Position numbers and translations under genes: made by a program. Positions 1 through 64,000 of a stretch of 64,000 nt of DNA are shown here, in pieces. The notes under the pieces are model-generated. The model had not been told where the DNA came from. It saw only the letters and a list, made by a program, of their open reading frames with translations, and ran no database searches. The number at the start of each line of letters is the position of its first letter. Position 1 is the stretch's first letter. The DNA is from Dermacentor variabilis (taxonomy: Eukaryota; Arthropoda; Arachnida; Ixodida; Ixodidae), in the NCBI RefSeq assembly GCF_050947875.1, contig NC_134568.1, positions 200,494,043-200,558,042 of the forward strand. The letters run 5' to 3'.

Positions 1-831
1 GTATGGAGCAGGCCCGCATAATGTCGTCAGTGACTTTGGCCAAAAACGTACGGCCACGGTCTGTTAGCAATGGACGCGGAGCACCATGCATCATAATGAT
101 ATCATGTAGAAGGAAGTCCGCAACATCAGTTGCGCAACTGGTCGGAAGAGCGCGGATTATGGCATGGCGGGTCGCGTAGTCAGCCGCGACTGCAACCCAC
201 TTGTTTCCTGATGTAGATTCCGGAAATAGGTCTAAGAAGGCTGAGAAATAGGAAATAGGCCGAGAAGGTCTAAGCCAACACGATGGAAGGGCTCGGCAGG
301 GATGTCGAGCGGCTGCAGGTAACCAGAGAGGGGCTGGGAAGGCTTCTTGCGTCGTTGGCAAAGTTCACACAAGCGGCGACGTAACGTCGTACGGAACGGA
401 CAAGGCCTGGCCAGAAAAAAACGGCGACGTACACGGTCATAGGTTCGAGATACGCCGATGTGTCCTGCAGTTCGTGCGTCGTGAAGCTCTTCTAGAACGG
501 TTGAGCGGAGGTGTTTAGGTATGACAAGTAGAAACTCAGAGCTGTCCGGATGAAGGTTACGATGGTAAAGAGTACCGTCGCGGAGGACGATGAGGCATAG
601 AGTGGCATCGGCCGCAGAGGGTTTAAAATGGTCGATGAGTGCTCTGATGTAGGCGTCACGACGTTGTTCGTCGGCGAAATGAAGCAGCTGTGATACAGAG
701 AATACGCAAGCAGCACTGGTAATATTGGAGGAGTCAGGGTCGTCAACAGGGTAACGCGACAAGCTGTCAGCGTCTTGGTGCAGGCAGCCAGACTTGTAGA
801 CCACGTAATATGAAAATTCATCAAAACCCAT
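1..831 (-). pseudogene. Ty3/gypsy integrase, partial and frameshifted
   Basis: Retroviral-type integrase that would join element cDNA to the host chromosome. The part at 232-831 holds the linker after RNase H (DSLSRYP), then an HHCC zinc finger (ELHDARTAGHIG ... LCELCQRRK), then the start of the catalytic core (GLDLLGLFP). A short local duplication around 240-260 breaks the frame. The core continues in another frame towards position 1, with the first aspartate in the AADYATRH context near 186 and the second in LLTDRGRTF near 65. The third acidic residue would lie beyond the left edge. The window boundary truncates the gene, and it is also broken internally. Confidence 0.85.
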
Positions 832-1217
832 CGACCAAGTCGGCTTGTAGGATCTTTGAACGATGAGAGCCAGCAGAGAGCATGATGGTCAGTGACTACG
901 GAAAAAGGGCGACCGTAAAGGTAAGGACGGAACTTCGCAACCGCCCAGACAACAGCAAGGCATTCTCGTTCCGTAATGGAATAGTTGCGCTCCGATGGTG
1001 ATAGGAGGTGGCTCGCATAAGCAATAACGCGATCCTGGCCACGCTTACAGTGGGCTAAGACGGCACCTACGCCATGACCGCTGGCATCTGTACGCAATTC
1101 TGTAGGGGCATCAGGGTCGAAGTGGGCGAGAATGGGTAGTGAGGTTAGAAGAGTGACGAGACGAGGGAAGGCAGCCGCTTCTGAAGTGCCCAACGAGAAT
1201 TGTACGCCTTTCTTCAA
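492..1217 (-). pseudogene. Ty3/gypsy RNase H domain, frameshifted at its end
   Basis: RNase H of the Pol polyprotein, which removes the RNA strand during reverse transcription. Visible motifs are [15 protein letters not shown] (first catalytic aspartate), [11 protein letters not shown] (catalytic glutamate) and [11 protein letters not shown] (further aspartate). The frame then drifts after [10 protein letters not shown] and the tail is unrelated sequence. The true tail is in another frame, leading into DSLSRYP at the start of the 232-831 segment. The domain follows RT at 1286-2015 and precedes integrase, the normal gypsy order. An unmodified start codon is not expected, because this is an internal polyprotein domain. 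Confidence 0.85.
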
Positions 1218-1285
1218 AAGATTAATGAGGGGTCTAGCAATTGTCGCAAAATATGGAACAAAACGACGAAAGTACGAGCATAGTC

Positions 1286-2015
1286 CTACAACACTTCGGA
1301 CGTCTGCGGCTGTCTTCGGAACCGGAAAGTTTTGTCGGGATCAGGCTGTACTCCGGAAGCGTCAACGAGATGGTCCAGAAGAGCAATTTGACGGTGGCCA
1401 AAACGACATTTGGACGAGTTAAGTTGCAGCTTCGCCTTTCGAAATACTTCAAGTATAGTTGTTAGACGCTCAAGGTGAGTGTCGAACGTTGGCGAGAAGA
1501 CGATGACGTCGTCGAGGTAGCAGAGGCATGTGGACCATTTGAAACCTTGGAACAAGGAATCCATCATACGCTCAAAGGTGGCAGGGGCGTTGCATAATCC
1601 AAACGCCATTACTTTAAATTGGTGTAGGCCATCAGGTGTGATGAACGCGGTTTTTTCTCTGTCCATATATATCGTCAACAGCAATCTGCCAGTATCCAGA
1701 ATTAAGATCAATAGAAGAGAAATAGCTGAAACCATGGAGGCAGTCAAGGGCATCGTCTATACGTGGGAGCAGGTAGACATCCTTCTTAGTAACGTTGTTC
1801 AGATGACGGCAGTCTACACAGAAGCGCCATGTACCGTCCTTCTTCTTAACCAACACCACAGGTGACGCCCAGGGACACGAAGAAGGCTCAATGATGTTTT
1901 TATCTAGCATTTTGTTCACTTCACTTTGAATTAGTAGGCGTTCCGACGCAGAAACTCGATACGGTCGGCGGTGAATAGGCGTAGCATCGCCAGTAAGAAT
2001 CCAATGCTTGACCAC
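1286..2015 (-). pseudogene. Ty3/gypsy reverse transcriptase, split by a frameshift
   Basis: RNA-directed DNA polymerase. The 1632-2015 part carries the finger and palm start: [12 protein letters not shown], then [19 protein letters not shown], then [14 protein letters not shown] with the motif A aspartate. A frameshift near 1670-1750 moves the rest to a second frame (1286-1753). That part holds [31 protein letters not shown] and CYLDDVIVFS with the catalytic double aspartate, then the thumb and linker. Both halves are well conserved, so the break is recent relative to the family. No active enzyme can be made from this copy. Confidence 0.88.
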
Positions 2016-2174
2016 GAGCGTCCGGCCTAAAGGGCGATCGTTGAAGTCGAAAATATCTCGGTAGGACTATAATACTTGGCAAAGGTCTTCAGCCTGCGCA
2101 GAGGACAAGTCCGTCGGAACCATTTTCTTTATGTTGGGATCGGCGCCCGAGGGTGGCGCGAGAGGCCTGCGAAG

Positions 2175-2883
2175 CTAGCAAGAACCATCGGTTGATAACG
2201 CTACCACATGATGGTCGCCGAGACAATCAACGTTGGCAAGGCAAATACCTTGCGGTAGAATTTGCTTTGCCAATCCAAAGTTAAAGATAGGTATGCGAGT
2301 GCGGTTTGCAGTAATAGTAAGTACAGTGTGAGGCACAGTAACGTTATAATGTAGTGGAATGTCGGGCAGAGGAGTGACGAGGTACTCGCCATCAGGAACT
2401 GGTGGGGAAGACAACAGTTCAATAAAGGCTATTGACTTTGGCGGCAGGCGAAGAAAGCCGGTGGGGCGTAAGCGGCACTGGTGTGCGTTAGAAGGTTCTG
2501 CGAGAATCAGCAACTCAAGGCGAAGGGTACTGGCAGAGCAGTCAATAAGGGCAGAATGCGCGGAGAGAAAGTCGAGGCCCAGAATTAGGCCGTGGGGGCA
2601 ATGAGCAATCACGGTGAAGAGGACAGGAGTGTGGCGGCCGGCGATGCTGACACGTGCCGTACACATGCCGACGATAGACAGTACCGCCATCCGCAACGAG
2701 GACGACGCGTTCCGACGCTGGGGTGAGGAGCTTTTTGAGTCGTCGTCGGAAGGCAGCACTCATAATAGAAAGATGTGCTCCTGTATCGATGAGTGCAGTG
2801 ACAGGATAGCCGTCAACGTCAACGTCAAGAAGGTTTTGGTTCGTAGGTAGCGTGAGCAGAGGATTTGAGGGCAGGGTCGACAA
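2175..2883 (-). pseudogene. Ty3/gypsy retropepsin-like protease, frameshifted
   Basis: Aspartic protease that would cleave the Gag-Pol precursor. The 2542-2883 frame has LDVDVDGYPVTALIDTGAHLSIM, with the canonical DTG active site, followed by FRRRLKKLLTP and VLVADGGTVY. The second half (flap, and the GLDFLSAHSALID segment matching the hydrophobic G-x-D motif) is read from a different frame at 2175-2759. It lies directly between gag and RT. A frameshift makes it a pseudogene. Confidence 0.82.
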
Positions 2884-2933
2884 CGCAGCTTCACCTCCAG
2901 AAGCTGCAGTGCTTAGTTTTCCTGCTGGGTCCG

Positions 2934-4094
2934 TTAGGCGATAGGCGGCGAAGAGAAGCGGAGGGGTTGGGGCGAACGAGACTGATGGCGTCGAGGTGAG
3001 GGCGAGCGGCTGTAGCGAAGGCTCGGAGTAGGGGCATCAGCGGCATTGGGTTCATGGCGGGTGGCATAGGGAACAGAAGGTCCAAAGGTGCGGGAATAAG
3101 TGGCGGCGTATGTCCGAGGAGGTGATGGCCATCGGTTGCGGCAGTGACGAGCGACGTGGCCGATGCGACAGCAGTGGACGCAGATCGGCCTGTCAGGGGT
3201 ACGCCATTCGGACGGGTTCCGGCGAGATGTGGCAGAAAAGGACTGCCGGGGACGAGGAGGGCCGGTAGAGAACTGGGAAACGCTGGGTTGAGACGTTGAA
3301 CCCACGGAGTTCAGACCCATGTTCTCAAATTCTTGTCTGACTACGGCCTGAATCATTGCAATCGTGGTTGCTGGCGGATCGGGAGGCGTCGCGGAGAAAG
3401 CTGGCGAACAGGTGGCCTCAAGCTCGCGGCGAACAATACGGGCGACGTCGTCACAGGTGGTGGCCTGACGTGGTCGACCCTCACATGTCGACGTAGCAGC
3501 AGTATTGGGTAGCCGCATGATGTGGTGTGTGATACGGCGGCTCTGAGCTTGTTCAAGGCGACGGCATTCTTTAATGATGGCGTCGATTGTCGAGACGTTG
3601 CTGAAAACAAGCAAATTAAAAGCGTCGTTGGCGATGCCTTTTAGAACATGTGACACTTTATCTGCTTCAGACATAGCATCGTCAGCTTTGCGACATAGAG
3701 CCAAGACGTCGAGGTTGCATGAAACGTACGGCTGTGAAGGTGTCTGAACACGAGACGCAAGAGCCTTTCTCGCGGCAAGCTTGCGGCCAATGGGGTCGCC
3801 GAACAGTTCCCGTAGCTTTTCTTTGAAACTGTTCCAACTGGTTATCTCGTCGTTATGCGTCTGGTGCCACATGCGTGGAGTGCCGCCGAGATAAAATATG
3901 ACATTGGCGAGCATAATCGTTGGGTCCCACCTGTTATTAGCACTGGCGTGTTCATAGAGCTTGATCCAGTCTTCAACGTCCTGTCCCTTCATGCCAGAGA
4001 ACACACCAGGGTCGCGATGCTGGGCAACCGTGACGATTGGACCAGTTGGACAAGCCGAAGCCGTTGCAGAGGCGATCTCGTCACGGGGAGGCAT
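2934..4094 (-). CDS. Ty3/gypsy Gag polyprotein (capsid plus CCHC nucleocapsid), 386 aa
   Basis: Structural protein that would form the retrotransposon particle and package its RNA. The open frame starts with MPPRDEIASATASACP. Residues about 25-170 form the capsid-like part (VEDWIKLYEHAS, NVIFYLGGTPRMWHQ, FKEKLRELFGDPIGRKLAARKAL). A single CCHC zinc knuckle, CVHCCRIGHVARHC, lies near residue 305. A serine/arginine/proline-rich tail follows. The frame is open from ATG to stop, unlike the downstream pol pieces. The protease begins just past the gag stop in another frame, which suggests frameshifting or simple decay. Family-level similarity to CsRn1/Mag-type gags is an inference. Confidence 0.82.
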   Translation of the reverse strand: MPPRDEIASATASACPTGPIVTVAQHRDPGVFSGMKGQDVEDWIKLYEHASANNRWDPTIMLANVIFYLGGTPRMWHQTHNDEITSWNSFKEKLRELFGDPIGRKLAARKALASRVQTPSQPYVSCNLDVLALCRKADDAMSEADKVSHVLKGIANDAFNLLVFSNVSTIDAIIKECRRLEQAQSRRITHHIMRLPNTAATSTCEGRPRQATTCDDVARIVRRELEATCSPAFSATPPDPPATTIAMIQAVVRQEFENMGLNSVGSTSQPSVSQFSTGPPRPRQSFSATSRRNPSEWRTPDRPICVHCCRIGHVARHCRNRWPSPPRTYAATYSRTFGPSVPYATRHEPNAADAPTPSLRYSRSPSPRRHQSRSPQPLRFSSPPIA

Positions 4095-4277
4095 GGTGAC
4101 AAGCTCGATGTACCGACCACTGCGGAGTTCCGTGGTGAGGACGGGGATCGCTTACCTCCACCAGAATTTACAGGCTATTTACACTGGAACCAGACAGCCA
4201 GACCGACACTCGCCCGCGCCAAGGCACAGACCAGCTTCATCGTCGTTCTCGCGGCGGCTCGTATCTTGAGTATTTCC

Positions 4278-5136
4278 TTAATATGTGGTCATAGGTGGCC
4301 AGTTCCTGGCACCATTTGCATTCCGGCTGAACGTCCGGGTAGATTTTGTTTAGCACGTATGGGTTATAGAACGATCTCGTCTGCAATCTTCGCCAGACGC
4401 TTTCCTGCGCAATCACCAATTGCTTCTCCGGGAGCGGGTAAATTCTCCGCTGAAGTTTTTAATGGTTAGTAATGTCGCGAAAGACACCAGCCCATCTCTC
4501 CTGGACCTCCCCGGAACGTCTTGCTCACCTGCTCAGCTGACGAAACCTCGAGCATTCATGTTAGCCGCCTCGTTCCCAGGGTTCCCAGAGTGTGCCTGTA
4601 CCCAGACAATTTCCACCTCTGTACTCCCTCACCCCGTGGCCCGATTTAGCGATCCTGCCGCTGTGACAGAGATTCTGCCCCTCGCCAAATTTCGGATTGC
4701 TGTTTTAGAGTCGCTGAAAATCAGGTCAGCTTTAGTATTACCTATAGCTATCGCTATCGCCGCCTCCTCTGCAGTTTCTGAGGAGCGGGTTTTGACTCAT
4801 CCAGGGTGACTAAGCGTCCCCGCCCGTCCACCACCGCAACTGCAAATGCGTCCTTGTTCTTATACTCGGCGACATCTACGTAGACTGCCCCGTTGTAATT
4901 CCCGTACTTAGCATGTAAAGCTTTGGCTCTTGCCTTCCTGCGGTTCTCGTGATGTATCGGACGCATATTTTTGGCAAAGGCTTTATGTACAAGCCCTTGT
5001 GTATTTCTCGCTTCACCTGAATTTTCCTGTCCCCGGCTGGAGGATCAACTCCAATGCCGATTCTCTCCAATATATCCCTCCCTACTCTCGTTTTGGAAAG
5101 CCTACTGAGTTGCATCAACAAGTCACCTATGACCAC
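4278..5136 (-). pseudogene. LINE ORF2 RNase H domain and zinc-finger tail, inverted segment
   Basis: Remnant of the C-terminal part of a LINE ORF2 protein of the RNase H-bearing group (I/R1-like). At 4754-4966 the frame shows YVDVAEYKNKDAFAVAVVDGRG, the start of the RNase H fold. At 4237-4419 it shows RLQTRSFYNPYVLNKIYPD followed by CKWCQELATYDHIL, a C-x2-C...H zinc-binding motif typical of LINE C-termini. Between them are several stops and frameshifts. The piece is non-functional, and its orientation is opposite to the 3' end it belongs to. Confidence 0.75.
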
Positions 5137-5281
5137 ATATATGGAGCTGTAGCTAGCGCCGCCACCAATATATATCCTATATATATATCCCTCCCTACTC
5201 TCGTTTTGGAAAGCCTACTGAGTTGCGTCACCAAGTCACCTATGACCACATATTATGGAGCTGTAGCATAGCGCCGCCACC
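5079..5281. repeat. About 90-110 bp tandem duplication across the LINE inversion junction
   Basis: The stretch starting CCCTCCCTACTCTCG and ending AGCGCCGCCACC occurs at about 5079-5165 and again at about 5189-5281, with a few mismatches. A short AT-rich filler (TATATATCC repeats) lies between the copies. Each copy contains both the minus-strand LINE part and the start of the plus-strand part, so the duplication happened after the inverted LINE was formed. Confidence 0.8.
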
Positions 5282-5414
5282 GGCGGATATTATGCGTGAA
5301 CCTTCTCTCGAGCAGTGGGAGGCCGTGTTGGCCAGCTCAGACCCGGTCGTCCAGACCAGGGCCGTGGAGTGGGCCACCCAGGTCGCCGTCAGCCACGAGC
5401 TGATGGCCATCTAG
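5223..5414 (+). pseudogene. LINE ORF2 C-terminus, 3' end of the twin-primed copy
   Basis: Short open stretch beginning at the shared VTYDHILWSC motif and running through APPPADIMREPSLEQWEAVLASSDP to the natural C-terminus AVSHELMAI and stop. The 3' UTR is only about 50 bases, with AATAAAGTTTTTCC and CCAT repeats. A minus-strand LINE end at 9862 carries a similar AATAAATGTTTTCC tail, so the two are probably one family. This stretch is the end of a LINE polyprotein and encodes no independent protein. Confidence 0.75.
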
Positions 5415-5477
5415 CACGGAATCGTCCGCACATGCGTTCTGACGAAAATAAAGTTTTTCCATCCATCCATGAGTATC

Positions 5478-7677
5478 TCCCGATAATATCGTAATAATAT
5501 TTCCGGTATCAGTACTTTCATCATCTTAATTCAGTGATAATTGCGTTATATTGAAAAAAAAGAAAGGGGTTGGGGAGGGTTGTTTTCTATATTCTATTTT
5601 TTTTAAAGTTTTCTGTCGCACCTATTGCGGATTCGCACAGATATGTGACGGCTTCTGGATGACTTCTATCGTTGTTCCGGTAGTAGTGCACGAAAAGACA
5701 CGACAGTACTCCAAAAGCCGCTCCGGCTGCTCCATGACCATGGCTCCGGCGTTCAAATGATGCTGGAGCGAGAAATGCATTGGCGTCGTTTCGGTGCAGA
5801 TTGTACAGAACTGCTAAAGGAAAGTTGCTGGGAAACTCTTTACTGGCGCTTGAGAAAACCAGTGAAAAATTTGAGACGCAAACACTACGGAAAGAAGAGA
5901 CACCACAACGCTGAACTATAGCAAGTGACATATATTTGAAAAAAAAAGAAACGAATCAACTCTCGAACTTCAACTGCCAACGCATGCGCAATGCTCCTAG
6001 CAAGGTACAAGATTCTTTAAATTGATGAACACACCATTTTGCGCTACTTCTACTCCTTATTTTTGAAGCTGAGCCTCGTCGGCGATCGATGTTCGAGAGC
6101 TTTCGTTTTTTCAAATATATGTCAGTTGTTAGTCCAGCGTTGTGGTGTTTCTCCTTTCCGTCGTGTTTGCGTCTCAGTTTTTTTCGCTGGTTTTCTCAAG
6201 CTACAATATAAACCAACTGGTCCAGCAAGCAGAACTTCTTAACTAGAACGCCAAGGCGCATTTCGCTTTACATATTAAAGACAAATATTTCCAATGCGGC
6301 GTTAAATTTAATATTTTTGCTTCGCAGACATGACTTCACTACTGCTCGGCTTCTGTTTCTCACTTTCAACATGTGCCTTGAATGGAATAATCTAACAAAT
6401 TATATAGTGAATATTTCAAATAGCTGCCTGCGCGGACATTCCTATTTCTCGCACATGCCCGTATCTTAAGGTAATCTACCTTACAAGCCGAATTGTGCAC
6501 GTGCTCGATATGATATTAAAAATGTCCCGCCCCCCTTCCCCCACTCGTCAAAAAGAAAAGGACAGACGGTATATTACAAAGGTTACTTACTGTATACGCG
6601 ATGATTCTCCTCTAGAGCAATGACTGAATGATCTAATTGCTACTGCAAAATAAAGGCTAAAGAACTTAAACATGCAGTAAGCATCAGGTGGCCGGCGCCT
6701 TGTCTTTTCCGGCGCTTGTAGTCGCGTATTCTTCGTTGCACGCCCAACCATGAATTACCATCTCGCCCATCAGTACGCGTTGTCCATGGGTCGTTCGTTC
6801 AATGGCCAGCCGGGAGCGGTCGCTGTGGAGCGTTCCAGAAGGACCGCGTTTGTGTTCCACACTATACCCCACTCAAGTTTGATCCCACCAAAGCACCAGC
6901 GCTCCCCCGCTGAATTTGTCATGAAGCGGGCTGATTAGTGCGATGCGGGCTGGTTCTCGAGGAGGGCGATCCCACCTGCTCTCCGGGCGATGGCCGCGGG
7001 CTCCTCGGTCGCGCTCTAGCCGCGCGGAACCCGCCGCCAGGCGCAGTGAACCGCCGGGTGGCGTCAATTAGGCACAGGAAAAGGAAACCTGCCCGCGTTC
7101 GCAAAGGAAGAGCTGTGCGCCTGCGTGGTATCCTTCGTGAGAAAACAAGCGCGCAGATAAAAAAAAAAGAAGCGTCGCGGCTGTCCCTTACCGCCGCTCG
7201 TGTCCAGCATGCGTGCGTGCGTAGGTGTGTGTACGTTGTTGCGAAGTCCAGGCGACGTGCAGCGGCCCTCGAGAGGTCGCCGCAGCGGGGTGGCCGTAAA
7301 GGAGAGGGAGATTGAGCTGACGTCGTTTGCCGGAAGGAAGCTGACGCGGGGGAAGAGATCGACGGTGTGCCGACCCTGGGACCGACAACCGCGGCGCCCC
7401 TGCGTGGCCGCTATCACTTCGCTTGCTGTGCCCTTCCGCAGAGATAAAAGGTTGCTGGCAGTAAAACGAAAAGAAAAGGGGCTGGGGGTGGAGGCGAGAG
7501 AAACTAAAGAACCGCGTCAAAGAAAGCGCCGCATTTCAGCAAAGCAGCGGCAAATGAGTAATACCTGGGGATATAAATAGCCTTCTCTCTACTATATACT
7601 CCTCATTAGTGGCAAATGGATGACCACAGCGAAAGAAAGGACGCCAAGAGCGAGCAGTGCTAATACCTTGAAATGCC
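5478..7677. other. No recognised gene; one inverted repeat and a GC-rich stretch
   Basis: About 2.2 kb without a supported gene. It contains the inverted repeat listed separately (5849-6202) and a GC-rich interval (about 6930-7500) with several overlapping short frames but no family similarity that I recognise. A 114-residue minus-strand frame at 5587-5931 has a plausible composition but no recognised motif, and its first third lies inside the inverted repeat. Confidence 0.5.
5849..6202. repeat. Inverted repeat, arms about 100 bp with a spacer of about 160 bp
   Basis: The left arm (about 5849-5945, read on the minus strand) and the right arm (about 6105-6202, plus strand) share the string CAAATATATGTCA, then CAGCGTTGTGGTGT, CTTTCCGT, GTGTTTGCGTCTCA and CTGGTTTTCTCAAGC, in the same order. 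Identity is roughly 80-85 percent by eye. This could be a foldback element or the paired ends of a deleted DNA transposon. No target site duplication was identified. Confidence 0.7.
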
Positions 7678-7905
7678 CTCCGCCGTGCTGTAATGGCTAT
7701 GGCTGCGGCGTACGAGGCCGCGGGTTTGAGCTCTGTGCCGCGGCGGCCACTTCCAGCTGTTAGCGGAATGTAAAAAGGGCTCGTGTACTGAGCATTAGGC
7801 GCACATTAAGACATTATAAGAACCCCATGTGGTCACAATTAATCCAGAGCTCCCCCTATACGGCGCTTCTCTCAACCTGATTGTGGCTTCGGGGCAACCT
7901 CGCGT
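7678..7905 (+). mobile_element. tRNA-derived SINE, Ruka-like, diverged plus-strand copy
   Basis: The head CCGCCGTGCTGTAATGGCTA ... GAGGCCGCGGGTTTGAGCTC resembles a pol III A-box and B-box pair. It is followed by a body (GCGGAATGT, CTCGTGTACTGAGCATTAGG, AAGAACCCCATGTGGTCA, CAGAGCTCCCC) that matches, in order, the reverse complement of the better-preserved copy at 8113-8354. The copy is old, with many substitutions and small gaps. Naming as the tick SINE Ruka is from memory of that family. Confidence 0.7.
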
Positions 7906-8112
7906 GGATGGAGAAGGCGTGCTGATCAATTTTGGCCGCTGTTTTAATTGATGTGACAATTTTGCGCTCGAATACGGCGTGCACATCATCTGAGCCAGTT
8001 CAATAAAAGCTGCGTTGCGCCGGTTCGGCCTTCAGCATTCTGTGTCGGGGCTGCTGCGCCATATGAATGCAGTTGAATTGCATCGTATGATGTAGCAGCT
8101 GCGTGCCGCCGG

Positions 8113-8354
8113 TTAGGCGTATTTAATTATGGGGTTTTACGTGCCAAAACCACTTTATGATTATGAGGCACGCCGTAGTGGGGGACTCCGGAAATTTCGA
8201 CCACCTGGGGTTCTTTAACGTGCACCTAAATCTAAGTACACGGGTGTTTTCGCATTTCGCCCCCATTGAAATGCGGCCGCCGTGGCCGGGATTCGATCCC
8301 GCGACCTCGTGCTCACCAGCCTAACACCATAGCCATTGAGCAACCACGGCGGGC
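8113..8354 (-). mobile_element. tRNA-derived SINE, Ruka-like, minus strand
   Basis: On the minus strand the element begins with a tRNA-like head: GTGGTTGCTCAATGGCTA (A box, near 8331-8347) and GGGATCGAATCCCGG (B box, near 8286-8300). The body follows (GAAATGCGAAAACACCCG, AAGAACCCCAGGTGGTCG, GTGCCTCATAATCATAAAG) and it ends in ACGTAAAACCCCATAATTA. This layout matches the tick SINE family Ruka as I remember it. It is the best-preserved of three copies in the window (others at 7678-7905 and 21645-21862). Confidence 0.85.
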
Positions 8355-9157
8355 GGTTAGGCGTATTTAGACAAGCGCTCGCGAGCCGTCTGCTCTTCGT
8401 GCCGTTTCTCCGAACGGAGCACCCGCTCTCGAAGAAAGATTCGTATCTTCGATCGTCTTCGAGCTCAAGGCTAGGAGGGAGGGGGTTCTTCCATCCGAGA
8501 ATAGCTTAAGCTAAAGAAAAAAGAAATTGCAGCAGAACCCCTCTCATAATGACTGTCGACGTTAATGCGATTACCATTCAGGCAATGTAATTTCGACTTT
8601 TTGAATCCGGTAGAAAGATAAATAAACGTTATCACCGCCCAACAGCTGCCGCTTAATTTACGAAAACTCTTCGCTCGTTCCCGCCATCGAGAACGGCTGT
8701 GGCGAATGAAAGTGCTTCCGTAAAAGTGCATGATTTCGCGAGCATCCTACCATTTCTTCCTCTTCTGTAGGTCAAGTTTCTTGGAAGCACGAACGCTGAC
8801 CTTATGTGACGAGTTTTGGAGGTTTTGCTGGCGTAGGAATGGAGGCAACGAGTTGCCGCCATGCTGATGAAGAAGCCAGTGCATACCCGCCCGAATCGAC
8901 ATTTACTGTCTCTTCGGAACAGTTACGCTGTAGGATTTAAAGTTTTCAGGCTTTTTTTTTTGTCGGAATTGTCCTATGCCATTTGTTCCTTTTCTTTTTT
9001 GAAGTAAGATTTACGACTCTTTAAATTGTTTCAGTGAATTATTTTACATATTGAATGGTTACCACATCCCACCTTGCATTCATCGCTTGCGACTTGGCGC
9101 CGCCTACGCGAGTTGTCTTTTTCTTTTTTTGAACACGGACTGAACCGCGCACTGAGT
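8355..9157. other. No recognised gene
   Basis: About 800 bases of unclassified sequence. Short frames here (for example 8471-8731 and 8653-8862, minus strand) have no recognisable domain. Confidence 0.5.
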
Positions 9158-9860
9158 TCAGACTGATTTATTCCAGTACCTCAATATACCCCTGTTCCGA
9201 GGCACTTGAAGAATGGTCAAGCATACATAGAAACAAGTCAACAACAGGAAAGAAACGCTATAATTACAAGAACACAAAATAACTATGAATAACAAATACA
9301 AAGAAGTAGTAAATACAGCTCATATAACAGTAAAATAAATAAATGAGGACATGAGTAAGAACATTGACAAAGTGAGCAAGGCATAAGACTATTTCATAAT
9401 GACCGCCAGAACCTCTTTAAATTTATCAGCGTCGGTGTTTCTTACAGCACCTACTGGCAACTTGTTGCAATTTTTTGCCGTTTAGAAGAAAAATGAATTC
9501 ATATGCGCAGATGTGGGGGCATGTAAAGGATGAACGGCTTTTTGGTGACTGATGCGAAGCGATAGTCGGTGAGCGTGAGTGATTACGTAGGGGGGGGGGG
9601 GTAATCGACAAGTGATAAAATTTGTGAAAAGTGGAAAGCCTAGAAATTTTGCGGCAGGATTCAAGAGTCGGAAAGTTGGCAAGTGATTTCAGTGTTGTGA
9701 CTCTATAGTTAGATAAGAGTATTCTGAACAAATGTTCTTCGCAGCACAATTTTGGACTGATTCTAACATGGTTGACAGGTTAATCTTACGGGGGTCCCAA
9801 ATCGCGCGGGCGTACTCGAGTTTAGGTCGTACCAGTGTTTCGTAAGCAAGTATCTTTACA
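9158..9860 (-). mobile_element. CR1/L2-like LINE, 5'-truncated 3' end
   Basis: The minus strand reads LEYARAIWDPRK, then NYRVTTLKSLANFPTLES and STFHKFYHLSI, the typical C-terminal region of CR1/L2-like LINE ORF2 proteins downstream of RT. It is followed by non-coding 3' sequence down to about 9158. Coding similarity breaks into more than one frame (main part 9426-9749). A different, RNase H-bearing LINE abuts it at 9862. Confidence 0.65.
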
Positions 9861-9971
9861 GATCGGATCGGAAAACATTTATTGGGATCTAGAAAAGAGA
9901 TCTTCGCGGCTTCAGACGGCCTCTTCCATCTTCTGATGGATTCTTCTGTCTGAAATCACAGGGTTGGTGCC

Positions 9972-10389
9972 CTAGTCCAAGGCTCCACTGAGTATGACCA
10001 CCCCGCGAGCTCGCTCTACTAGGCGCTTTTGGCCGTTCAAGCTTACGCTGGAAAGCATACTCTCCCACTGTTCCGCACTCGGGTTTTTAATTTTATAGAT
10101 AGTTGGGGACTCAATATTTTGACAGGCCCATGATATGTGGTATAGATCTGATTTCTCTCTGCACCATGGGCACTTAGCCTCATACTGTGTAGGGAAAATT
10201 TTATTGAGAAGGTTTAGATTCGGGAAAGCACCCGTCTGCAGTTGTCGCCATGCAACAGCATCCTCTCTGCTTAGATCCTTATCTGGGGGTGGGTACTTCA
10301 GTCTGACCCCTTTATAATAATTTAGGATATCTGAGTAGCCCATGGGTACTGACTCGGGTTCCTCAAGGCTGGATGTGTCGGACGCCCGG
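9972..10389 (-). pseudogene. LINE ORF2 C-terminal segment with zinc-finger motif
   Basis: Continuation of the RNase H-bearing LINE after the LTR insertion. The frame has AVAWRQLQTGAFPNLNLLNKI, then CPWCREKSDLYHISWAC (a C-x2-C-H-C zinc-binding pattern), then PSAEQWESMLSSV and a natural C-terminus at 9972. Reading is open from the insertion junction to the stop. The LTR element cuts it off from its own RT and RNase H, so it is a fragment and encodes no complete protein. Confidence 0.8.
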
Positions 10390-11027
10390 TGTTGCGTGCT
10401 CCAGGGTAGCGTACCGTACTGCTGCCGAGAAGTAGCGACGCCTGCCTATCGAAGCTAGACCGACATTACTTATTGGGTAGCGTGGCGTTGTCGGCGGGCT
10501 GCAGGCATCCGGTAGATGATGGCGACCAAGCAGGGGCGAGACGATTTGCTAGTGCGAAACTTGCACTGTTTATTCAAAGGTAGCTGAAAGAAAATAAGAA
10601 GAGCATGAAGTAAGAAGTATAAAGTATGAAGTCTCTCAAAGTACATTTCGGAGCCCCTTAAATAGGCTCTCTACAAGTGTGGGCGGGATCTTGCTTCCGT
10701 CGATGACACGTGACAGGCACGGAGAGAGGGCCCCTCCTCCTGCAATACCGAGCACGGGGAGGAGAAGTCGATCCTCTTTTCGACGAATCCGGGGAGAAGG
10801 TCGGGTGAATGACCTCTCCGGCGCCGTGGGGTCCGGCCAGTAGAGGGTAAGGGCATGACGTATCACCCACGGTGCCACGATCGCGAGAGGTGAAGGGGTT
10901 GAGGTAGCACCCACGGTGCCACGACCATGAAGAGGGTAAGGGGGGACGATCTGTCGCCCGTGGGCTCCGGCCCAGAGGTTAGGGTGAATGACCTGTCGCC
11001 ACGTAGTGTCAGACACCAACCCTAACA
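10390..11027 (-). repeat. 3' LTR of the minus-strand LTR element (638 bp)
   Basis: Begins TGTTGCGTGCTCC and ends CCCTAACA in plus-strand reading, giving TG...CA ends in both orientations. It matches 15120-15757 at constant offset with no length change. On the element's own strand it contains a TATTTAAG box (10658-10665) and an AATAAA signal (10569-10574). The left flank CCGG is repeated after the other LTR. Confidence 0.93.
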
Positions 11028-11564
11028 GCATCTCCGGCGGGGGAGCAAGATCCAGACGTGTAGGGGCCAGCAGCCGCTGTACGAGGGATCGGCGTTTCGG
11101 TATCAGGATTCCCCGTAGAGGTCACGAACCCTTCGTTCGTAGCAGATAGATTCCGGGGAGTGGTCATCCGTCCTCGTGGCGCTCTTGTGACTTTTCTCCT
11201 TGGTCCGGTCCGGTGAAATTGGTCTTTGCAAGCAGGTCTCGCAACTTTTCGTCTCCTGCGTCGGCAAGTAATCACCCCAGAACAGTGCCAGACCCACAAC
11301 CACAAAGCAGCGAGCACAAGGCCACTCTCCCCCAAGACACACCCGGCTTTTAACAAAAAAAGAAAACCCGCTACACCTTTCCCATTTCCTACGCGCGTCC
11401 TCCACCCCTTAACATTAAAAACAGCCATTTCTTGAAAGCGCTAAGACGTGGTTATTAAAATCAGCTAACAATCGGCTTCACTTCGGAAAAACATATGAAT
11501 GCACGAAAAAAATGCCACGGAAACCCGGATGAGCATGAGGCTTTCGATACTCTAGGGGCAACGA
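11028..11564 (-). other. 3' untranslated region of the LTR element
   Basis: About 540 bp between the end of RNase H similarity and the 3' LTR. No envelope-like frame is recognisable. The sequence next to the LTR, read on the element strand, is GCTCCCCCGCCGGAGATGC. This is a C/G-rich tract and does not form a clean polypurine tract. The intact relative has a similar C/G-rich stretch in the same position. Confidence 0.6.
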
Positions 11565-11695
11565 CCTGAACCGTCGGCATTGCCGCTAAGCTTACCCTTC
11601 TTGTAGCGAATATCGAAGCTGTACTGTTGAAGAGCCAAGCTCCAGCGCAAAAGACGACCGTTTTTCGTAGACATGGACTGCAGCCATGTGAGGGC

Positions 11696-14506
11696 TCAGT
11701 GGTCAGTCTCTATGGTGAATCTTGAGCCAGCGATATAGCAAGCTAGCTTCTGTACCGCCCAAACTACGCAGGCGCATTCCTTTTCTGATGCACTGTATGC
11801 TTCCTCACGAACTGAAAGCTTTCTACTGGCATACAGTACAGGATGTTCGTTCTCGTCATCTTTCTTTTGACAGAGCACCACCCCCATACCCCTGTCACTG
11901 GCATCACAATGAAGAATGAATGGCTTAGAGGAGTCGGGCGCGTTCAACACTGGCTGACTCGTTAGTGCGTTCTTCAGCATACTAAAAGCCTTTTCTTTTG
12001 CGTCATCCCACTTTACCGTTTGTTGTTCTGTTTTTCTGAGAGCATCCGTTAAAGGACTCGCAATCTCGGAATACCGCGGAATATATCTTTGGTAATAACC
12101 CGCCAAGCCAAGGAATGATCTGATGTACCGCTTGGTGCGTGGTTGCGGGAAGTTGTCTATCGCGGTCAGTTTAACCTCGGAAGGCCGACGATGGCCTTGC
12201 CCTATTACATGACCTAGATAAGCTACCTCCGCGCGCCCTAATTGGCATTTGGGAGCCTTAACAGTTAAGTTGGCCTCTCGTAGCCGACACAACACGGTTC
12301 GCATGTGTTGCATATGGTCCGCCCATGACGAAGAAAAGATAGCTATGTCATCGAGATAGGGAAGTGCAAAGTTCTCCATTCCTCGTAGCACCTGGTCCAT
12401 AAGGCTAGAGAAGCAATATGGCGCATTCTTCAATCCAAAACTCAGGACTTTCGGACGAAAGGTTCCCATCGGGGAAATAAACGCTGCAAGCCTGCTTGCC
12501 CTCTCGGTCAATGGAACCTGCCAATACCCTCTGACTAAATCGAGCGTAGAAATGAAATTAGCACTGCTCACTTTCTCAAGCCTTTCGTCGATATGCGGTA
12601 TTGGATAAGTCTGGTCCTTCGTGATTAAATTGAGCCTGCGGTAGTCGATACATGGCCGCGGCTCTTTTTCTGGGACCTCAACCAAGATAAGAGGTGAGGT
12701 ATAATCACTCTCTCCTGGCTCGATTACACCTAGCTCTAACATGTTGATTATTTCAGCGGTCATGACTTCACGTTGACGAGGCGAAACGCGATAAGCTTTC
12801 GAACGAACAGGGTCCGACGAGGTTAACTCGATATCGTGAACGATCGCAGTCGTCCTGCCCGGTGTGTCTGAAATTACGTCTTTAAATTCAAACACGAGTT
12901 CCCTCAGTTCGGCCCTCTGAATGGGATTCAACTCCGCCTGTTCTACTAACTTATCAATGGTCTCGTCAATGTTTTTTGTCTCCGTCACTGCTGGTAACTC
13001 TGGAAAGTCGACAGGCATTTCCTCAGGTTGGTTATTCAAAGAGGGTTTCACGATCATTCGCTTTTCCCCAACTTCAAAGCGTCGCGTGCGAACCGTCCTG
13101 TCATAGTAATGCTCAGCATTGTTTTGTGCTTTACGCATTTCCTGCTCGGCAATCATTGTGGCAGGGCTTATGTTTAACAACTTCCTCCTACATTCTGCCT
13201 CTCGCGACATTTCAGGATCCGCTGCTTTCCTGGTTTTTTCATTAGCTGGCGTACTTTCCGCCTCATCCCCTATAGGGCTATCCTGTTCAGTACTGGTTGA
13301 CGAATCAGCTGTCAAACCTGTTTTCTCCACCACTGGACATTCGTACACTGCCTTGGAACGAGTTAGGGCTTGCACTGTTCCCTCACTAAACCCGATTCCC
13401 GTGCGTCGTAGCAAATCCTCTGATTGGTTAGAAAACAAATATGGATACTGCGGCGGGAGATGTGCCCAGACGGCGGCTTCAAGGTCCAGTACTCCGAAAG
13501 GGCCTTCAATACGAATTTTGGCCACCGGGAGACAAACACTGGGGGCCTCTACGGCTTGCCTTATCGAAGCACATTCCCCCGTGAACTGGCCTGCCTCTAC
13601 GTACGACGGATGCATTACGTCCATTGCGGCTGCCGAGTCGCGAAGCACTCTACACGGTTTGCCGTTTACCACGAGGTCTCGAATGTACGGTTCGAGCAAG
13701 TTCAGATTCTCTGCATTACTACTTAGTGACATCAACACTAGTTTGGGATTTCTGCATCCCACGGAGATATGCCCCGTTTGCCGGCAGTTGTAGCAAACTA
13801 CTGGTTTCTTGGCCTCGAAAGCCTTTTTCTTTTGCTTTTCTGCCCTCTGTTCGGGTGACTCCTTTTCTCCTTCGCTGTGCTCGTCACTACTTTTCCCTGA
13901 ATCTGATCTTTCCTTTGTTTTATACCGACTCGATTTTGACCATCGTTTTGGCTTGTCGGGTCTGCATTTATTCATCTCCTCCTTAGGAGCTTCGCTGCCT
14001 TCGTCCGCACGGCGAGTTACGTACTCCTCAGCGAGATCGGCCGCTCTCGTAACAGTGTCTACGCCTGGCCTCTCCTGAACCCAATACTTGATGTTTACTG
14101 GCAGCCGGCGGTAGAACTGTTCTAAAGCAACGCACTGCATTGTCTTTTCGGCGTCGCCGAGTGCACCCTCTTCTCTGAGCCATTCCTTCAGGTTTACCTC
14201 CAAGGTGTATGCAAAATCTGAGTATGACTCACTGTTGGTCTTCTCGACTTCCCTGAATTTTCGCCTGAATGCTTCCGCTGGTAATCTATACTTTTTAAGC
14301 AGCTTCGTTTTGACTTCATCGAAGTCCTCTGCTTCTTCTTTCCCCATGCGGGCGATAATATCAGCTACCTCACGTGGCAGTAACGTAAGCAAGCGTTGCG
14401 GCCACGTGTTTCTCGCGAATTTTACCTTCTCACACGTGCGCTCAAACTGTAGCAGAAAAAGACCTATGTCCCCTCCTACTGCGTAGGATGCCATCAAGTC
14501 TGTCAT
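11696..14506 (-). pseudogene. Gag-Pol polyprotein lacking integrase: SCAN-like capsid, zinc knuckle, protease, RT, RNase H (936 aa)
   Basis: Residues about 1-170 are the capsid, with the SCAN-like block FRRKFREVEK ... LEQFYRRLPVNIKYWVQERP. The zinc knuckle is CYNCRQTGHISVGC. The protease-like part has VLRDSAAAMDVMHPSY, with DSA where DTG/DSG is usual. The sequence HYYDRTVRTRRFEVGE is the remnant of an integrase C-terminal region. RT follows at once: SDYTSPLILVEVPEKEPRPCID, STLDLVRGYWQV, FGLKNAPYCFS, LPYLDDIAIFS. RNase H has LHCDASDRGMGVVLC and ends at an in-frame stop after ETDH. Homologous sequence (GRLLRWSLALQQYS, NADG) continues past the stop to about 11565. The integrase loss keeps the frame. 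Confidence 0.9.
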
Positions 14507-14557
14507 TCTGCGCTCGCTTTCACGTGCCTCTGTGCTAGGTCTTTCGCTATTTTGTGC

Positions 14558-14839
14558 TTACAGAAGCTCAATCTCTAGGCGCTTCATTTCGAGGTCGCGC
14601 TCTTCCTTGGCCTCACGTGCTGCCCGTTCGCGCTCCTCTTTTTCCTCTAGGCGCTTACGCTCTTCTTTTTCCTCTCTTTCTTTAATGCCCTCTAGGCATT
14701 CCGTCAGTTCCTCGTCGTCTGCCCCGGTCGCTTCGATTGCCTCAATGATCTCCGGCTTTCTCTTTGATTCGGCAATTTGGAGGCCCAACTCTTTGGCCAA
14801 GCTCAACAATTCCGGCTTCTTTAGTGCCTTCAAGTTCAT
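14558..14839 (-). pseudogene. Gag N-terminus: SAP-like helix pair and long coiled coil, cut off by a stop
   Basis: Starts MNLKALKKPELLSLAKELGL and continues with ESKRKPEIIEAIEA, the same paired-helix N-terminus (SAP/LEM-like in appearance) as in the intact relative at 49521. A highly charged Glu/Arg/Lys coiled coil follows (EEKEERKRLEEKEERERAAR). An in-frame TAA follows EIELL. The same frame then continues through AQNSERPSTEARE into the ATG of the 936-residue frame at 14506. A single nonsense codon therefore separates this piece from the rest of Gag-Pol. Confidence 0.8.
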
Positions 14840-15095
14840 GGCTGCCCTTAGTGCTGCTAAACCTTCACTCTATACAACCTTGACGTACTTAAACTTCCGT
14901 CAACGGTTTAAAGAAAAATCACTGCAATGTACTTTCCAAAAAATACGTAAAAGCCAAGTGATATCTCAGTGAAGAAAAGCCGTGCACTCACCATATGCAG
15001 TCATGATCCAGACACCTTCCTTCCGAACGTTGTTGCCAGGACGAAGAGGCTACGATCTCGTAGTTGTCGTCGAAGTTGGGGTCTCCAGGATTCCG
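14840..15095 (-). other. 5' untranslated leader of the LTR element
   Basis: About 260 bp between the primer site and the gag ATG at 14839. No frame is recognised. The leader is shorter than in the plus-strand relative, and no tandem copies of the primer-site sequence are visible here. Confidence 0.55.
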
Positions 15096-15116
15096 TATCC
15101 CAATCGCTGCCAGCCA
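15096..15116 (-). promoter_or_regulatory. Primer binding site, tRNA-Leu-like
   Basis: Three bases inside the 5' LTR the minus strand reads TGGCTGGCAGCGATTGGGAT. It begins with TGG (complement of CCA) and resembles the complement of the 3' end of eukaryotic tRNA-Leu (TGGTGGCAGCGGTGGGATT, from memory), with a few differences. The element at 48.4 kb has TGGTTGGCAGCGGTGAGAT at the corresponding place, which supports the assignment. Confidence 0.65.
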
Positions 15117-15119
15117 GTT

Positions 15120-15757
15120 TGTTGCGTACTCCAGGGTAGCGTACCGTACTGCTGCCGAGAAGTAGCGACGCCTGCCTATCGAAGCTCGACCGACATTACT
15201 TATTGGGTAGCGTGGCGTTGCCGGCGGGCTGTAGGCATCCGGTAGATCTTGGCGACCAAGCAGGGGCGAGACGATTTGCTAGTGCGAAACTTGCACTGTT
15301 TATTCAAAGGTAGTTGAAAGAAAATAAGAAGAGCATGAAGTAAGAAGTATAAAGTATGAAGTCTCTCAAAGTACATTTCGGAGCCCCTTAAATAGGCTCT
15401 CTACAAGTGTGGGCAGGATCTTGCTTCCGTCGATGACACGTGACAGGCACGGAGAGAGGGCCCCTCCTCCTGCAATACCGAGCACGGGGAGGAGAAGTCG
15501 ATCCTCTTTTCGACGAATCCGGGGAGAAGGTCGGGTGAATGACCTCTCCGGCGCCGTGGGGTCCGGCCAGTAGAGGGTAAGGGCATGACGTATCACCCAC
15601 GATGCCACGACCACGAGAGGTGAAGGGGATGAGGTAGCACCCACGGTGCCACGACCATGTAGAGGGTAAGGGGGGACGATCTGTCGCCCGTGGGCTCCGG
15701 CCCAGAGGGTAGGGTGAATGACCTGTCGCCACGTGGTGTCAGACGCCAACCCTAACA
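15120..15757 (-). repeat. 5' LTR of the minus-strand LTR element (638 bp)
   Basis: Partner of 10390-11027. As the upstream LTR on the minus strand it would drive transcription of the element: TATTTAAG at about 15388-15395 and AATAAA at about 15299-15304 on that strand. It ends against the LINE RNase H sequence after the 4-bp duplication CCGG. Confidence 0.93.
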
Positions 15758-15761
15758 CCGG

Positions 15762-16216
15762 TTGGTATGCCCTTGAGCTATCCTATCCGCCTCTTGGTTC
15801 CCTGTTATGCCAGTGTGCTCTGGTACCCAGATTATGGTATGCTGAACTTTGTTTCCCGGGTCGCATGAGCAGAGTATGTGGCGTGCTCTGCGCCCAATTC
15901 TGCCGTTTGTATAATTACGGCATGCTGCTTGAGAGTCTGTTATTATTGTTAGGGACCTGCCAGATCGATAGCCCTCCAGTGCTGCCAGAGCCACAGCTGC
16001 CTCTTCGGCCTCGACTACCGTGCAGTCGTGTAGTGATGCGCTGGTGATCTCCTTGAGGTCCGAATTAACCACCGACGCAACTGCTCTGCTGTTTTGTCTT
16101 CCGTCTTTGACGAACGTTGCCGCGTCCGTATACCTTGTGTTGTCCTTGTTCGCCAAGGTTCTCTGCACGTACTCCGCTCTTGCTTCTCTACGCGCCTTGT
16201 GCAGGTTCCGGTCCAT
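15762..16216 (-). pseudogene. LINE ORF2 RNase H domain, interrupted
   Basis: RNase H domain of the same LINE. Motifs in order are NTRYTDAATFVKD (first aspartate), VEAEEAAVALAAL (glutamate), LTIITDSQAACRNY (second aspartate) and IIWVPEHTGITGNQEADRIAQ (histidine/aspartate block). All catalytic positions expected for LINE RNase H are present. The frame is interrupted by the LTR element directly after HTNR and resumes at 10389. Upstream, KYRSTLRVASISKIMDRNLH leads back towards the RT thumb, but the element is truncated soon after. Confidence 0.85.
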
Positions 16217-16504
16217 AATCTTGGATATCGATGCGACTCGCAGTGTACTGCGATACTTGTCCGGAATGGCCCTGGGACTGCATGATACCTTCAGTGAACT
16301 AAGAGAAGCACTACTATGCTCTCAGGCACGTAGGTTGATGCAGACACCCACGGGAAGGGTGCTCCTGCGAAGATACGGCGGCGGCAACATGATCCTAGAG
16401 TATCTTTACAGAGGACGGTGTGTGATGCATGTTGCGACGTGAGCAAGCAAGGGTGCGGTTAGCATCATTTGTGACTTCAGTTATGTGAGACGACCATGTA
16501 AATA

Positions 16505-17400
16505 GGCATACACCAAGAAATTTATTTGAGTGTAAGGAAGATATTTGGCAACCGTAAATTGGTGTAACATGTTGTTGAATACGAGGAGGGACAGTGGAAG
16601 GAAATTAGCGCAGTTTTGTTTGTGTTGAGGGACGTCAACCAGATGTTGGCATCATTCTTTTTTTGCATCAGTTTGGTAGAGTCAAGACCGTTATTGATGC
16701 TGCGGTAAATAACACAGTCGTCGGCGAATAAACGAATGTTAGAGGAGATGTTATTGGGAAGCTCGCTTATATAAATTAGGAAAAGTAAGGGACCCAGAAC
16801 CGTGCCCTGGGGCATGCGACAACCGGTGTGTTACGAGATGCACGGTTGTTAGCCCCCACAACTGTTGAGGATTACTGAGGAAGTGACGCACCTAATTTAG
16901 GACATTGGGTTTAAGTTTTAAATGCGAGAGTTTCAGTAGAAGGTGCTGGTGAGCAACTTTGTCAAAAGCTTTCTCAATATCTAACAAGAGTGCGTTGACG
17001 GGTGCATAACATCTAGGCTGGAGCTGATATCGTTAATGAACAGGGATGGCTTGGCAAAACACGAGTGATGCTTTAGGAAGCCACATTGGCAGGGGGAAAA
17101 ACAATTTGATAGGAATTTAGGAATTTCATGATGTGGGAATAAATTATGGGCTCCATTATTTCTGAAGGGACACTTGTAATGGATATAGGTCGGCAGTTTT
17201 TTCGCGATGATTTGGGTTCGTTTTTATGCATAGGGATTATTTTTCCAACCTTCCAGTCATGAGGTACAATGCCGGTCGCGAGGGATTGTTGGAAAACGTG
17301 CGATAAAGAAGCACCGGAAATGTATTCTTTATCTTTAAGATCTTTGCATTGATGCTGTCGATTTCAACTGAGGATGTTAGTTGCAGACGCTCAATTATTT
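16505..17400 (-). mobile_element. CR1/L2-like LINE reverse transcriptase fragment
   Basis: The minus strand reads DIEKAFDKVAHQHLLLKLSHL (RT motif A region, near 16960) and, at 16522-16815, PQGTVLGPLLFLIYISELP and IRLFADDCVIYRSINN, with an intact FADD catalytic motif. The end is degenerate. Several frames are needed to read the whole, and both ends of the ORF2 protein are missing. It abuts the RNase H-bearing LINE at about 16450-16500. Confidence 0.75.
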
Positions 17401-18547
17401 TTATTTATGGTGTCCTGCCCTATGAAACAAGTACCAAATTTCTATTGGATGCAATAATCTCAATGCAAACCTGAACACAAAGAAAACCTGGACACTAGCA
17501 AATAATTTAATGGGCAGGTCGAAACATGCGACCATTGAAGATAGGATAAGAATGAGCTTATTTTTGAATGCTGCTGGGAAGCAAAGGGAAGAAAAGAGCG
17601 ATACGAGATCTGAGACCGAGAAATATACGAGACCAAACGTACTATCTTGATTTTTTTGAGCGCGAACACGAGAGCGCGTGGCCTTCATAGAGTCACTGCA
17701 TATGGCTCCCAAAGGACCTTTGACAGCACATGCAGGAACTCGAGGCCTTCAGTACTACGAGCGCAGTCTAGCGGCACCGCAGAAGCGTTGTGCGCATGTG
17801 TGACGAGGGTAGGCTTCCTTGGCACGCATCAAACCATCGGAGCGCTCGCACGTCATCGGCTTAGGCACTTTTCAGTCCATCCGTGCTCGTCCCAGCTAAC
17901 TTAGGCCACACTACGCAGCTGCAAGATCAAATGGTGTGTTTGTCAACCTTCTGGTTTGGGCTTAATACCATGGAGTATAATTTTCTCTATCATTCCTGCT
18001 TGAAAATTTCTCCGTGATGCTATTTTAAAAAGAGAGGGAGAAGACAGCGTGCGCGAAAGAAGCCACTGACTATTTTCTTCATATAGTTCATACTTGACTA
18101 TACATATAATTTAGGTACAGTTAGAAACTAAACAGCTGCTAGCTGAGATTAGCCACTGCTTGCATCGGGATACTCAGTGGAACATTCTTCGGCGGGAACC
18201 ATTTCTGCCATTCTACACGGGAGTAAATTGTAGACAACAGACACGAAGTTTATGTCTCATCTCGCATTTCTTGACTCTTCGCAAACAAATGCTCATCGCT
18301 TGTCTGCAGTGGTAGAACGAATTGACGTTTCCCCACTGCTCCTGTCCTGCTCCCCGTTATACATTTTCCAGAGGCTCTAATAGTTTGTTTGTCGGCCGCA
18401 CGTAACAACGCCGCGTAGCAGACGACGAGCGCGATGACGGGACGTCATGCGCGCGAAGTGATAATTTCTTCATGCTGCACCCATTGAGCATGCGCAGAAC
18501 TTTTGCACGCTACCGTTAGACGGCGCTGATAGTACCAAATGACACAT
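17401..18547. other. No recognised gene
   Basis: Unclassified sequence of about 1.1 kb. A 103-residue minus-strand frame at 17401-17712 and an 85-residue plus-strand frame at 17647-17904 overlap each other and show no family motif. Confidence 0.45.
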
Positions 18548-19114
18548 AGAGTTTCATAGAATAATTACTGGAGGGAACTCTGGCGCTGCGATCGTCCAAC
18601 AACCATGGGCATGATGGGAAGTACACGGATTCGTCTGATATTTGTACTTGTGGTTTCAAACGTTCTTGCGGCTTTGGTTATTCCGTTTTATCTGTCTTCA
18701 GTGTCCGAACATGCACAATCGCTACTAATTGCAGCGACTCAACCTGTCGAGGTGGCCAAATCGAAACGCTCCAAGCGTCTCAACACGCTGGCTTGCCTGC
18801 AAGAAATTCACAATGGCGTTCTATGCCGCTTGTCGATGCATGCGTCCGTGGCGTAATGGTTTCAATATATGGCGTCTGTGCTAGAGGTCCTGTGTTGAAA
18901 TATTTCCGTCAAACATTTTGAATAAAGTTTAGTTGTTTATTACAGAGTGCTTTGTTGAAAATGACGAATTTACAAAGTCGTGGAGCCGTTTGAAGTAAGA
19001 AGGACGAAGTTTAGGCAAATCCAAGTACTTCTCACGCTGGCTGAACCACCCCGTTTCCAGCTCCCGTAGATACTATCGCCAGGGCTCCCACTAGTAATTA
19101 TTGCATGAAACTCT
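18548..19114. mobile_element. Short terminal-inverted-repeat element (about 570 bp) with a tRNA-like segment
   Basis: The left end AGAGTTTCATAGAATAATTA and the reverse complement of the right end AGAGTTTCATGCAATAATTA match, and similarity continues for about 40 bp (CTCTGGCGCT against CCCTGGCGAT). This fits a MITE-like element. Inside, at about 18843-18905, TCCGTGGCGTAATGGTTTC looks like a pol III A box and TGTGTTGAAATA like a decayed B box. The interior may therefore come from a tRNA or SINE. No transposase is encoded. No clear target duplication was seen. Confidence 0.65.
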
Positions 19115-19556
19115 GTGGAATGACGCGCGTTCCCGTGTTCACGCTCAAAAAGATCAAGCTAGTACGTGCGCAAACTCGGCCTATCTACCGGACATGTCAG
19201 AAGACCTATGGAATATAATCAGCACCATGAAACTATGAAAGCCTACTGGCTATGGCAAAATCCGTATTCGCGATCTTTACTACAACTTAACTGATCCGAA
19301 AAATGTTCATACGGCAGAGATACCAAAAGGAATGAACATTTCATTTGTTAGGCAAATTTTCAAAAAACGGCAAGAAAAGTGAATGTGGGAATTATAGGCT
19401 GATAGCAATATAATATGAGCACTTGCAGACATGGAAAAACACGTATACATATAGCGTGAAATGTACTGTCACTTTGGGAAAAATAACGTTAAATAGTCCT
19501 GTACAGTTAGGGTTTACAAATAACAAAAAACGCTATTTGTTTTCTGGAGGAGTTTA

Positions 19557-20548
19557 CTGGGGCCGTATAACGTAAAACTATTCCAATATGTTTTTATTCC
19601 AATCTCATGAAGTCAATTTTGCATAACCGCCGACGCAAGCATCGGGCGGTCACCCGCAGGGTTGTCTGAACAAACCAATCAAATGCTCCCCTCGTTCATA
19701 GGAGGTCACTTTTGTTTGCTTGAAAACCGAATAACATTTCCTGCACTGAGCGGCTTGTCTTATCTAATTGGCTCACAAGAGGCGAGGAGCATGCTCAAGT
19801 GGAAAGGGATTCAATGGGGCCGAGCCACTGCAGTGAATATCGATAATCGGATGAAGAGGGTGGTGCCGGCGTCTGCGATTGGTCCGCTTTCTCTTACTTA
19901 GCTTGCGGTGGCTCATCGACAATCGCGGCGGCATGTAACGGAAGCTTAAAAATGACGCTAAAACGGATTTTCAGCAAAGAAGAGTTGCCAGAACGAGGTC
20001 GTAAACGTGCCAAAAGCTTTTGAAAACGTTACACAACCACGCAAGAAGTTTTATTACACGCAAATAAACCCATGCTCTCCGGCAGGGGCGAGTAGCCAAT
20101 GCCGGTGTGAACGGCGGCAGCCATCTTTTATTCCTTTTGGAACGGGGTAGCCTGCGGCTATTCAGAAGAAAATTCAGTTTTGTTCGGTATATTAATGCAT
20201 CTTTAACGCGTACGCGTCACTTTGATGCGGTAAGCTTTTGCGGTTTTGTGACGTCGCGTGAGAGGCAGGTGAAGTGGGTGCAGCCCGAAAACTTTTTACC
20301 ACTAGCCGCGAGGGCTAATGGCGAAAAGGGTTCGAATCAGAAATAACTGTTTTTCTTTTTTCTTTCAAATCATGCATAATCAGTGTGTACGCATCATATC
20401 AGATGGGGAGCTATCGCGGTTTTCGTGACGTCGCGTGACAGACAGGTGAAGTGGAGGTGGTCCAAAATAGTTTTTGACCAATCGGGGTGGGCTGATTGCA
20501 GAATTGGAATAGAAAAGTTTGGAATAGTTTTACGTTATAGCGCCCCTG
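19557..20548. mobile_element. Terminal-inverted-repeat element (about 990 bp, MITE-like)
   Basis: The left end GGGGCCGTATAACGTAAAAC followed by TATTCCAA matches the reverse complement of the right end (GGGGCGCTATAACGTAAAAC, TATTCCAA). The inverted repeats are roughly 30 bp, with similarity reaching further inward through a second ATTCCAAT. There is no transposase coding sequence. Two internal stretches resemble each other (about 20222-20300 and 20408-20480: GCGGTTTT, GTGACGTCGCGTGA, CAGGTGAAGTGG), so the interior contains a partial duplication. It lies inside the plus-strand LINE remnant. Confidence 0.75.
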
Positions 20549-21134
20549 ATTTCGTCAGTAGCTCGATTGAGAACAATCTTGAGATGTTAGAGTTGGGTTT
20601 GATCTGACAATAAGAGCCTTCGACACGATTGATCGCAAATATTCTTAAAGTATACGCATTAGGCTTCCGAGGGCAGAAACAAGTTGATCGTGAATTATTT
20701 TTACGGCAGGACACAGTGTATCAAGTTAGAAGATAAATACAAATTTAAAGATAATAAAATATGGGGTACCTCAGAGGGAGTACGCTATAGGGGCGCTTAT
20801 TGTGTTTAACATGTATACGTATCGGATCTTGCTCTTGTGCTGCTAACATTAAGTATATTTCACTACGCATACGATACTGCAATCGCACTTGACGTTGGTG
20901 ACCAGTAAATGTGATCCAGCAGTTTTGAAACAGATGCATCTAAGGTTACGAAATGGCTTCAACAAAACCATATTCATTTGAATCTGACAAAGACTAAATT
21001 ATTGTGTTTTAAGAATGCCCACAGGAGGCCAATTTTCCTGCATAGCATTTGTAATTATTGCAGTTGTGGGGCTTGAACTTTTGAGACCACTGTAAAAGAC
21101 GTGGGTTTATTTTTGACCAACTAGTACGACAAAA

Positions 21135-21225
21135 TTAATGCAGTGTAGTCTAACGGGCTCAGCCTAGTTAACCTCCCTGTTTTTCCCTTGTGACTTCTCT
21201 CTTTCTCTCTCTCTCTTTTTACACT
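21135..21225 (+). mobile_element. Very short LINE 3' end (about 90 bp)
   Basis: AGTTAACCTCCCTGTTTTTCC followed by a TCTCTTTCTCTC tract matches the reverse complement of the LINE 3' UTR ends at 27585-27640 and 28020-28060 (GGTTAACCTCCCTTTC, then TTTCTCTTTCTCTC). This is an extremely 5'-truncated insertion of the RNase H-bearing LINE family of the 27-36 kb region, placed in the older LINE remnant. Confidence 0.55.
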
Positions 21226-21644
21226 TCTAAAAAGAACTGAGGGCTGTAGTAGCTGTGTTGTATCACCTGATAGGTTATGTGAAACTCTCGATACATAAGG
21301 CATTGGCCGAATCGTTATTAACATATGGAATTACTCTTTACGGCGCTTGTTCTGAAAACAAAACAAGAAAGATGAGATCGACCGCGTAATTAACATTATG
21401 GTAAAAATCATAACTTAGGGTGCAGCATTAGACGAAACCAGTATACAACAGAGGTATCGGTTGGAGTTGGATCATGTGGGAGTTTTTGTCGAACACTAGA
21501 CTATGCAGCAGAGATATGAATCACTAGGTATACTGCAAGTCAATGAGGTTTTTAATTATAGTGTGCTCACGAAGCACTGCTTTACTCATGAATGTACGGT
21601 ACCGGCAAATAAGAACATTACACTAAGAAAAACCGAAAGACTAT

Positions 21645-21862
21645 ATTATGGGATTTTATGTGAAAAAGAAACCACGATATGAGTATGAGCCACGCCATAG
21701 GGTGTGGGGGGGGGGGGACTCTTGATTAAATTGAACCACCTGGGGTACTTTGACGTGCACGTAAATCTATCTGCGCGGCGTTTTTGCATTTCGCCTACAT
21801 AGAAATGCGGCCGCCGTGAACGGGATTTGATCCCACGACCTCGTGAAAGCCACCAAGCGGGT
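21645..21862 (-). mobile_element. tRNA-derived SINE, Ruka-like, diverged minus-strand copy
   Basis: In plus reading it starts ATTATGGGATTTTATGTG and continues with CCACCTGGGGTACTTTGACG, TGCATTTCGCC, GAAATGCGGCCGCCGTG and GGGATTTGATCCCACGACC (complement of the B box). It aligns along its length with 8113-8354 but has lost most of the A-box end and carries a G homopolymer near 21705-21717. Confidence 0.8.
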
Positions 21863-22134
21863 TAAAAATGGAAATATAGTTTAAGTCACGCGTGCTTGCT
21901 AACAATGGTAAAAACTCGTAATTACTACGGGACAACATTATTTAATGACGTCAGTGTCGCCTTGTATAACATAAGCACGAGACGGACAATGCTAAAAGAA
22001 ATCAGGAAGTGGTGCATGCGTTCAGGCAACTGTCTGCGAGCTGTGCTTTTCATTCGTTTGTGTGTTTTGTTTTGTAAATAATGTCAAGATGTGATTGAAG
22101 CATTTTAAGACGCTACACATTTACCATGCTTTTT

Positions 22135-23045
22135 GAACTTGAACTTTGAACTTTATTTGTATCTATACAACGTACAGATAGCAGGGGCACAGACAAAAAG
22201 CCATAAAATCGGCTTGACTAGGTCTGTGTCCCTTATTGGTTTCTTTGGCATCACGTAGCAATGCGTGCACAAGTACAAGATGAACAATAAAAAATATAAA
22301 CAATATGTGGATAAATGGGACTATTTATACAAAGTTACTTCGCACTGCGGCGAAAAAATTGACATGAATGCAGATATAGTATTGTCATACAAGTTACGAA
22401 AAACACGAACAGGAAAAAAAAATGCAGACATTATGAATCCCTTTTCATTTACGGGTAACATTCACAGAAATACAAAACTAAATAGGTCACTGTGCAATTA
22501 CAGCTTAGAACACGTATACATCAGAACAAAACACAAAGAAAAAACACTAAGCATTCACGTGAATGCCAATATGAGTGGCAAGTTTGGCCACCCAATTGAA
22601 ATGATAATAAGTAGGGTGATTAATGAAAAGAGTTAAGTAGAGATGGTAGTTCATGGCGCAGCATTTGATTCCCGTAGTTAGTTCTTGAGTGCGGAATATG
22701 CCAAGTTTCTCTGTGACGTGTACTGAAACTGCTTGTATTTAGTGTTAGCCTTGACAAGTGCACAAGAAAATGAGTGCTACCTTTTCTTTCCGTAAAAAAG
22801 CGTTTCAGCAAAATTGTATTGTAGACCGATTTTATCGGCGCTATATCTAATTGACAAAAAAGAGGATCAGTATGCGCATCAAATGAAGAGTTTGAAATTG
22901 CACGGATGGCTTTCTTTTGCAATAAATATAGAATGTTGATGTTACTGCTAGTCGTGTTGCCCCATACGAGGTGACAATAGTTAACATGAGATAAGAAAAG
23001 AGAATTATAGAGTAGGAGCTTCACTCTTATATTGCTTATAAACGC
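22135..23045 (-). mobile_element. CR1/L2-like LINE 3' end, minus strand
   Basis: A frame at 22620-23024 reads LLLYNSLFLSHVNYCHLVWGNT, then LLQKKAIRAISNSSFDAHTDPLF and YNTILLKRFF, the characteristic C-terminal region after RT in L2/CR1-like LINEs. About 480 bp of non-coding 3' sequence follows, ending at TTCAAGTTCAA-type repeats near 22135. The upstream part is missing, cut at about 23045 next to a T-rich stretch. It meets the plus-strand LINE remnant tail to tail. Confidence 0.7.
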
Positions 23046-24245
23046 TCATATTGCTTTTTTTTTTCTAACTAATAACAATGCGTTATTGTGGCATTTCGAT
23101 CCACTACGCATTTACCGTGCTTTCTAATTGTTCGCTTAATTGCTTTGCAAATAATGTCAATGTGTTTTTATTTGATGGTGTTATGATTTTACATGCACCG
23201 CTTTCAGTTCGTAAGTCAGGGAACAAGCTTATTGGTACACGTATGATTTTTATGTACTAAGATGGTCCACCAATGCCTGGTCATCTAACAATCACCGTGT
23301 GCTTAGAGCGACCACGGAGTTCACTATGTGTTAAAGGAAGCGAATAACGTGTCCCGTAGTGTAAATAATAATAATAATAAATGAGACTACGCTTCAAACC
23401 ACCGAATGATTCGATTTGACTAAAGGGTGCTGGAGCAGAATAGACAAATCTTTTCGTTCGTAAGGACTGTTTGCCATTGGCCAACCGCATACGCTAATAA
23501 TATGGACAATACAGTAGCTTGGCTTGCACCTGCTCTTACGAATAGCTCTAGAGCAAGACATTTTTTGTCAATAAAGGCTCTGGATTGTACGTCCTTCAAT
23601 TCGGAAAATAAGACAGACGCTACTATTAGGTTCTGCGCTTATAACCACAGCGCGAAATGCGCGCTAATTGCTTTTAAAGAGAGGAAGGAACGACACAAAG
23701 GTTATAAACTGAAAATTTCAGTTCGTTACCTTGCGCGGGCGAAAAGGGTCTTCGAATTAACCGATATGAAACGTGGAAGATGTGCAGAAGTCAGCGGAAT
23801 CGTTAGTCAATATTAGAGATTGAACTACAGAACCGCCACTGTCTGCAAGAATTACTACAGCCCATGCGCACATAGTTTCGTCAGCAAATACACGCAACTT
23901 TGACTTTTCTCTTTTGTACGCGGCTGCACGTACTAATATACCGCTAAATTAGATCATGTTTCCGTGTACCCTGTGCCACGATTGTTCGCGCGAGAACTAC
24001 CAATGGTTGTAGATTCATTTCGGTTTGTCGTATTCAATTTGTTCCTGTAAAGTTACGTGTATTAGGTGTATAATCTGCAACGTATTATACAGGGTGTGCT
24101 AGCTAGGCAAATTCTCCTTGCAGAGGTTGTTTATGCGCTCTGGCGGGCAAAATTATCGCGAACAAGTAGTGTTAGAAAGTACTTAATTAACAGAATATTG
24201 TTAATTAGCTTCTTGAATTCCGCGATTATGGTATATATCTACATT
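23046..24245. other. No recognised gene
   Basis: About 1.2 kb unclassified. A 129-residue plus-strand frame at 23427-23816 is open from ATG to stop but shows no motif I recognise. A short AAT repeat (about 23366-23383) is present. Confidence 0.45.
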
Positions 24246-24246
24246 A

Positions 24247-24248
<2 letters not shown>

Positions 24249-24297
<49 letters not shown>

Positions 24298-24299
24298 TT
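24249..24299. repeat. (ATTT)n microsatellite
   Basis: About twelve tandem copies of ATTT immediately next to the 3' end of the minus-strand LINE that follows. On the LINE strand this is an AAAT tail, so it probably marks the LINE terminus. Confidence 0.9.
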
Positions 24300-24435
24300 C
24301 AATTACCCTCAGAACAATAGGGCATTAGAGAGGGGAGTGGATACAATGGTAATAAATCCAATGCAGGAGCAGCCACAATAGAATCAATACAATACAATTG
24401 GCAACCATAACAGGTATGATGCAACAGTGAGGTAG

Positions 24436-24948
24436 TCATTGGCAAAGCAGGTTCGTAGCAGCCTCTCTAAAAACATTAATACCTCTAATGGCGACAACTT
24501 TGCGTGGAAGGCGATTCCAACACGAACATGTACTGTGAATAAATGAGTCGCGATAAAATTTAGTGTTTGAAAATGGGATACCGACTTTATGATGGGGATC
24601 AATGCGTGTGGAACTGTAAGATGGTTTTGTTGGTAGCCTATCCTTAAGGAATGAATTGTTATGATAAATCTTATAAAATAAACAAAGGCGGAAAACTTTT
24701 CTACGACGAGAAAGGCTGGGTAAGGAAAGTGTGTCCTTCCTATTAACACTAGCGGTGTGATCATAGTTGGAAAGGATGCAACGTGATGCACGGTTTTGTA
24801 GCCCCGCTAGGTTGGCTATGAGTGATTCTAGACCAGGGTACCATATATCTGCTGCATATTCTGATTTAGTTCGGACAAGTGCTTTATAAAGCTGCAACTT
24901 GAGAGATAGAAGGGCCCGAGAAAAATTTCTGCGGAGGTAACCTAACAT
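24436..24948 (-). pseudogene. LINE ORF2 C-terminal domain (170 aa open)
   Basis: Open for 170 codons: RRNFSRALLSLKLQLYKALV, SEYAADIWYPGLESLIANLAG, LQNRASRCILSNYDHTASVNR, KVFRLCLFYKIYHNNS, CSCWNRLPRKVVAIRGINVF. This domain of unknown biochemical role follows RT in CR1/L2-like LINEs. It is the longest undamaged segment of this copy. Confidence 0.75.
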
Positions 24949-25147
24949 ACGACTGGCATTGTTATGTAATCAATGTGGTTTTTCCGAGACAAGTTATACG
25001 AAATGTGCACGCCAAGGTACTTGCCTGAATACACAGATTCCAAATCAGAGTTGTTAATGCGATATGTTGGGTGAATAATATTACCACAAACAAGCATTGA
25101 TTTGCATTTGTTAAGGTTTAATTTCATGCTGCATAACTTGGCGCCAC

Positions 25148-25456
25148 TCATAAACCCTTGTTCATATCAGACTGCAGAATGGCTGAGTCCATATCACTGT
25201 TAATTTGTCTATAAATGACGCAGTAATCGGTGAGAACACTGATGGAAGACGTTATGTTTTTAGGTAAGTTATTAATGAAAATTAGGAAGCGCACAGGACC
25301 TACTACGGAGCCCTGTGGTACGCCTGAGGTAAACGAAGAATGAGAGGAGTCCATGTTATTAACTGTTCCGAACTGGGAACGATTTCTAAGTTGACCTTTC
25401 AACCACGCCAGAACTTTACTCTCCAGATGAAGCCTGTGTAATTCAAGAAAGAGCAA
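25148..25456 (-). pseudogene. LINE RT palm with a destroyed catalytic motif
   Basis: Fragment of the reverse transcriptase palm. GVPQGS is intact, but the catalytic box, FADDC in the sister copies at 16.7 and 57.0 kb, reads LTDYC here (codons near 25222-25236). One of the two metal-binding aspartates is replaced. Together with the flanking frame breaks, this copy could not have polymerised DNA in its present form. Confidence 0.75.
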
Positions 25457-26713
25457 TTAGTGTGTTGCTGTGTCAAACGCGTTTGAGGAATCTAAATATA
25501 TCTAGTCTACAAGGGACCCCTGGTCAAAAAAGGAATGTAAGTCATGAGTTAAACACAAAAGTTGCGTTTTACAGGAAAGTATTTTGCGGAATCCGTGTTG
25601 AGCATTACTAAACAATGAATTATTTTCTTGAAACCTAGCAATATGAAAGGAAATAGCATATTCCATGATCTTGCATGCTATGCTGGTTATTCATACGGGT
25701 CGATAATTATTAGCAGAGTGCTTGTCTCCGGACTTGAAACAGATAACTTTCCACACTTTCCAATAATCAGGAATACAGCTAGTTTCAAGCGATTGTTCAA
25801 ATAGTTTTGAAAGGATAATATAGATACATATTTTGGTATTAATGAGAAACTTAGAATTGATGTTGTCCACTCCAGGTGACGAGGACATCTCTAGGTTTTC
25901 AATTACTATAACAATACCTGTCGAATCAAAACAAATTGAATGAATTGGGAGATATTCAAAAGTAGGATAGTCGCGACTACCAAAACCGGAATCTCTAGGG
26001 AATGCTGCTGAAAACATAGCATTTAAGATGCTTGCACATTCTTCACTAAGAATGAATTTTATTTGTGTCCAGTGTTTTAAGAGTTATATCGCGAGTATCG
26101 GTTTTTTTTTTACGATCTTCCAAAACTCTCTCCAATTGTTACTTAACATGAGATGAAGTGCGTTATTTAGAAATGTGTCCTTTGCCGATTTTAGGGTTTC
26201 TTTACATTCAGCATTGAGTGAATGACAGATAGCGTGGCAGTGAATTAAAAAAAAACATTAGCAGAACGGAACATTCGTTTCTTCTTGTTCGCTCATCTTT
26301 TTAGTGACTGATTAAACAAAGGCGCATGCATATTGGACATTACCAGCCTTAATGGAACAAACGCTTGTGTGGGAGACGCAGCTTTGTCTCTAAATAACCT
26401 CCAGTTGGCGTTAAGAGACCACTCAGGCAAGTTTTGCAAGATTTAACTCATGAATGCACATAAGTCAAGGTTGATAGCGTGAAAGTCGGCAGCTCCATGA
26501 ACTCGGATATGTTTAGTCTGATTTCTATGATGCTTATCTGGTATATTCACCATGAAATGAAGAAGCGAATGGTTGCTCAAGCCCGGAAGATAATCAACAG
26601 TACTACATATAGTAGGTGCCGTAGTAAGCGCAAGATATAATGCACTCGAAGTATATAAGGTTATCTTTTAACTTGAACACAATCATATACAAAGACAACT
26701 TCCTTGCATTTGA

Positions 26714-27068
26714 CACTTCTAGAGCACGTGTGTTCCAAGAAATTGATCATCAAAGTTAACGCTCAGTACGCTTATTTCGCATTCACGAGCAGGAGTCTCT
26801 ATACAAATACTACCCCCCCCCCCTCCGCAACGCCACTGACAGGGGAAAGGGGGAAGTTGGCATTGTTTTGGGGGACCAAGAGCCGGAGTGCAACTGTTAT
26901 CAGCTCCGCCAACGGTACTGGCGCGCAATACGGATACGGTTGTGTCACATGGCAGGGGAGGAAGGGGAAGGAGGATTCTTTTATATAAACTTCCGCTTCT
27001 GGATCGGAAATCATTGTACTGAGCGTCAAATTTGATGATGAATATATCGGAACACAAAAGATTTAGAA
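26714..27068. repeat. Foldback-type inverted repeat, arms about 85-95 bp
   Basis: The left arm (about 26714-26808) has CTTCTAGAG, GTGTTCC, ATCATCAAAGTTAACGCTCA and GTAC. The reverse complement of the right arm (about 26985-27068) has CTTCTAAAT, GTGTTCC, ATCATCAAATTTGACGCTCA and GTAC. A spacer of about 175 bp includes a C homopolymer. Probably a small palindromic non-autonomous DNA element, with no coding capacity of its own. Confidence 0.7.
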
Positions 27069-27584
27069 GGGAAATGCACTTGTCCTCGAATACGATTGTC
27101 TTTCGAGTTCCTAATATAAACATGTGCCGTATTCGCGAAATTCAAAGGGTTAACGAAGTAATTTTTGGTGAACACATCTTTGGTGACTCTAGTTCTTCGC
27201 AAACTTGTGTCCACCAAAGCGCGTACACAACCGGTACAAGCAGCATTCACGTAGCAAGCATAGTCATTTAATATGTATTGCGGGTAGTTTCACCTTTAAG
27301 ACCCTGTATATTTACTTGGTTTAAGATGCAAGGAGTAGCTGGCGCCATTAAAACGAGCCAATGTCCTCCTTTTCTCATGTAAATATGTCAATACAAGTAA
27401 TAACACTAAAGAAGCTAATCGGTGCCTTTTAGTAAAATTTTCATCCGCATGAAAACCTACTGCGTCCCCTTGGTAACTATTATCATAAATGTTTGCATAT
27501 ATCCTTTATTGCGATAGCAGTTATACTGACATTCCAGGCGCATTTCTGCCGTCGGCGTCACCGTGATGGTCCGTATGTAATGAA
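27069..27584. other. No recognised gene
   Basis: About 500 bp. The end (about 27508-27580, GCGATAGCAGTTATACTGAC ... GCATTTCTGCCGTCGGCGTC) resembles an interspersed sequence I associate with tick genomes, but I cannot assign it to a class. Confidence 0.4.
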
Positions 27585-28016
27585 GAGGAGAGAGAAAGAG
27601 AAAGGCAAAGAAAAGAAAGGGAGGTTAACCAGAGTTTAACTCCAGTTGGCTACCCTGTACCGGGGGAAGGGCAAACAGATGCGATAGGTAAGAGAGCGAA
27701 AATAATTAAAAAAGCAAAAAAATACACACATACATACAATACAGAACTGTTTCTGTGGGCACTGTCACGCAGTCTGCGAAGGCGTTCCTAGTGTTACACA
27801 GTGTCACCATCCCATCCTATGTCACACAGTGCACACTCACAATTTGTCACAAAGTTCGGTGTCTTTTGAATAATGCAACACTGCCTTCATAGCGGCTCGC
27901 GCTGATGTTCGCGTAGGCCAGTTCCAAGGATGCTGTTTTCCGTTATTGGGCGCTTGTCCAGGTGGTCTAGGGTGGCTGAGAGGGCTGTTCTTTGCGGGTT
28001 GAAACGAGAGCGCTCA
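27585..28016 (-). mobile_element. RNase H-bearing LINE, 5'-truncated 3' end, copy A
   Basis: The minus strand begins within the ORF2 C-terminus (LSATLDHLDKRPITENSILG) and runs through the 3' UTR to a pyrimidine-rich end (GGTTAACCTCCCTTTC, TCTCTTTCTCTC). Same family and orientation as copies B and C, which follow immediately to the right. Confidence 0.7.
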
Positions 28017-28017
28017 C

Positions 28018-28382
28018 AAAGAAGGAGGTGAAGGAAATAAAGAGAAGGCAGGGATGTTAACCAGGAATGCCTCTGGTTGGCTACCCTACTCTGGGGGACG
28101 GGAAAGAGGGAATAGAAAGATAAGATAGAGAGAGAGGGAAGGGAGGGGTAGGAAAGCAGTGGTGAGCTCGCGCACGCACCCGGGGGGCCTGAGCGAGTGG
28201 AAGGCGTTCACATAGGCCAGTCGCTCTCAAGAAAGACAAAAGTGCCTTCATAGCTTTCTGGGCCGACGAACGATGGACACGGTCTTCAAGTAGCACCTGC
28301 GCAGACAACGACCGATCGTCCAGCCGTCGCAATGATATAGACAATGCTTGTTTTCCGACTGAAATCGCGGACAATGGCATAA
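28018..28382 (-). mobile_element. RNase H-bearing LINE, 5'-truncated 3' end, copy B
   Basis: On the minus strand a frame (28081-28380) reads LSISLRRLDDRSLSAQVLLE, then AMKALLSFLRATGLCERL, matching the ORF2 C-terminus of copy C (LDTRPLSLDTIF, TKGLLRFLKETGLDKRL). The 3' UTR ends at about 28018 in a pyrimidine-rich tail. It abuts copy A on one side and copy C on the other. Confidence 0.75.
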
Positions 28383-28582
28383 TAGGAAGGAAGGAAAAAG
28401 TGGAGAAAGAAAGGCAGGGAGGTTAGCCAGTTTAGCTTAACCGGTTTGCTACACTACACATGGGAGAGGGATGGGGGAGATGAAAGATGGGCAAGGGGGA
28501 GAGGGAGAGAGAGCACATAGGCACAGCACACACACATCGTCCGTTGGAGTCCATCAATCTGGCATGGTACGTGATATCACTG

Positions 28583-29020
28583 TCACAGCCGCTTGTCCAA
28601 TCCCGTCTCTTTCAAAAACCGAAGTAGTCCTTTCGTCGCCTTCACCTGCGATGTCTCCTGTCGGCGGCATGTGAAAATCGTGTCGAGGGACAATGGTCTA
28701 GTGTCAAGGTGCGCTAGAACAGATGCCAGGGACTGTCGCTGAACATTATATTCAGGACAGTCGCACAGAATGTGTTCCAGCGTCTCCTCGCAAAGAGAGG
28801 CATTGCAGAGAGCGTTGTCGGCCATTCCAATGCGGAAGGAGTAAGATTTCGTGAAAGCCACCCCTAGCCATAAGCGATAAAGCAGAGTCGCCTCTCTTCG
28901 GCGGGGTCCAGTTGGCATATAGAGATGCATCAAACAGGGCAGGTGGTATTGACGGTTGCTCTGGTTGGTCTGGCTGTTTGGTGTGCACCATAGAGAGAGC
29001 GTGATCTCCTGTGCCAGCAC
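28583..29020 (-). pseudogene. LINE ORF2 C-terminus with zinc-finger motif
   Basis: Open C-terminal stretch: RREATLLYRLWLGVAFTKSYSF, then a cysteine/histidine cluster NASLCEETLEHILCDCPEY, then RPLSLDTIFTCRRQETSQV and TKGLLRFLKETGLDKRL. The same ending occurs in copies A and B. It ends at a natural stop, followed by about 200 bp of 3' UTR. Confidence 0.82.
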
Positions 29021-29079
29021 TCGAAGTCTGCTAGCTGCGTCGGATCACGAAAGCGGTATGGCCTCTTCTTGTGCGTCTT

Positions 29080-30149
29080 CAAGAGCTGCCCGAGCGGCAT
29101 TATCGGCGTCTTCGTTTCCAGTGACGCCGCATTGACTTGGCAGCTACTGAAACGGCACGTGGTGTCCTTTCTCCTGTGATGTATGGAGTAGGCATCTAAT
29201 ATCGAATACGAGCTGTTCGAATGGCCCGCGACGCAGAGCTGATAGTACAGATTGTAGGGCTGCCTTTAAGTCGCTGAAGATTGACCATTGTCGAGGTGGC
29301 TCCCGATTGAGGAAACGAACTGCAGCGGGAAGAGCAGCTAGTTCAGCAGATGTCGATGTTGTTGGGTGGTCAGTCCTAAAGCTGATGGTAATGGCTTTTG
29401 CTAGGACAACCACAGCACCGGACGAACACTAGATGTTTGTGGAACCATCAATATAAATGTGTTCACTGTCCGCGTACCTCTCATGCAGAAGAAGCAGAGA
29501 CAGTTGTTCCAGCACAGGCGACGACAGTTTAGACTTTTTCCCGATTCCTGGTACAGAGATGGACTGTGGGGCTGATAAGACACCAAGGGGATATCGATGG
29601 TTTAGATGCAGCGGTGAAGCCCGAGGGAAGTTTGTCGTTGTACTTGATGATAGTTTTAGAGAATGATGATTGGTGCCTCTCTGAAGGTAGTGCTGCAAGG
29701 TGGTGATAGGGGGCACGTGCAAAATGTCTGATGTGCGTTCTCAGGGCTTCCACCGTAATGTGAGCTCGCATTGGATGGTCCCGAGCAATCGCAAGAGTTG
29801 CCTCTGTTGACGTGCATCTGAGCAAACCAAGGCAGACTCTAAGTGCTTGAGCTTGTGCTGCCTGCAGAACACGAACATTTGTCTTGCAGGTGTTGTTCAG
29901 TACAGGTAGACTATATCTTAGAAAACCGAGAAAGAGAGCTCTGTAGAGTTTAAGCATTGCGTCTACTGACATCCCCCACGTCTTTCCTGTCAAGTATTTA
30001 AACAACTGGGAAGTTGCTGTCAGGCGCCGTTTCATGTAGGCCACGTGCGGGCTCCAACAGAGGTCTCGGTCAATAATTACGCCAAGGAATCTGTGGGTTC
30101 GGACATAGGAAATGGTCCGCCCATTGATTGAGATGACATAAGGCGTCAT
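29080..30149 (-). pseudogene. LINE ORF2 thumb/linker and RNase H domain
   Basis: The 29529-30149 frame has THRFLGVIIDRDLCWSPHV, ALFLGFLRYSLPVLNNTC and RVLQAAQAQALRVCLGL, the connection region after RT. RNase H follows: HIYIDGST (29435-29480), AELAALPAAVRFLN, WSIFSDLKAALQSVL and, after a stop, WLPSQCGVTGNEDADNAAR. The catalytic acidic positions are present, but the domain is broken by at least two in-frame stops. Confidence 0.8.
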
Positions 30150-30225
30150 CGGTTTGCGAGTAAATGCTACTAGTGCGCATTTTTCAGGTGATATGCTGAG
30201 ACCTGTTTACACAAGTAGTTCGCTG

Positions 30226-31585
30226 TCAAAGTGGCCGCTTTTTGAAGTCGCGCACATATCTGAGGACGTGTGACTGCCGAAGTCCAGACACAGATGTCGT
30301 CAGCGTATATTGAAATTTTGATGGTAGTAGGCAAGTATTAGCAAGTCCAACAAGAGCGAGGTTGAATAGCGTCGGGCTGAGAGCACCGCCTTGAGGAACG
30401 CCCCTGCTGGTATAGCGTCGCGTAGTTGGGCCATCGTCAGTTAACACATAGAATGATCTTGCAGATAGGTAACTTGCAATCCACAAAAAAAAAAACTCGA
30501 ACACCTAGGCCAACCGTCGCAAGAGCGTCGAGAATGGCCTCATGTAATAGGTTATCGTATGCCCCTTTCACATATAAGAATAAAGCTGCAGATAAACGCT
30601 TAAGGGACCTTTCGTGCTGGACATATGAAACGAGATCAACTACATTGTCGATGGAAGAGCGGTCACGTCGGAAACCAGCCATGGAAATCGGATAAATCTT
30701 GTAGTATTCAAGGTACCATTCCAGGCCGCCAAGGATCATCCGTTCCATTAGCTTTCCTACACAGCTGGCCAGCGCTGTTGGGCGGTAAGAGGTGAGTTCT
30801 AATGGGGATTTGCCCTGCTTTAAGAGTGGCACCAGGAGGCTTACTTTCCATTCGTCAGGAACATTTCCCTGCTGCCATAAGGATTTGTAAAGGCTCAACA
30901 ATTCTATCCGTGCGGACTCTCCGAGATAGCACAAGGTCCGGTATGGTATACCATCCGGACCCGGAGATGATGAGCGCCTGCAGAGAGCTAGAGCCGCTTC
31001 GAGCTCCTTCATTGTAAAAGGAAGGTTCATGCGGCGATCACGGGAATAGGAGACGTCACCTCGGGCTGGAGGATTTGGACGAGTCGCTTGGTCTGCGATC
31101 CGCGCACAAAAGTCTTCTGCGACATCGATGTATTGCCGCCCTTGGAAAAGCGCTAGCGCCTTGAATGGAAAACGCCGTTCCGGAAGGCAACGCAGACCTT
31201 GCACCGTTTTCCAAATGCGAGACAGTGGCTTGCGGGGGTCGAGTGTCTGGCAAAACGTTGCCCAACGTTCCAACGCTAATCTATCCATACGACGCTGAAT
31301 CTTCTTTTGCATCCTCCTGGCTGCCCTAAGGTCATGAATCGATTTTGTGCGCCGATATCGACGTTCCGCCCGGCGACGAAGCGCTCGAAGTCGCTCTAAT
31401 TCTATGTCGAAGTCATTTCGCGTGGAAGAGATCGTCATCATGCGAGTGGCGTTTTGCATCGTAATTTTAATCGTTTGCTCTAACCCAGGTGGTAGGCCCT
31501 CGCGGCAGGCATCTTCCATCTCAGATTTGAAGTTGGCCCATTGAATCGTCCGAATGGTACTCCGTGGGCCTGATCTAGACGACAA
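30226..31585 (-). pseudogene. LINE ORF2 reverse transcriptase, catalytic residue changed and frameshifted
   Basis: RT fingers and palm: RRSSSPGPDGIPYRTLCYL, DEWKVSLLVPLLKQGKSPLEL, SYRPTALASCVGKLMERMIL, GFRRDRSSIDNVVDLVSYV. The motif A region reads LFLYVKGAYDN where LFLDVKGAYD is expected, so the first catalytic aspartate is replaced by tyrosine. At the A11 run near 30485 the frame shifts. The continuation (30226-30504) has ASYLSARSFYVLTDDGP and SRGVPQGGALSPTLFNLALVG. The IYADDICVW box with both aspartates is intact in yet another frame near 30290-30310. Confidence 0.85.
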
Positions 31586-31596
31586 GCCTTTGATGT

Positions 31597-32286
31597 TCAG
31601 ATAGGTGGGAATGTGGTCACTCCAATGTGTCTCAATGTCTGGAAACCACTTCGCGCATCTGCGAGAGAGTTGGAGACGAAAGCAAGGTAGAGGCAGCTGC
31701 CGTATGTCACCCCTCGAAGAAAGGTGGGGCTACCATCGTTCAGTAGAGTAAGGTCATAGTTGTGGGCGATGCTTGCTAATCTTCGTCCTCTTGCATTTGT
31801 CATTGTACTTCCCCATGCGGGATGGTGTGCACTGAAATCTCCTATGATGACCCATGGGGCGGGACAAACACTCAAGATATCCGCAAATCTTTTGGTATCG
31901 AAATTCCTGGAAGGCGATATATACACGCCTATGAGAGTAAACAAGAGTTTGTTCTTTTTAACTGTGATGCATATATATTGATTGTCGTCGTGGGGCGCAC
32001 TTGGTTGCAAAACATAGGTGAGTTCACGACGAACAAAAATGACTGTTTTGCTGCGTTCACCATTTGTGGATGACATGATAAATTCGTATCCTGACAGTCT
32101 TATTGGTTTCGACAAGTTGGGCTCACAAATGACGATGAGTGGAAACACATTGGTGTACACAAACTGACGAAAATCTGAAATTCGTGATTTTAGCCCCCTG
32201 GCGTTCCACTGGATGACGGACGCTGCCTTGACTTCTTTCCGCAAGGATGGGGTATGGGTAGCCATCTTTCTAGTTGAGGGATGCAA
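31597..32286 (-). pseudogene. LINE ORF2 endonuclease (exonuclease-endonuclease-phosphatase fold)
   Basis: Target-nicking endonuclease. Motifs: VIQWNARGLKSRISDFR at the start, IVICEPNL (catalytic glutamate block), IGDFSAHHPAWGS (DFN-type motif, here DFS), LNDGSPTFLRG and SCLYLAFVSNSL, where the usual pattern is S-x-L-D-L. A tyrosine replaces the aspartate there. The final S-D-H motif (HWSDHIPTYL) is present, but in the next frame, just past a frameshift near 31600. ORF2 begins about 17 bases before ORF1 ends. Confidence 0.83.
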
Positions 32287-33576
32287 ACACTGGGCTTAAG
32301 GTGTCCAGCACTTTAAATGCGTTTTGAGCAGAGGGTGTCCCCATGTCCACTAAAATTGCTCGAATAGCCTCCATGAGAGAACGTAGCACCGAGATTACTT
32401 GACGGTCTGTTTTAGGTGAATCATCCATGGCCGGAGAAGGATCAGGTGGGGCCCCGACCTTCTGAGGTTCCTTCGCAAGGGAGCGGGTCGGTAGCGTAGG
32501 CCATTCCTCTAAAGATAGAGTCTTTTCTGCTTCCTTCGTGGAAGTGGTGGGCCTTTTCGCAGTGGAGTAGGTACCGTCACTTCGCACATGCGCCTTCTTC
32601 GAAGACTTACGATGGCGCCTACGTCGACGCCAACGCCGGACTACTTTCGCTGCCTCCCTGTGGGCCGAATTGTCGCTGGCCATTTGCTTCAGAACCGCGC
32701 GCTCTCTCTTGATGCGGGGACAGTCTTTCGACGAGGCCGCGTGAGGGCCGCTACAGTTGGCGCACTTCAGGACCGTGGCACGGCAGGTCTGTTCTGCATG
32801 AGGTTCAGCGCAACGGGGACACAGTAGCGATTTGGGACACACGCCCTTGAGGTGTCGTAGCCTGAAACACTGATGGCATTGAAGCAGCTTCTGGATGAAT
32901 GGTCGAACCGGATGTCGGAAATGTCCGACTTTAACGTGGGATGGGATACAATCCCCCTTGAATATTATTTTTACGCAGCGCGTATTCCCTCGACGGCGCA
33001 CTTGCGTAATGATCGTGCCTTTGTATGCCGGCTTGATGAGGCTAGGTAAGCCATCATTGGGAATGGCAATGTCAATGTCGTAAATCACACCGGCTATGGA
33101 TGCGTCTTCGATCGGGATGCATTTTGATTCCGTCTAGCTCTGTGATTTTTCGAAGTTTTCCAAGCGCACTCGCGTTGTACACGTCTATGGCGAGTATGTT
33201 CTTGCGTGGATTTATTCTTATGTCTTTAATTTGATCCGGCACCGCACATTCCAGAAAAATGGATAAGGCTTGCCTGTTCAGCAATCGTAGGTTGCTTGAC
33301 GGTTCTTCCGGCATAAAGATGATGCTCGTGTGGCCAGCGCGCAGGCCTTGACTTCATAGTCGTTGTGCTCGCAGGAGTTGACGGCGCTGTGTTGACGATT
33401 TTTCTTCTCGCCCTCTTACTCTGGACGGGTATGAAGCCGTCGTTGGATGAGTCGTCTTCCGACATAGAGTACAGCTCGGTGTCTTCGGTGTCACTGGGGG
33501 AGCCAACTCGCTTCCTTGCGGTTGACGGCCCTGATGACTTCTGGCCAGGCGGGCCTCTGGCATGCTCCGCGTCCAT
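32270..33576 (-). pseudogene. LINE ORF1, Gag-like protein with three CCHC zinc knuckles, frameshifted
   Basis: RNA-binding protein that would coat LINE RNA. The N-terminal part (33226-33576) starts MDAEHARGPPGQKSSGPSTA and is acidic and serine-rich. The middle (33072-33314) has QALSIFLECAVPDQIKDIRINPRKNILAIDV, an RRM-like segment. The C-terminal part (32270-33088) has CHQCFRLRHLKGVC, CPRCAEPHAEQTC and CANCSGPHAASSKDC. Two frame breaks (near 33230 and 33080) separate the three pieces. A homologous ORF1 is encoded at 38686 on the plus strand (RINARKNILSIDV, CRKCHKIGHVSAVC). Confidence 0.85.
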
Positions 33577-33817
33577 GGCCGCAAGACGGGGAGGCGAGGC
33601 ACCTCGAAAGGCGAAGATTTTACCAAAAATTCACAGAGCACAGAAACAAGTGTTCTGCCAAGAAGACACTTCGTCGTCTTCCACAATGGCACAAAACATG
33701 TTCGATGTTCTCTTCGACGCCAGTGACGTCGCATGCAGCACTGTCGGTCATTGCATTCAAAGTAGTGTACGTTTTCGTGACAGTCACTTCCAACCATAGC
33801 CGGTATAGAAGCGATGC

Positions 33818-34276
33818 CTAACGTCGCTGAAGCCCGGGCGGAGGTCGGAGTTGGAGCGAAGGGTTCAGTTCGTACAACCTGGTGCGCGTTGTATTTGGGG
33901 TCTTCCACTCTGTTAAAGAGAGCTTCCGTGCCAGGTGACGAAGCTGCCTTGCAGCATCTGTCCTGAAAAGAGGTATAGGAATGCTGTGTTGTTGTTGATG
34001 TGACTCTCGTGCAGCGTTGTCTGCTTGATCATTTCCACTGATCCCGCAATGGTCAGGTAGCCACAGGAAAATAATTTCGCGGTCTTTCTGTTTCACGTCA
34101 TGATTGATGATTTCGTATGTTAGCTGTTCGTGAGCTCCACGTCTGAGAATTGACTGCATGCTGTGTAAAGCGGTTCTCGAGTCGGAAAACACGGCCCATG
34201 TACCAGGACTCTCTGCGTCAATAAATTCAAGTGCACTGCGCAGAGCCGTGAGTTCTTCAGCCGTGAGTCGTGACAT
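33818..34276 (-). pseudogene. LINE RNase H domain, copy D
   Basis: A well-preserved RNase H stretch of 152 codons: TAEELTALRSALEFIDAESPG (catalytic glutamate), WAVFSDSRTALHSMQSILRRG (aspartate), IIFLWLPDHCGISGNDQADN (histidine and final aspartate). The first aspartate strand (IYIDGSTTS-like) lies just upstream near 34360, in another frame. Confidence 0.82.
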
Positions 34277-34385
34277 GCGACGTCTTGAATCGCAGTGTTA
34301 CCCCTCTTGTCGGTATAAACACGTCAGCCCCAGAATTGATCGATGTGGTCGATCCGTCAATATAGATGTGTACGTGACTACTCTA

Positions 34386-34865
34386 TTAGTCGTTCAACAG
34401 GAGTAAGCTCAATTCTTTTAGTTCAAGCGGTGGTAGATCTGACTTTTTCTGAAGTCCTGGAATTCTGAGGTGTGCTTCAGAACGGCACAAACACCATGGA
34501 ACAGACACCGACCTGGACACAGCTGTGTACCCCGATGTAAGCGAGGCACGATATGCACTGAGAGTTGTGCTAAATGACGGGCGGGGTCTTTCCACGGTGA
34601 GTGAGGCGCATAGGTGGCAAGGGGTCCGGGCACTGTGCCTGACATGTGCACGCATTGCCTCGACAGCGATGTGCGTCGTGATTGAATAATCTTGAGCAAT
34701 GGCAATAGCTTCTGCCGTTGACGCACTGCGTGGTAATCCAAGGCATATCCTTAGATCTTGGTCTTGAATGCTCTGAACTGCACACAAATTGGTTTTGCAG
34801 GTGTTGGATATAACAGGTAGGCTGTACTGGAGGAACCCAACAAACACCCTGTACATCAGTAACAT
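34386..34865 (-). pseudogene. LINE ORF2 connection region, copy D
   Basis: Frame of 159 codons with FVGFLQYSLPVISNTCKTN, DLRICLGLPRSASTAEAIAIAQD and AVEAMRAHVRHSA. It corresponds position by position to the 29529-30149 segment of copy C (FLGFLRYSLPVLNNTCKTN, RVCLGLLRCTSTEATLAIARD). It lies between the lost RT and the RNase H domain. Confidence 0.78.
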
Positions 34866-35060
34866 GGATTGTGTGGACCCCCCCTCAGTTCTTTCCTGCA
34901 GGGAACCTCAACAGATGGCTTATAGCAATCAGTCGCTTTTTCACGTAGTTCACGTGAGGAGTCCAGGAGAAGTCTCTGTCAATCACAACACCCAAGAACC
35001 TGTGACTTGTCTTGGATGATACCACTTGTCCGTTGATTGGCTTCCGTTTACCCGGAAGGC

Positions 35061-35489
35061 AATGTCCGCATACTGTTGCGGGTAGGGTGGCGTTCAGGGC
35101 ATGGAATCCACCAAGCCCATCGACTACTACGTCAGGTTGTAGAAAATGAAGGAAAAGGGTTTATTTAGCTTAGTTAAATGGCTCCAGTACAGAAGCCCAC
35201 TCCACGAAGGAGCAAGTTAAACGTCCAAGTCTACATCAGGACCCTCTGTCCTCCCTCTCGAAAACTTTCCACTTTTAATACCGTCGTCTTCCCTAGGCGA
35301 GGCGACTAGGGAATCTGAAGACCTTTCAGGAGCAAAGCACCATCGTCGACTCCGTTGCATTACCAGGCCCATGCTCTCAATAACGCGCAGTAACTCCGCC
35401 TCCGAAGAGACTGGTTTGGAATATGTGGCAAGAAAGCAATTTGTGCCTCTCAGGTCGTCGACGTTGTCCCCCTCCTTTTCATCCTACGC
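35061..35489. other. Unassigned interval between two LINE fragments
   Basis: About 430 bp. It could be the long 3' UTR of LINE copy E or an independent repeat. TGTTGCGGGTAGGG near 35074 resembles an LTR start, but no matching end, target duplication or second copy is in the window, so I do not call an LTR. Confidence 0.4.
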
Positions 35490-36110
35490 TCAGGGTGACA
35501 TGTGAAGGGCGGGGCGAGGGCCTTTTGTGGGAACTGTGGAGAGTGGTGTCCAAGCTGCGTTGACGTTTGGATAGGTGCTGAGGATGGGAGGTGGTTTGAC
35601 ACGTGGCAAACGTCCAATTAATGCCTTTGTGGTGTTGAGACGTAACAATACGCACTCACAAAGAAGGTGCGCATTTGTTTCGTTGCACCCGCAGTAGTCA
35701 CAAAGTGGGCTGTTGGATTGCGATAAGAAGGGAGACCGCATTTAAAAATGTTACTCCAAGCAATAGACGGACTAGAAGGGCGCAGTTACGTCGTGGAAGG
35801 TCGGGTGGAATATATAGCACGAAGGCGTGCACTTGTGAATTCACATGAATTCCACTGCGCTAATGTTAGGTCACGCGGAAGCGCGGAAAGTTTTCACTGC
35901 GCCGGCTCTCGAAACAGAAATAGCAACGCAGTTGACGCCTTCATGGGCAGATTTGGCAGCTGCGTCCGCTCGATCAATGCCATGTATGCCACAGTGACTA
36001 AGCAAACACTGATACATTATATCGTGTCTTTCGTCAACTATGGGAAGGTGGAAGCGCAAGCAGGGTCGCCAACGCAGTGCATGAGACAGTACTCGGCCTG
36101 AACCAGTGAT
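35490..36110 (-). mobile_element. RNase H-bearing LINE 3' fragment, copy E
   Basis: The frame at 35490-35741 has SNSPLCDYCGCNETNAHLLCEC, the C-terminal zinc-finger motif. The frame at 35871-36137 has LLSHCGIHGIDRADAAAKSAHEG, the end of RNase H. The pieces are in different frames. It lies on the same strand as copies A-D and joins the plus-strand gypsy fragment at about 36110. Confidence 0.7.
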
Positions 36111-36235
36111 CTTCGCCGCGGACCTGTCTGGATTCACGGCCCACGTCCAATAAACCTATTTTCATGTGGTGGAGGTGCCGGGGTCTCCACAACGTCAGCA
36201 CCCTGGAACTCCGATCCCCCACGCTACCGTCGACC

Positions 36236-37503
36236 ATGCCAGCCGGTGCGGCCCAGCAGACGTCACCACCTCTGGCCGCTCTTTGCTCCGGCGCGCTTCG
36301 CGAAAGAGACCCCGCTGTGTTCAGTGACAAAGACGACCACAACGTCGAGGACTCACTCACATGGTACGACCGGGTGAGCACGCACAATCGAGAGGATGAA
36401 ACCACGAAGTTGAACAACGTCATCTTTTACCTCACGGACGTGGCAAACTTGTGGTATAAGAACCGCGAAAAGGGCTTTCAGACCGGATCCTCTTTCAAAG
36501 CGTCGTTCTTGAACGTTTTCGGCCGCCCTTCCGTCCGGAAGTTTCACGCCGAACAACGTTTGCACGCTCGGGCGTAGCATCCTCATGAGAAACTTATGAG
36601 TTATATCGAGGACTTTGTCGACCTGTGCAAGCGTGTCGACGCTTCGATACTAAAAGGGGCTGCTAAAATTCAGCCAGCACATAATGAAGGGTATTGACGA
36701 TGACGTCTTTCAGATGCTTCTGGCGAAGTCCCCTCTCACTGTGACCGAAGTTCTCACACTGTGTCAAAGTTAAGATGAATTGCGGAAGCAACGAGCTCTG
36801 ACCTGGCGTCCTTATCAACGCGACGAGCCGCTTGCGGGGCTGGTAGTCGTCCCCGACCACTTGTCTCTCTTCACAAAAATCAAAACATTCGTGCGTGAAG
36901 AGGTCTCTCGTCAACTGTCTCTAGTGTCCGCCATTACTCAGCATCCGGACCCGCCACCACATCAGCAGCAACATCAGCAGCAGCAGCAGAAGCTCATTTC
37001 TTTGAATCCTATACTTCGTCAAGCGATTCGGTAGCAGATCGCTGAAGCCCTATTGGCGCCCGTCCAGCCGCAGCCTGTCGGCGCTCCCCTGAGACACCGA
37101 AGCAGCAAAATCGCAGCGGCCAAAAACCTACTTGCCATTTCACCTAGCGTCGCCTACGACAGTCCCTTCTACGCCCGTTGCTTGGCATCGTACCGTCGTC
37201 GCCACATATCCTTGGCGTACGCCCGATAACCGGCCGATCTGCTTTGCATGTGGTGGCCCCGGCAACATCGCAAGAAACTGCGATCGTCACGTTCAAACGT
37301 TTTGGGACGCTCGTCATCTAACCTACGACGTTGATTGGCCCAGTTCACGCTACGACTCTTCGGATCCGCAATCCAGTATGTCCTTGAGTCGCCATTCACC
37401 ATCTGAATCCCGTCGCTCACCTACACCGCGTCGTTGCTATTTGTCTCCGATGCGTCGTCTTTCTGATCATGGAGAAGAGGGAACTGACCAGCGCAGTTCA
37501 TGA
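36236..37503 (+). pseudogene. Ty3/gypsy Gag, broken, with a mutated zinc knuckle
   Basis: From MPAGAAQQTSPPLAAL the frame runs through DPAVFSDKDDHNVEDSLTWYD, NNVIFYLTDVANLWYKN, FKASFLNVFGRPSVRK to a stop after LHARA (36577). Further capsid and linker sequence follows in other frames (36780-37034, with a Gln-rich run from CAG/CAA codons at about 36961-36990). The nucleocapsid at 37132-37503 has CFACGGPGNIARNC, where the knuckle histidine is replaced by asparagine. Arg/Ser-rich tail. Confidence 0.78.
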
Positions 37504-37842
37504 GGCAAGAACTGCGCTACTGTTGAAACGCCGAAGACCTCACCCATTTCCAACGAACGTTGTTGAAGTTTTTGTGCACGGCGCCCGTGCATATGCTCTT
37601 GTAGACACTGGCGCTGCCGTCTCCGTTATTGATGCAACCCTTTGCCGTAAGCTCTGAAAAGTGACATCTCTTAGGGGACTTTCCCTGCGCACAGCATATG
37701 GAGAAACCATTCAGCTCTTAGGCTCTTGCGCTGCCCGTGTTATTATTGATCGTGTTCACTACATCGTTGAATTCTTCGTCCTTGCATCCTGCTCCCACGA
37801 TATCATAGTTGGCTGGGACTCTCGCGTCACAGCGCCGTAATC
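37469..37842 (+). pseudogene. Ty3/gypsy retropepsin-like protease, interrupted
   Basis: VEVFVHGARAYALVDTGAAVSVID gives the DTG active site with flanking hydrophobic residues. A stop follows LCRKL (37657). The same frame then continues with VTSLRGLSLRTAYGETIQLLG and FFVLASCSHDIIVGWDSRV, the flap and the I-x-G-W-D block, to a stop near 37840. An in-frame nonsense codon therefore splits the domain. Confidence 0.8.
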
Positions 37843-38029
37843 GCCTGCGCCTGCGCTGAACTAGAGCTCTTCCGCTGTATGACGAGACCATCAACAACAC
37901 CCATCAGTCTCGAAGCAAACTCGTCTTCATGGAAGACATGGATATTCCTCCGACCACGTCATTTCTTTTATACCCGTACTCTGCAGCGACCTTTCCGCCG
38001 ACCTCATCTTCTTCGTCACTCGTATAAAT

Positions 38030-38576
38030 TATAAAGGCGGTAACATCGTCGCCGCACGCCGTATGCTGTATGTGCGAGTGAAAGCGTGCGGGGGTGAGTC
38101 GACGACAGCAGCTCAATCTCGCACGCGCAAGGGAGGAAATCGGAGAGGAAACGCACCATCTTTTGTCTCGTACAAGGCACCGGAAGGAGGGGAGAGAGGG
38201 GAGGGCCGTACTACTCTGGCGGCGGCTGCGTATGGAGCGGCCGCGCGTGGCCACCCGGGTCCTATCTAGAAAGCAATCTGCGATGAGTGCAGAGTCTAGG
38301 TGCACCGAGAGCTAATAGCTTCGCGTGCGCTTTGTTTTCGCCGCTTCGCGTTGTAGCGAGAGGCATCACGAATGTCAATTCGCTCGCTGCTGCTGCCTCG
38401 CTTTCTCACTCCAGCGTTTTTACAGCGAGTGTGCGCGGTAATCATGCAATTGAGATGTCTTCATGTGTGCTTGTACGTGCGTGGCACCATGCTTGTTAAT
38501 TTAGTTAGTAAGCGAATGTTCACAAGTTTATACGGCCGCTAAAACAACTATCCTTACTTCGTATAGCTGCCTACTA
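38030..38576 (+). repeat. Unclassified interspersed repeat, left portion
   Basis: GC-rich stretch with ATGTGCGAGTGAAAGCGTGC, GCTCAATCTCGCACGCGCAAG and CGGCGGCTGCGTATGGAGCG, continuing into TTCGCTTGCTGCTGC-like sequence, then GTTTATACGGCCG and TACTTCGTATAGCTGCC. The part from about 38320 on matches 47290-47545 (same order: CGCTCGCTGCTGCTGCC, CAGCGAGTGTGCGCG, CACCATGCTTGT, AAGTTTATACGGCCG). After a LINE insertion the repeat resumes at 40405 with CTACTATCGCAATCGATGCTT. Class unknown. Confidence 0.65.
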
Positions 38577-40404
38577 ATTTATGTGAAGAGAAAGAAGTGC
38601 CCAGAGCTCACTGGTGCTCTGGGCCTCTCGCTGTTATGCATTTTTTTACGTTCTTGCCATTTTCGTGAGAATCATTGCATCAAGGATGAGTAAGAACATG
38701 TTCCCACGACCACCTGAACAAGGTCAGTCGTCTACTTCATCGCTCATTTTTGGACGACGTGCCTTTGGAAGCTCGGACCAGCTCGATTCCTGGGAGAGCT
38801 CAACGTCAGAAGCCATGGACTCTGATAGCGAGTACACCGTAGTCATGGGCCGCCGTATGAAGAAGATGCGCCGTATGTCGATTGAGGCGACTTCATCGCA
38901 TAAGAGTGAGCAAGAATCCTTCATGGTTTCTTACGTGCCGCTCTCGACGTCACACAGCATGAACTCCCTCAGCAGGCAGTTTCTAACCGAATATTTTGAA
39001 AGTGTGGCGCCTGGGCAAATTAACGAGATCAGGATCAACGCTCGCAAGAACATCCTGTCAATAGATGTAAAAAATTCCGTAATACTTGAGAAGTTAAAGA
39101 CCATTCCACAGTTAAGCGCAATCACCGCCCGCTCCATTATTACTTACGGGAAGGAGACAACAACTGGAGTGATGTCCGACGTGGAGCTTGAAATCAAGCA
39201 TGCGGACCTAAAGAGTCTTTTGAGGTCATCGGTGCGCATTCTTGAGATTCGCCGCTTGGGGCACTCCCTATGTATCAAGTTAACATTTGCTTCTTCGACA
39301 TTACCAGCGTCTGTCAAAGTGGGCTACGTTATACACCGAGTACGACCATTCGTTCCGGGGCCTATTCAGTGCCGGAAATGTCACAAGATAGGACACGTGA
39401 GCGCTGTTTGTAGAAGCAAAGCCACCTGCTCGCGTTGCGGCGGAGAGCATGATACCACCGACTGTGATGCGTCCTCATATAAATGTCCCAACTGTACTGG
39501 TTCTCACGAAGCGACTTCGAAGGAATGCCCGAAGATGAAACAAGAGGTTCGTATTCTTCGAAAAATGGCCAGAGACCAATCTTCACGTAAAGAGGCTGCT
39601 CAATCTGTTCGCCAAAGTGACCAACGCTCGCGACAGAAGCATCACAAAACCATTTCAGGAGAACTACCTAGCGTGGCACGGGTACCATGACCACCTCTGC
39701 CTGTGCGTGCATCGAAGACGGTAACGGCGTCTACTGATAATTCAAGGTCCACGAGAGCACGCGTCAAACATTCACCTTCGCCGCCTGATACAGACACGGA
39801 ATGGCCTTTGCTGCCCTCTAGGCCCACGGCCATGCCAGCGGGCACTAGCGGTCCTCTGCGCCATGAAGCCAAGAATTATAGGGCCAATGAAACCGGTGAC
39901 ACTACGGGCAAGCAAGGAGATGAACACAGTGAGAAGGAGAATGTACAAAAAATGCTGAAGCACCTAGTAGAGTCAATGCGCGTGATTCTCGGTGGTCTCG
40001 AGACTCCGGCCGCTAAAAGTGCCCTACAAGTGCTCGCTGTGCTAGAGCCGCTTATTGCAGGTCTTTATATGCTATACAGATTTTGTTTGGCGCCTGTGCT
40101 GTTCACGCAGGGGAGGCCCACACACCAGCTTCGTCCTAGTGCCTCTATTTTTAAGTTCACTCGAATTGGTGACTACGGACTTGATGCGAAACCTGATTGT
40201 GGCTTCATTGATGACATTCGTGAATGTTTATCATCAGAGTGCTGAACTTGCTTTCACGTTTGCGCATCCTTCTTGCTATGTCCTCATCATCCCTCATCAC
40301 ATCTTTATGTCCCCGTTCCCCCTCCCCCTGTGCAGAGTAGCAGGCTAGAGCACCTTAGCTCAGGCCGACCTCTCTGCCTTCTTTCAATTAAATTATCTCT
40401 CCCT
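38577..40404 (+). mobile_element. Internally deleted LINE: 5' end, ORF1 and 3' UTR, ORF2 missing
   Basis: A 1.8-kb LINE copy inside the unclassified repeat. It has a short 5' leader, ORF1 (38686 to about 40070), then almost directly a 3' UTR of the type seen at the ends of copies A-C (CCCCTGTGCAGAGTAGCAGG, GACCTCTCTGCCTTC). CTACTA occurs at both edges (38571-38576 and 40405-40410), a possible 6-bp target duplication. The repeat copy at 47.5 kb lacks this insert and serves as an empty-site comparison. Retention of the 5' end with loss of ORF2 is unusual for a LINE. Confidence 0.7.
38686..40072 (+). pseudogene. LINE ORF1, Gag-like protein with three CCHC knuckles, one in-frame stop
   Basis: ATG at 38686 (MSKNMFPRPPEQGQSSTSS) is preferred to the earlier ATG at 38614, whose extra residues are hydrophobic and unlike other ORF1 copies. 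A Ser/Glu-rich N-terminus leads to an RRM-like part (EYFESVAPGQINEIRINARK, NILSIDVKNSVILEKLKTIP). Three knuckles follow: CRKCHKIGHVSAVC, CSRCGGEHDTTDC, CPNCTGSHEATSKEC. A TGA at 39688-39690 ends the frame after SVARVP. The same frame then continues (RASKTVTASTDNSRSTRARV, EWPLLPSRPTAM, MRVILGGLETPAAKSALQVL) to about 40072, matching the tail of copy C ORF1. Confidence 0.85.
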
Positions 40405-40560
40405 CTACTATCGCAATCGATGCTTCGCGTTTCGGGCGAAACTGCGACTTTTTATTTTATGGGAACGCCCCGGATATTTCCAGATATGGATCCTGTTTTT
40501 TTTTTAGTTTTTGAAGCGAAGCTTTCTTTGACACTTTCCCGGAGTTTTGCCTTCGTCGTC
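40405..40560 (+). repeat. Unclassified interspersed repeat, right portion after the LINE insertion
   Basis: Begins TATCGCAATCGATGCTTCGC and continues with AAACTGCGACTTTTTATTTT. The same string follows GCTCTCTACAAATTGGC at 47538-47590. This places the junction of the inserted LINE within a repeat that is continuous at 47.5 kb. Confidence 0.65.
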
Positions 40561-42150
<1,590 letters not shown>

Positions 42151-42279
42151 CGCTGGTAGGTAGACTGCTAGTCAAGAGCTCAGGGTCCTTCGGTCGCGCC
42201 ACTTCGCTCGCTCGTCCAAACGCTGATGTACAATAATTCCCCCTTCGAGTGAACTCTTAGCACATCTCAGTCAACTTTA

Positions 42280-43800
42280 TGTTGACATGTTCAAATGCCT
42301 AGTCGCTCTGGCGTCTTCAGAACACGACCATAGCGACTGCATGACTGCGTGGCATACGGTCTGGGACGGGTTGCGACTGTTCTGATCGCTGCGTTTTTTC
42401 GGGCGTCCCTGCTTCAGTGGACAAATCAGGGCACGCATTAGGAGACGAGCCAAAAGCCTTAGGTGTATTTTCTGTCGGACGCTCGGCAATTGAACTGAGT
42501 AGCGGTCTTGTGGTAGTGAAACGGTTGTCTTCGAGTGAATCATTTTCTAGACACGAATAATAGGGTGATTCTTGAACTGCGTTTCCAATCAAAGTATATC
42601 TTCTTTTTATATGATCCACGTGACGCCTGTGCCACCTACCATCTTGGGTCATCGTTGCAAACGACCTATTGCCTCATTCTTCAAGTACTACAGCTGGTAG
42701 CCAAGCGGGGTTGTTCAGGAGATTCTTCCTTCACACCTTGTCGCCTGGCGCATAGTCGTTTCTAATGTCTTGCATCCTCCCCTTTTCATTGTCTTTCCGG
42801 GTGTGTAACGCATCCAGATAGGACGGAAGCTGCCTATCAAACATTAATTATGCAGGCGTTTTGTGCGTTGCGGTGTGCGATGTGGCATGCTGCTTGCATA
42901 AAAACCGTGACAGCCGACAGGAAAGGCTTCCAACCGTCAGTTTCTTTAGCGACATTTTCGTTTCTGCAACCAGGCGCTCCAGTGGCCGGGTGGTATGCAG
43001 CTGATGGTACGTCTTAGATCATGTTCAATTTGAAGAAGCGTTGCATTTCCGAGGAAACGCATGCTGTGCCATTGTCAGAAACTATCACTTGCGGTATGCC
43101 AAAAGTGGCGAATAGTGATCGTAGCACATCCGTAGCTGCAAAAGTATAAACTGTGACAACACTTGTCTTACTTCTAGCCACTTGGAGAAGGCGTCCACCA
43201 CGAATAAAAGGCTCTAGTTGGTCACCGGCCCTGCGAAATCAACATGAACGACCTCCCATGGTTTACTTGGACGGGATCATTCCGGCATTGCAACTGTTGG
43301 AGGAAGACGGCTGTGCATCTTACATGTCTTGCACGACCGCACTTTGGTCTCGATGTCGGCGTCTAATCCAGACCACCACAGATGAACACGAGCGAAGCGC
43401 TTCATCGTAGCCATTCCTGGGTGATTAGAGACCCTTGCTCTCCAGCCTCTATAGGAATCACAACCCGTGTGCCCCGTAATACGGAACCATGGTGCGTGGA
43501 AAGTTCTTGTACCCGACTCTCGTAGGGTTGGAAGCTTATACCTTGCAATGACGCTGTTGATCTTGCTTGTAGCCCCTTGTGAACTTGAGAAAGCGTGGAA
43601 TCTTCAACTGTCAGCCTTGCTATCTCCTCGGCAGTCAATGAATGTTTGCGCAAACCTTCAATCATGAACACGCCATCTGGTGCCACTAGTTAATCGACAT
43701 CGGAAGTCGACTGAGCGCATCCGCATTCTGATGTCTTCTCGGTACAACAGCTCGAGGTCATAGGCGCTCAAAATCACGCACCAACGAAGTATCCGCGGTA
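42280..43800 (-). mobile_element. Ty3/gypsy remnant, RNase H end and integrase
   Basis: The minus strand shows the end of RNase H (WCVILSAYDLELLYRED-like, near 43770), the linker (QPYESRVQELSTHHGSVLRGTRVVIP, 43402-43686), the zinc finger (WWSGLDADIETKVRSCKTCK, near 43330-43390), the first core block (PWEVVHVDFAGPV, near 43240) and the second catalytic block (FGIPQVIVSDNGTA, near 43080). Sequence then degenerates towards 42280. Many frame breaks. Order RNase H then integrase is conventional for gypsy. Confidence 0.75.
43402..43686 (-). pseudogene. Gypsy Pol segment between RNase H and integrase
   Basis: Open for 94 codons: GLRKHSLTAEEIARLTVEDS, LQGISFQPYESRVQELSTHHG, VLRGTRVVIPIEAGEQGSL. In gypsy Pol this stretch precedes the HHCC finger of integrase. 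The finger itself continues in a different frame below 43402. Confidence 0.75.
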
Positions 43801-43804
43801 ATCA

Positions 43805-43866
43805 TGCCCCTCCCCCTATGTAATGCCCCTGTGGGCCCTAGCTAGGGTAACAGAATAAAGAATAAT
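43805..43866 (+). mobile_element. LINE 3' end, about 60 bp
   Basis: ATGCCCCTCCCCCTATGTAA, then TGCCCCTGTGGGCCCTAG, then GGTAACAGAATAAAGAATAA has the look of a tick LINE 3' terminus (C-rich UTR and A-rich short-repeat tail). It lies exactly between two gypsy remnants. Assignment is by resemblance from memory. Confidence 0.4.
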
Positions 43867-44290
43867 ATTGTTACGCGAACGATGGAGTGAACAAGAAAGA
43901 CCATTCACAATGTATACGGCAGCGCTGGCCAGTTCCGCCGACAGCTCGAGCGAGACTCAGGAACAGTTCGTCCTCGTCGGGGCGCCCGCGCCCAACATGC
44001 GATCAATCAACGCAATAAGCATGTAGCATTATCCCCGGCCTCAGAAGCACCGTTCCGGTGCGTCTAAATATCGGTGTTCACAGGAGAGTAATAGGGTTTG
44101 AGGCGTGCGACATGCACAACGTTAGTGGAATGCGAGGCAGATGAGGCTCTGGCATTGACTGGGGCGATTTCACATGTAACTGCATGAAGTAACTGCATGG
44201 AGTAACTGCACGCAGCATTCGGTATGGGCCTGTTTACTGAGACAATATGTCTGACGTCATAATTGGCTGGAATCTGCTCTTACAAACAGT
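43867..44290 (-). mobile_element. Ty3/gypsy remnant, integrase C-terminus and part of the 3' LTR
   Basis: The minus strand reads RASSASHSTNVVHVARLKPYYS (near 44090-44150), the typical end of gypsy Pol, followed by a stop and non-coding sequence that probably includes part of an LTR. The position is upstream of the RNase H/integrase remnant at 42280-43800, so this is the end of a different element. A three-fold short repeat (TAACTGCATGAAG-like) lies at about 44171-44213. Confidence 0.6.
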
Positions 44291-46489
44291 TATAGAATAA
44301 ATCTGTCTTGTGAATAAGCGCTCGTTTTAAGCGTTTTGCCTAGTGCGTAGCGGCCCATTTATGGTCACTTTCGTACGAGGACCGCTCATCGACCTTTAAA
44401 ATGGAGTTATATTTATACCTACGAAGAATTCTGGTAGTTTAAGTCTTCCTCATTCTGTTTTAGATACCTCGGCCTGTGTTCACAAAAAACAAAACAAAAA
44501 GAACCTTTTACGCTATGGAATAGATCGTAAGAGCAAGTTCCAGCCAATCCTGATGCTGGACTTATTAGTGAAGGCTGCCGGTTAAAGTCAAAGAGTAAAC
44601 TTACGAACGAAAAACTTTGTAAATACGGCCTTTCAACTTTCTATAATGTCATGTTTTCTTTGTAACGCAGTTATCGTAAGCGTTGTTGCGAGGCCTACGT
44701 AGTTATTAGACTTGAGTTCGATCCCTACTTTCTGCTTGAAATTAGATATTGGTTTAGAACATGGCACACTTCGGTAGGTCAAGATTAACGTACAAACTGT
44801 CGCAAAAAAGCGAACAACCCACCATTCGTTGGGACATACTACAAGTGCTGGAAAGTGCTGATATATGGGAAGGTTCGCAGAAAAGTTATACGGACCTAAA
44901 CTTATGCCTCTAACAATCCCCTCTTATTCTTTAGTTACTCGTGTAGTTGTTTACTCATGTGGTCAGGTTGTTTGGATTTCATTGTAATTGTGCTATTTTT
45001 TTTGTACGCGGTGCCGTATTTAACCTTTGTAGTGTTTGCATTTCGCAGCTGGCAAATATTTTGATTTGGTAATCGATTAGTGTTTGAACTTTGCGCGTCG
45101 CTTTAGTTCTTTCTATTAAACTTGCATCTGCGCATGATACCATTAGCGATTGCTGTTCCTTTTTCAAGTCCTAAAGCTTGCTTCCATGGTTGAAAAGAGA
45201 AACGGAAAGGAAGGTCATTAAAAGTATCTGCACTTGCCGACCATTCGCACACGGAGAGAAATCGCGCTTTCTCTTTTGATTTTCTTACTTTGCAGGCTAT
45301 GAGCGTGAAAAAATAAAAAATAGAAGAAAGGAAGGCTTTTCAAGTCACGTCATGGCCGAGGGAACCATTGTCACAGCGGTTAAACGGCTCTTTGAAACGC
45401 ACTTTATAGCGGAGCAATAGCGTCAGACGCGCACTAAAACTTGCGCTTTTCTTCTCGCTTGAAGAAAGCTGCAGATGGACGATAAAGATGTTTACAGGAA
45501 GAAATAAATACAGCAAAAAGTGACTGAATTTTTACGATGTTTGGCCGACTTACCACCGTGATTCGGGTCCTCATATACATCACACCATAGCGCGGAAGAA
45601 ACTGAAGATTTTGATTACTGAGCACGCCTTGAATTGAGCTCAACTCAACTCACGCCTTGGATCCCTTTGGTAGCGGGAGCAACGTCTCATCACAGCGCCA
45701 TATAGAAGCAGCTACGGCGGAGTTTCACAATAGCATCTTTTTTTTCTCCAGGGCAGATTATTTCAAGACGTTAAGACTTAATCGAAAGAACTTCTTAGTA
45801 CTGCAATGGTGGCGGTGCCATCGTGTTCCAAATTTTCTAAACATGAATGCAAGCGTCGCTACAAAAGCGACAACTCACCGAGAATTTATTGCATAGCCTT
45901 AGCAAAGTGTCGGTCGCAGTTCGCAGATACCGTCACACGTGGCCGCTTGACGCTGTGGGGCTGTAAATGCTGAGCAAAAATAATAATATACGCAACTGCT
46001 ACATTCGCTTACCATGTGATGTCCCGTCTAGCGCTCAGAGTTCAAAATAGCATTTTCTATATATCTTGTCGCAGCACATTTCGCCAGTGCAGCCCGACAG
46101 TGAGCTTAATAAGAAGTTTTCGCTGCGCGCATGTACGCGGTATACCTGCATGGTCCTTGCAACATACAGCGTGTTTGCGGTTGAATTCTGCCCAGGAAAG
46201 TGTACACTGCGCAAGACGAAGGCACGGGAAAGCACACGTGACGCAAGACAGAGGGACACGGTTGGAAAGTATTCTGAGTCTGCTCGGAGGAGTTAGTCGC
46301 ACCAAACCGAGGCACCTACCTCTTTTTTTTTTTCCTGTCAAGGCTCGTTAGGTTTCCCAGTGGCATAAGCGAAAACTGCGACGTAGGCAGACTCACAGTT
46401 TGTCCACGTCTGCCGCCGTTAAATTCAAACGCGCAAGCATCGCCAGCAAAAGGCAGCAGAGATGGGGTGTCGGCTTTACCTCGTAGGGC
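44291..46489. other. No recognised gene
   Basis: About 2.2 kb of AT-rich unclassified sequence. Only short frames without family motifs. Confidence 0.5.
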
Positions 46490-46700
46490 TGACAGGTGCT
46501 GCAGAGCGGTGTTGCTGTCTTACTGTGCTAAGACTGAAGAATATCCTTGTAGCACCACGGTTTCTCGTAACATCACGCTTGAAGCCTCAGAAGCGAAAAG
46601 CAGTTAAGAATTAAGTTCACAATCGTACGCGGGTTCGAACCAAGAAAGCCACGGTTCTGAGACGGGTGCTCTACCACTTCTCCACAACCGCATTGCATTT
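46490..46700 (-). mobile_element. tRNA-derived SINE or tRNA pseudogene
   Basis: On the minus strand, GGTTGTGGAGAAGTGGTAGA (46670-46689) resembles a pol III A box. GGTTCGAACCC (46631-46641) is a perfect B box, about 55 bp downstream. The intervening GTCTCAGAACCGTGG can form a weak anticodon-type stem. The acceptor stem does not close, so a functional tRNA is unlikely. The sequence after the B box (TACGATTGTGAACTTAATTC and on) would be the SINE body. Not the Ruka family. Confidence 0.5.
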
Positions 46701-47224
46701 GCAGTGTAAAAGAATAATCGCGCTCTAGGCCTACTCCCCGGGTCCGCAAAATGGTTTTAAATGATCACACTGAAGATAGCATCTGAAAATATAAAATCCA
46801 TTCTTTCATGACTGAAATCAAGGCTCAGAGAAAGAGTTGCAGAAAAGAAAAGACAGAGACGAGGAGAAAAGGGTGAGGAGAGAAATTGATGGGGCGTCGT
46901 CAGAGGAGGCTGGCTCGACGAGGCTATAGCTGCCTGGCGTCGTGCTCCCTCGAATTTCTTTCCAGTCCTCCACGGCACCAAAAAGTCGGCGCGAAAGCTA
47001 CATTGATTGCGTTCGGTTGAACTACGATTCACGAGAGCATTGCTCAAAGTGCGGCTTATCTCGTCGTTTTCGAAGGTTGCGCTGAACGCTGAGCATTTGG
47101 TAAGTCCAGTCACTCCGCAGAAGCGACAGGAGTACCACTCATTCTAGAAATCTTTACAAGCGTAGATGTACAGCACGACCAGCAAATGACCAGTGCCCTG
47201 ATGTCACTTGCACTGAACGCCAGC
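46701..47224. other. No recognised gene
   Basis: Purine-rich on the plus strand around 46800-46880. A 118-residue minus-strand frame (46757-47113) has no recognised motif. Confidence 0.4.
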
Positions 47225-47600
47225 CAACAAGTGCGTACTTGCACGGTCGCGCGCGCCGTATCTTGAAAGGGATCTGCAGATGGCTCATACCTTTGCGCAC
47301 GCTCTGTTCTCGCCGCTCTTGTGTTGAAGCGGTAGACCGCACGAAGGACACTTCGCTCGCTGCTGCTGCCGCGCTTACTCACACCGGCGTTTTGACAGCG
47401 AGTGTGCGCGCTCACCGAGTGGGATGTGTTCTAGTTTGTTTGCGCTGACACCATGCTTGTCAATTCACTGAGTGAGCAAATGTTTCCAAGTTTATACGGC
47501 CGATAAAACTAGTATCATTACTTCGTATAGCTCTCTACAAATTGGCTATCGCAATCGATGCTTCGCGAAACTGCGATTTTTTTGTAGGTCAACAAAATAA
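47225..47600 (+). repeat. Unclassified interspersed repeat, uninterrupted copy
   Basis: Shares CGCTCGCTGCTGCTGCC, CAGCGAGTGTGCGCG, CACCATGCTTGTCAAT, AAGTTTATACGGCCG, TACTTCGTATAGCT and ATCGCAATCGATGCTTCGC with 38320-38576 plus 40405-40450, in the same order and on the same strand. Here nothing separates GCTCTCTACAAATTGGC from TATCGCAATCG, so this is the LINE-free version of the repeat. Confidence 0.7.
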
Positions 47601-47604
47601 ACAG

Positions 47605-47765
47605 TACTCGCTCAGAGTCACTCATAAAATATATATTAGGCTTGCTCATTCCGCCTCAGATTCACCAAAATTCTACTCAGCCAGGCTCACTCAGACTCAC
47701 ACTCTCGAGTCAGTCTGAGTCTGAGTGAGTGCCACTCACTCAGACTCAGACTGAGTGCCAAAGGG
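47605..47765. repeat. Degenerate ACTCA/TGAGT-rich low-complexity tract
   Basis: Many imperfect copies of CACTCAGACTCA on both strands, including a local palindrome around CTGAGTGAGTGCCACTCACT (about 47728-47748). Confidence 0.7.
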
Positions 47766-48217
47766 CGAACCACGCAAGCAGCACTCGACCTCGTCGTCTT
47801 CTCTTGTTAAGAAATTTTTTTGTAAGCTTACTGCAAAAACGCTTGTATGTGGTCACATCGAAGGTATAGCATAAAACTATGAAATTCCTTGTTTATTTAC
47901 AGTAAAATTCTTGTTAAATTGAAATCGCGTAAACGGAAGTGCCGCTTAAACGGAACATCCTATAAGTCGGTTGGTTAGTATTTAGCTAATGCAAAAGAGA
48001 AAATAAGAACCATTGGTTAATCGTAACCAACTCTATAAGCGGAACCACAGAAACAAGCTCTAGAGGATCTTTTTTTAGAAAAAGGCAGGATCTGAAATAT
48101 CCTTTTCTTTCGACACTTATCCAGAAAGCCAGCGTTAAAAGGCCCCTCACCAGGTCTGGCCATATTGAGCTGATAAGCGCAGGGCATACAAAGCGCGCTA
48201 ACTATCGCGTCTGCTAG
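47766..48217. other. No recognised gene
   Basis: Unclassified sequence left of the palindromic element. No supported frame. Confidence 0.4.
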
Positions 48218-48368
48218 AGGTTCATTCACACTAGACCAACACGACACCGATTTCGATCTGCCGACTGTCGGTGATAGTATTTTTTCCTTCGTGTCGGCGT
48301 GTCTGTCACACTGTAGCGACGCCGACGATCTGCCGACGGTCGGCGGAGAGCTCGGCGTCGGTAAAGCG
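48218..48368. mobile_element. Palindromic MITE-like element, left half (split by an LTR element)
   Basis: The left arm begins AGGTTCATTCACACTAGACC and continues through CGACACCGATTTCGATCTGC, CGACTGTCGG and TTTTTTCCTTCGTGTCGG. Its inverted partner is at 55239-55332. The element, about 240 bp without the insertion, has arms of about 95 bp that match at roughly 90 percent by eye. No coding sequence. Confidence 0.75.
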
Positions 48369-48518
48369 TGTTGCGTTTCGCCTGCGACACGTGGTTTTGC
48401 CGGCGCGACTGCGGCGGGGCGGCAGACATTTTGGCCCGATCGTCGTCGCCGCAACACTCATCGCCAGGTGTTTCCAGGCGCGACTGCGGCGATGCGACCG
48501 CCTAGGGATCATCCTCGC

Positions 48519-48686
48519 ATTCCAGTCATTGTGCCCGAAACAGGCGATGCCAAAGCAGGGATCTCATTCCAGTCATTGTGCCCGAAACAGGCGATGCCAA
48601 AGCAGGGATCTCGTTCCAGTCATTGTGCCCGAAACAGGCGATGCCAAAGCAGGGACCATCCTCTCATTACAGTCATTGTGTCCGAC
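48519..48686 (+). repeat. 47-bp tandem repeat inside the LTR U3 region, about 3.5 units
   Basis: The unit begins ATTCCAGTCATTGTGCCCGA and ends GCAGGGATCTC. Units are at 48519-48565, 48566-48612 and 48613-48652, with a diverged partial unit at 48667-48686 (ATTACAGTCATTGTGTCCGA). The same array is in the 3' LTR (54630-54797). Position upstream of the TATA box suggests an enhancer-like array; this is inference. Confidence 0.9.
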
Positions 48687-48829
48687 CGGCAGCGCCACGA
48701 CAGGGTGCTACGAGATCGTGCTCGACATGGTGCTACGGCATCGCTACGACAGTGTGCGTCACCATTAGCCCATTGTACATTCACGTGCTCGTCTTTTGAG
48801 GGGTTCCTTCTTGCCCTCAACTGCGAGAG

Positions 48830-48837
48830 TATAAAAA
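48830..48837 (+). promoter_or_regulatory. TATA box of the LTR promoter
   Basis: TATAAAAA, preceded by CTGCGAGAG. It lies about 110 bases before the AATAAA signal at 48948-48953, giving a plausible U3-R-U5 layout with transcription starting near 48860. Confidence 0.75.
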
Positions 48838-48947
48838 CAGCTGCCCCCGGACGCCAAAAGGAGGGCTCCGATTTCTTCTGTTGAGTGAAGTGCTCTCCCG
48901 TCTCTCTACTACGGTCAAACCTGACCGCCAACTCTTTGCGATGTTAA

Positions 48948-48953
48948 AATAAA
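48948..48953 (+). terminator. Polyadenylation signal AATAAA in the LTR
   Basis: AATAAA followed by a GT-rich stretch (CAAGTTGTTTCGTTGTT), as expected downstream of a poly(A) site. The copy in the 3' LTR (55059-55064) would be the one that ends element transcripts. Confidence 0.7.
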
Positions 48954-49126
48954 CAAGTTGTTTCGTTGTTACCAGTCGACTCATGCTTTGCCGGGACCTT
49001 CGGATGCTTCCAGTTGTACCCCAGGCCGCCAGGCCAACGCTACCCTTGGGGCTTGCGACCCAGGTACAACCACGGGCGTCAGCGCCGAGTTCCCAACAGA
49101 TCGTACCAGAAGTCCGATCCCAAACA

Positions 49127-49230
49127 TCTGGTTGGCAGCGGTGAGATCGCCTCCGACTTCAAACATGAGGTTGGCAGCGGTGAGATCGCCTCCGACTTCA
49201 AACAACTGTCTGCCAGCGGTGAGATCGCGA
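49127..49230 (+). promoter_or_regulatory. tRNA-Leu-like primer binding site within a 39-bp tandem repeat
   Basis: Two bases after the LTR the sequence TGGTTGGCAGCGGTGAGAT (49129-49147) resembles the complement of a tRNA-Leu 3' end. The 39-bp unit holding it (49127-49165) is repeated at 49166-49204 as GAGGTTGGCAGCGGTGAGAT, and partly again from 49205 as GTCTGCCAGCGGTGAGATCG. Only the first copy keeps a full TGG next to the LTR. The minus-strand relative has a similar primer site at 15096-15116. Confidence 0.7.
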
Positions 49231-49520
49231 CAACGGAGGCCAGCAGCGAAGAGATGCAGTTGACTGTATGCTGAGCAGCTCAACGACGATCCGGGAGCAG
49301 TGCAACGAGCCCTGTGTGACGACTGGTTGCCTGCAGCGGAACGACTGCGCGGAATTCCTGCCTGCGAGGTTTGGTGAGTGCGGGACTTTCTTCTTCTGAG
49401 CTTTGCCAGGCTTTTTGTTAGTGTCAGAAACAGAGCTGGTAATTGTGGTTGTCGTTGCTGCCGGGTTAGTTTGCGGCAAGACAATAGTAAGCAGTAGAGA
49501 AAGCAGCATTCAGAGCAGCC
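49231..49520 (+). other. Untranslated leader between primer site and gag-pol
   Basis: About 290 bp with no supported frame. The ATG at 49521 lies in the context AGAGCAGCCATGG, which is favourable for eukaryotic initiation. Confidence 0.6.
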
Positions 49521-52500
49521 ATGGATTTGAAGTCGTTGCGCAAACCGAAATTGTTGGAGCTTGCAAGAGAGTTGGGTCTGGATGTCTCGGACAAACTCAG
49601 AAAACCAGAACTGATAAAGGCTATTCTTGAGTTAGAGGCTGAGGATGACGAGCTGTCGGAATGCCTTGAGACCATTGAAGAGAGGGAGACTGCAAAAAGA
49701 CAGGAGCGCGAACTTAAAGAGCAAAAAGAAAAAGAAGAGCGTGAACGTAAAGAACAGAAAGAGCGAGAGCAACAAGAGCGTGACCGTCAACACGCTTTGG
49801 AAATGAAGCGTCTTGAGGTAGAGATGGAACGCGCTCGTAATGGAAGTCAGGCACACGGTGCAGGAGAACGCGTATTGTTCAAAATGACGGACCTGATGCG
49901 GCCGTTTAAGCTTGGAGAGGACATTGGTTTGTTCCTGGTTAACTTTGAGCGAACGTGCGAGAAGCAGGGGTTCTCTCGGGAAACGTGGCCACAGCGCTTG
50001 CTCACTTTGTTACCCGGCGAGGCGGCCGACGTAGTCGCTCGCTTGGATAGAGAGGAGGCAGAGGATTTCGACACAGTGAAATCGAGTCTTCTAAAAAAGT
50101 ACCGGCTGTCTGCGGAGGCGTTCCGTCGGAAGTTTCGGGAAAATGAGAAAGGCAAAAGTGAGTCATATACAGAGTTTGCGTATAGGCTTATGTCGAACAT
50201 GCAGGAGTGGCTCAAAGAAGAGAAAGCGTTTGGTGACCACGATAAAGTTCTGCAGTGCTTCGGGCTAGAACAGTTTTATAGTCGGTTACCGGAGAACGTG
50301 CGATACTGGGTCTTGGATAGGCCAGACGTGAGTACGGTGGCTAGAGCCGCTGAGCTAGCCGAGGAGTTTGTGACGCGCCGAGCTCGCGGAGCTAAGGACG
50401 GTCAAAAGGGTGAATTTGGCTCCAAGTTTGAGAGGCCAAAGTTCACACCCATGAGATTAAAGGGGGACACGCGTAGTGCGGATGCGAGCGAAAGCAGTCC
50501 GACCAAACGTAAAGAGACGGCGGCAGCCAAACGCAGAAAGCGGTTCGAGATGAGGCGAGCGCGCTTGTGTTATACGTGCCAGAAGCCGGGTCACTTTTCG
50601 GCGCAGTGTCCGGAAACAACACCAAAAGTTGTGTTTTTTTCAATAGGCAGCACTGACGAGAACATGAAGCTTCTCGAGCCTTACATGCGAGACCTCCTCG
50701 TGAACGGGAAAGAGTGCCGAGTGCTTCGCGATTCCGCAGCTACGATGGATGTAGTTCACCCATCTTACGTAGAACCCCATATGTTCACGGGCGAGTGCGC
50801 GTGGATCAGGCAAGCCGTGGAAGCTCATAGCGTGTGTCTGCCGGTAGCAAAAGTGCTTATTGAAGGACCTTTCGGAGCGCTTGAGACGGAGGCGGCAGTG
50901 TCATCTATGCTGCCACCCCAGTACCCGTACCTATTTTCAAACAGGTCCGATCACCTCCTGCGCGAGAAGGGGCTTTTGTTTGGTGAAGCTAGTGTTCAGG
51001 CCTTAACCAGATCGAAGGTTCGGGAGCTCGCTGCAAAGGCGGTAGTTGCGGGGCCGACGTTATCAAACATCGAAAAAGGGTCAGAGGCGCAGCAAGCTGA
51101 TATTCAGAGCACGCCCGAACTGAATAAACTAGAGTCTGTAACGTTAAAGGCGCCAGATACTGGAGAGGAAACGCCCGACACGGGAAAGTTAGAAGAGCTA
51201 TCTACTGATTTGCTCATCGCGCCTACGTCAGACGGACTTGATAGGTTGCTAAAAGTCAGCCGGTCGGCTTTGATAGCCGAGCAAAAAAAGGATGGCAGCC
51301 TGGAAAACATACGCTGCAATGTCAAAGAAGGTATCGCCAGGAAAACTGCGCGTTTTGTGGAAAGAGGTGGAGTCCTGTACCGGAAGTATCTAGACCGAAG
51401 AGGAGTGGAGTTCGATCAGCTGGTCGTGCCTCAATGCTATCGTCAGGATCTGTTGCGCTTGTCACATGGGGGTTCGTGGTCCGGACACCTAGGAGTTAAG
51501 AAAACTAAGGACCGTCTCTTGCAAGAGTACTATTGGCCAGGGTGTTTTCGGGACGCAGACCATTTCGTGAGGACATGTGACACTTGTCAGCGGGTGGGCA
51601 AACCAGGGGACAAATCGAGGGCGCCGTTGAAATTGGTACCTATCATTACGGAGCCTTTTAGACGGCTCGTTATTGATACTGTGGGACCTCTGCCGGTAAC
51701 AGCCACGGGGTACAGACACATTTTGACTGTGATCTGCCCAGCGACAAAGTTCCCTGAAGCAGTGCCGCTTAAAGAACTCAGCTCAGTTGAGATAGTTAAT
51801 GCACTACTGTCCATATTTGCGCGAGTTGGTTTTCCTGCGGAAATCCAATCAGATCAGGGCACAGTGTTTACTAGCGCTTTGACGACAACTTTTCTCGAAA
51901 GGTGTGGGGTAAAGCTGTTACACAGCTCAGTGTACCACCCACAGTCGAATTCCGTTGAGAAGCTCCACTCCGTCATGAAGCGCGTGTTGAGAGCGTTGTG
52001 TTTTGAACATCGAACTGACTGGGAGCTGTGTCTGCCTGGGGTGATGTTTGCTTTAAGGACCGCGCCGCATGCGGCTACGGGGTTTTCGCCAGCTGAACTG
52101 GTGTACGGTCGCTCGCTTCGATCTCCGCTTCGCATGCTTCGAGAATCATGGGAAGGTAGGGGCGACGACCCAGTCGTGGTGGAGTACGTACTTAAGCTCC
52201 TCGAACGCTTAAGAAGGGCACAGGAGTTGTCAGGTGAAGCAATGACAAAGGCCCAGCAGAGGGCCAAGGTTTATTATGATCGGACAGCCAGGGCCCGTCG
52301 TTTTGAGGTTGGCGATGAGGTCATGATATTGCGCACATCGCTAAACAACAAACTAGACGTGCAGTGGGAGGGCCCAGCACGAATTGTTCAGAAACTGTCG
52401 GACGTTAACTACGTGGTAAGTCTGCCAGGAAAGCGGAAAGCACAGCAAGTTTACCACTGTAATCTGCTCAAACCTTATAGACAAAGGGAAGCAGTGGTGT

Positions 52501-53993
52501 GCATGATGATAAACGTTCCTGAAGAGCTTCCGGTCGAGCTTCCAGGACTAGGCTCAGTGACGAACAGGGAAGACACCGGTCAAGTCATTAGTGACCTTAT
52601 CAGTAAAGCGCCGCTGTCGCCTGAGCAGAAAACCGAACTACACCAGCTATTACAAGAGTTTCAAGGTCTGTTCTCTGAGAGGCCTGGTAGGACTTCTGTA
52701 CTTACTCATGATATAGAACTTACCTCCCCAGAGCCAGTACGATCCAAGGCGTATCGGGTGTCACCCCGCCAGAGCGATATTATGGAGGCTGAGGTAAAGA
52801 AAATGCTACAGCTCGGTGTTATTGAGGCAGGTGAGAGTGATTATACCTCCCCTTTGATTTTAGTTGAGGTACCGGGCAAGGAACCTCGTCCTTGCGTCGA
52901 CTACCGCAGGCTTAATTCCATCACTAAGGATCAAATTTATCCGATCCCTAACATCGAGGAGCGCCTTGAGAAAGTTAGTAGCGCTCAGTTTATTTCCACC
53001 CTAGATCTTGTCAGGGGTTATTGGCAGGTTCCACTTACAGAAGAGGCTAGTAGGTATGCGGCGTTCATTTCACCAATGGGAACATTCCGTCCTAAAGTGT
53101 TGAGTTTTGGTTTGAAGAACGCGCCATACTGTTTTTCAAGCCTCATGGATAAAGTGTTGCGGGGACAGCAAGAATTCGCTTTACCGTATCTAGACGACGT
53201 AGCGATATTCTCCGCATCCTGGTCTGAGCATATGACACACTTGCGGGCAGTGCTAACCCGCCTGCGCGAAGCAGGCTTGACAGTAAAGGCTCCTAAGTGC
53301 CAGTTAGCACAGGCCGAGGTTGTCTACCTCGGTCACGTGATTGGTCAGGGTCGTCGCCGCCCCTCTGAAATAAAAGTGGCCGCTGTGCGAGACTTTCCGC
53401 AACCGCGCACAAAGACCGATATTCGGTCGTTCTTAGGTGTCGCCGGCTACTATCAGAGGTACATCCCTAGGTACTCTGATATCGCGGCTCCCCTGACGGA
53501 TGCTCTAAGAAAGACAGAGCCTCAAACAGTCGTCTGGGACGAGACCAAGGAAAGAGCTTTTAGCGCCCTAAAGAGTGCCCTAACAAGCCAGCCTGTGCTA
53601 CGATCGCCAGACTATACAAAAGGGTTCATTGTTCAGTGCGATGCTAGTGAGCGAGGCATGGGCGTTGTACTGTGCCAACGGGAAAATGGAGAAGTAGAAC
53701 ACCCCGTCCTGTATGCTAGTCGTAAGCTGACCAGTCGTGAGCAGGCGTATAGCGCCACCGAGAAAGAGTGTGCATGTCTCGTGTGGGCCGTTCAGAAATT
53801 GTCATGCTATCTAGCCGGCTCGAGGTTTATCATTGAGACGGATCACTGCCCTCTCCAATGGCTGCAGACCATCTCTCCCAAAAATGGCCGCCTCCTGCGC
53901 TGGAGCCTCGCTTTACAACAATATTCCTTTGAGGTGCGTTACAAAAAGGGGAGTCTCAACGGTAACGCCGATGGCTTAAGTCGAAGCCCCTAA
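49521..53993 (+). CDS. Gag-Pol polyprotein, order capsid / zinc knuckle / protease / integrase / RT / RNase H (1490 aa)
   Basis: A single intact frame. Residues 1-35 form a SAP-like helix pair (LRKPKLLELARELGL), and 42-110 a charged coiled coil. A SCAN-like capsid lies at about 197-282 (FRRKFRENEK ... LEQFYSRLPENVRYWVLDRP). The knuckle is CYTCQKPGHFSAQC (350-363). The protease-like motif is RDSAATMDV (Asp404). Integrase has an HHCC finger (H649 to C686/C689) and core D719, D778, E813 (SDQGT; HPQSNSVEKLH), then a C-terminal domain with RRFEVGDEVMIL and a CNLLKPY ending. RT has STLDLVRGYWQ (D1162), FGLKNAPYCFS and YLDD (1225-1226). RNase H has CDASERGMG (D1374), ATEKECACLVW and ETDHCPLQW, ending with NADGLSR. 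The start follows the SAP-like N-terminus shared with the 14839 relative. An intact frame and matching LTRs suggest recent activity. Confidence 0.96.
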   Translation: MDLKSLRKPKLLELARELGLDVSDKLRKPELIKAILELEAEDDELSECLETIEERETAKRQERELKEQKEKEERERKEQKEREQQERDRQHALEMKRLEVEMERARNGSQAHGAGERVLFKMTDLMRPFKLGEDIGLFLVNFERTCEKQGFSRETWPQRLLTLLPGEAADVVARLDREEAEDFDTVKSSLLKKYRLSAEAFRRKFRENEKGKSESYTEFAYRLMSNMQEWLKEEKAFGDHDKVLQCFGLEQFYSRLPENVRYWVLDRPDVSTVARAAELAEEFVTRRARGAKDGQKGEFGSKFERPKFTPMRLKGDTRSADASESSPTKRKETAAAKRRKRFEMRRARLCYTCQKPGHFSAQCPETTPKVVFFSIGSTDENMKLLEPYMRDLLVNGKECRVLRDSAATMDVVHPSYVEPHMFTGECAWIRQAVEAHSVCLPVAKVLIEGPFGALETEAAVSSMLPPQYPYLFSNRSDHLLREKGLLFGEASVQALTRSKVRELAAKAVVAGPTLSNIEKGSEAQQADIQSTPELNKLESVTLKAPDTGEETPDTGKLEELSTDLLIAPTSDGLDRLLKVSRSALIAEQKKDGSLENIRCNVKEGIARKTARFVERGGVLYRKYLDRRGVEFDQLVVPQCYRQDLLRLSHGGSWSGHLGVKKTKDRLLQEYYWPGCFRDADHFVRTCDTCQRVGKPGDKSRAPLKLVPIITEPFRRLVIDTVGPLPVTATGYRHILTVICPATKFPEAVPLKELSSVEIVNALLSIFARVGFPAEIQSDQGTVFTSALTTTFLERCGVKLLHSSVYHPQSNSVEKLHSVMKRVLRALCFEHRTDWELCLPGVMFALRTAPHAATGFSPAELVYGRSLRSPLRMLRESWEGRGDDPVVVEYVLKLLERLRRAQELSGEAMTKAQQRAKVYYDRTARARRFEVGDEVMILRTSLNNKLDVQWEGPARIVQKLSDVNYVVSLPGKRKAQQVYHCNLLKPYRQREAVVCMMINVPEELPVELPGLGSVTNREDTGQVISDLISKAPLSPEQKTELHQLLQEFQGLFSERPGRTSVLTHDIELTSPEPVRSKAYRVSPRQSDIMEAEVKKMLQLGVIEAGESDYTSPLILVEVPGKEPRPCVDYRRLNSITKDQIYPIPNIEERLEKVSSAQFISTLDLVRGYWQVPLTEEASRYAAFISPMGTFRPKVLSFGLKNAPYCFSSLMDKVLRGQQEFALPYLDDVAIFSASWSEHMTHLRAVLTRLREAGLTVKAPKCQLAQAEVVYLGHVIGQGRRRPSEIKVAAVRDFPQPRTKTDIRSFLGVAGYYQRYIPRYSDIAAPLTDALRKTEPQTVVWDETKERAFSALKSALTSQPVLRSPDYTKGFIVQCDASERGMGVVLCQRENGEVEHPVLYASRKLTSREQAYSATEKECACLVWAVQKLSCYLAGSRFIIETDHCPLQWLQTISPKNGRLLRWSLALQQYSFEVRYKKGSLNGNADGLSRSP

Positions 53994-54479
53994 CGTAGGA
54001 ATCAGCCTGAAAATTGTTTGTTACTGATGTTTTTCTTCCTGAGGCAGGATTTTTTTTTAACATATTGCTTTTGTTTAGTGTTTCAAAGTGATGATATGCT
54101 TTCTAGTGCAATTTTTCAATTTGTGGACGCGTTCTGAGTGATGCTAGACTACTGTAAGGAACTAGGCAGTGGTATAAAAAGGGGAAAGAGCCTGGCAGGG
54201 CTTAGTGAGGGTTGTGCCGTGCTTGCTGACTGAGCGGTTGAGTTTCAGCGTAGTTCTAACGCTTGCCGGGAACGAGAACAAAAATGTGAACTCTCCCGAA
54301 GTCACTTTGCAGTGTCCCGTGCGAACCTGAACGAGAGAACGAGGCCTTCTCTGTGCGCTGCGCTCAAGAAACGTCGAGGGACGCCCGACTTCGGTTATGA
54401 GCATCATCGAGCGACATCCCTCCGGACAGCGGATGCAGTCCCCTGTCCATCGGGATCTCCTTCCCCCGGCGGGGCGGTC
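53994..54479 (+). other. 3' untranslated region before the 3' LTR
   Basis: About 490 bp. No envelope-like frame. The last 20 bases before the LTR are CTTCCCCCGGCGGGGCGGTC, which is C/G-rich. A purine run AAAAAGGGGAAAGAG lies about 300 bp upstream (near 54176-54190) and might act as an internal purine primer, but it is not at the LTR edge. Confidence 0.55.
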
Positions 54480-55237
54480 TGTTGCGTTTCGCCTGCGACA
54501 CGTGGTTTTGCCGGCGCGACTGCGGCGGGGCGGCAGACATTTTGGCCCGATCGTCGTCGCCGCAACACTCATCGCCAGGTGTTTCCAGGCGCGACTGCGG
54601 CGATGCGACCGCCTAGGGATCATCCTCGCATTCCAGTCATTGTGCCCGAAACAGGCGATGCCAAAGCAGGGATCTCATTCCAGTCATTGTGCCCGAAACA
54701 GGCGATGCCAAAGCAGGGATCTCGTTCCAGTCATTGTGCCCGAAACAGGCGATGCCAAAGCAGGGACCATCCTCTCATTACAGTCATTGTGTCCGACCGG
54801 CAGCGCCACGACAGGGTGCTACGAGATCGTGCTCGACATGGTGCTACGGCATCGCTACGACAGTGTGCGTCACCATTAGCACATTGTACATTCACGTGCT
54901 CGTCTTTTGAGGGGTTCCTTCTTGCCCTCAACTGCGAGAGTATAAAAACAGCTGCCCCCGGACGCCAAAAGGAGGGCTCCGATTTCTTCTGTTGAGTGAA
55001 GTGCTCTCCCGTCTCTCTACTACGGTCAAACCTGACCGCCAACTCTTTGCGATGTTAAAATAAACAAGTTGTTTCGTTGTTACCAGTCGACTCATGCTTT
55101 GCCGGGACCTTCGGATGCTTCCAGTTGTACCCCAGGCCGCCAGGCCAACGCTACCCTTGGGGCTTGCGACCCAGGTACAACCACGGGCGTCAGCGCCGAG
55201 TTCCCAACAGATCGTACCAGAAGTCCGATCCCAAACA
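54480..55237 (+). repeat. 3' LTR (758 bp)
   Basis: Identical to 48369-49126 except for one substitution by hand comparison (ATTAGCACATTG here, ATTAGCCCATTG in the 5' LTR). TATA box at 54941-54948 and AATAAA at 55059-55064. Followed by the target duplication AGCG. Confidence 0.97.
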
Positions 55238-55332
55238 AGCGTGACAGAGGCACCGACACGAAGGAAAAAACGCTGTCGCCGACAGTCGGCAGATCGAAAT
55301 CGGTGTCACGTTGGTCTAGTGTGAATGAGCCT
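55238..55332. mobile_element. Palindromic MITE-like element, right half
   Basis: The reverse complement reads AGGCTCATTCACACTAGACC, then GACACCGATTTCGATCTGCC, GACTGTCGGC and TTTTTTCCTTCGTGTCGG, matching the left half at 48218-48311. It begins with AGCG, the duplicated target of the LTR insertion. Confidence 0.75.
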
Positions 55333-55437
55333 TAAGTATTACATCGCTACGTGCCTGGGGAAGAGCTGAAATTGAAAACCAAACGCCATTTGCTCTTCTC
55401 CTCACACGGCCGCTGTGCTCCCAGCCGGAGAGATGAC

Positions 55438-55493
<56 letters not shown>
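55438..55493. repeat. (TA)n dinucleotide microsatellite, about 56 bp
   Basis: Alternating TA following GATGACG and ending at TATGCATAAG. Confidence 0.97.
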
Positions 55494-55496
<3 letters not shown>

Positions 55497-56100
55497 TAAG
55501 TGCGCTTACGTACATGTTTGTGCTGTGACGTCGCTAACAGTCACATGTGATTTCTATAATTATTCAAGGCAACATCTGTTATTTGTTTAATCTGTTGCTT
55601 CAATAGACGAATTATAGTTTAGAGAAATAATAACACACAAACCGAATGTCTGCGTGTTCTTGTTTTAATACGTACCGTAGCAAGAGAGATGTACTCCCAT
55701 TTCGTCTGCTTGTTCCCACGTCGTTCAATCGCGCGCGCACACAATGAAACTATCTTATCTTCTACCGTGTTAGAGCGCGCGATGATGCTCTATGGTCCGC
55801 TTGTGTCTGCCTCAGTGTTCGTGTAACACTGACTAATACCGCTAGTCAGGTGTTCTCGTGCACAGCGCGCAAAATCGCGCGCTGCGCGATATGAGACAAA
55901 CGCAACAGCTCGCGCGCGACACCGTCAGCAGAAGTCCGCCACACAGCAAAAAAATTCAGGAGAAAAATAGATGAAAACTCAGCGCTCTTCCACGTTGTGA
56001 AGAAGGATGACGAGCGAAGCTGTGCATGTGGGCCCCTTACTGGCGAACTGCACCTCCGCCGCGGGTCGGCCCGGTATTGCACTATCTTCAGCATTGGCCC
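55494..56100. other. No recognised gene; GC-rich repeat fragment at the end
   Basis: The final part (about 56030-56085: CTGGCGAACTGCACCTCCGC, CGCGGGTCGGCCCGGTATTG) has a diverged counterpart at about 62515-62550 (GTCACGTCCACCGCGGGTCA, TCCCGGCATTG), on the other side of the LINE. This suggests one interspersed repeat family on both flanks. Class unknown. Confidence 0.45.
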
Positions 56101-56359
56101 AGGTATTTATTTATTTACAAAATACTGCAGGCCCATGCAGGCCCAAGCAGGAGTGGTAAGATTACAAAGAATAATCATACATGAATTCAGAAGAAAACAA
56201 ACAATACGCTGACATCTCTGTTGCGAAATTAACAGATAAAAATTAATCAGATCAATTGAGTCAGTGCTGCTTAAGAATGATAATGGTAGTGCGTTCCATT
56301 CTTTAATAGTACGGGTGAAAAAGGAAAATTTGAAGGCATTAGTTCTTGTTTGATAGGGA

Positions 56360-57160
56360 GTTAAGGATTCTAAGTGGTGATGTCTGGTTTGTCTTGGGGT
56401 TAATAGTCGGGCATATGGATCAGGATGGATCGAGCGTTTGTTATTTTTGTGCAGAAAAAAGAAATTTAGTCCTTAGAATCTTCCGCCGTAGTTGTAATGT
56501 CTGTATAACAGGATCGTGCACGATAGTTGTTGGTGAGTCAGTTATACGGTACTTGGAAAAAAATAAACCTAACTGCTTTCCGCTTAATCATTTCCAGTGC
56601 GTTATTATTGTGTTTCTTACGTGGATCCCAGACGGTGCATGCGTATTCCATTTTCGGCATGATGAGTGATTTGTATGCATGAAATTTTGTTTCTGGGGGC
56701 GCCTGTTTTAGTTAATGCCTAAGAATACAGAGTTTGCGAAATGACGCAGCACGTACATTTGAGACATGAGAATTCCAATTTAGGTTGTTAGTTATTGTCA
56801 CACCAAAATATTTATATTCATTTACTTAAACGAGAGGATGAGTAGGAAGACTATAGGGAAACGCCCAGCTATGGTCTTTTTTTGGTTATCTGCATGTATA
56901 ATGTTTTTTCTTCATTGAGCTTCATGTGCTATTCCTTACACCATGAATAAATGTTATGAAGGTTAGTATTCAAAAGTTCCTGATCCTCTTTGGAAGCAAT
57001 CTCATGAAACAAAATGCAGTCGTCTGCGAACAAACGTATTTTTACTAGTTCAGTAATAGCGCTAACAATATCATTATAAAAGATAAAAAATAAGAGTGGT
57101 CCCAGTACGCTAAATTGTGGTACCCCGAAAATAACTGGCGAACGACGCTAGTGGTGACCA
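56360..57160 (-). pseudogene. LINE ORF2 RT end and C-terminal domain, decayed
   Basis: The minus strand reads VLGPLLFFIF, then IRLFADDCILFHEIASKEDQ (FADD box intact, near 57019-57030), then WHMKLNEEKT (about 56920-56940), then MEYACTVWDPRKKHNNNALEM near 56590-56650. Stops interrupt it throughout. This is the usual CR1/L2 order. Confidence 0.7.
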
Positions 57161-57249
57161 TTAACATAAACCGACTGTGTGCGGTTTGCTAAGTAGGCGG
57201 AAATATAGTTTATTATGAAAGAGGGGAGGCCAATGTATTGTAGCTTGAC

Positions 57250-57811
57250 GATTACATTTGGTGTGAAACAAGGTCGAACACGTTTCGAAAGTCCAAAAAG
57301 ATGACATCAGTTTCACCAGACTTGTCGATAACGCTTGCAAAATTGTCAATTACTGTGGTTAGTTGTGTGACCGTAGAAAAGCCCTCCTTAAAACCATGTT
57401 GAAAAGAGGAGAGAATGTTGTTTTCTGTTAAAAAACTTGATTATGTAATTAGCGACAATATGCTCAAGCATCTTAGAGCTCGAAAAAGTCAGAGATATAC
57501 CTGTAGAACGATAATTTGAAATCAGCGATCTGTCACCTTTCTTGTGAATGGGCACCACACGCGCCGTTCTCCAGTCAGCTGGTAGATCCACAGATGCATG
57601 ATATGGATGCGCGATAAATGCATGCAAGGAATGGGGCAAGCATTTCCACGTAGCGACGAAGGAACGCATCTGGAAGACCATCAGGGTCAGGTGATGTTTT
57701 AGTCTTCACGTTAAGAAGCATAGCCACAACTCCTTGTAGTGATACAATATCTTCGAGATCAGAGCACGATACAGGGGTGTAACTGACTGTTTCAGAAGGG
57801 ACGGAAAACAC
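57250..57811 (-). pseudogene. LINE ORF2 RT fingers and palm start
   Basis: The 57575-57811 frame has LLNVKTKTSPDPDGLPDAFLRRY. The 57388-57681 frame has LPADWRTARVVPIHKKGDRSLISNYR, STGISLTFSSSKMLEHIV. Motif A is visible near 57265-57345 as VIDKSGETDVIFLDFRNVFD. Three frames are needed, so at least two frameshifts. Confidence 0.75.
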
Positions 57812-58246
57812 GCTGTGAAAATATAAGTTAAAATGTTCCGCAATGGCCTCCTCGCCAACAATTCTAACATCATGAGTTGTATCTCGCTAACAGACTTTTT
57901 CTTCTGATTCAAAAACTCCCAGAACTTCTGAGGTGATTCTTTTAAAAAAATGGTAGGGTATGATGAAAATAATGCCAGTTGGAACGTTTCAACACGTCAT
58001 TAAACGCCGTACGAGCGGCTTTAACAATGTTTGTACCTGATCCTCTTCTTTTAAGGCGCTTAAGTTTTCTTTTTAAACTTAAGACGCCTTTCGTTATCCA
58101 GGGATTCGATTTCTTATTTTCTTAGTTTCGTTTGGTACGAAATTATCGTGACAGTAAGTGCATATCTGTTTAAATTGATTCCAAAGCATATTAACATCTG
58201 AGCCTTGAAAGCTGCTGAATTTTAGTTCAAGGTAATCCGGGCACTC

Positions 58247-58938
58247 TCATCCATCCCTGGCATCCCTGGCACTCTCATCCCTGGCACGAGAAAAATCTTT
58301 TACAGAAACTATATCAGAGGGAGCAATAAAAGGTTTTTCAAGGCTATACGATAACAACACCATTGCATGATCAGAAATACCGGGATTCACAGAGACTGTA
58401 CATTCTTCAATTGTCCTAGGAACAAAAACAAGATCTAGGATCGAAGGGGATGAATCACAAACTCGCTTAGGCTCGGTTACTACTCGTTGCACATCCAGGT
58501 TAAGCATAATATCAAGCAAGGATCCAACATCTTAACACTGATCTGTATTTGAAAATGGATAATGCCATTCAACAAAAGGTAAATTAAAATCGCCAACAAT
58601 GATTACTTCTTTGCAAGAAAATGACCCTAAATGATCGTTTAGATCTTTCAGAAATCGCGGTGGAGTATCCAGTGCTCTATACACCGCGGATAATAATAAA
58701 GCGCGCCCTGAACACAACAATTTCAAAGTAGCAGTTTCGTGATTATCTATCTGACATAGCAGTGATGCTCGAATGCCATATTTTATCAAGACAGCAACGC
58801 CGCCGCCTCTAGTAGGACGGTCACGGCGAAAAACTTGATATGAAGGTTGAAAAACATCAACGTCATCAATGCCGTCGTGAAGCCAGGTCTCCGTGAGAGC
58901 AACAATATGGGGATCGTAATCTAACAATATGGCTTCTA
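58247..58938 (-). pseudogene. LINE ORF2 endonuclease, part downstream of the Penelope-like insertion
   Basis: Exonuclease-endonuclease-phosphatase family nuclease. Starting at the insertion edge: LLDYDPHIVALTETWLHDGI (catalytic glutamate), FRRDRPTRGGGVAVLIKYGI, VIIVGDFNLPFVEWHYPFS (DFN motif). An in-frame TAA follows NTDQC. The frame continues with SSPSILDLVFVPRTI and NPGISDHAMVLLSY (S-D-H motif) at 58247-58519. All recognised catalytic motifs are present, but one stop and the insertion disrupt the gene. Confidence 0.83.
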
Positions 58939-59020
58939 ATGATGAAGAAATTACGGCCACTGACCAAGTCAAGGTGAAAGAACACACAGAGACGTTTCGG
59001 GACCCGTACGGGTTCCTTGA
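58939..59020 (-). repeat. Penelope-like element 3' terminal repeat (partial pLTR)
   Basis: On the minus strand: GGAACCCGTACGGGTCCCGA, ACGTCTCTGTGTGTTC, CCTTGACTTGGTCAGTGGCC, GTAATTTCTTCAT. It matches the 61449-61530 arm in the same orientation and ends exactly at the target duplication. Confidence 0.85.
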
Positions 59021-59055
59021 TCACACTAAAAGCGGGCAAGAGCCGCAAGTCGTTT

Positions 59056-59445
59056 TTATGCCAAAATGTGACGTAGGGAACGGGTGTAGTTAGCAGGAAG
59101 ATTTCCATCAGTCCTGTTGATACTGTTGTCAGTAGTTTGAATAAATAAAGATTCTAACAAGAGTCGCGTCATCGAATTCTTTTCCTTAGCTATTATAGCA
59201 GCGTTTTCCCAATCGATGCGGTGACTGCGATTATCGGCGTGTTCGGCAAGGGCGTTCGATACTTTTTTCTTGTTGGAGACGTCCCTTTGGTGCTCTTTTA
59301 ATCTTCTCGTGAATTTGCCGGTTTCACCGATGTAGCTGCAGCTGCAGTCTGCGCATGGTACCTTGTATATGACACCGGGATAATTCTTGCTTTCAAGGCG
59401 ATCCTTTACGTTAACAGGCTGATTTCTCAGCTTGTTGGATGGCAT
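59056..59445 (-). CDS. GIY-YIG endonuclease domain of the Penelope-like element (130 aa)
   Basis: Endonuclease that nicks the target for Penelope insertion. Pattern: PGVIYKVPCADCSCSYIGETG (GVIY ... YIG with a C-x2-C-type pair between), then RRLKEHQRDVSNKK (Arg/His block) and NALAEHADNRSHRIDWENA (HxxxxxH region), then LLLESLFIQT (catalytic glutamate) and a natural stop. The domain is in the same frame as the RT. The codons between the TGA (59470-59472) and the ATG at 59445 read RYDLRIAH and look like coding sequence. It is therefore probably the end of one RT-endonuclease protein split by a nonsense codon. Confidence 0.9.
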   Translation of the reverse strand: MPSNKLRNQPVNVKDRLESKNYPGVIYKVPCADCSCSYIGETGKFTRRLKEHQRDVSNKKKVSNALAEHADNRSHRIDWENAAIIAKEKNSMTRLLLESLFIQTTDNSINRTDGNLPANYTRSLRHILA

Positions 59446-59469
59446 GTGGGCTATTCTGAGATCGTATCT

Positions 59470-61311
59470 TCAGAATACGCGGCTAAGAGCTTCGCTGACG
59501 CCAGGAACATATGGGACGCCAGCGCGTTTCATGCACGACTTGCCTTGAGACGGCTGTGGATGGAGGACCCGGGCTTCCAATTTGTCAATAAACTTCTTGG
59601 GGTACCCGTTCCTGGATAATTCGTGACGAATTTTCTTTAGTTCGTTCTGCATTTCGTGGTCATTTGAGCAGATGCGTGTGGCCCGCGTCACGAGAGATGA
59701 GACAACCGATTGCTTATGGCAAGCCGGGTGGCATGAATTGAAGTTTAAGTACTGGCCGGTATGAGTCGCCTTCCTGTGCACGGCAAATGAGAGCCTCGTT
59801 CCGCTTCGCCGCACGAGGACGTCAAGGAAGGGGTGGCTGTTGTCGCACTCGTATTCTGTGGTAAATTGTATGGCTGCGTCTGCTGAGTTGAGAAGTCGTA
59901 GGAGGCGTGAAGCGTCCGGCTTTCGCACAATGCAAAAACAGTCGTCTACGTAGCGGACGAAAACCTTCGGCGCGGGAGCGAAGTTAGTGAGGGCCTTCTG
60001 TTCAATGACTTCCATGACCAAGTTAGCGGTAGTAACGGAAATGGAAGCACCCATGGCAGTTCCGTTAATCTGCCTGTAAAACTGTTTGTTGTAAGTGAAG
60101 TAGGTGTTGCTCAAACAGAAGTCTAAAAGCTCGCAAATGTCCTCTACTTCCAAAGGGGTGCGCTCAGCGAGCGTGTCGTCCGCCAGCAGGACATCTCTGC
60201 ACGTAGCTACGGCCAGGTCAACAGGCACTGAAGTGAAGAGCGACTTCACGTCAAATGACACCATAATGTCGTCTTCATCCAGGGAGATGTCGCGCACTTT
60301 CTCCACGAAGGCTGAAGAATTTGAAATGTGCGTCGCTGTCTTGCCGGTGAGCGGGCCCAGCACTTGGTGTAGGTAACCTGATAACCGGTGCAGCGGTGAC
60401 CTTGTAAAGTCTACAATAGGCCGTAGTGGAACACCTGGCTTGTGAACTTTCGGTAGTCCGTATATTGCAGGTGCGGACCCGTTAGTACACAAGAGGCGAT
60501 GGTAGAGATGCTTTTGCTGCGGTGGAACAAATTTAAAAACCTTCGAGAGGAGCTTCTGCAGTTTTGTTTGCAGGTTGACCGTCGGGTCTTTCTGGATCGC
60601 GACGTACGTATCCTCGTCTGATAGCAAATCCTTCATTTTCTCATTGTAGTCACTTCTGTCGAGCAACACGATGGCATTTCCCTTATCTGCAGGAAGGATG
60701 GCAATGGAGTCATTGTTCCGGAGGCCCTCGACGGCTTGTTTCTCGGCAGGTGAAAATCGGGCTTGAGGGTTGCGCGTCCGCCACTTTGAAAGAACACCAA
60801 TGGCGCGGGTGCGAGCTTCTTCTCTTACTTCGGAAGGAAGTTGAGTGACGGCGCGTTCCACGGTGCAGATTACTCTAGCTGGGTTGGGTGACGCGCCAGT
60901 GTTGAAGTTCAAGCCCTTGCGCAGAAGAGCAGCTTCAGATTCAGTAGGCTTGTAGGAGGATAAGTTGAGGATGACTTCCCTGGTTTGCGTGGGTTCCTTC
61001 GGCCTAAGAGCGTCAAGCTTACTTTCTTGCGACTTCCTGCACTGGCGGTCTCTTAATGTCACCATGAAATTTGCATGAAGCTGTACGTCCGGGAAGTCCT
61101 GAAGAATGGTGTGTTCTAGCTGGCGCCTTTCGAAGAACGTTTCCGTTTCCAAATCCTTGATTTTCTGTCGGCATTCTTGAACCCTTGCTGCCAATAATTT
61201 CCTCTCGGCTTGTCGAATTATCTTGTGGCCCCACGCTGATGCAACCGGTGTCTTCAAGCGCAGACTTTTTGGGACAAGGCCTTCCACTTTGCACGTCTGG
61301 TTGAAGGACAT
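59470..61311 (-). CDS. Penelope-like reverse transcriptase (613 aa)
   Basis: Telomerase-related RT of Penelope-like elements. The N-terminal 230 residues include the helical region and KGNAIVLLDRSDYNEKM, IAILPADKG. RT core: AIYGLPKVHKPGVPLRPIVD, then DDIMVSFDVKSLFTSVPVD (motif A aspartate), NGTAMGASISVTTANLVME, FVRYVDDCFCIV (YVDD, catalytic pair) and NSHPFLDVLVRRSGTRLSF, then HPACHKQSVVSSLVTRA and YPKKFIDKL. The ATG at 61311 (MSFNQTCKVEG) is the first strong candidate. The upstream frame is open but has no motif. It ends at a TGA (59470-59472). The endonuclease is in the same frame beyond it. Confidence 0.93.
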   Translation of the reverse strand: MSFNQTCKVEGLVPKSLRLKTPVASAWGHKIIRQAERKLLAARVQECRQKIKDLETETFFERRQLEHTILQDFPDVQLHANFMVTLRDRQCRKSQESKLDALRPKEPTQTREVILNLSSYKPTESEAALLRKGLNFNTGASPNPARVICTVERAVTQLPSEVREEARTRAIGVLSKWRTRNPQARFSPAEKQAVEGLRNNDSIAILPADKGNAIVLLDRSDYNEKMKDLLSDEDTYVAIQKDPTVNLQTKLQKLLSKVFKFVPPQQKHLYHRLLCTNGSAPAIYGLPKVHKPGVPLRPIVDFTRSPLHRLSGYLHQVLGPLTGKTATHISNSSAFVEKVRDISLDEDDIMVSFDVKSLFTSVPVDLAVATCRDVLLADDTLAERTPLEVEDICELLDFCLSNTYFTYNKQFYRQINGTAMGASISVTTANLVMEVIEQKALTNFAPAPKVFVRYVDDCFCIVRKPDASRLLRLLNSADAAIQFTTEYECDNSHPFLDVLVRRSGTRLSFAVHRKATHTGQYLNFNSCHPACHKQSVVSSLVTRATRICSNDHEMQNELKKIRHELSRNGYPKKFIDKLEARVLHPQPSQGKSCMKRAGVPYVPGVSEALSRVF

Positions 61312-61407
61312 GCGGCACTTGAAGGCGGCTATTCTGCACGTAAATGCGACAAACCGGCGAATTTTGGTTACGACGTCTTGCCCGTAGTTAGTTCTGTAGG
61401 AAATGTA

Positions 61408-61630
61408 GTCAAGAGTTCAACGAAAGTTCGTCTGGTCAGGTAACATGATGATGAAGAAATTACGGCCACTGACCAAGTCAAGAGACGTCAAAAGAACACA
61501 CAGATACGTTTCGGAACCCGTACGGGTCCCGAAACGTCTCTGTGTGTTCTTTCACCTTGACTTGGTCAGTGGCCGTAATTTCTTCATCATCATGTTACCT
61601 GACCAGACGAACTTTCGTCGAACTCTTGAC
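61408..61630. repeat. Inverted repeat at the Penelope-like element 5' end, arms about 110 bp
   Basis: The left arm (61408-61521) starts GTCAAGAGTTC and contains CGTCTGGTCAGGTAACATGA. The right arm (61522-61630) is its reverse complement, with a seven-base length difference and few substitutions. The centre is CCCGTACGGG. The inner part (CCCGAAACGTCTCTGTGTGT, CCTTGACTTGGTCAGTGGCC) recurs at 58939-59020. Confidence 0.9.
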
Positions 61631-61645
61631 TAAATATGGCTTCTA

Positions 61646-61760
61646 GTTCTGTTGATTTGTTACCTGCACTAAGCATATATATGTTAATAACTTTAAATTG
61701 GTTATTAGAAGGTTGTACAGGTCAGGCCATTTTAAAGTTAGCCTGGAAGAAAGGGACCTT
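61646..61760 (-). pseudogene. LINE ORF2 N-terminus, part upstream of the Penelope-like insertion
   Basis: The minus strand reads INIYMLSAGNKSTELEAI up to the insertion edge. It matches the usual start of CR1/L2 endonucleases (N-A-R-S/N-K-...-LE-LL) and continues in phase at 58938. Confidence 0.65.
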
Positions 61761-61963
61761 TATTCTGGTTTGGGTGTCTTCGTCCCACACGAAGAGCTCC
61801 CCATTACTCGCAGCTTGTCGTTAATGAGTGAAATTGTTTTTCATCCTTAGCATTTACCCATAACAGTTTTCTTTTCTGCAGTGCCTCAAGCGAGTAATCA
61901 TTTTGGATAGATATTTTTGTCCCTTAAAGCTTGTGCGCATTCTTAAACACTGCTTGCTCCTCA

Positions 61964-62389
61964 CTATAGTCCCGAAGAGGATATATTTGGTCTAGGATTA
62001 CCATGTCTGCCTAAGCGGTGAATTCTACCAATCGATACGCATGATACCTGCAGTTCTGATGCGAAGAAGTCGTTTAGAACTTTTTGCTTTAAATCCGAGT
62101 CTTTCTCATTAGGACCTTCTTGCATTCCAAAAATAACTAATTTAGAACGTCTACTGCGGTCTTCCAGATCCGTTAAATTAGATTTCAAGACCTTAATTGA
62201 TTTTTCGAGCGATTCGACCTGGGCAGTTCGTTTTTCTACTTCAAGAAAGCGTAAAGTAAGATCACACATTACTTTCTGCATGCTCTTTTGCTGTTTCCTT
62301 AGGGCAGCCATTTCTTCAGCTAATTTATTTTGCCTTGCCAACAATTTCTTAAGCATTTCTGCTTTAGAAGGGCCTGGATTAGTCTCCAC
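61964..62389 (-). CDS. LINE ORF1: 2A-like motif followed by coiled-coil RNA-binding protein (partial or decayed)
   Basis: About 141 codons. From VETNPGPSKAEMLKKLLARQ it continues through a long coiled coil (LAEEMAALRKQQKSMQ, VEKRTAQVESLEKSIKVLKSN) to LEDRSRRSKLVIFGMQEGPN and VSCVSIGRIHRLGRHG, the pattern of L1/CR1-type ORF1 RNA-binding domains. There is no ATG at the left end of this frame: the codon before ETNPGP is GTG. Further upstream the frame reads ALLLCGDVETNPGP, preceded by a TGA. An ATG 2-3 bases off-frame just before suggests a small indel. The C-terminal third of a normal ORF1 is missing. Confidence 0.7.
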   Translation of the reverse strand: METNPGPSKAEMLKKLLARQNKLAEEMAALRKQQKSMQKVMCDLTLRFLEVEKRTAQVESLEKSIKVLKSNLTDLEDRSRRSKLVIFGMQEGPNEKDSDLKQKVLNDFFASELQVSCVSIGRIHRLGRHGNPRPNISSSGL

Positions 62390-62430
62390 GTCACCACAAA
62401 GAAGTAGCGCTCATACAGTGAATACATCAC

Positions 62431-63757
62431 ATGCAATCATAATACACTTTTGTATGTGAGTTTTGTATGGAGAATTTAATACACTTCGGTATGGGGAGCG
62501 CTTAACGCCTGCGTCACGTCCACCGCGGGTCATCCCGGCATTGCGCATTTTTTTCTACACGCGGACACGATAGTGGGGAAAGTAACCCGTAACAGCTTCG
62601 CTGTAAAAAAAAAGAAAAAAAAGGAGAGAGAGAAAAAAATATGCGTGGCCTGTGGCATATACGTCACGCGATCCTCCAGCTCCGGTATTGGAGAACGCAG
62701 GGAAGGAATTTCGCTTGCTGATGCCTGACGGGGCAAGTGGAGAGATTGTCTATGCTGGCGGTGAGGCTCGCCTCCTGAAATCATGGGTTCGCGGCACTGA
62801 AATATTTCTATCTCGGCTATGAATGGACCAATTGGAAAAATTCCTGCGGTAGAACGCTCCCTAGAGGGAATGTAACAACTTCCAAAGTCTAACCGAAATT
62901 TTCGATGTGGGGCCTGGTTAGGGGCCTTTTAAAAAGCGGTGGCCAAGAGCCAAGCAGGTAAATTTTTTAGACTCTTAGTGCGTACCATATAGAGACCTGG
63001 ACAGCTTCGCGGCAGTGCCAGCCGCCCCTTAGGCGGCCAAAATTTCGGACTCCTCCTGCGCGACTACACCATATTCTGCTACCAAACTAGAGCAATAAGA
63101 GAAGAGACAAGGAGGAACGTATCCCCTCCCCCCCCCCTCCCCTCGGTCGGAATTAAGCGGCATACTTATTGCTGTTTCTGCCGACTTAGACTGCGTATGA
63201 CTTATTGCATGTTCAAAAAATGCGCTTTAACATTGGCAGAGGGAGTGTATAATTACTGTACAGTAGGTGCAGTTATTCGTGTAAATTTTAAAAATTGATG
63301 CTGTCTGTTCTTAAGTTTCGGAAACTTAAACTTATACGTGCTGTATACTTTTGAAGGGTGGTGTACGTGTCTACAAAACTGGAACACTGTATTGTAAGAT
63401 CATCACATGGTGGCTGTTTACTGGCGACCACCAGTCAGGCCATGTAACCTTACTGGGTGTGCCATGAGCACTGTAACTCAAAGAAAGACTTTAAACAATG
63501 TCTAGATGCACTAATTTATAGAATTTATATTGGGGCTAATTTTAAATAATTTTTTCTTACTATAGGAGTAACGCCCTTGCTCGCCGCCAACTTCCACTTC
63601 TTCAAACGGAACTATAGCAGAGACAGGCAGCAATTCCGAGACATCTCATAAGGCCGAAGAAACAGCAAAAACTGTCATTGCAGTTTGGGATTATGAGATT
63701 AAACTGTACGTTAATCGCGTGGACATGCCTGGCGACATCGAAGATCAGGCACCCTCT
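62431..63757. other. No recognised gene; A-rich tract
   Basis: Contains an A-rich stretch (62605-62640), a C-rich run (63127-63141) and sequence around 62640-63050 that has the character of an interspersed repeat. No frame with family similarity. Confidence 0.45.
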
Positions 63758-63942
63758 GTTACGGTTGGCGTCTGGCACCACGTGCAGAAAGGAATTTCAC
63801 CCTGCCTTCTCTCACCATGCCTCGTCGAAATGGGGCATGACTTCTCCTGCTACGGTTGGCATCCAGCACCTCGTGCAGAAAGCACTTTCTCTCACCCGAC
63901 CTTCACTCACCATGCCTCGCCGAAATGAAGCATGACTTCCTA
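63758..63942 (+). repeat. Two tandem units of about 91 bp
   Basis: The first unit (about 63758-63846) and the second (about 63849-63942) share TACGGTTGGC, the string CGTGCAGAAAG, TCTCTCACC, TCACCATGCCTCG and CGAAATG, GCATGACTTC in order. Divergence is roughly 15-20 percent. Could be a minisatellite or the edge of a larger tandem array beyond the unit pair. Confidence 0.75.
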
Positions 63943-64000
63943 ATTCGCCATGACCATTTCGAGTGTCTGGCGGAAGCCCCGCAGTGTTTACAGGCCTCTT

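What the first reader, a model, noticed from the sequence alone, without database searches (positions are those of the whole stretch)
48369..55237. Intact Ty3/gypsy-type retrotransposon with a Ty1/copia-like domain order (integrase before RT) in a tick-like genome
Seen: a single 1490-codon frame in which the integrase (HHCC finger near residue 649, D719/D778/E813) lies between protease (Asp404) and RT (YLDD at 1225-1226), with RNase H last. Known: Ty3/gypsy elements normally have integrase last; the Gmr1-like group (Goodwin and Poulter) has the copia-like order and was described mainly from deuterostomes. Inference: this is an arthropod member or sister lineage of Gmr1 and may be undescribed.
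Basis: partly seen in the sequence, partly recalled or inferred. Interest (0 to 1): 0.9.

Follow-up and report, generated by a model that had tools for sequence, protein, structure and literature searches.

The report
Gmr1-like retrotransposon in a tick
An intact jumping gene in what looks like tick DNA carries its integrase before its reverse transcriptase, the rare gene order of the known Gmr1-like group; it belongs to an arthropod branch of that group in which a few relatives have lost the integrase cleanly and kept the rest.

Summary
48369-55237 is a complete LTR element: two 758-bp LTRs with one mismatch, a 4-bp target duplication, and one 1490-codon frame with gag (SCAN, CCHC), protease, integrase, RT and RNase H in that order. 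It is Gmr1-like Ty3/gypsy, not a one-off: 174 of 181 retrieved proteins holding both domains have integrase upstream of RT. RT and integrase trees agree on an arthropod lineage (ticks, spiders, one beetle; 100/100 in both). Its integrase is DD34E in 30 of 30 rows, against spacing 35 in 15 of 15 other Gmr1-like rows. Arthropod Gmr1-like elements are already in print from decapods; the searches made listed none from ticks or spiders.

With an Amblyomma americanum group and an unnamed 1050-aa frame it instead points to integrase-less derivatives that may be mobilised in trans (inferred). E1 is a new member of a known kind; the derivatives are the less ordinary part.

The parts
48369..49126 (+). 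5' LTR of E1 (758 bp), with TATAAAA at about 48830 and AATAAA at about 48948
   Evidence: promoter and polyA motifs read by eye
54480..55237 (+). 3' LTR of E1 (758 bp, one mismatch to the 5' LTR)
48365..48368 (.). target-site duplication AGCG, left copy (right copy 55238-55241)
49129..49147 (+). candidate primer-binding site (TGGTTGGCAGCGG...), tRNA not identified
   Evidence: by eye; ARAGORN found no tRNA gene in the window
49521..53993 (+). single gag-pol frame, 1490 codons
50115..50381 (+). SCAN domain in Gag
   Evidence: Pfam PF02023, E 1.7e-14
50565..50615 (+). CCHC zinc knuckle
   Evidence: Pfam PF00098, E 2.2e-06
50724..50741 (+). protease active-site motif LRDSAA (Asp404)
   Evidence: no Pfam hit for protease
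51426..51599 (+). integrase HHCC zinc finger
   Evidence: Pfam PF17921, E 2.8e-18; residues
51648..51941 (+). integrase core matched by Pfam rve (D719, D778; E813 lies just beyond the match, at 51957-51959)
   Evidence: Pfam PF00665, E 1.5e-10
52371..52475 (+). integrase C-terminal (p58_C) domain
   Evidence: Pfam PF22938, E 1.1e-10
52878..53342 (+). reverse transcriptase (YLDD at 53187-53198)
   Evidence: Pfam PF00078, E 1.6e-29
53610..53924 (+). RNase H
   Evidence: Pfam PF17917, E 1.9e-36
51192..52528 (+). GAAGAGCT at 51192-51199 and 52521-52528, on either side of the integrase; place of the 1329-bp in-frame loss inferred for the A. americanum integrase-less group
10390..15757 (-). copy 2: integrase-less relative; LTRs 15120-15757 and 10390-11027 (638 bp, 16 mismatches), target duplication CCGG
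11555..14839 (-). copy 2 coding frame, 1095 codons, no frameshift, nonsense codons at codons 94 and 1048; integrase finger and core absent, part of the C-terminal region left
48218..48312 (+). left arm of the foldback element into which E1 inserted (right arm 55238-55332, 88% complementary)

Best explanation
E1 is a recently inserted, coding-intact LTR retrotransposon of the Gmr1-like group of Ty3/gypsy elements in a tick genome. It probably works as other Ty3/gypsy elements do: an LTR-driven transcript, one Gag-PR-INT-RT-RH polyprotein cut by its protease, reverse transcription in particles, and integration by a DD34E integrase that leaves a 4-bp duplication. The integrase-before-RT order comes from one old rearrangement shared with fish, turtle and urchin relatives. 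Because integrase lies between two linkers, it can drop out in frame without harming protease or RT; copy 2 in this window and at least one unnamed relative (P0124) have done so in DNA, an A. americanum group probably too, and they would need integrase from a full element. Shown: anatomy, order, phylogeny, absence of integrase in copy 2's DNA. Inferred: activity, processing, supply of integrase in trans.
For: Anatomy. Order in relatives: 117 of the 120 listed hits of the first search have both domains, and integrase is upstream in all 117; over the three searches 174 of 181. RT-RH tree: integrase-upstream rows one clade against eight conventional-order outgroups, 100/100, arthropod lineage 100/100. 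Integrase tree: same clade against seven, 100/99, arthropod lineage 100/100. Spacing 34 in 30 of 30 arthropod-lineage rows, 35 in 15 of 15 other Gmr1-like rows. SCAN in Gag fits the published derivation of SCAN from Gmr1-like Gag (PMC3424704, passage). RT closest in PDB to Ty3 (4ol8, 1.8e-71). Recent insertion: 1 mismatch in 758.
Against: The named Gmr1 reference was not in hand, so membership rests on vertebrate elements with the same order, not on the type. No Pfam protease hit, and the motif is D-S-A rather than D-S/T-G, so protease activity is assumed. No clear polypurine tract before the 3' LTR (by eye). Three of 7 outgroup rows also have spacing 34, so it does not by itself define the lineage. 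The outgroups were found by similarity to the query and are few. Many rows in the arthropod clade are unnamed contigs of unknown host.
Confidence: 0.93

Rival explanations
1. A one-off rearrangement or chimera of two elements in this genome.
Against: Same order in 174 of 181 proteins with both domains; RT and integrase trees agree.
Confidence: 0.01
2. A Ty1/copia element, with the usual copia order.
For: Domain order alone.
Against: Ty3 is the best PDB match of RT-RNase H; Pfam RVT_1 and RT_RNaseH, H2C2 and p58_C were matched and no copia RT family was listed up to E 1.
Confidence: 0.01
3. The arthropod lineage reached the copia-like order independently of the Gmr1 group.
For: A long stem (0.72 in RT, 0.94 in integrase) and a different catalytic spacing.
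Against: Integrase-upstream rows form one clade against the conventional ones in both trees; but the outgroup is small (7 proteins, plus Ty3 in RT) and was found by similarity to window queries.
Confidence: 0.05
4. Copy 2 lost its integrase by ordinary genomic deletion after insertion; it is a dead copy with no bearing on mobility.
For: A single copy; two nonsense codons; among the 120 listed hits no other protein with its junctions was noticed.
Against: The 1095-codon frame has no frameshift and the two losses both keep frame; its 2 nonsense codons equal the 1.45-2.02 expected from neutral change since insertion at LTR divergence 16/638, as if the frame was open without integrase when it inserted.
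Confidence: 0.4
5. The database integrase-less proteins are annotation introns or real splicing, not DNA loss.
For: P0127 of Rhipicephalus looks like P0021 with integrase and the RT start skipped. Annotated models also skip RT (P0101, P0265, P0275), so skipping is not special to integrase. In turtles 36 of 38 motif-matched models share one junction and the two that keep integrase sequence there join at the same serine, which would fit an AG|C splice.
Against: For P0052/P0075 the junction falls on GAAGAGCT, present at both ends in E1, with no GT-AG there. P0124 (1050 aa) lies on a 4,221-bp contig: its coding plus the about 420 codons missing against P0021 would not fit. Copy 2 is DNA.
Confidence: 0.25

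Closest known systems
Gmr1-like Ty3/gypsy elements of vertebrates and other deuterostomes (Goodwin and Poulter 2002; recalled, and cited in PMC3587641)
   Same: Ty3-type RT, integrase upstream of RT, SCAN-related Gag; vertebrate and urchin elements of this order share the clade in both trees
   Different: E1's lineage has spacing 34 instead of 35 between the last two catalytic acids, a D-S-A protease motif in many tick rows, and 42-45% identity to fish, turtle and urchin rows
Gmr1-like elements of decapod crustaceans (GyRex4, Gychoro2, GyMaja1, GyLiva4; PMC3587641, passages)
   Same: arthropod host, Gmr1-related
   Different: in the passages seen, GyRex4 is known from RT/RH and GyRex5 from integrase, not as a full element; sequences not in hand, not compared here
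A. americanum hypothetical protein V5799_014060 (P0004)
   Same: same family, 96% identical over 92% of the query, same order
   Different: the annotated protein ends within RNase H
Ty3/gypsy remnant at 2-4151 (-) of this window
   Same: Ty3-type RT, about 35% identical to E1 in RT
   Different: conventional order, integrase after RNase H; decayed

Membership tests
Gmr1-like Ty3/gypsy | Ty3/gypsy-type RT-RNase H | tested here: met
Gmr1-like Ty3/gypsy | integrase upstream of RT in pol | tested here: met
Gmr1-like Ty3/gypsy | clade with vertebrate elements of the same order in RT and integrase trees | tested here: met
Gmr1-like Ty3/gypsy | clade with the Gmr1 type element itself | not testable with these tools
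   no sequence named Gmr1 was among the listed hits
Gmr1-like Ty3/gypsy | SCAN-related capsid | tested here: met
   E 1.7e-14; relation to Gmr1-like Gag from PMC3424704 (passage)
Ty1/copia | integrase before RT | tested here: met
Ty1/copia | copia-type RT | tested here: not met
   RT matches Ty3 and Pfam RVT_1; no copia RT family listed
Conventional Ty3/gypsy (Mag, CsRn1 and others) | integrase after RNase H | tested here: not met
LTR retrotransposon, autonomous | paired LTRs, target duplication, open gag-pol with catalytic residues | tested here: met
   the protease motif is D-S-A
LTR retrotransposon, autonomous | transcription and new insertions | not tested
   no RNA or population data

The most novel reading that the evidence does not exclude
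In Gmr1-like elements the integrase is a removable cassette. It has been lost in frame several times in ticks, at least once by microhomology between the linkers on either side, giving elements with gag, protease, RT and RNase H that amplify on integrase supplied by full-length relatives; in turtles the same cassette may be removed by splicing, so that one element could make products with and without integrase.
Probability: 0.3. Interest if true: 0.65.

Novelty: new member of a known kind. Interest (0 to 1): 0.42.

Why it matters
Named hits in six tick and four spider genera suggest the Gmr1-like group is widespread in chelicerates, so the copia-like order in Ty3/gypsy is broader than the deuterostome picture, with a simple marker (34 against 35 residues between the last two catalytic acids). 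If the integrase-less derivatives move in trans, they would be a natural test of which Pol parts an LTR element must carry itself, made possible by this gene order.

Tried and rejected
Second window copy as support for the order: rejected, no integrase. P0127 as a DNA-level loss: rejected, it looks like P0021 with a skip that also removes the start of RT. The turtle integrase-less models as DNA losses: left open, because P0192 keeps integrase sequence and is 99.4% identical to P0181 over the 506 residues that start at the junction. Spacing 34 as unique to the lineage: rejected, 3 of 7 outgroup rows share it. A regular-expression count of the spacing placed only 14 of 52 rows and was replaced by an alignment count. 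The protease-motif count (36 D-S-A-A among 145 protease matches) is also by regular expression: it gave no motif for 12, and a wrong place in P0124, whose sequence reads RDSAATM. Two IMG/VR scans for E1 relatives gave no locus. The window's own genome could not be searched: the service did not answer. Not examined further: annotated models without an integrase core match but with its C-terminal region (P0141, P0142, P0151, P0162, P0250, P0269) and P0252.
Full report
What is there. The window holds a complete LTR element (E1) at 48369-55237. Its LTRs are 758 bp and differ at one base; the flanks repeat AGCG; the inner part holds one 1490-codon frame at 49521-53993. The element sits in a foldback repeat whose arms, 48218-48312 and 55238-55332, are 88% complementary. 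Pfam, run on four pieces, gives a Rho_N (SAP-like) start, SCAN and CCHC in Gag, then the H2C2 finger, rve core and p58_C domain of integrase, then RT and RNase H. Catalytic residues are present: Asp404, H649/H656/C686/C689, D719/D778/E813, YLDD at 1223-1226. No envelope gene is apparent: the frames of 100 codons or more listed after 53993 overlap the 3' LTR or lie on the other strand. There is no Pfam protease match; protease is assigned from the D-S-A motif at the place where relatives read D-T-G or D-S-G.

Is the order real and shared? A protein search with the integrase-to-RNase H piece found 790 proteins (E up to 1e-10), of which the best 120 were listed. In 117 of the 120 both domains were found by BLAST, with integrase upstream in all 117; two lacked integrase and one lacked RT. 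Two further searches, each listing the best 120, brought the set to 291 proteins; of the 181 with both domains 174 have integrase upstream and 7 downstream. Those 7 served as outgroups, with Ty3 (integrase after RT in chain 7q5b) added to the RT tree. Named hosts placed in the E1 lineage by the trees are ticks (Amblyomma, Haemaphysalis, Ixodes, Ornithodoros, Rhipicephalus), spiders (Argiope, Araneus, Oedothorax) and the beetle Onthophagus taurus; Trichonephila and Hyalomma are added by similarity only. Best match: A. americanum, 96%.

Trees. From the 291 proteins I chose 57 for an RT-RNase H tree, plus E1, copy 2 and Ty3 (60 rows), and 51 plus E1 for an integrase tree (52 rows). Integrase-upstream rows (with the integrase-less ones in the RT tree) are one clade against the outgroups, 100/100 in RT and 100/99 in integrase. 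Within it the arthropod lineage is supported 100/100 in both, apart from fish, turtle and urchin rows and from two rows I labelled sponge; that label is my reading of the gene-id form, not a name given by the call. The order of branches outside the arthropod lineage differs between the trees at weak support. The spacing between the last two catalytic acids is 34 in 30 of 30 rows of that lineage and 35 in the other 15 integrase-upstream rows (one, Lytechinus, reads E for the D); of the 7 outgroups 3 have 34 and 4 have 35. Unnamed rows (lgn, ena, jgi) have unknown hosts, so 'arthropod' rests on the named rows.

The second copy. At 10390-15757 (-) lies a relative about 70% identical to E1 in RT-RNase H DNA, with 638-bp LTRs (16 mismatches) and a CCGG duplication. 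It has no integrase core: tblastn with E1 residues 630-890 finds there only a 12-residue match at E 8.9, while its RT-RNase H is 74% and its gag-protease 54% identical to E1 in protein. Two losses, after IAEQ and after SLNN, leave part of the integrase C-terminal region; both keep the frame. The 1095-codon frame has two nonsense codons and no frameshift. From the LTR divergence 1.45-2.02 nonsense codons are expected since insertion under neutral change, so the frame was plausibly open, without integrase, when it inserted. A loss after insertion is not excluded.

Other integrase-less relatives. In A. americanum, P0052 (33-kb contig, a cluster of 5 member sequences) and P0075 (398-kb contig) share the junction GKLEEL/PVELPG. 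E1 carries GAAGAGCT at both places, 1329 bp apart and in frame, as expected for a loss between short repeats; the joint does not fit GT-AG. In the flanks P0052 and P0075 share four residues against E1 and P0004; one site goes the other way, joining P0075 with P0004, and none joins P0052 with P0004. P0125 (228-kb contig) has a similar but shorter joint; in the counted sites it does not share residues with P0052 or P0075 alone and shares one with P0004, so it may not be of the same group. P0124, 1050 aa on a 4,221-bp contig of source 'ena', lacks integrase with a different left edge; the contig is too short to hold its coding plus the some 420 codons missing against P0021. The right edges of these losses lie at the linker just before RT. 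P0075 and P0125 look like gene models with other skips, so DNA is needed. Annotated models that skip RT also occur (P0101, P0265, P0275), so in annotated genomes a missing integrase alone proves little. Among lgn, ena and jgi proteins listed, P0124 is the only one with gag, protease, RT and RNase H matches and no integrase match, which speaks against such elements being common.

Turtles. One search shows 41 turtle models of 917-1169 aa with RT and RNase H, and gag or protease, but no integrase match. A motif search matched 36 of these 41, all with one junction (one of them, Gopherus, with small differences), and two further turtle models (P0192, P0279) that continue instead from integrase sequence at the same serine; 5 of the 41 were not matched and not checked. 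P0192 is 99.4% identical to P0181 from that point on. Splicing or an annotation intron is the simpler reading; the question stays open without DNA.

Comparison with what is known. Gmr1-like elements are described as Gypsy elements with integrase upstream of RT (PMC3587641, PMC6238403, PMC2774666; passages). They are reported from decapods as the first in protostomes and from an annelid. The Ixodes scapularis genome paper lists Mag, CsRn1, Squirrel and Toxo among Ty3/gypsy (PMC4748124, passages); Gmr1 is not named in the passages seen, though Ixodes proteins of this lineage are. Searches for Gmr1 with tick or arthropod (any two of four terms, 30 of 14,921 seen), Ixodes (4 of 4; one was a false match) and spider (10 of 25 seen), and for integrase-less LTR elements (20 of 727 seen, 11 of 11), listed no paper on either subject by title; most subscription papers are not held.

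Verdict. E1 is a well-preserved new member of the Gmr1-like group. The order is real, shared and old. The integrase-less relatives are the part worth following.

Noticed in passing
2-4151 (-): Decayed Ty3/gypsy remnant with conventional order (gag-like frame, protease DTGA, RT, RNase H, then integrase), an in-window contrast to E1.
   Followed up: partly
10390-15757 (-): Integrase-less relative of E1 with paired LTRs and target duplication, frame kept across two losses.
   Followed up: yes
50724-50741: Protease motif D-S-A-A instead of D-S/T-G-A; 36 of 145 protease matches have it by regular expression, and the 12 of those 36 that were printed are close to the window's element.
   Followed up: partly
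48218-48312 and 55238-55332: E1 inserted into a foldback element with 95-bp arms.
   Followed up: no
49113-49229: Three tandem 39-bp units covering the LTR end and the candidate primer-binding site.
   Followed up: no
48488-48685: Tandem duplication of about 100 bp inside the LTR, about 82% identical.
   Followed up: no
30437-32286 (-) and 59470-61311 (-): Probably non-LTR ORFs: endonuclease and RT pieces, and a 613-aa frame with RVT_1.
   Followed up: no
P0080 and P0170: Proteins labelled as from archaeal MAGs (Nitrososphaeraceae, Asgard) have the Gmr1-like order and about 50% identity to the query; probably contaminating contigs.
   Followed up: no
P0015 and P0023: Ixodes and Haemaphysalis integrases 91.2% identical over 260 residues, close for such distant hosts; possible horizontal transfer, untested.
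   Followed up: no
P0178-P0222: 41 turtle gene models of this group without integrase match, 36 of them matched with one junction.
   Followed up: partly
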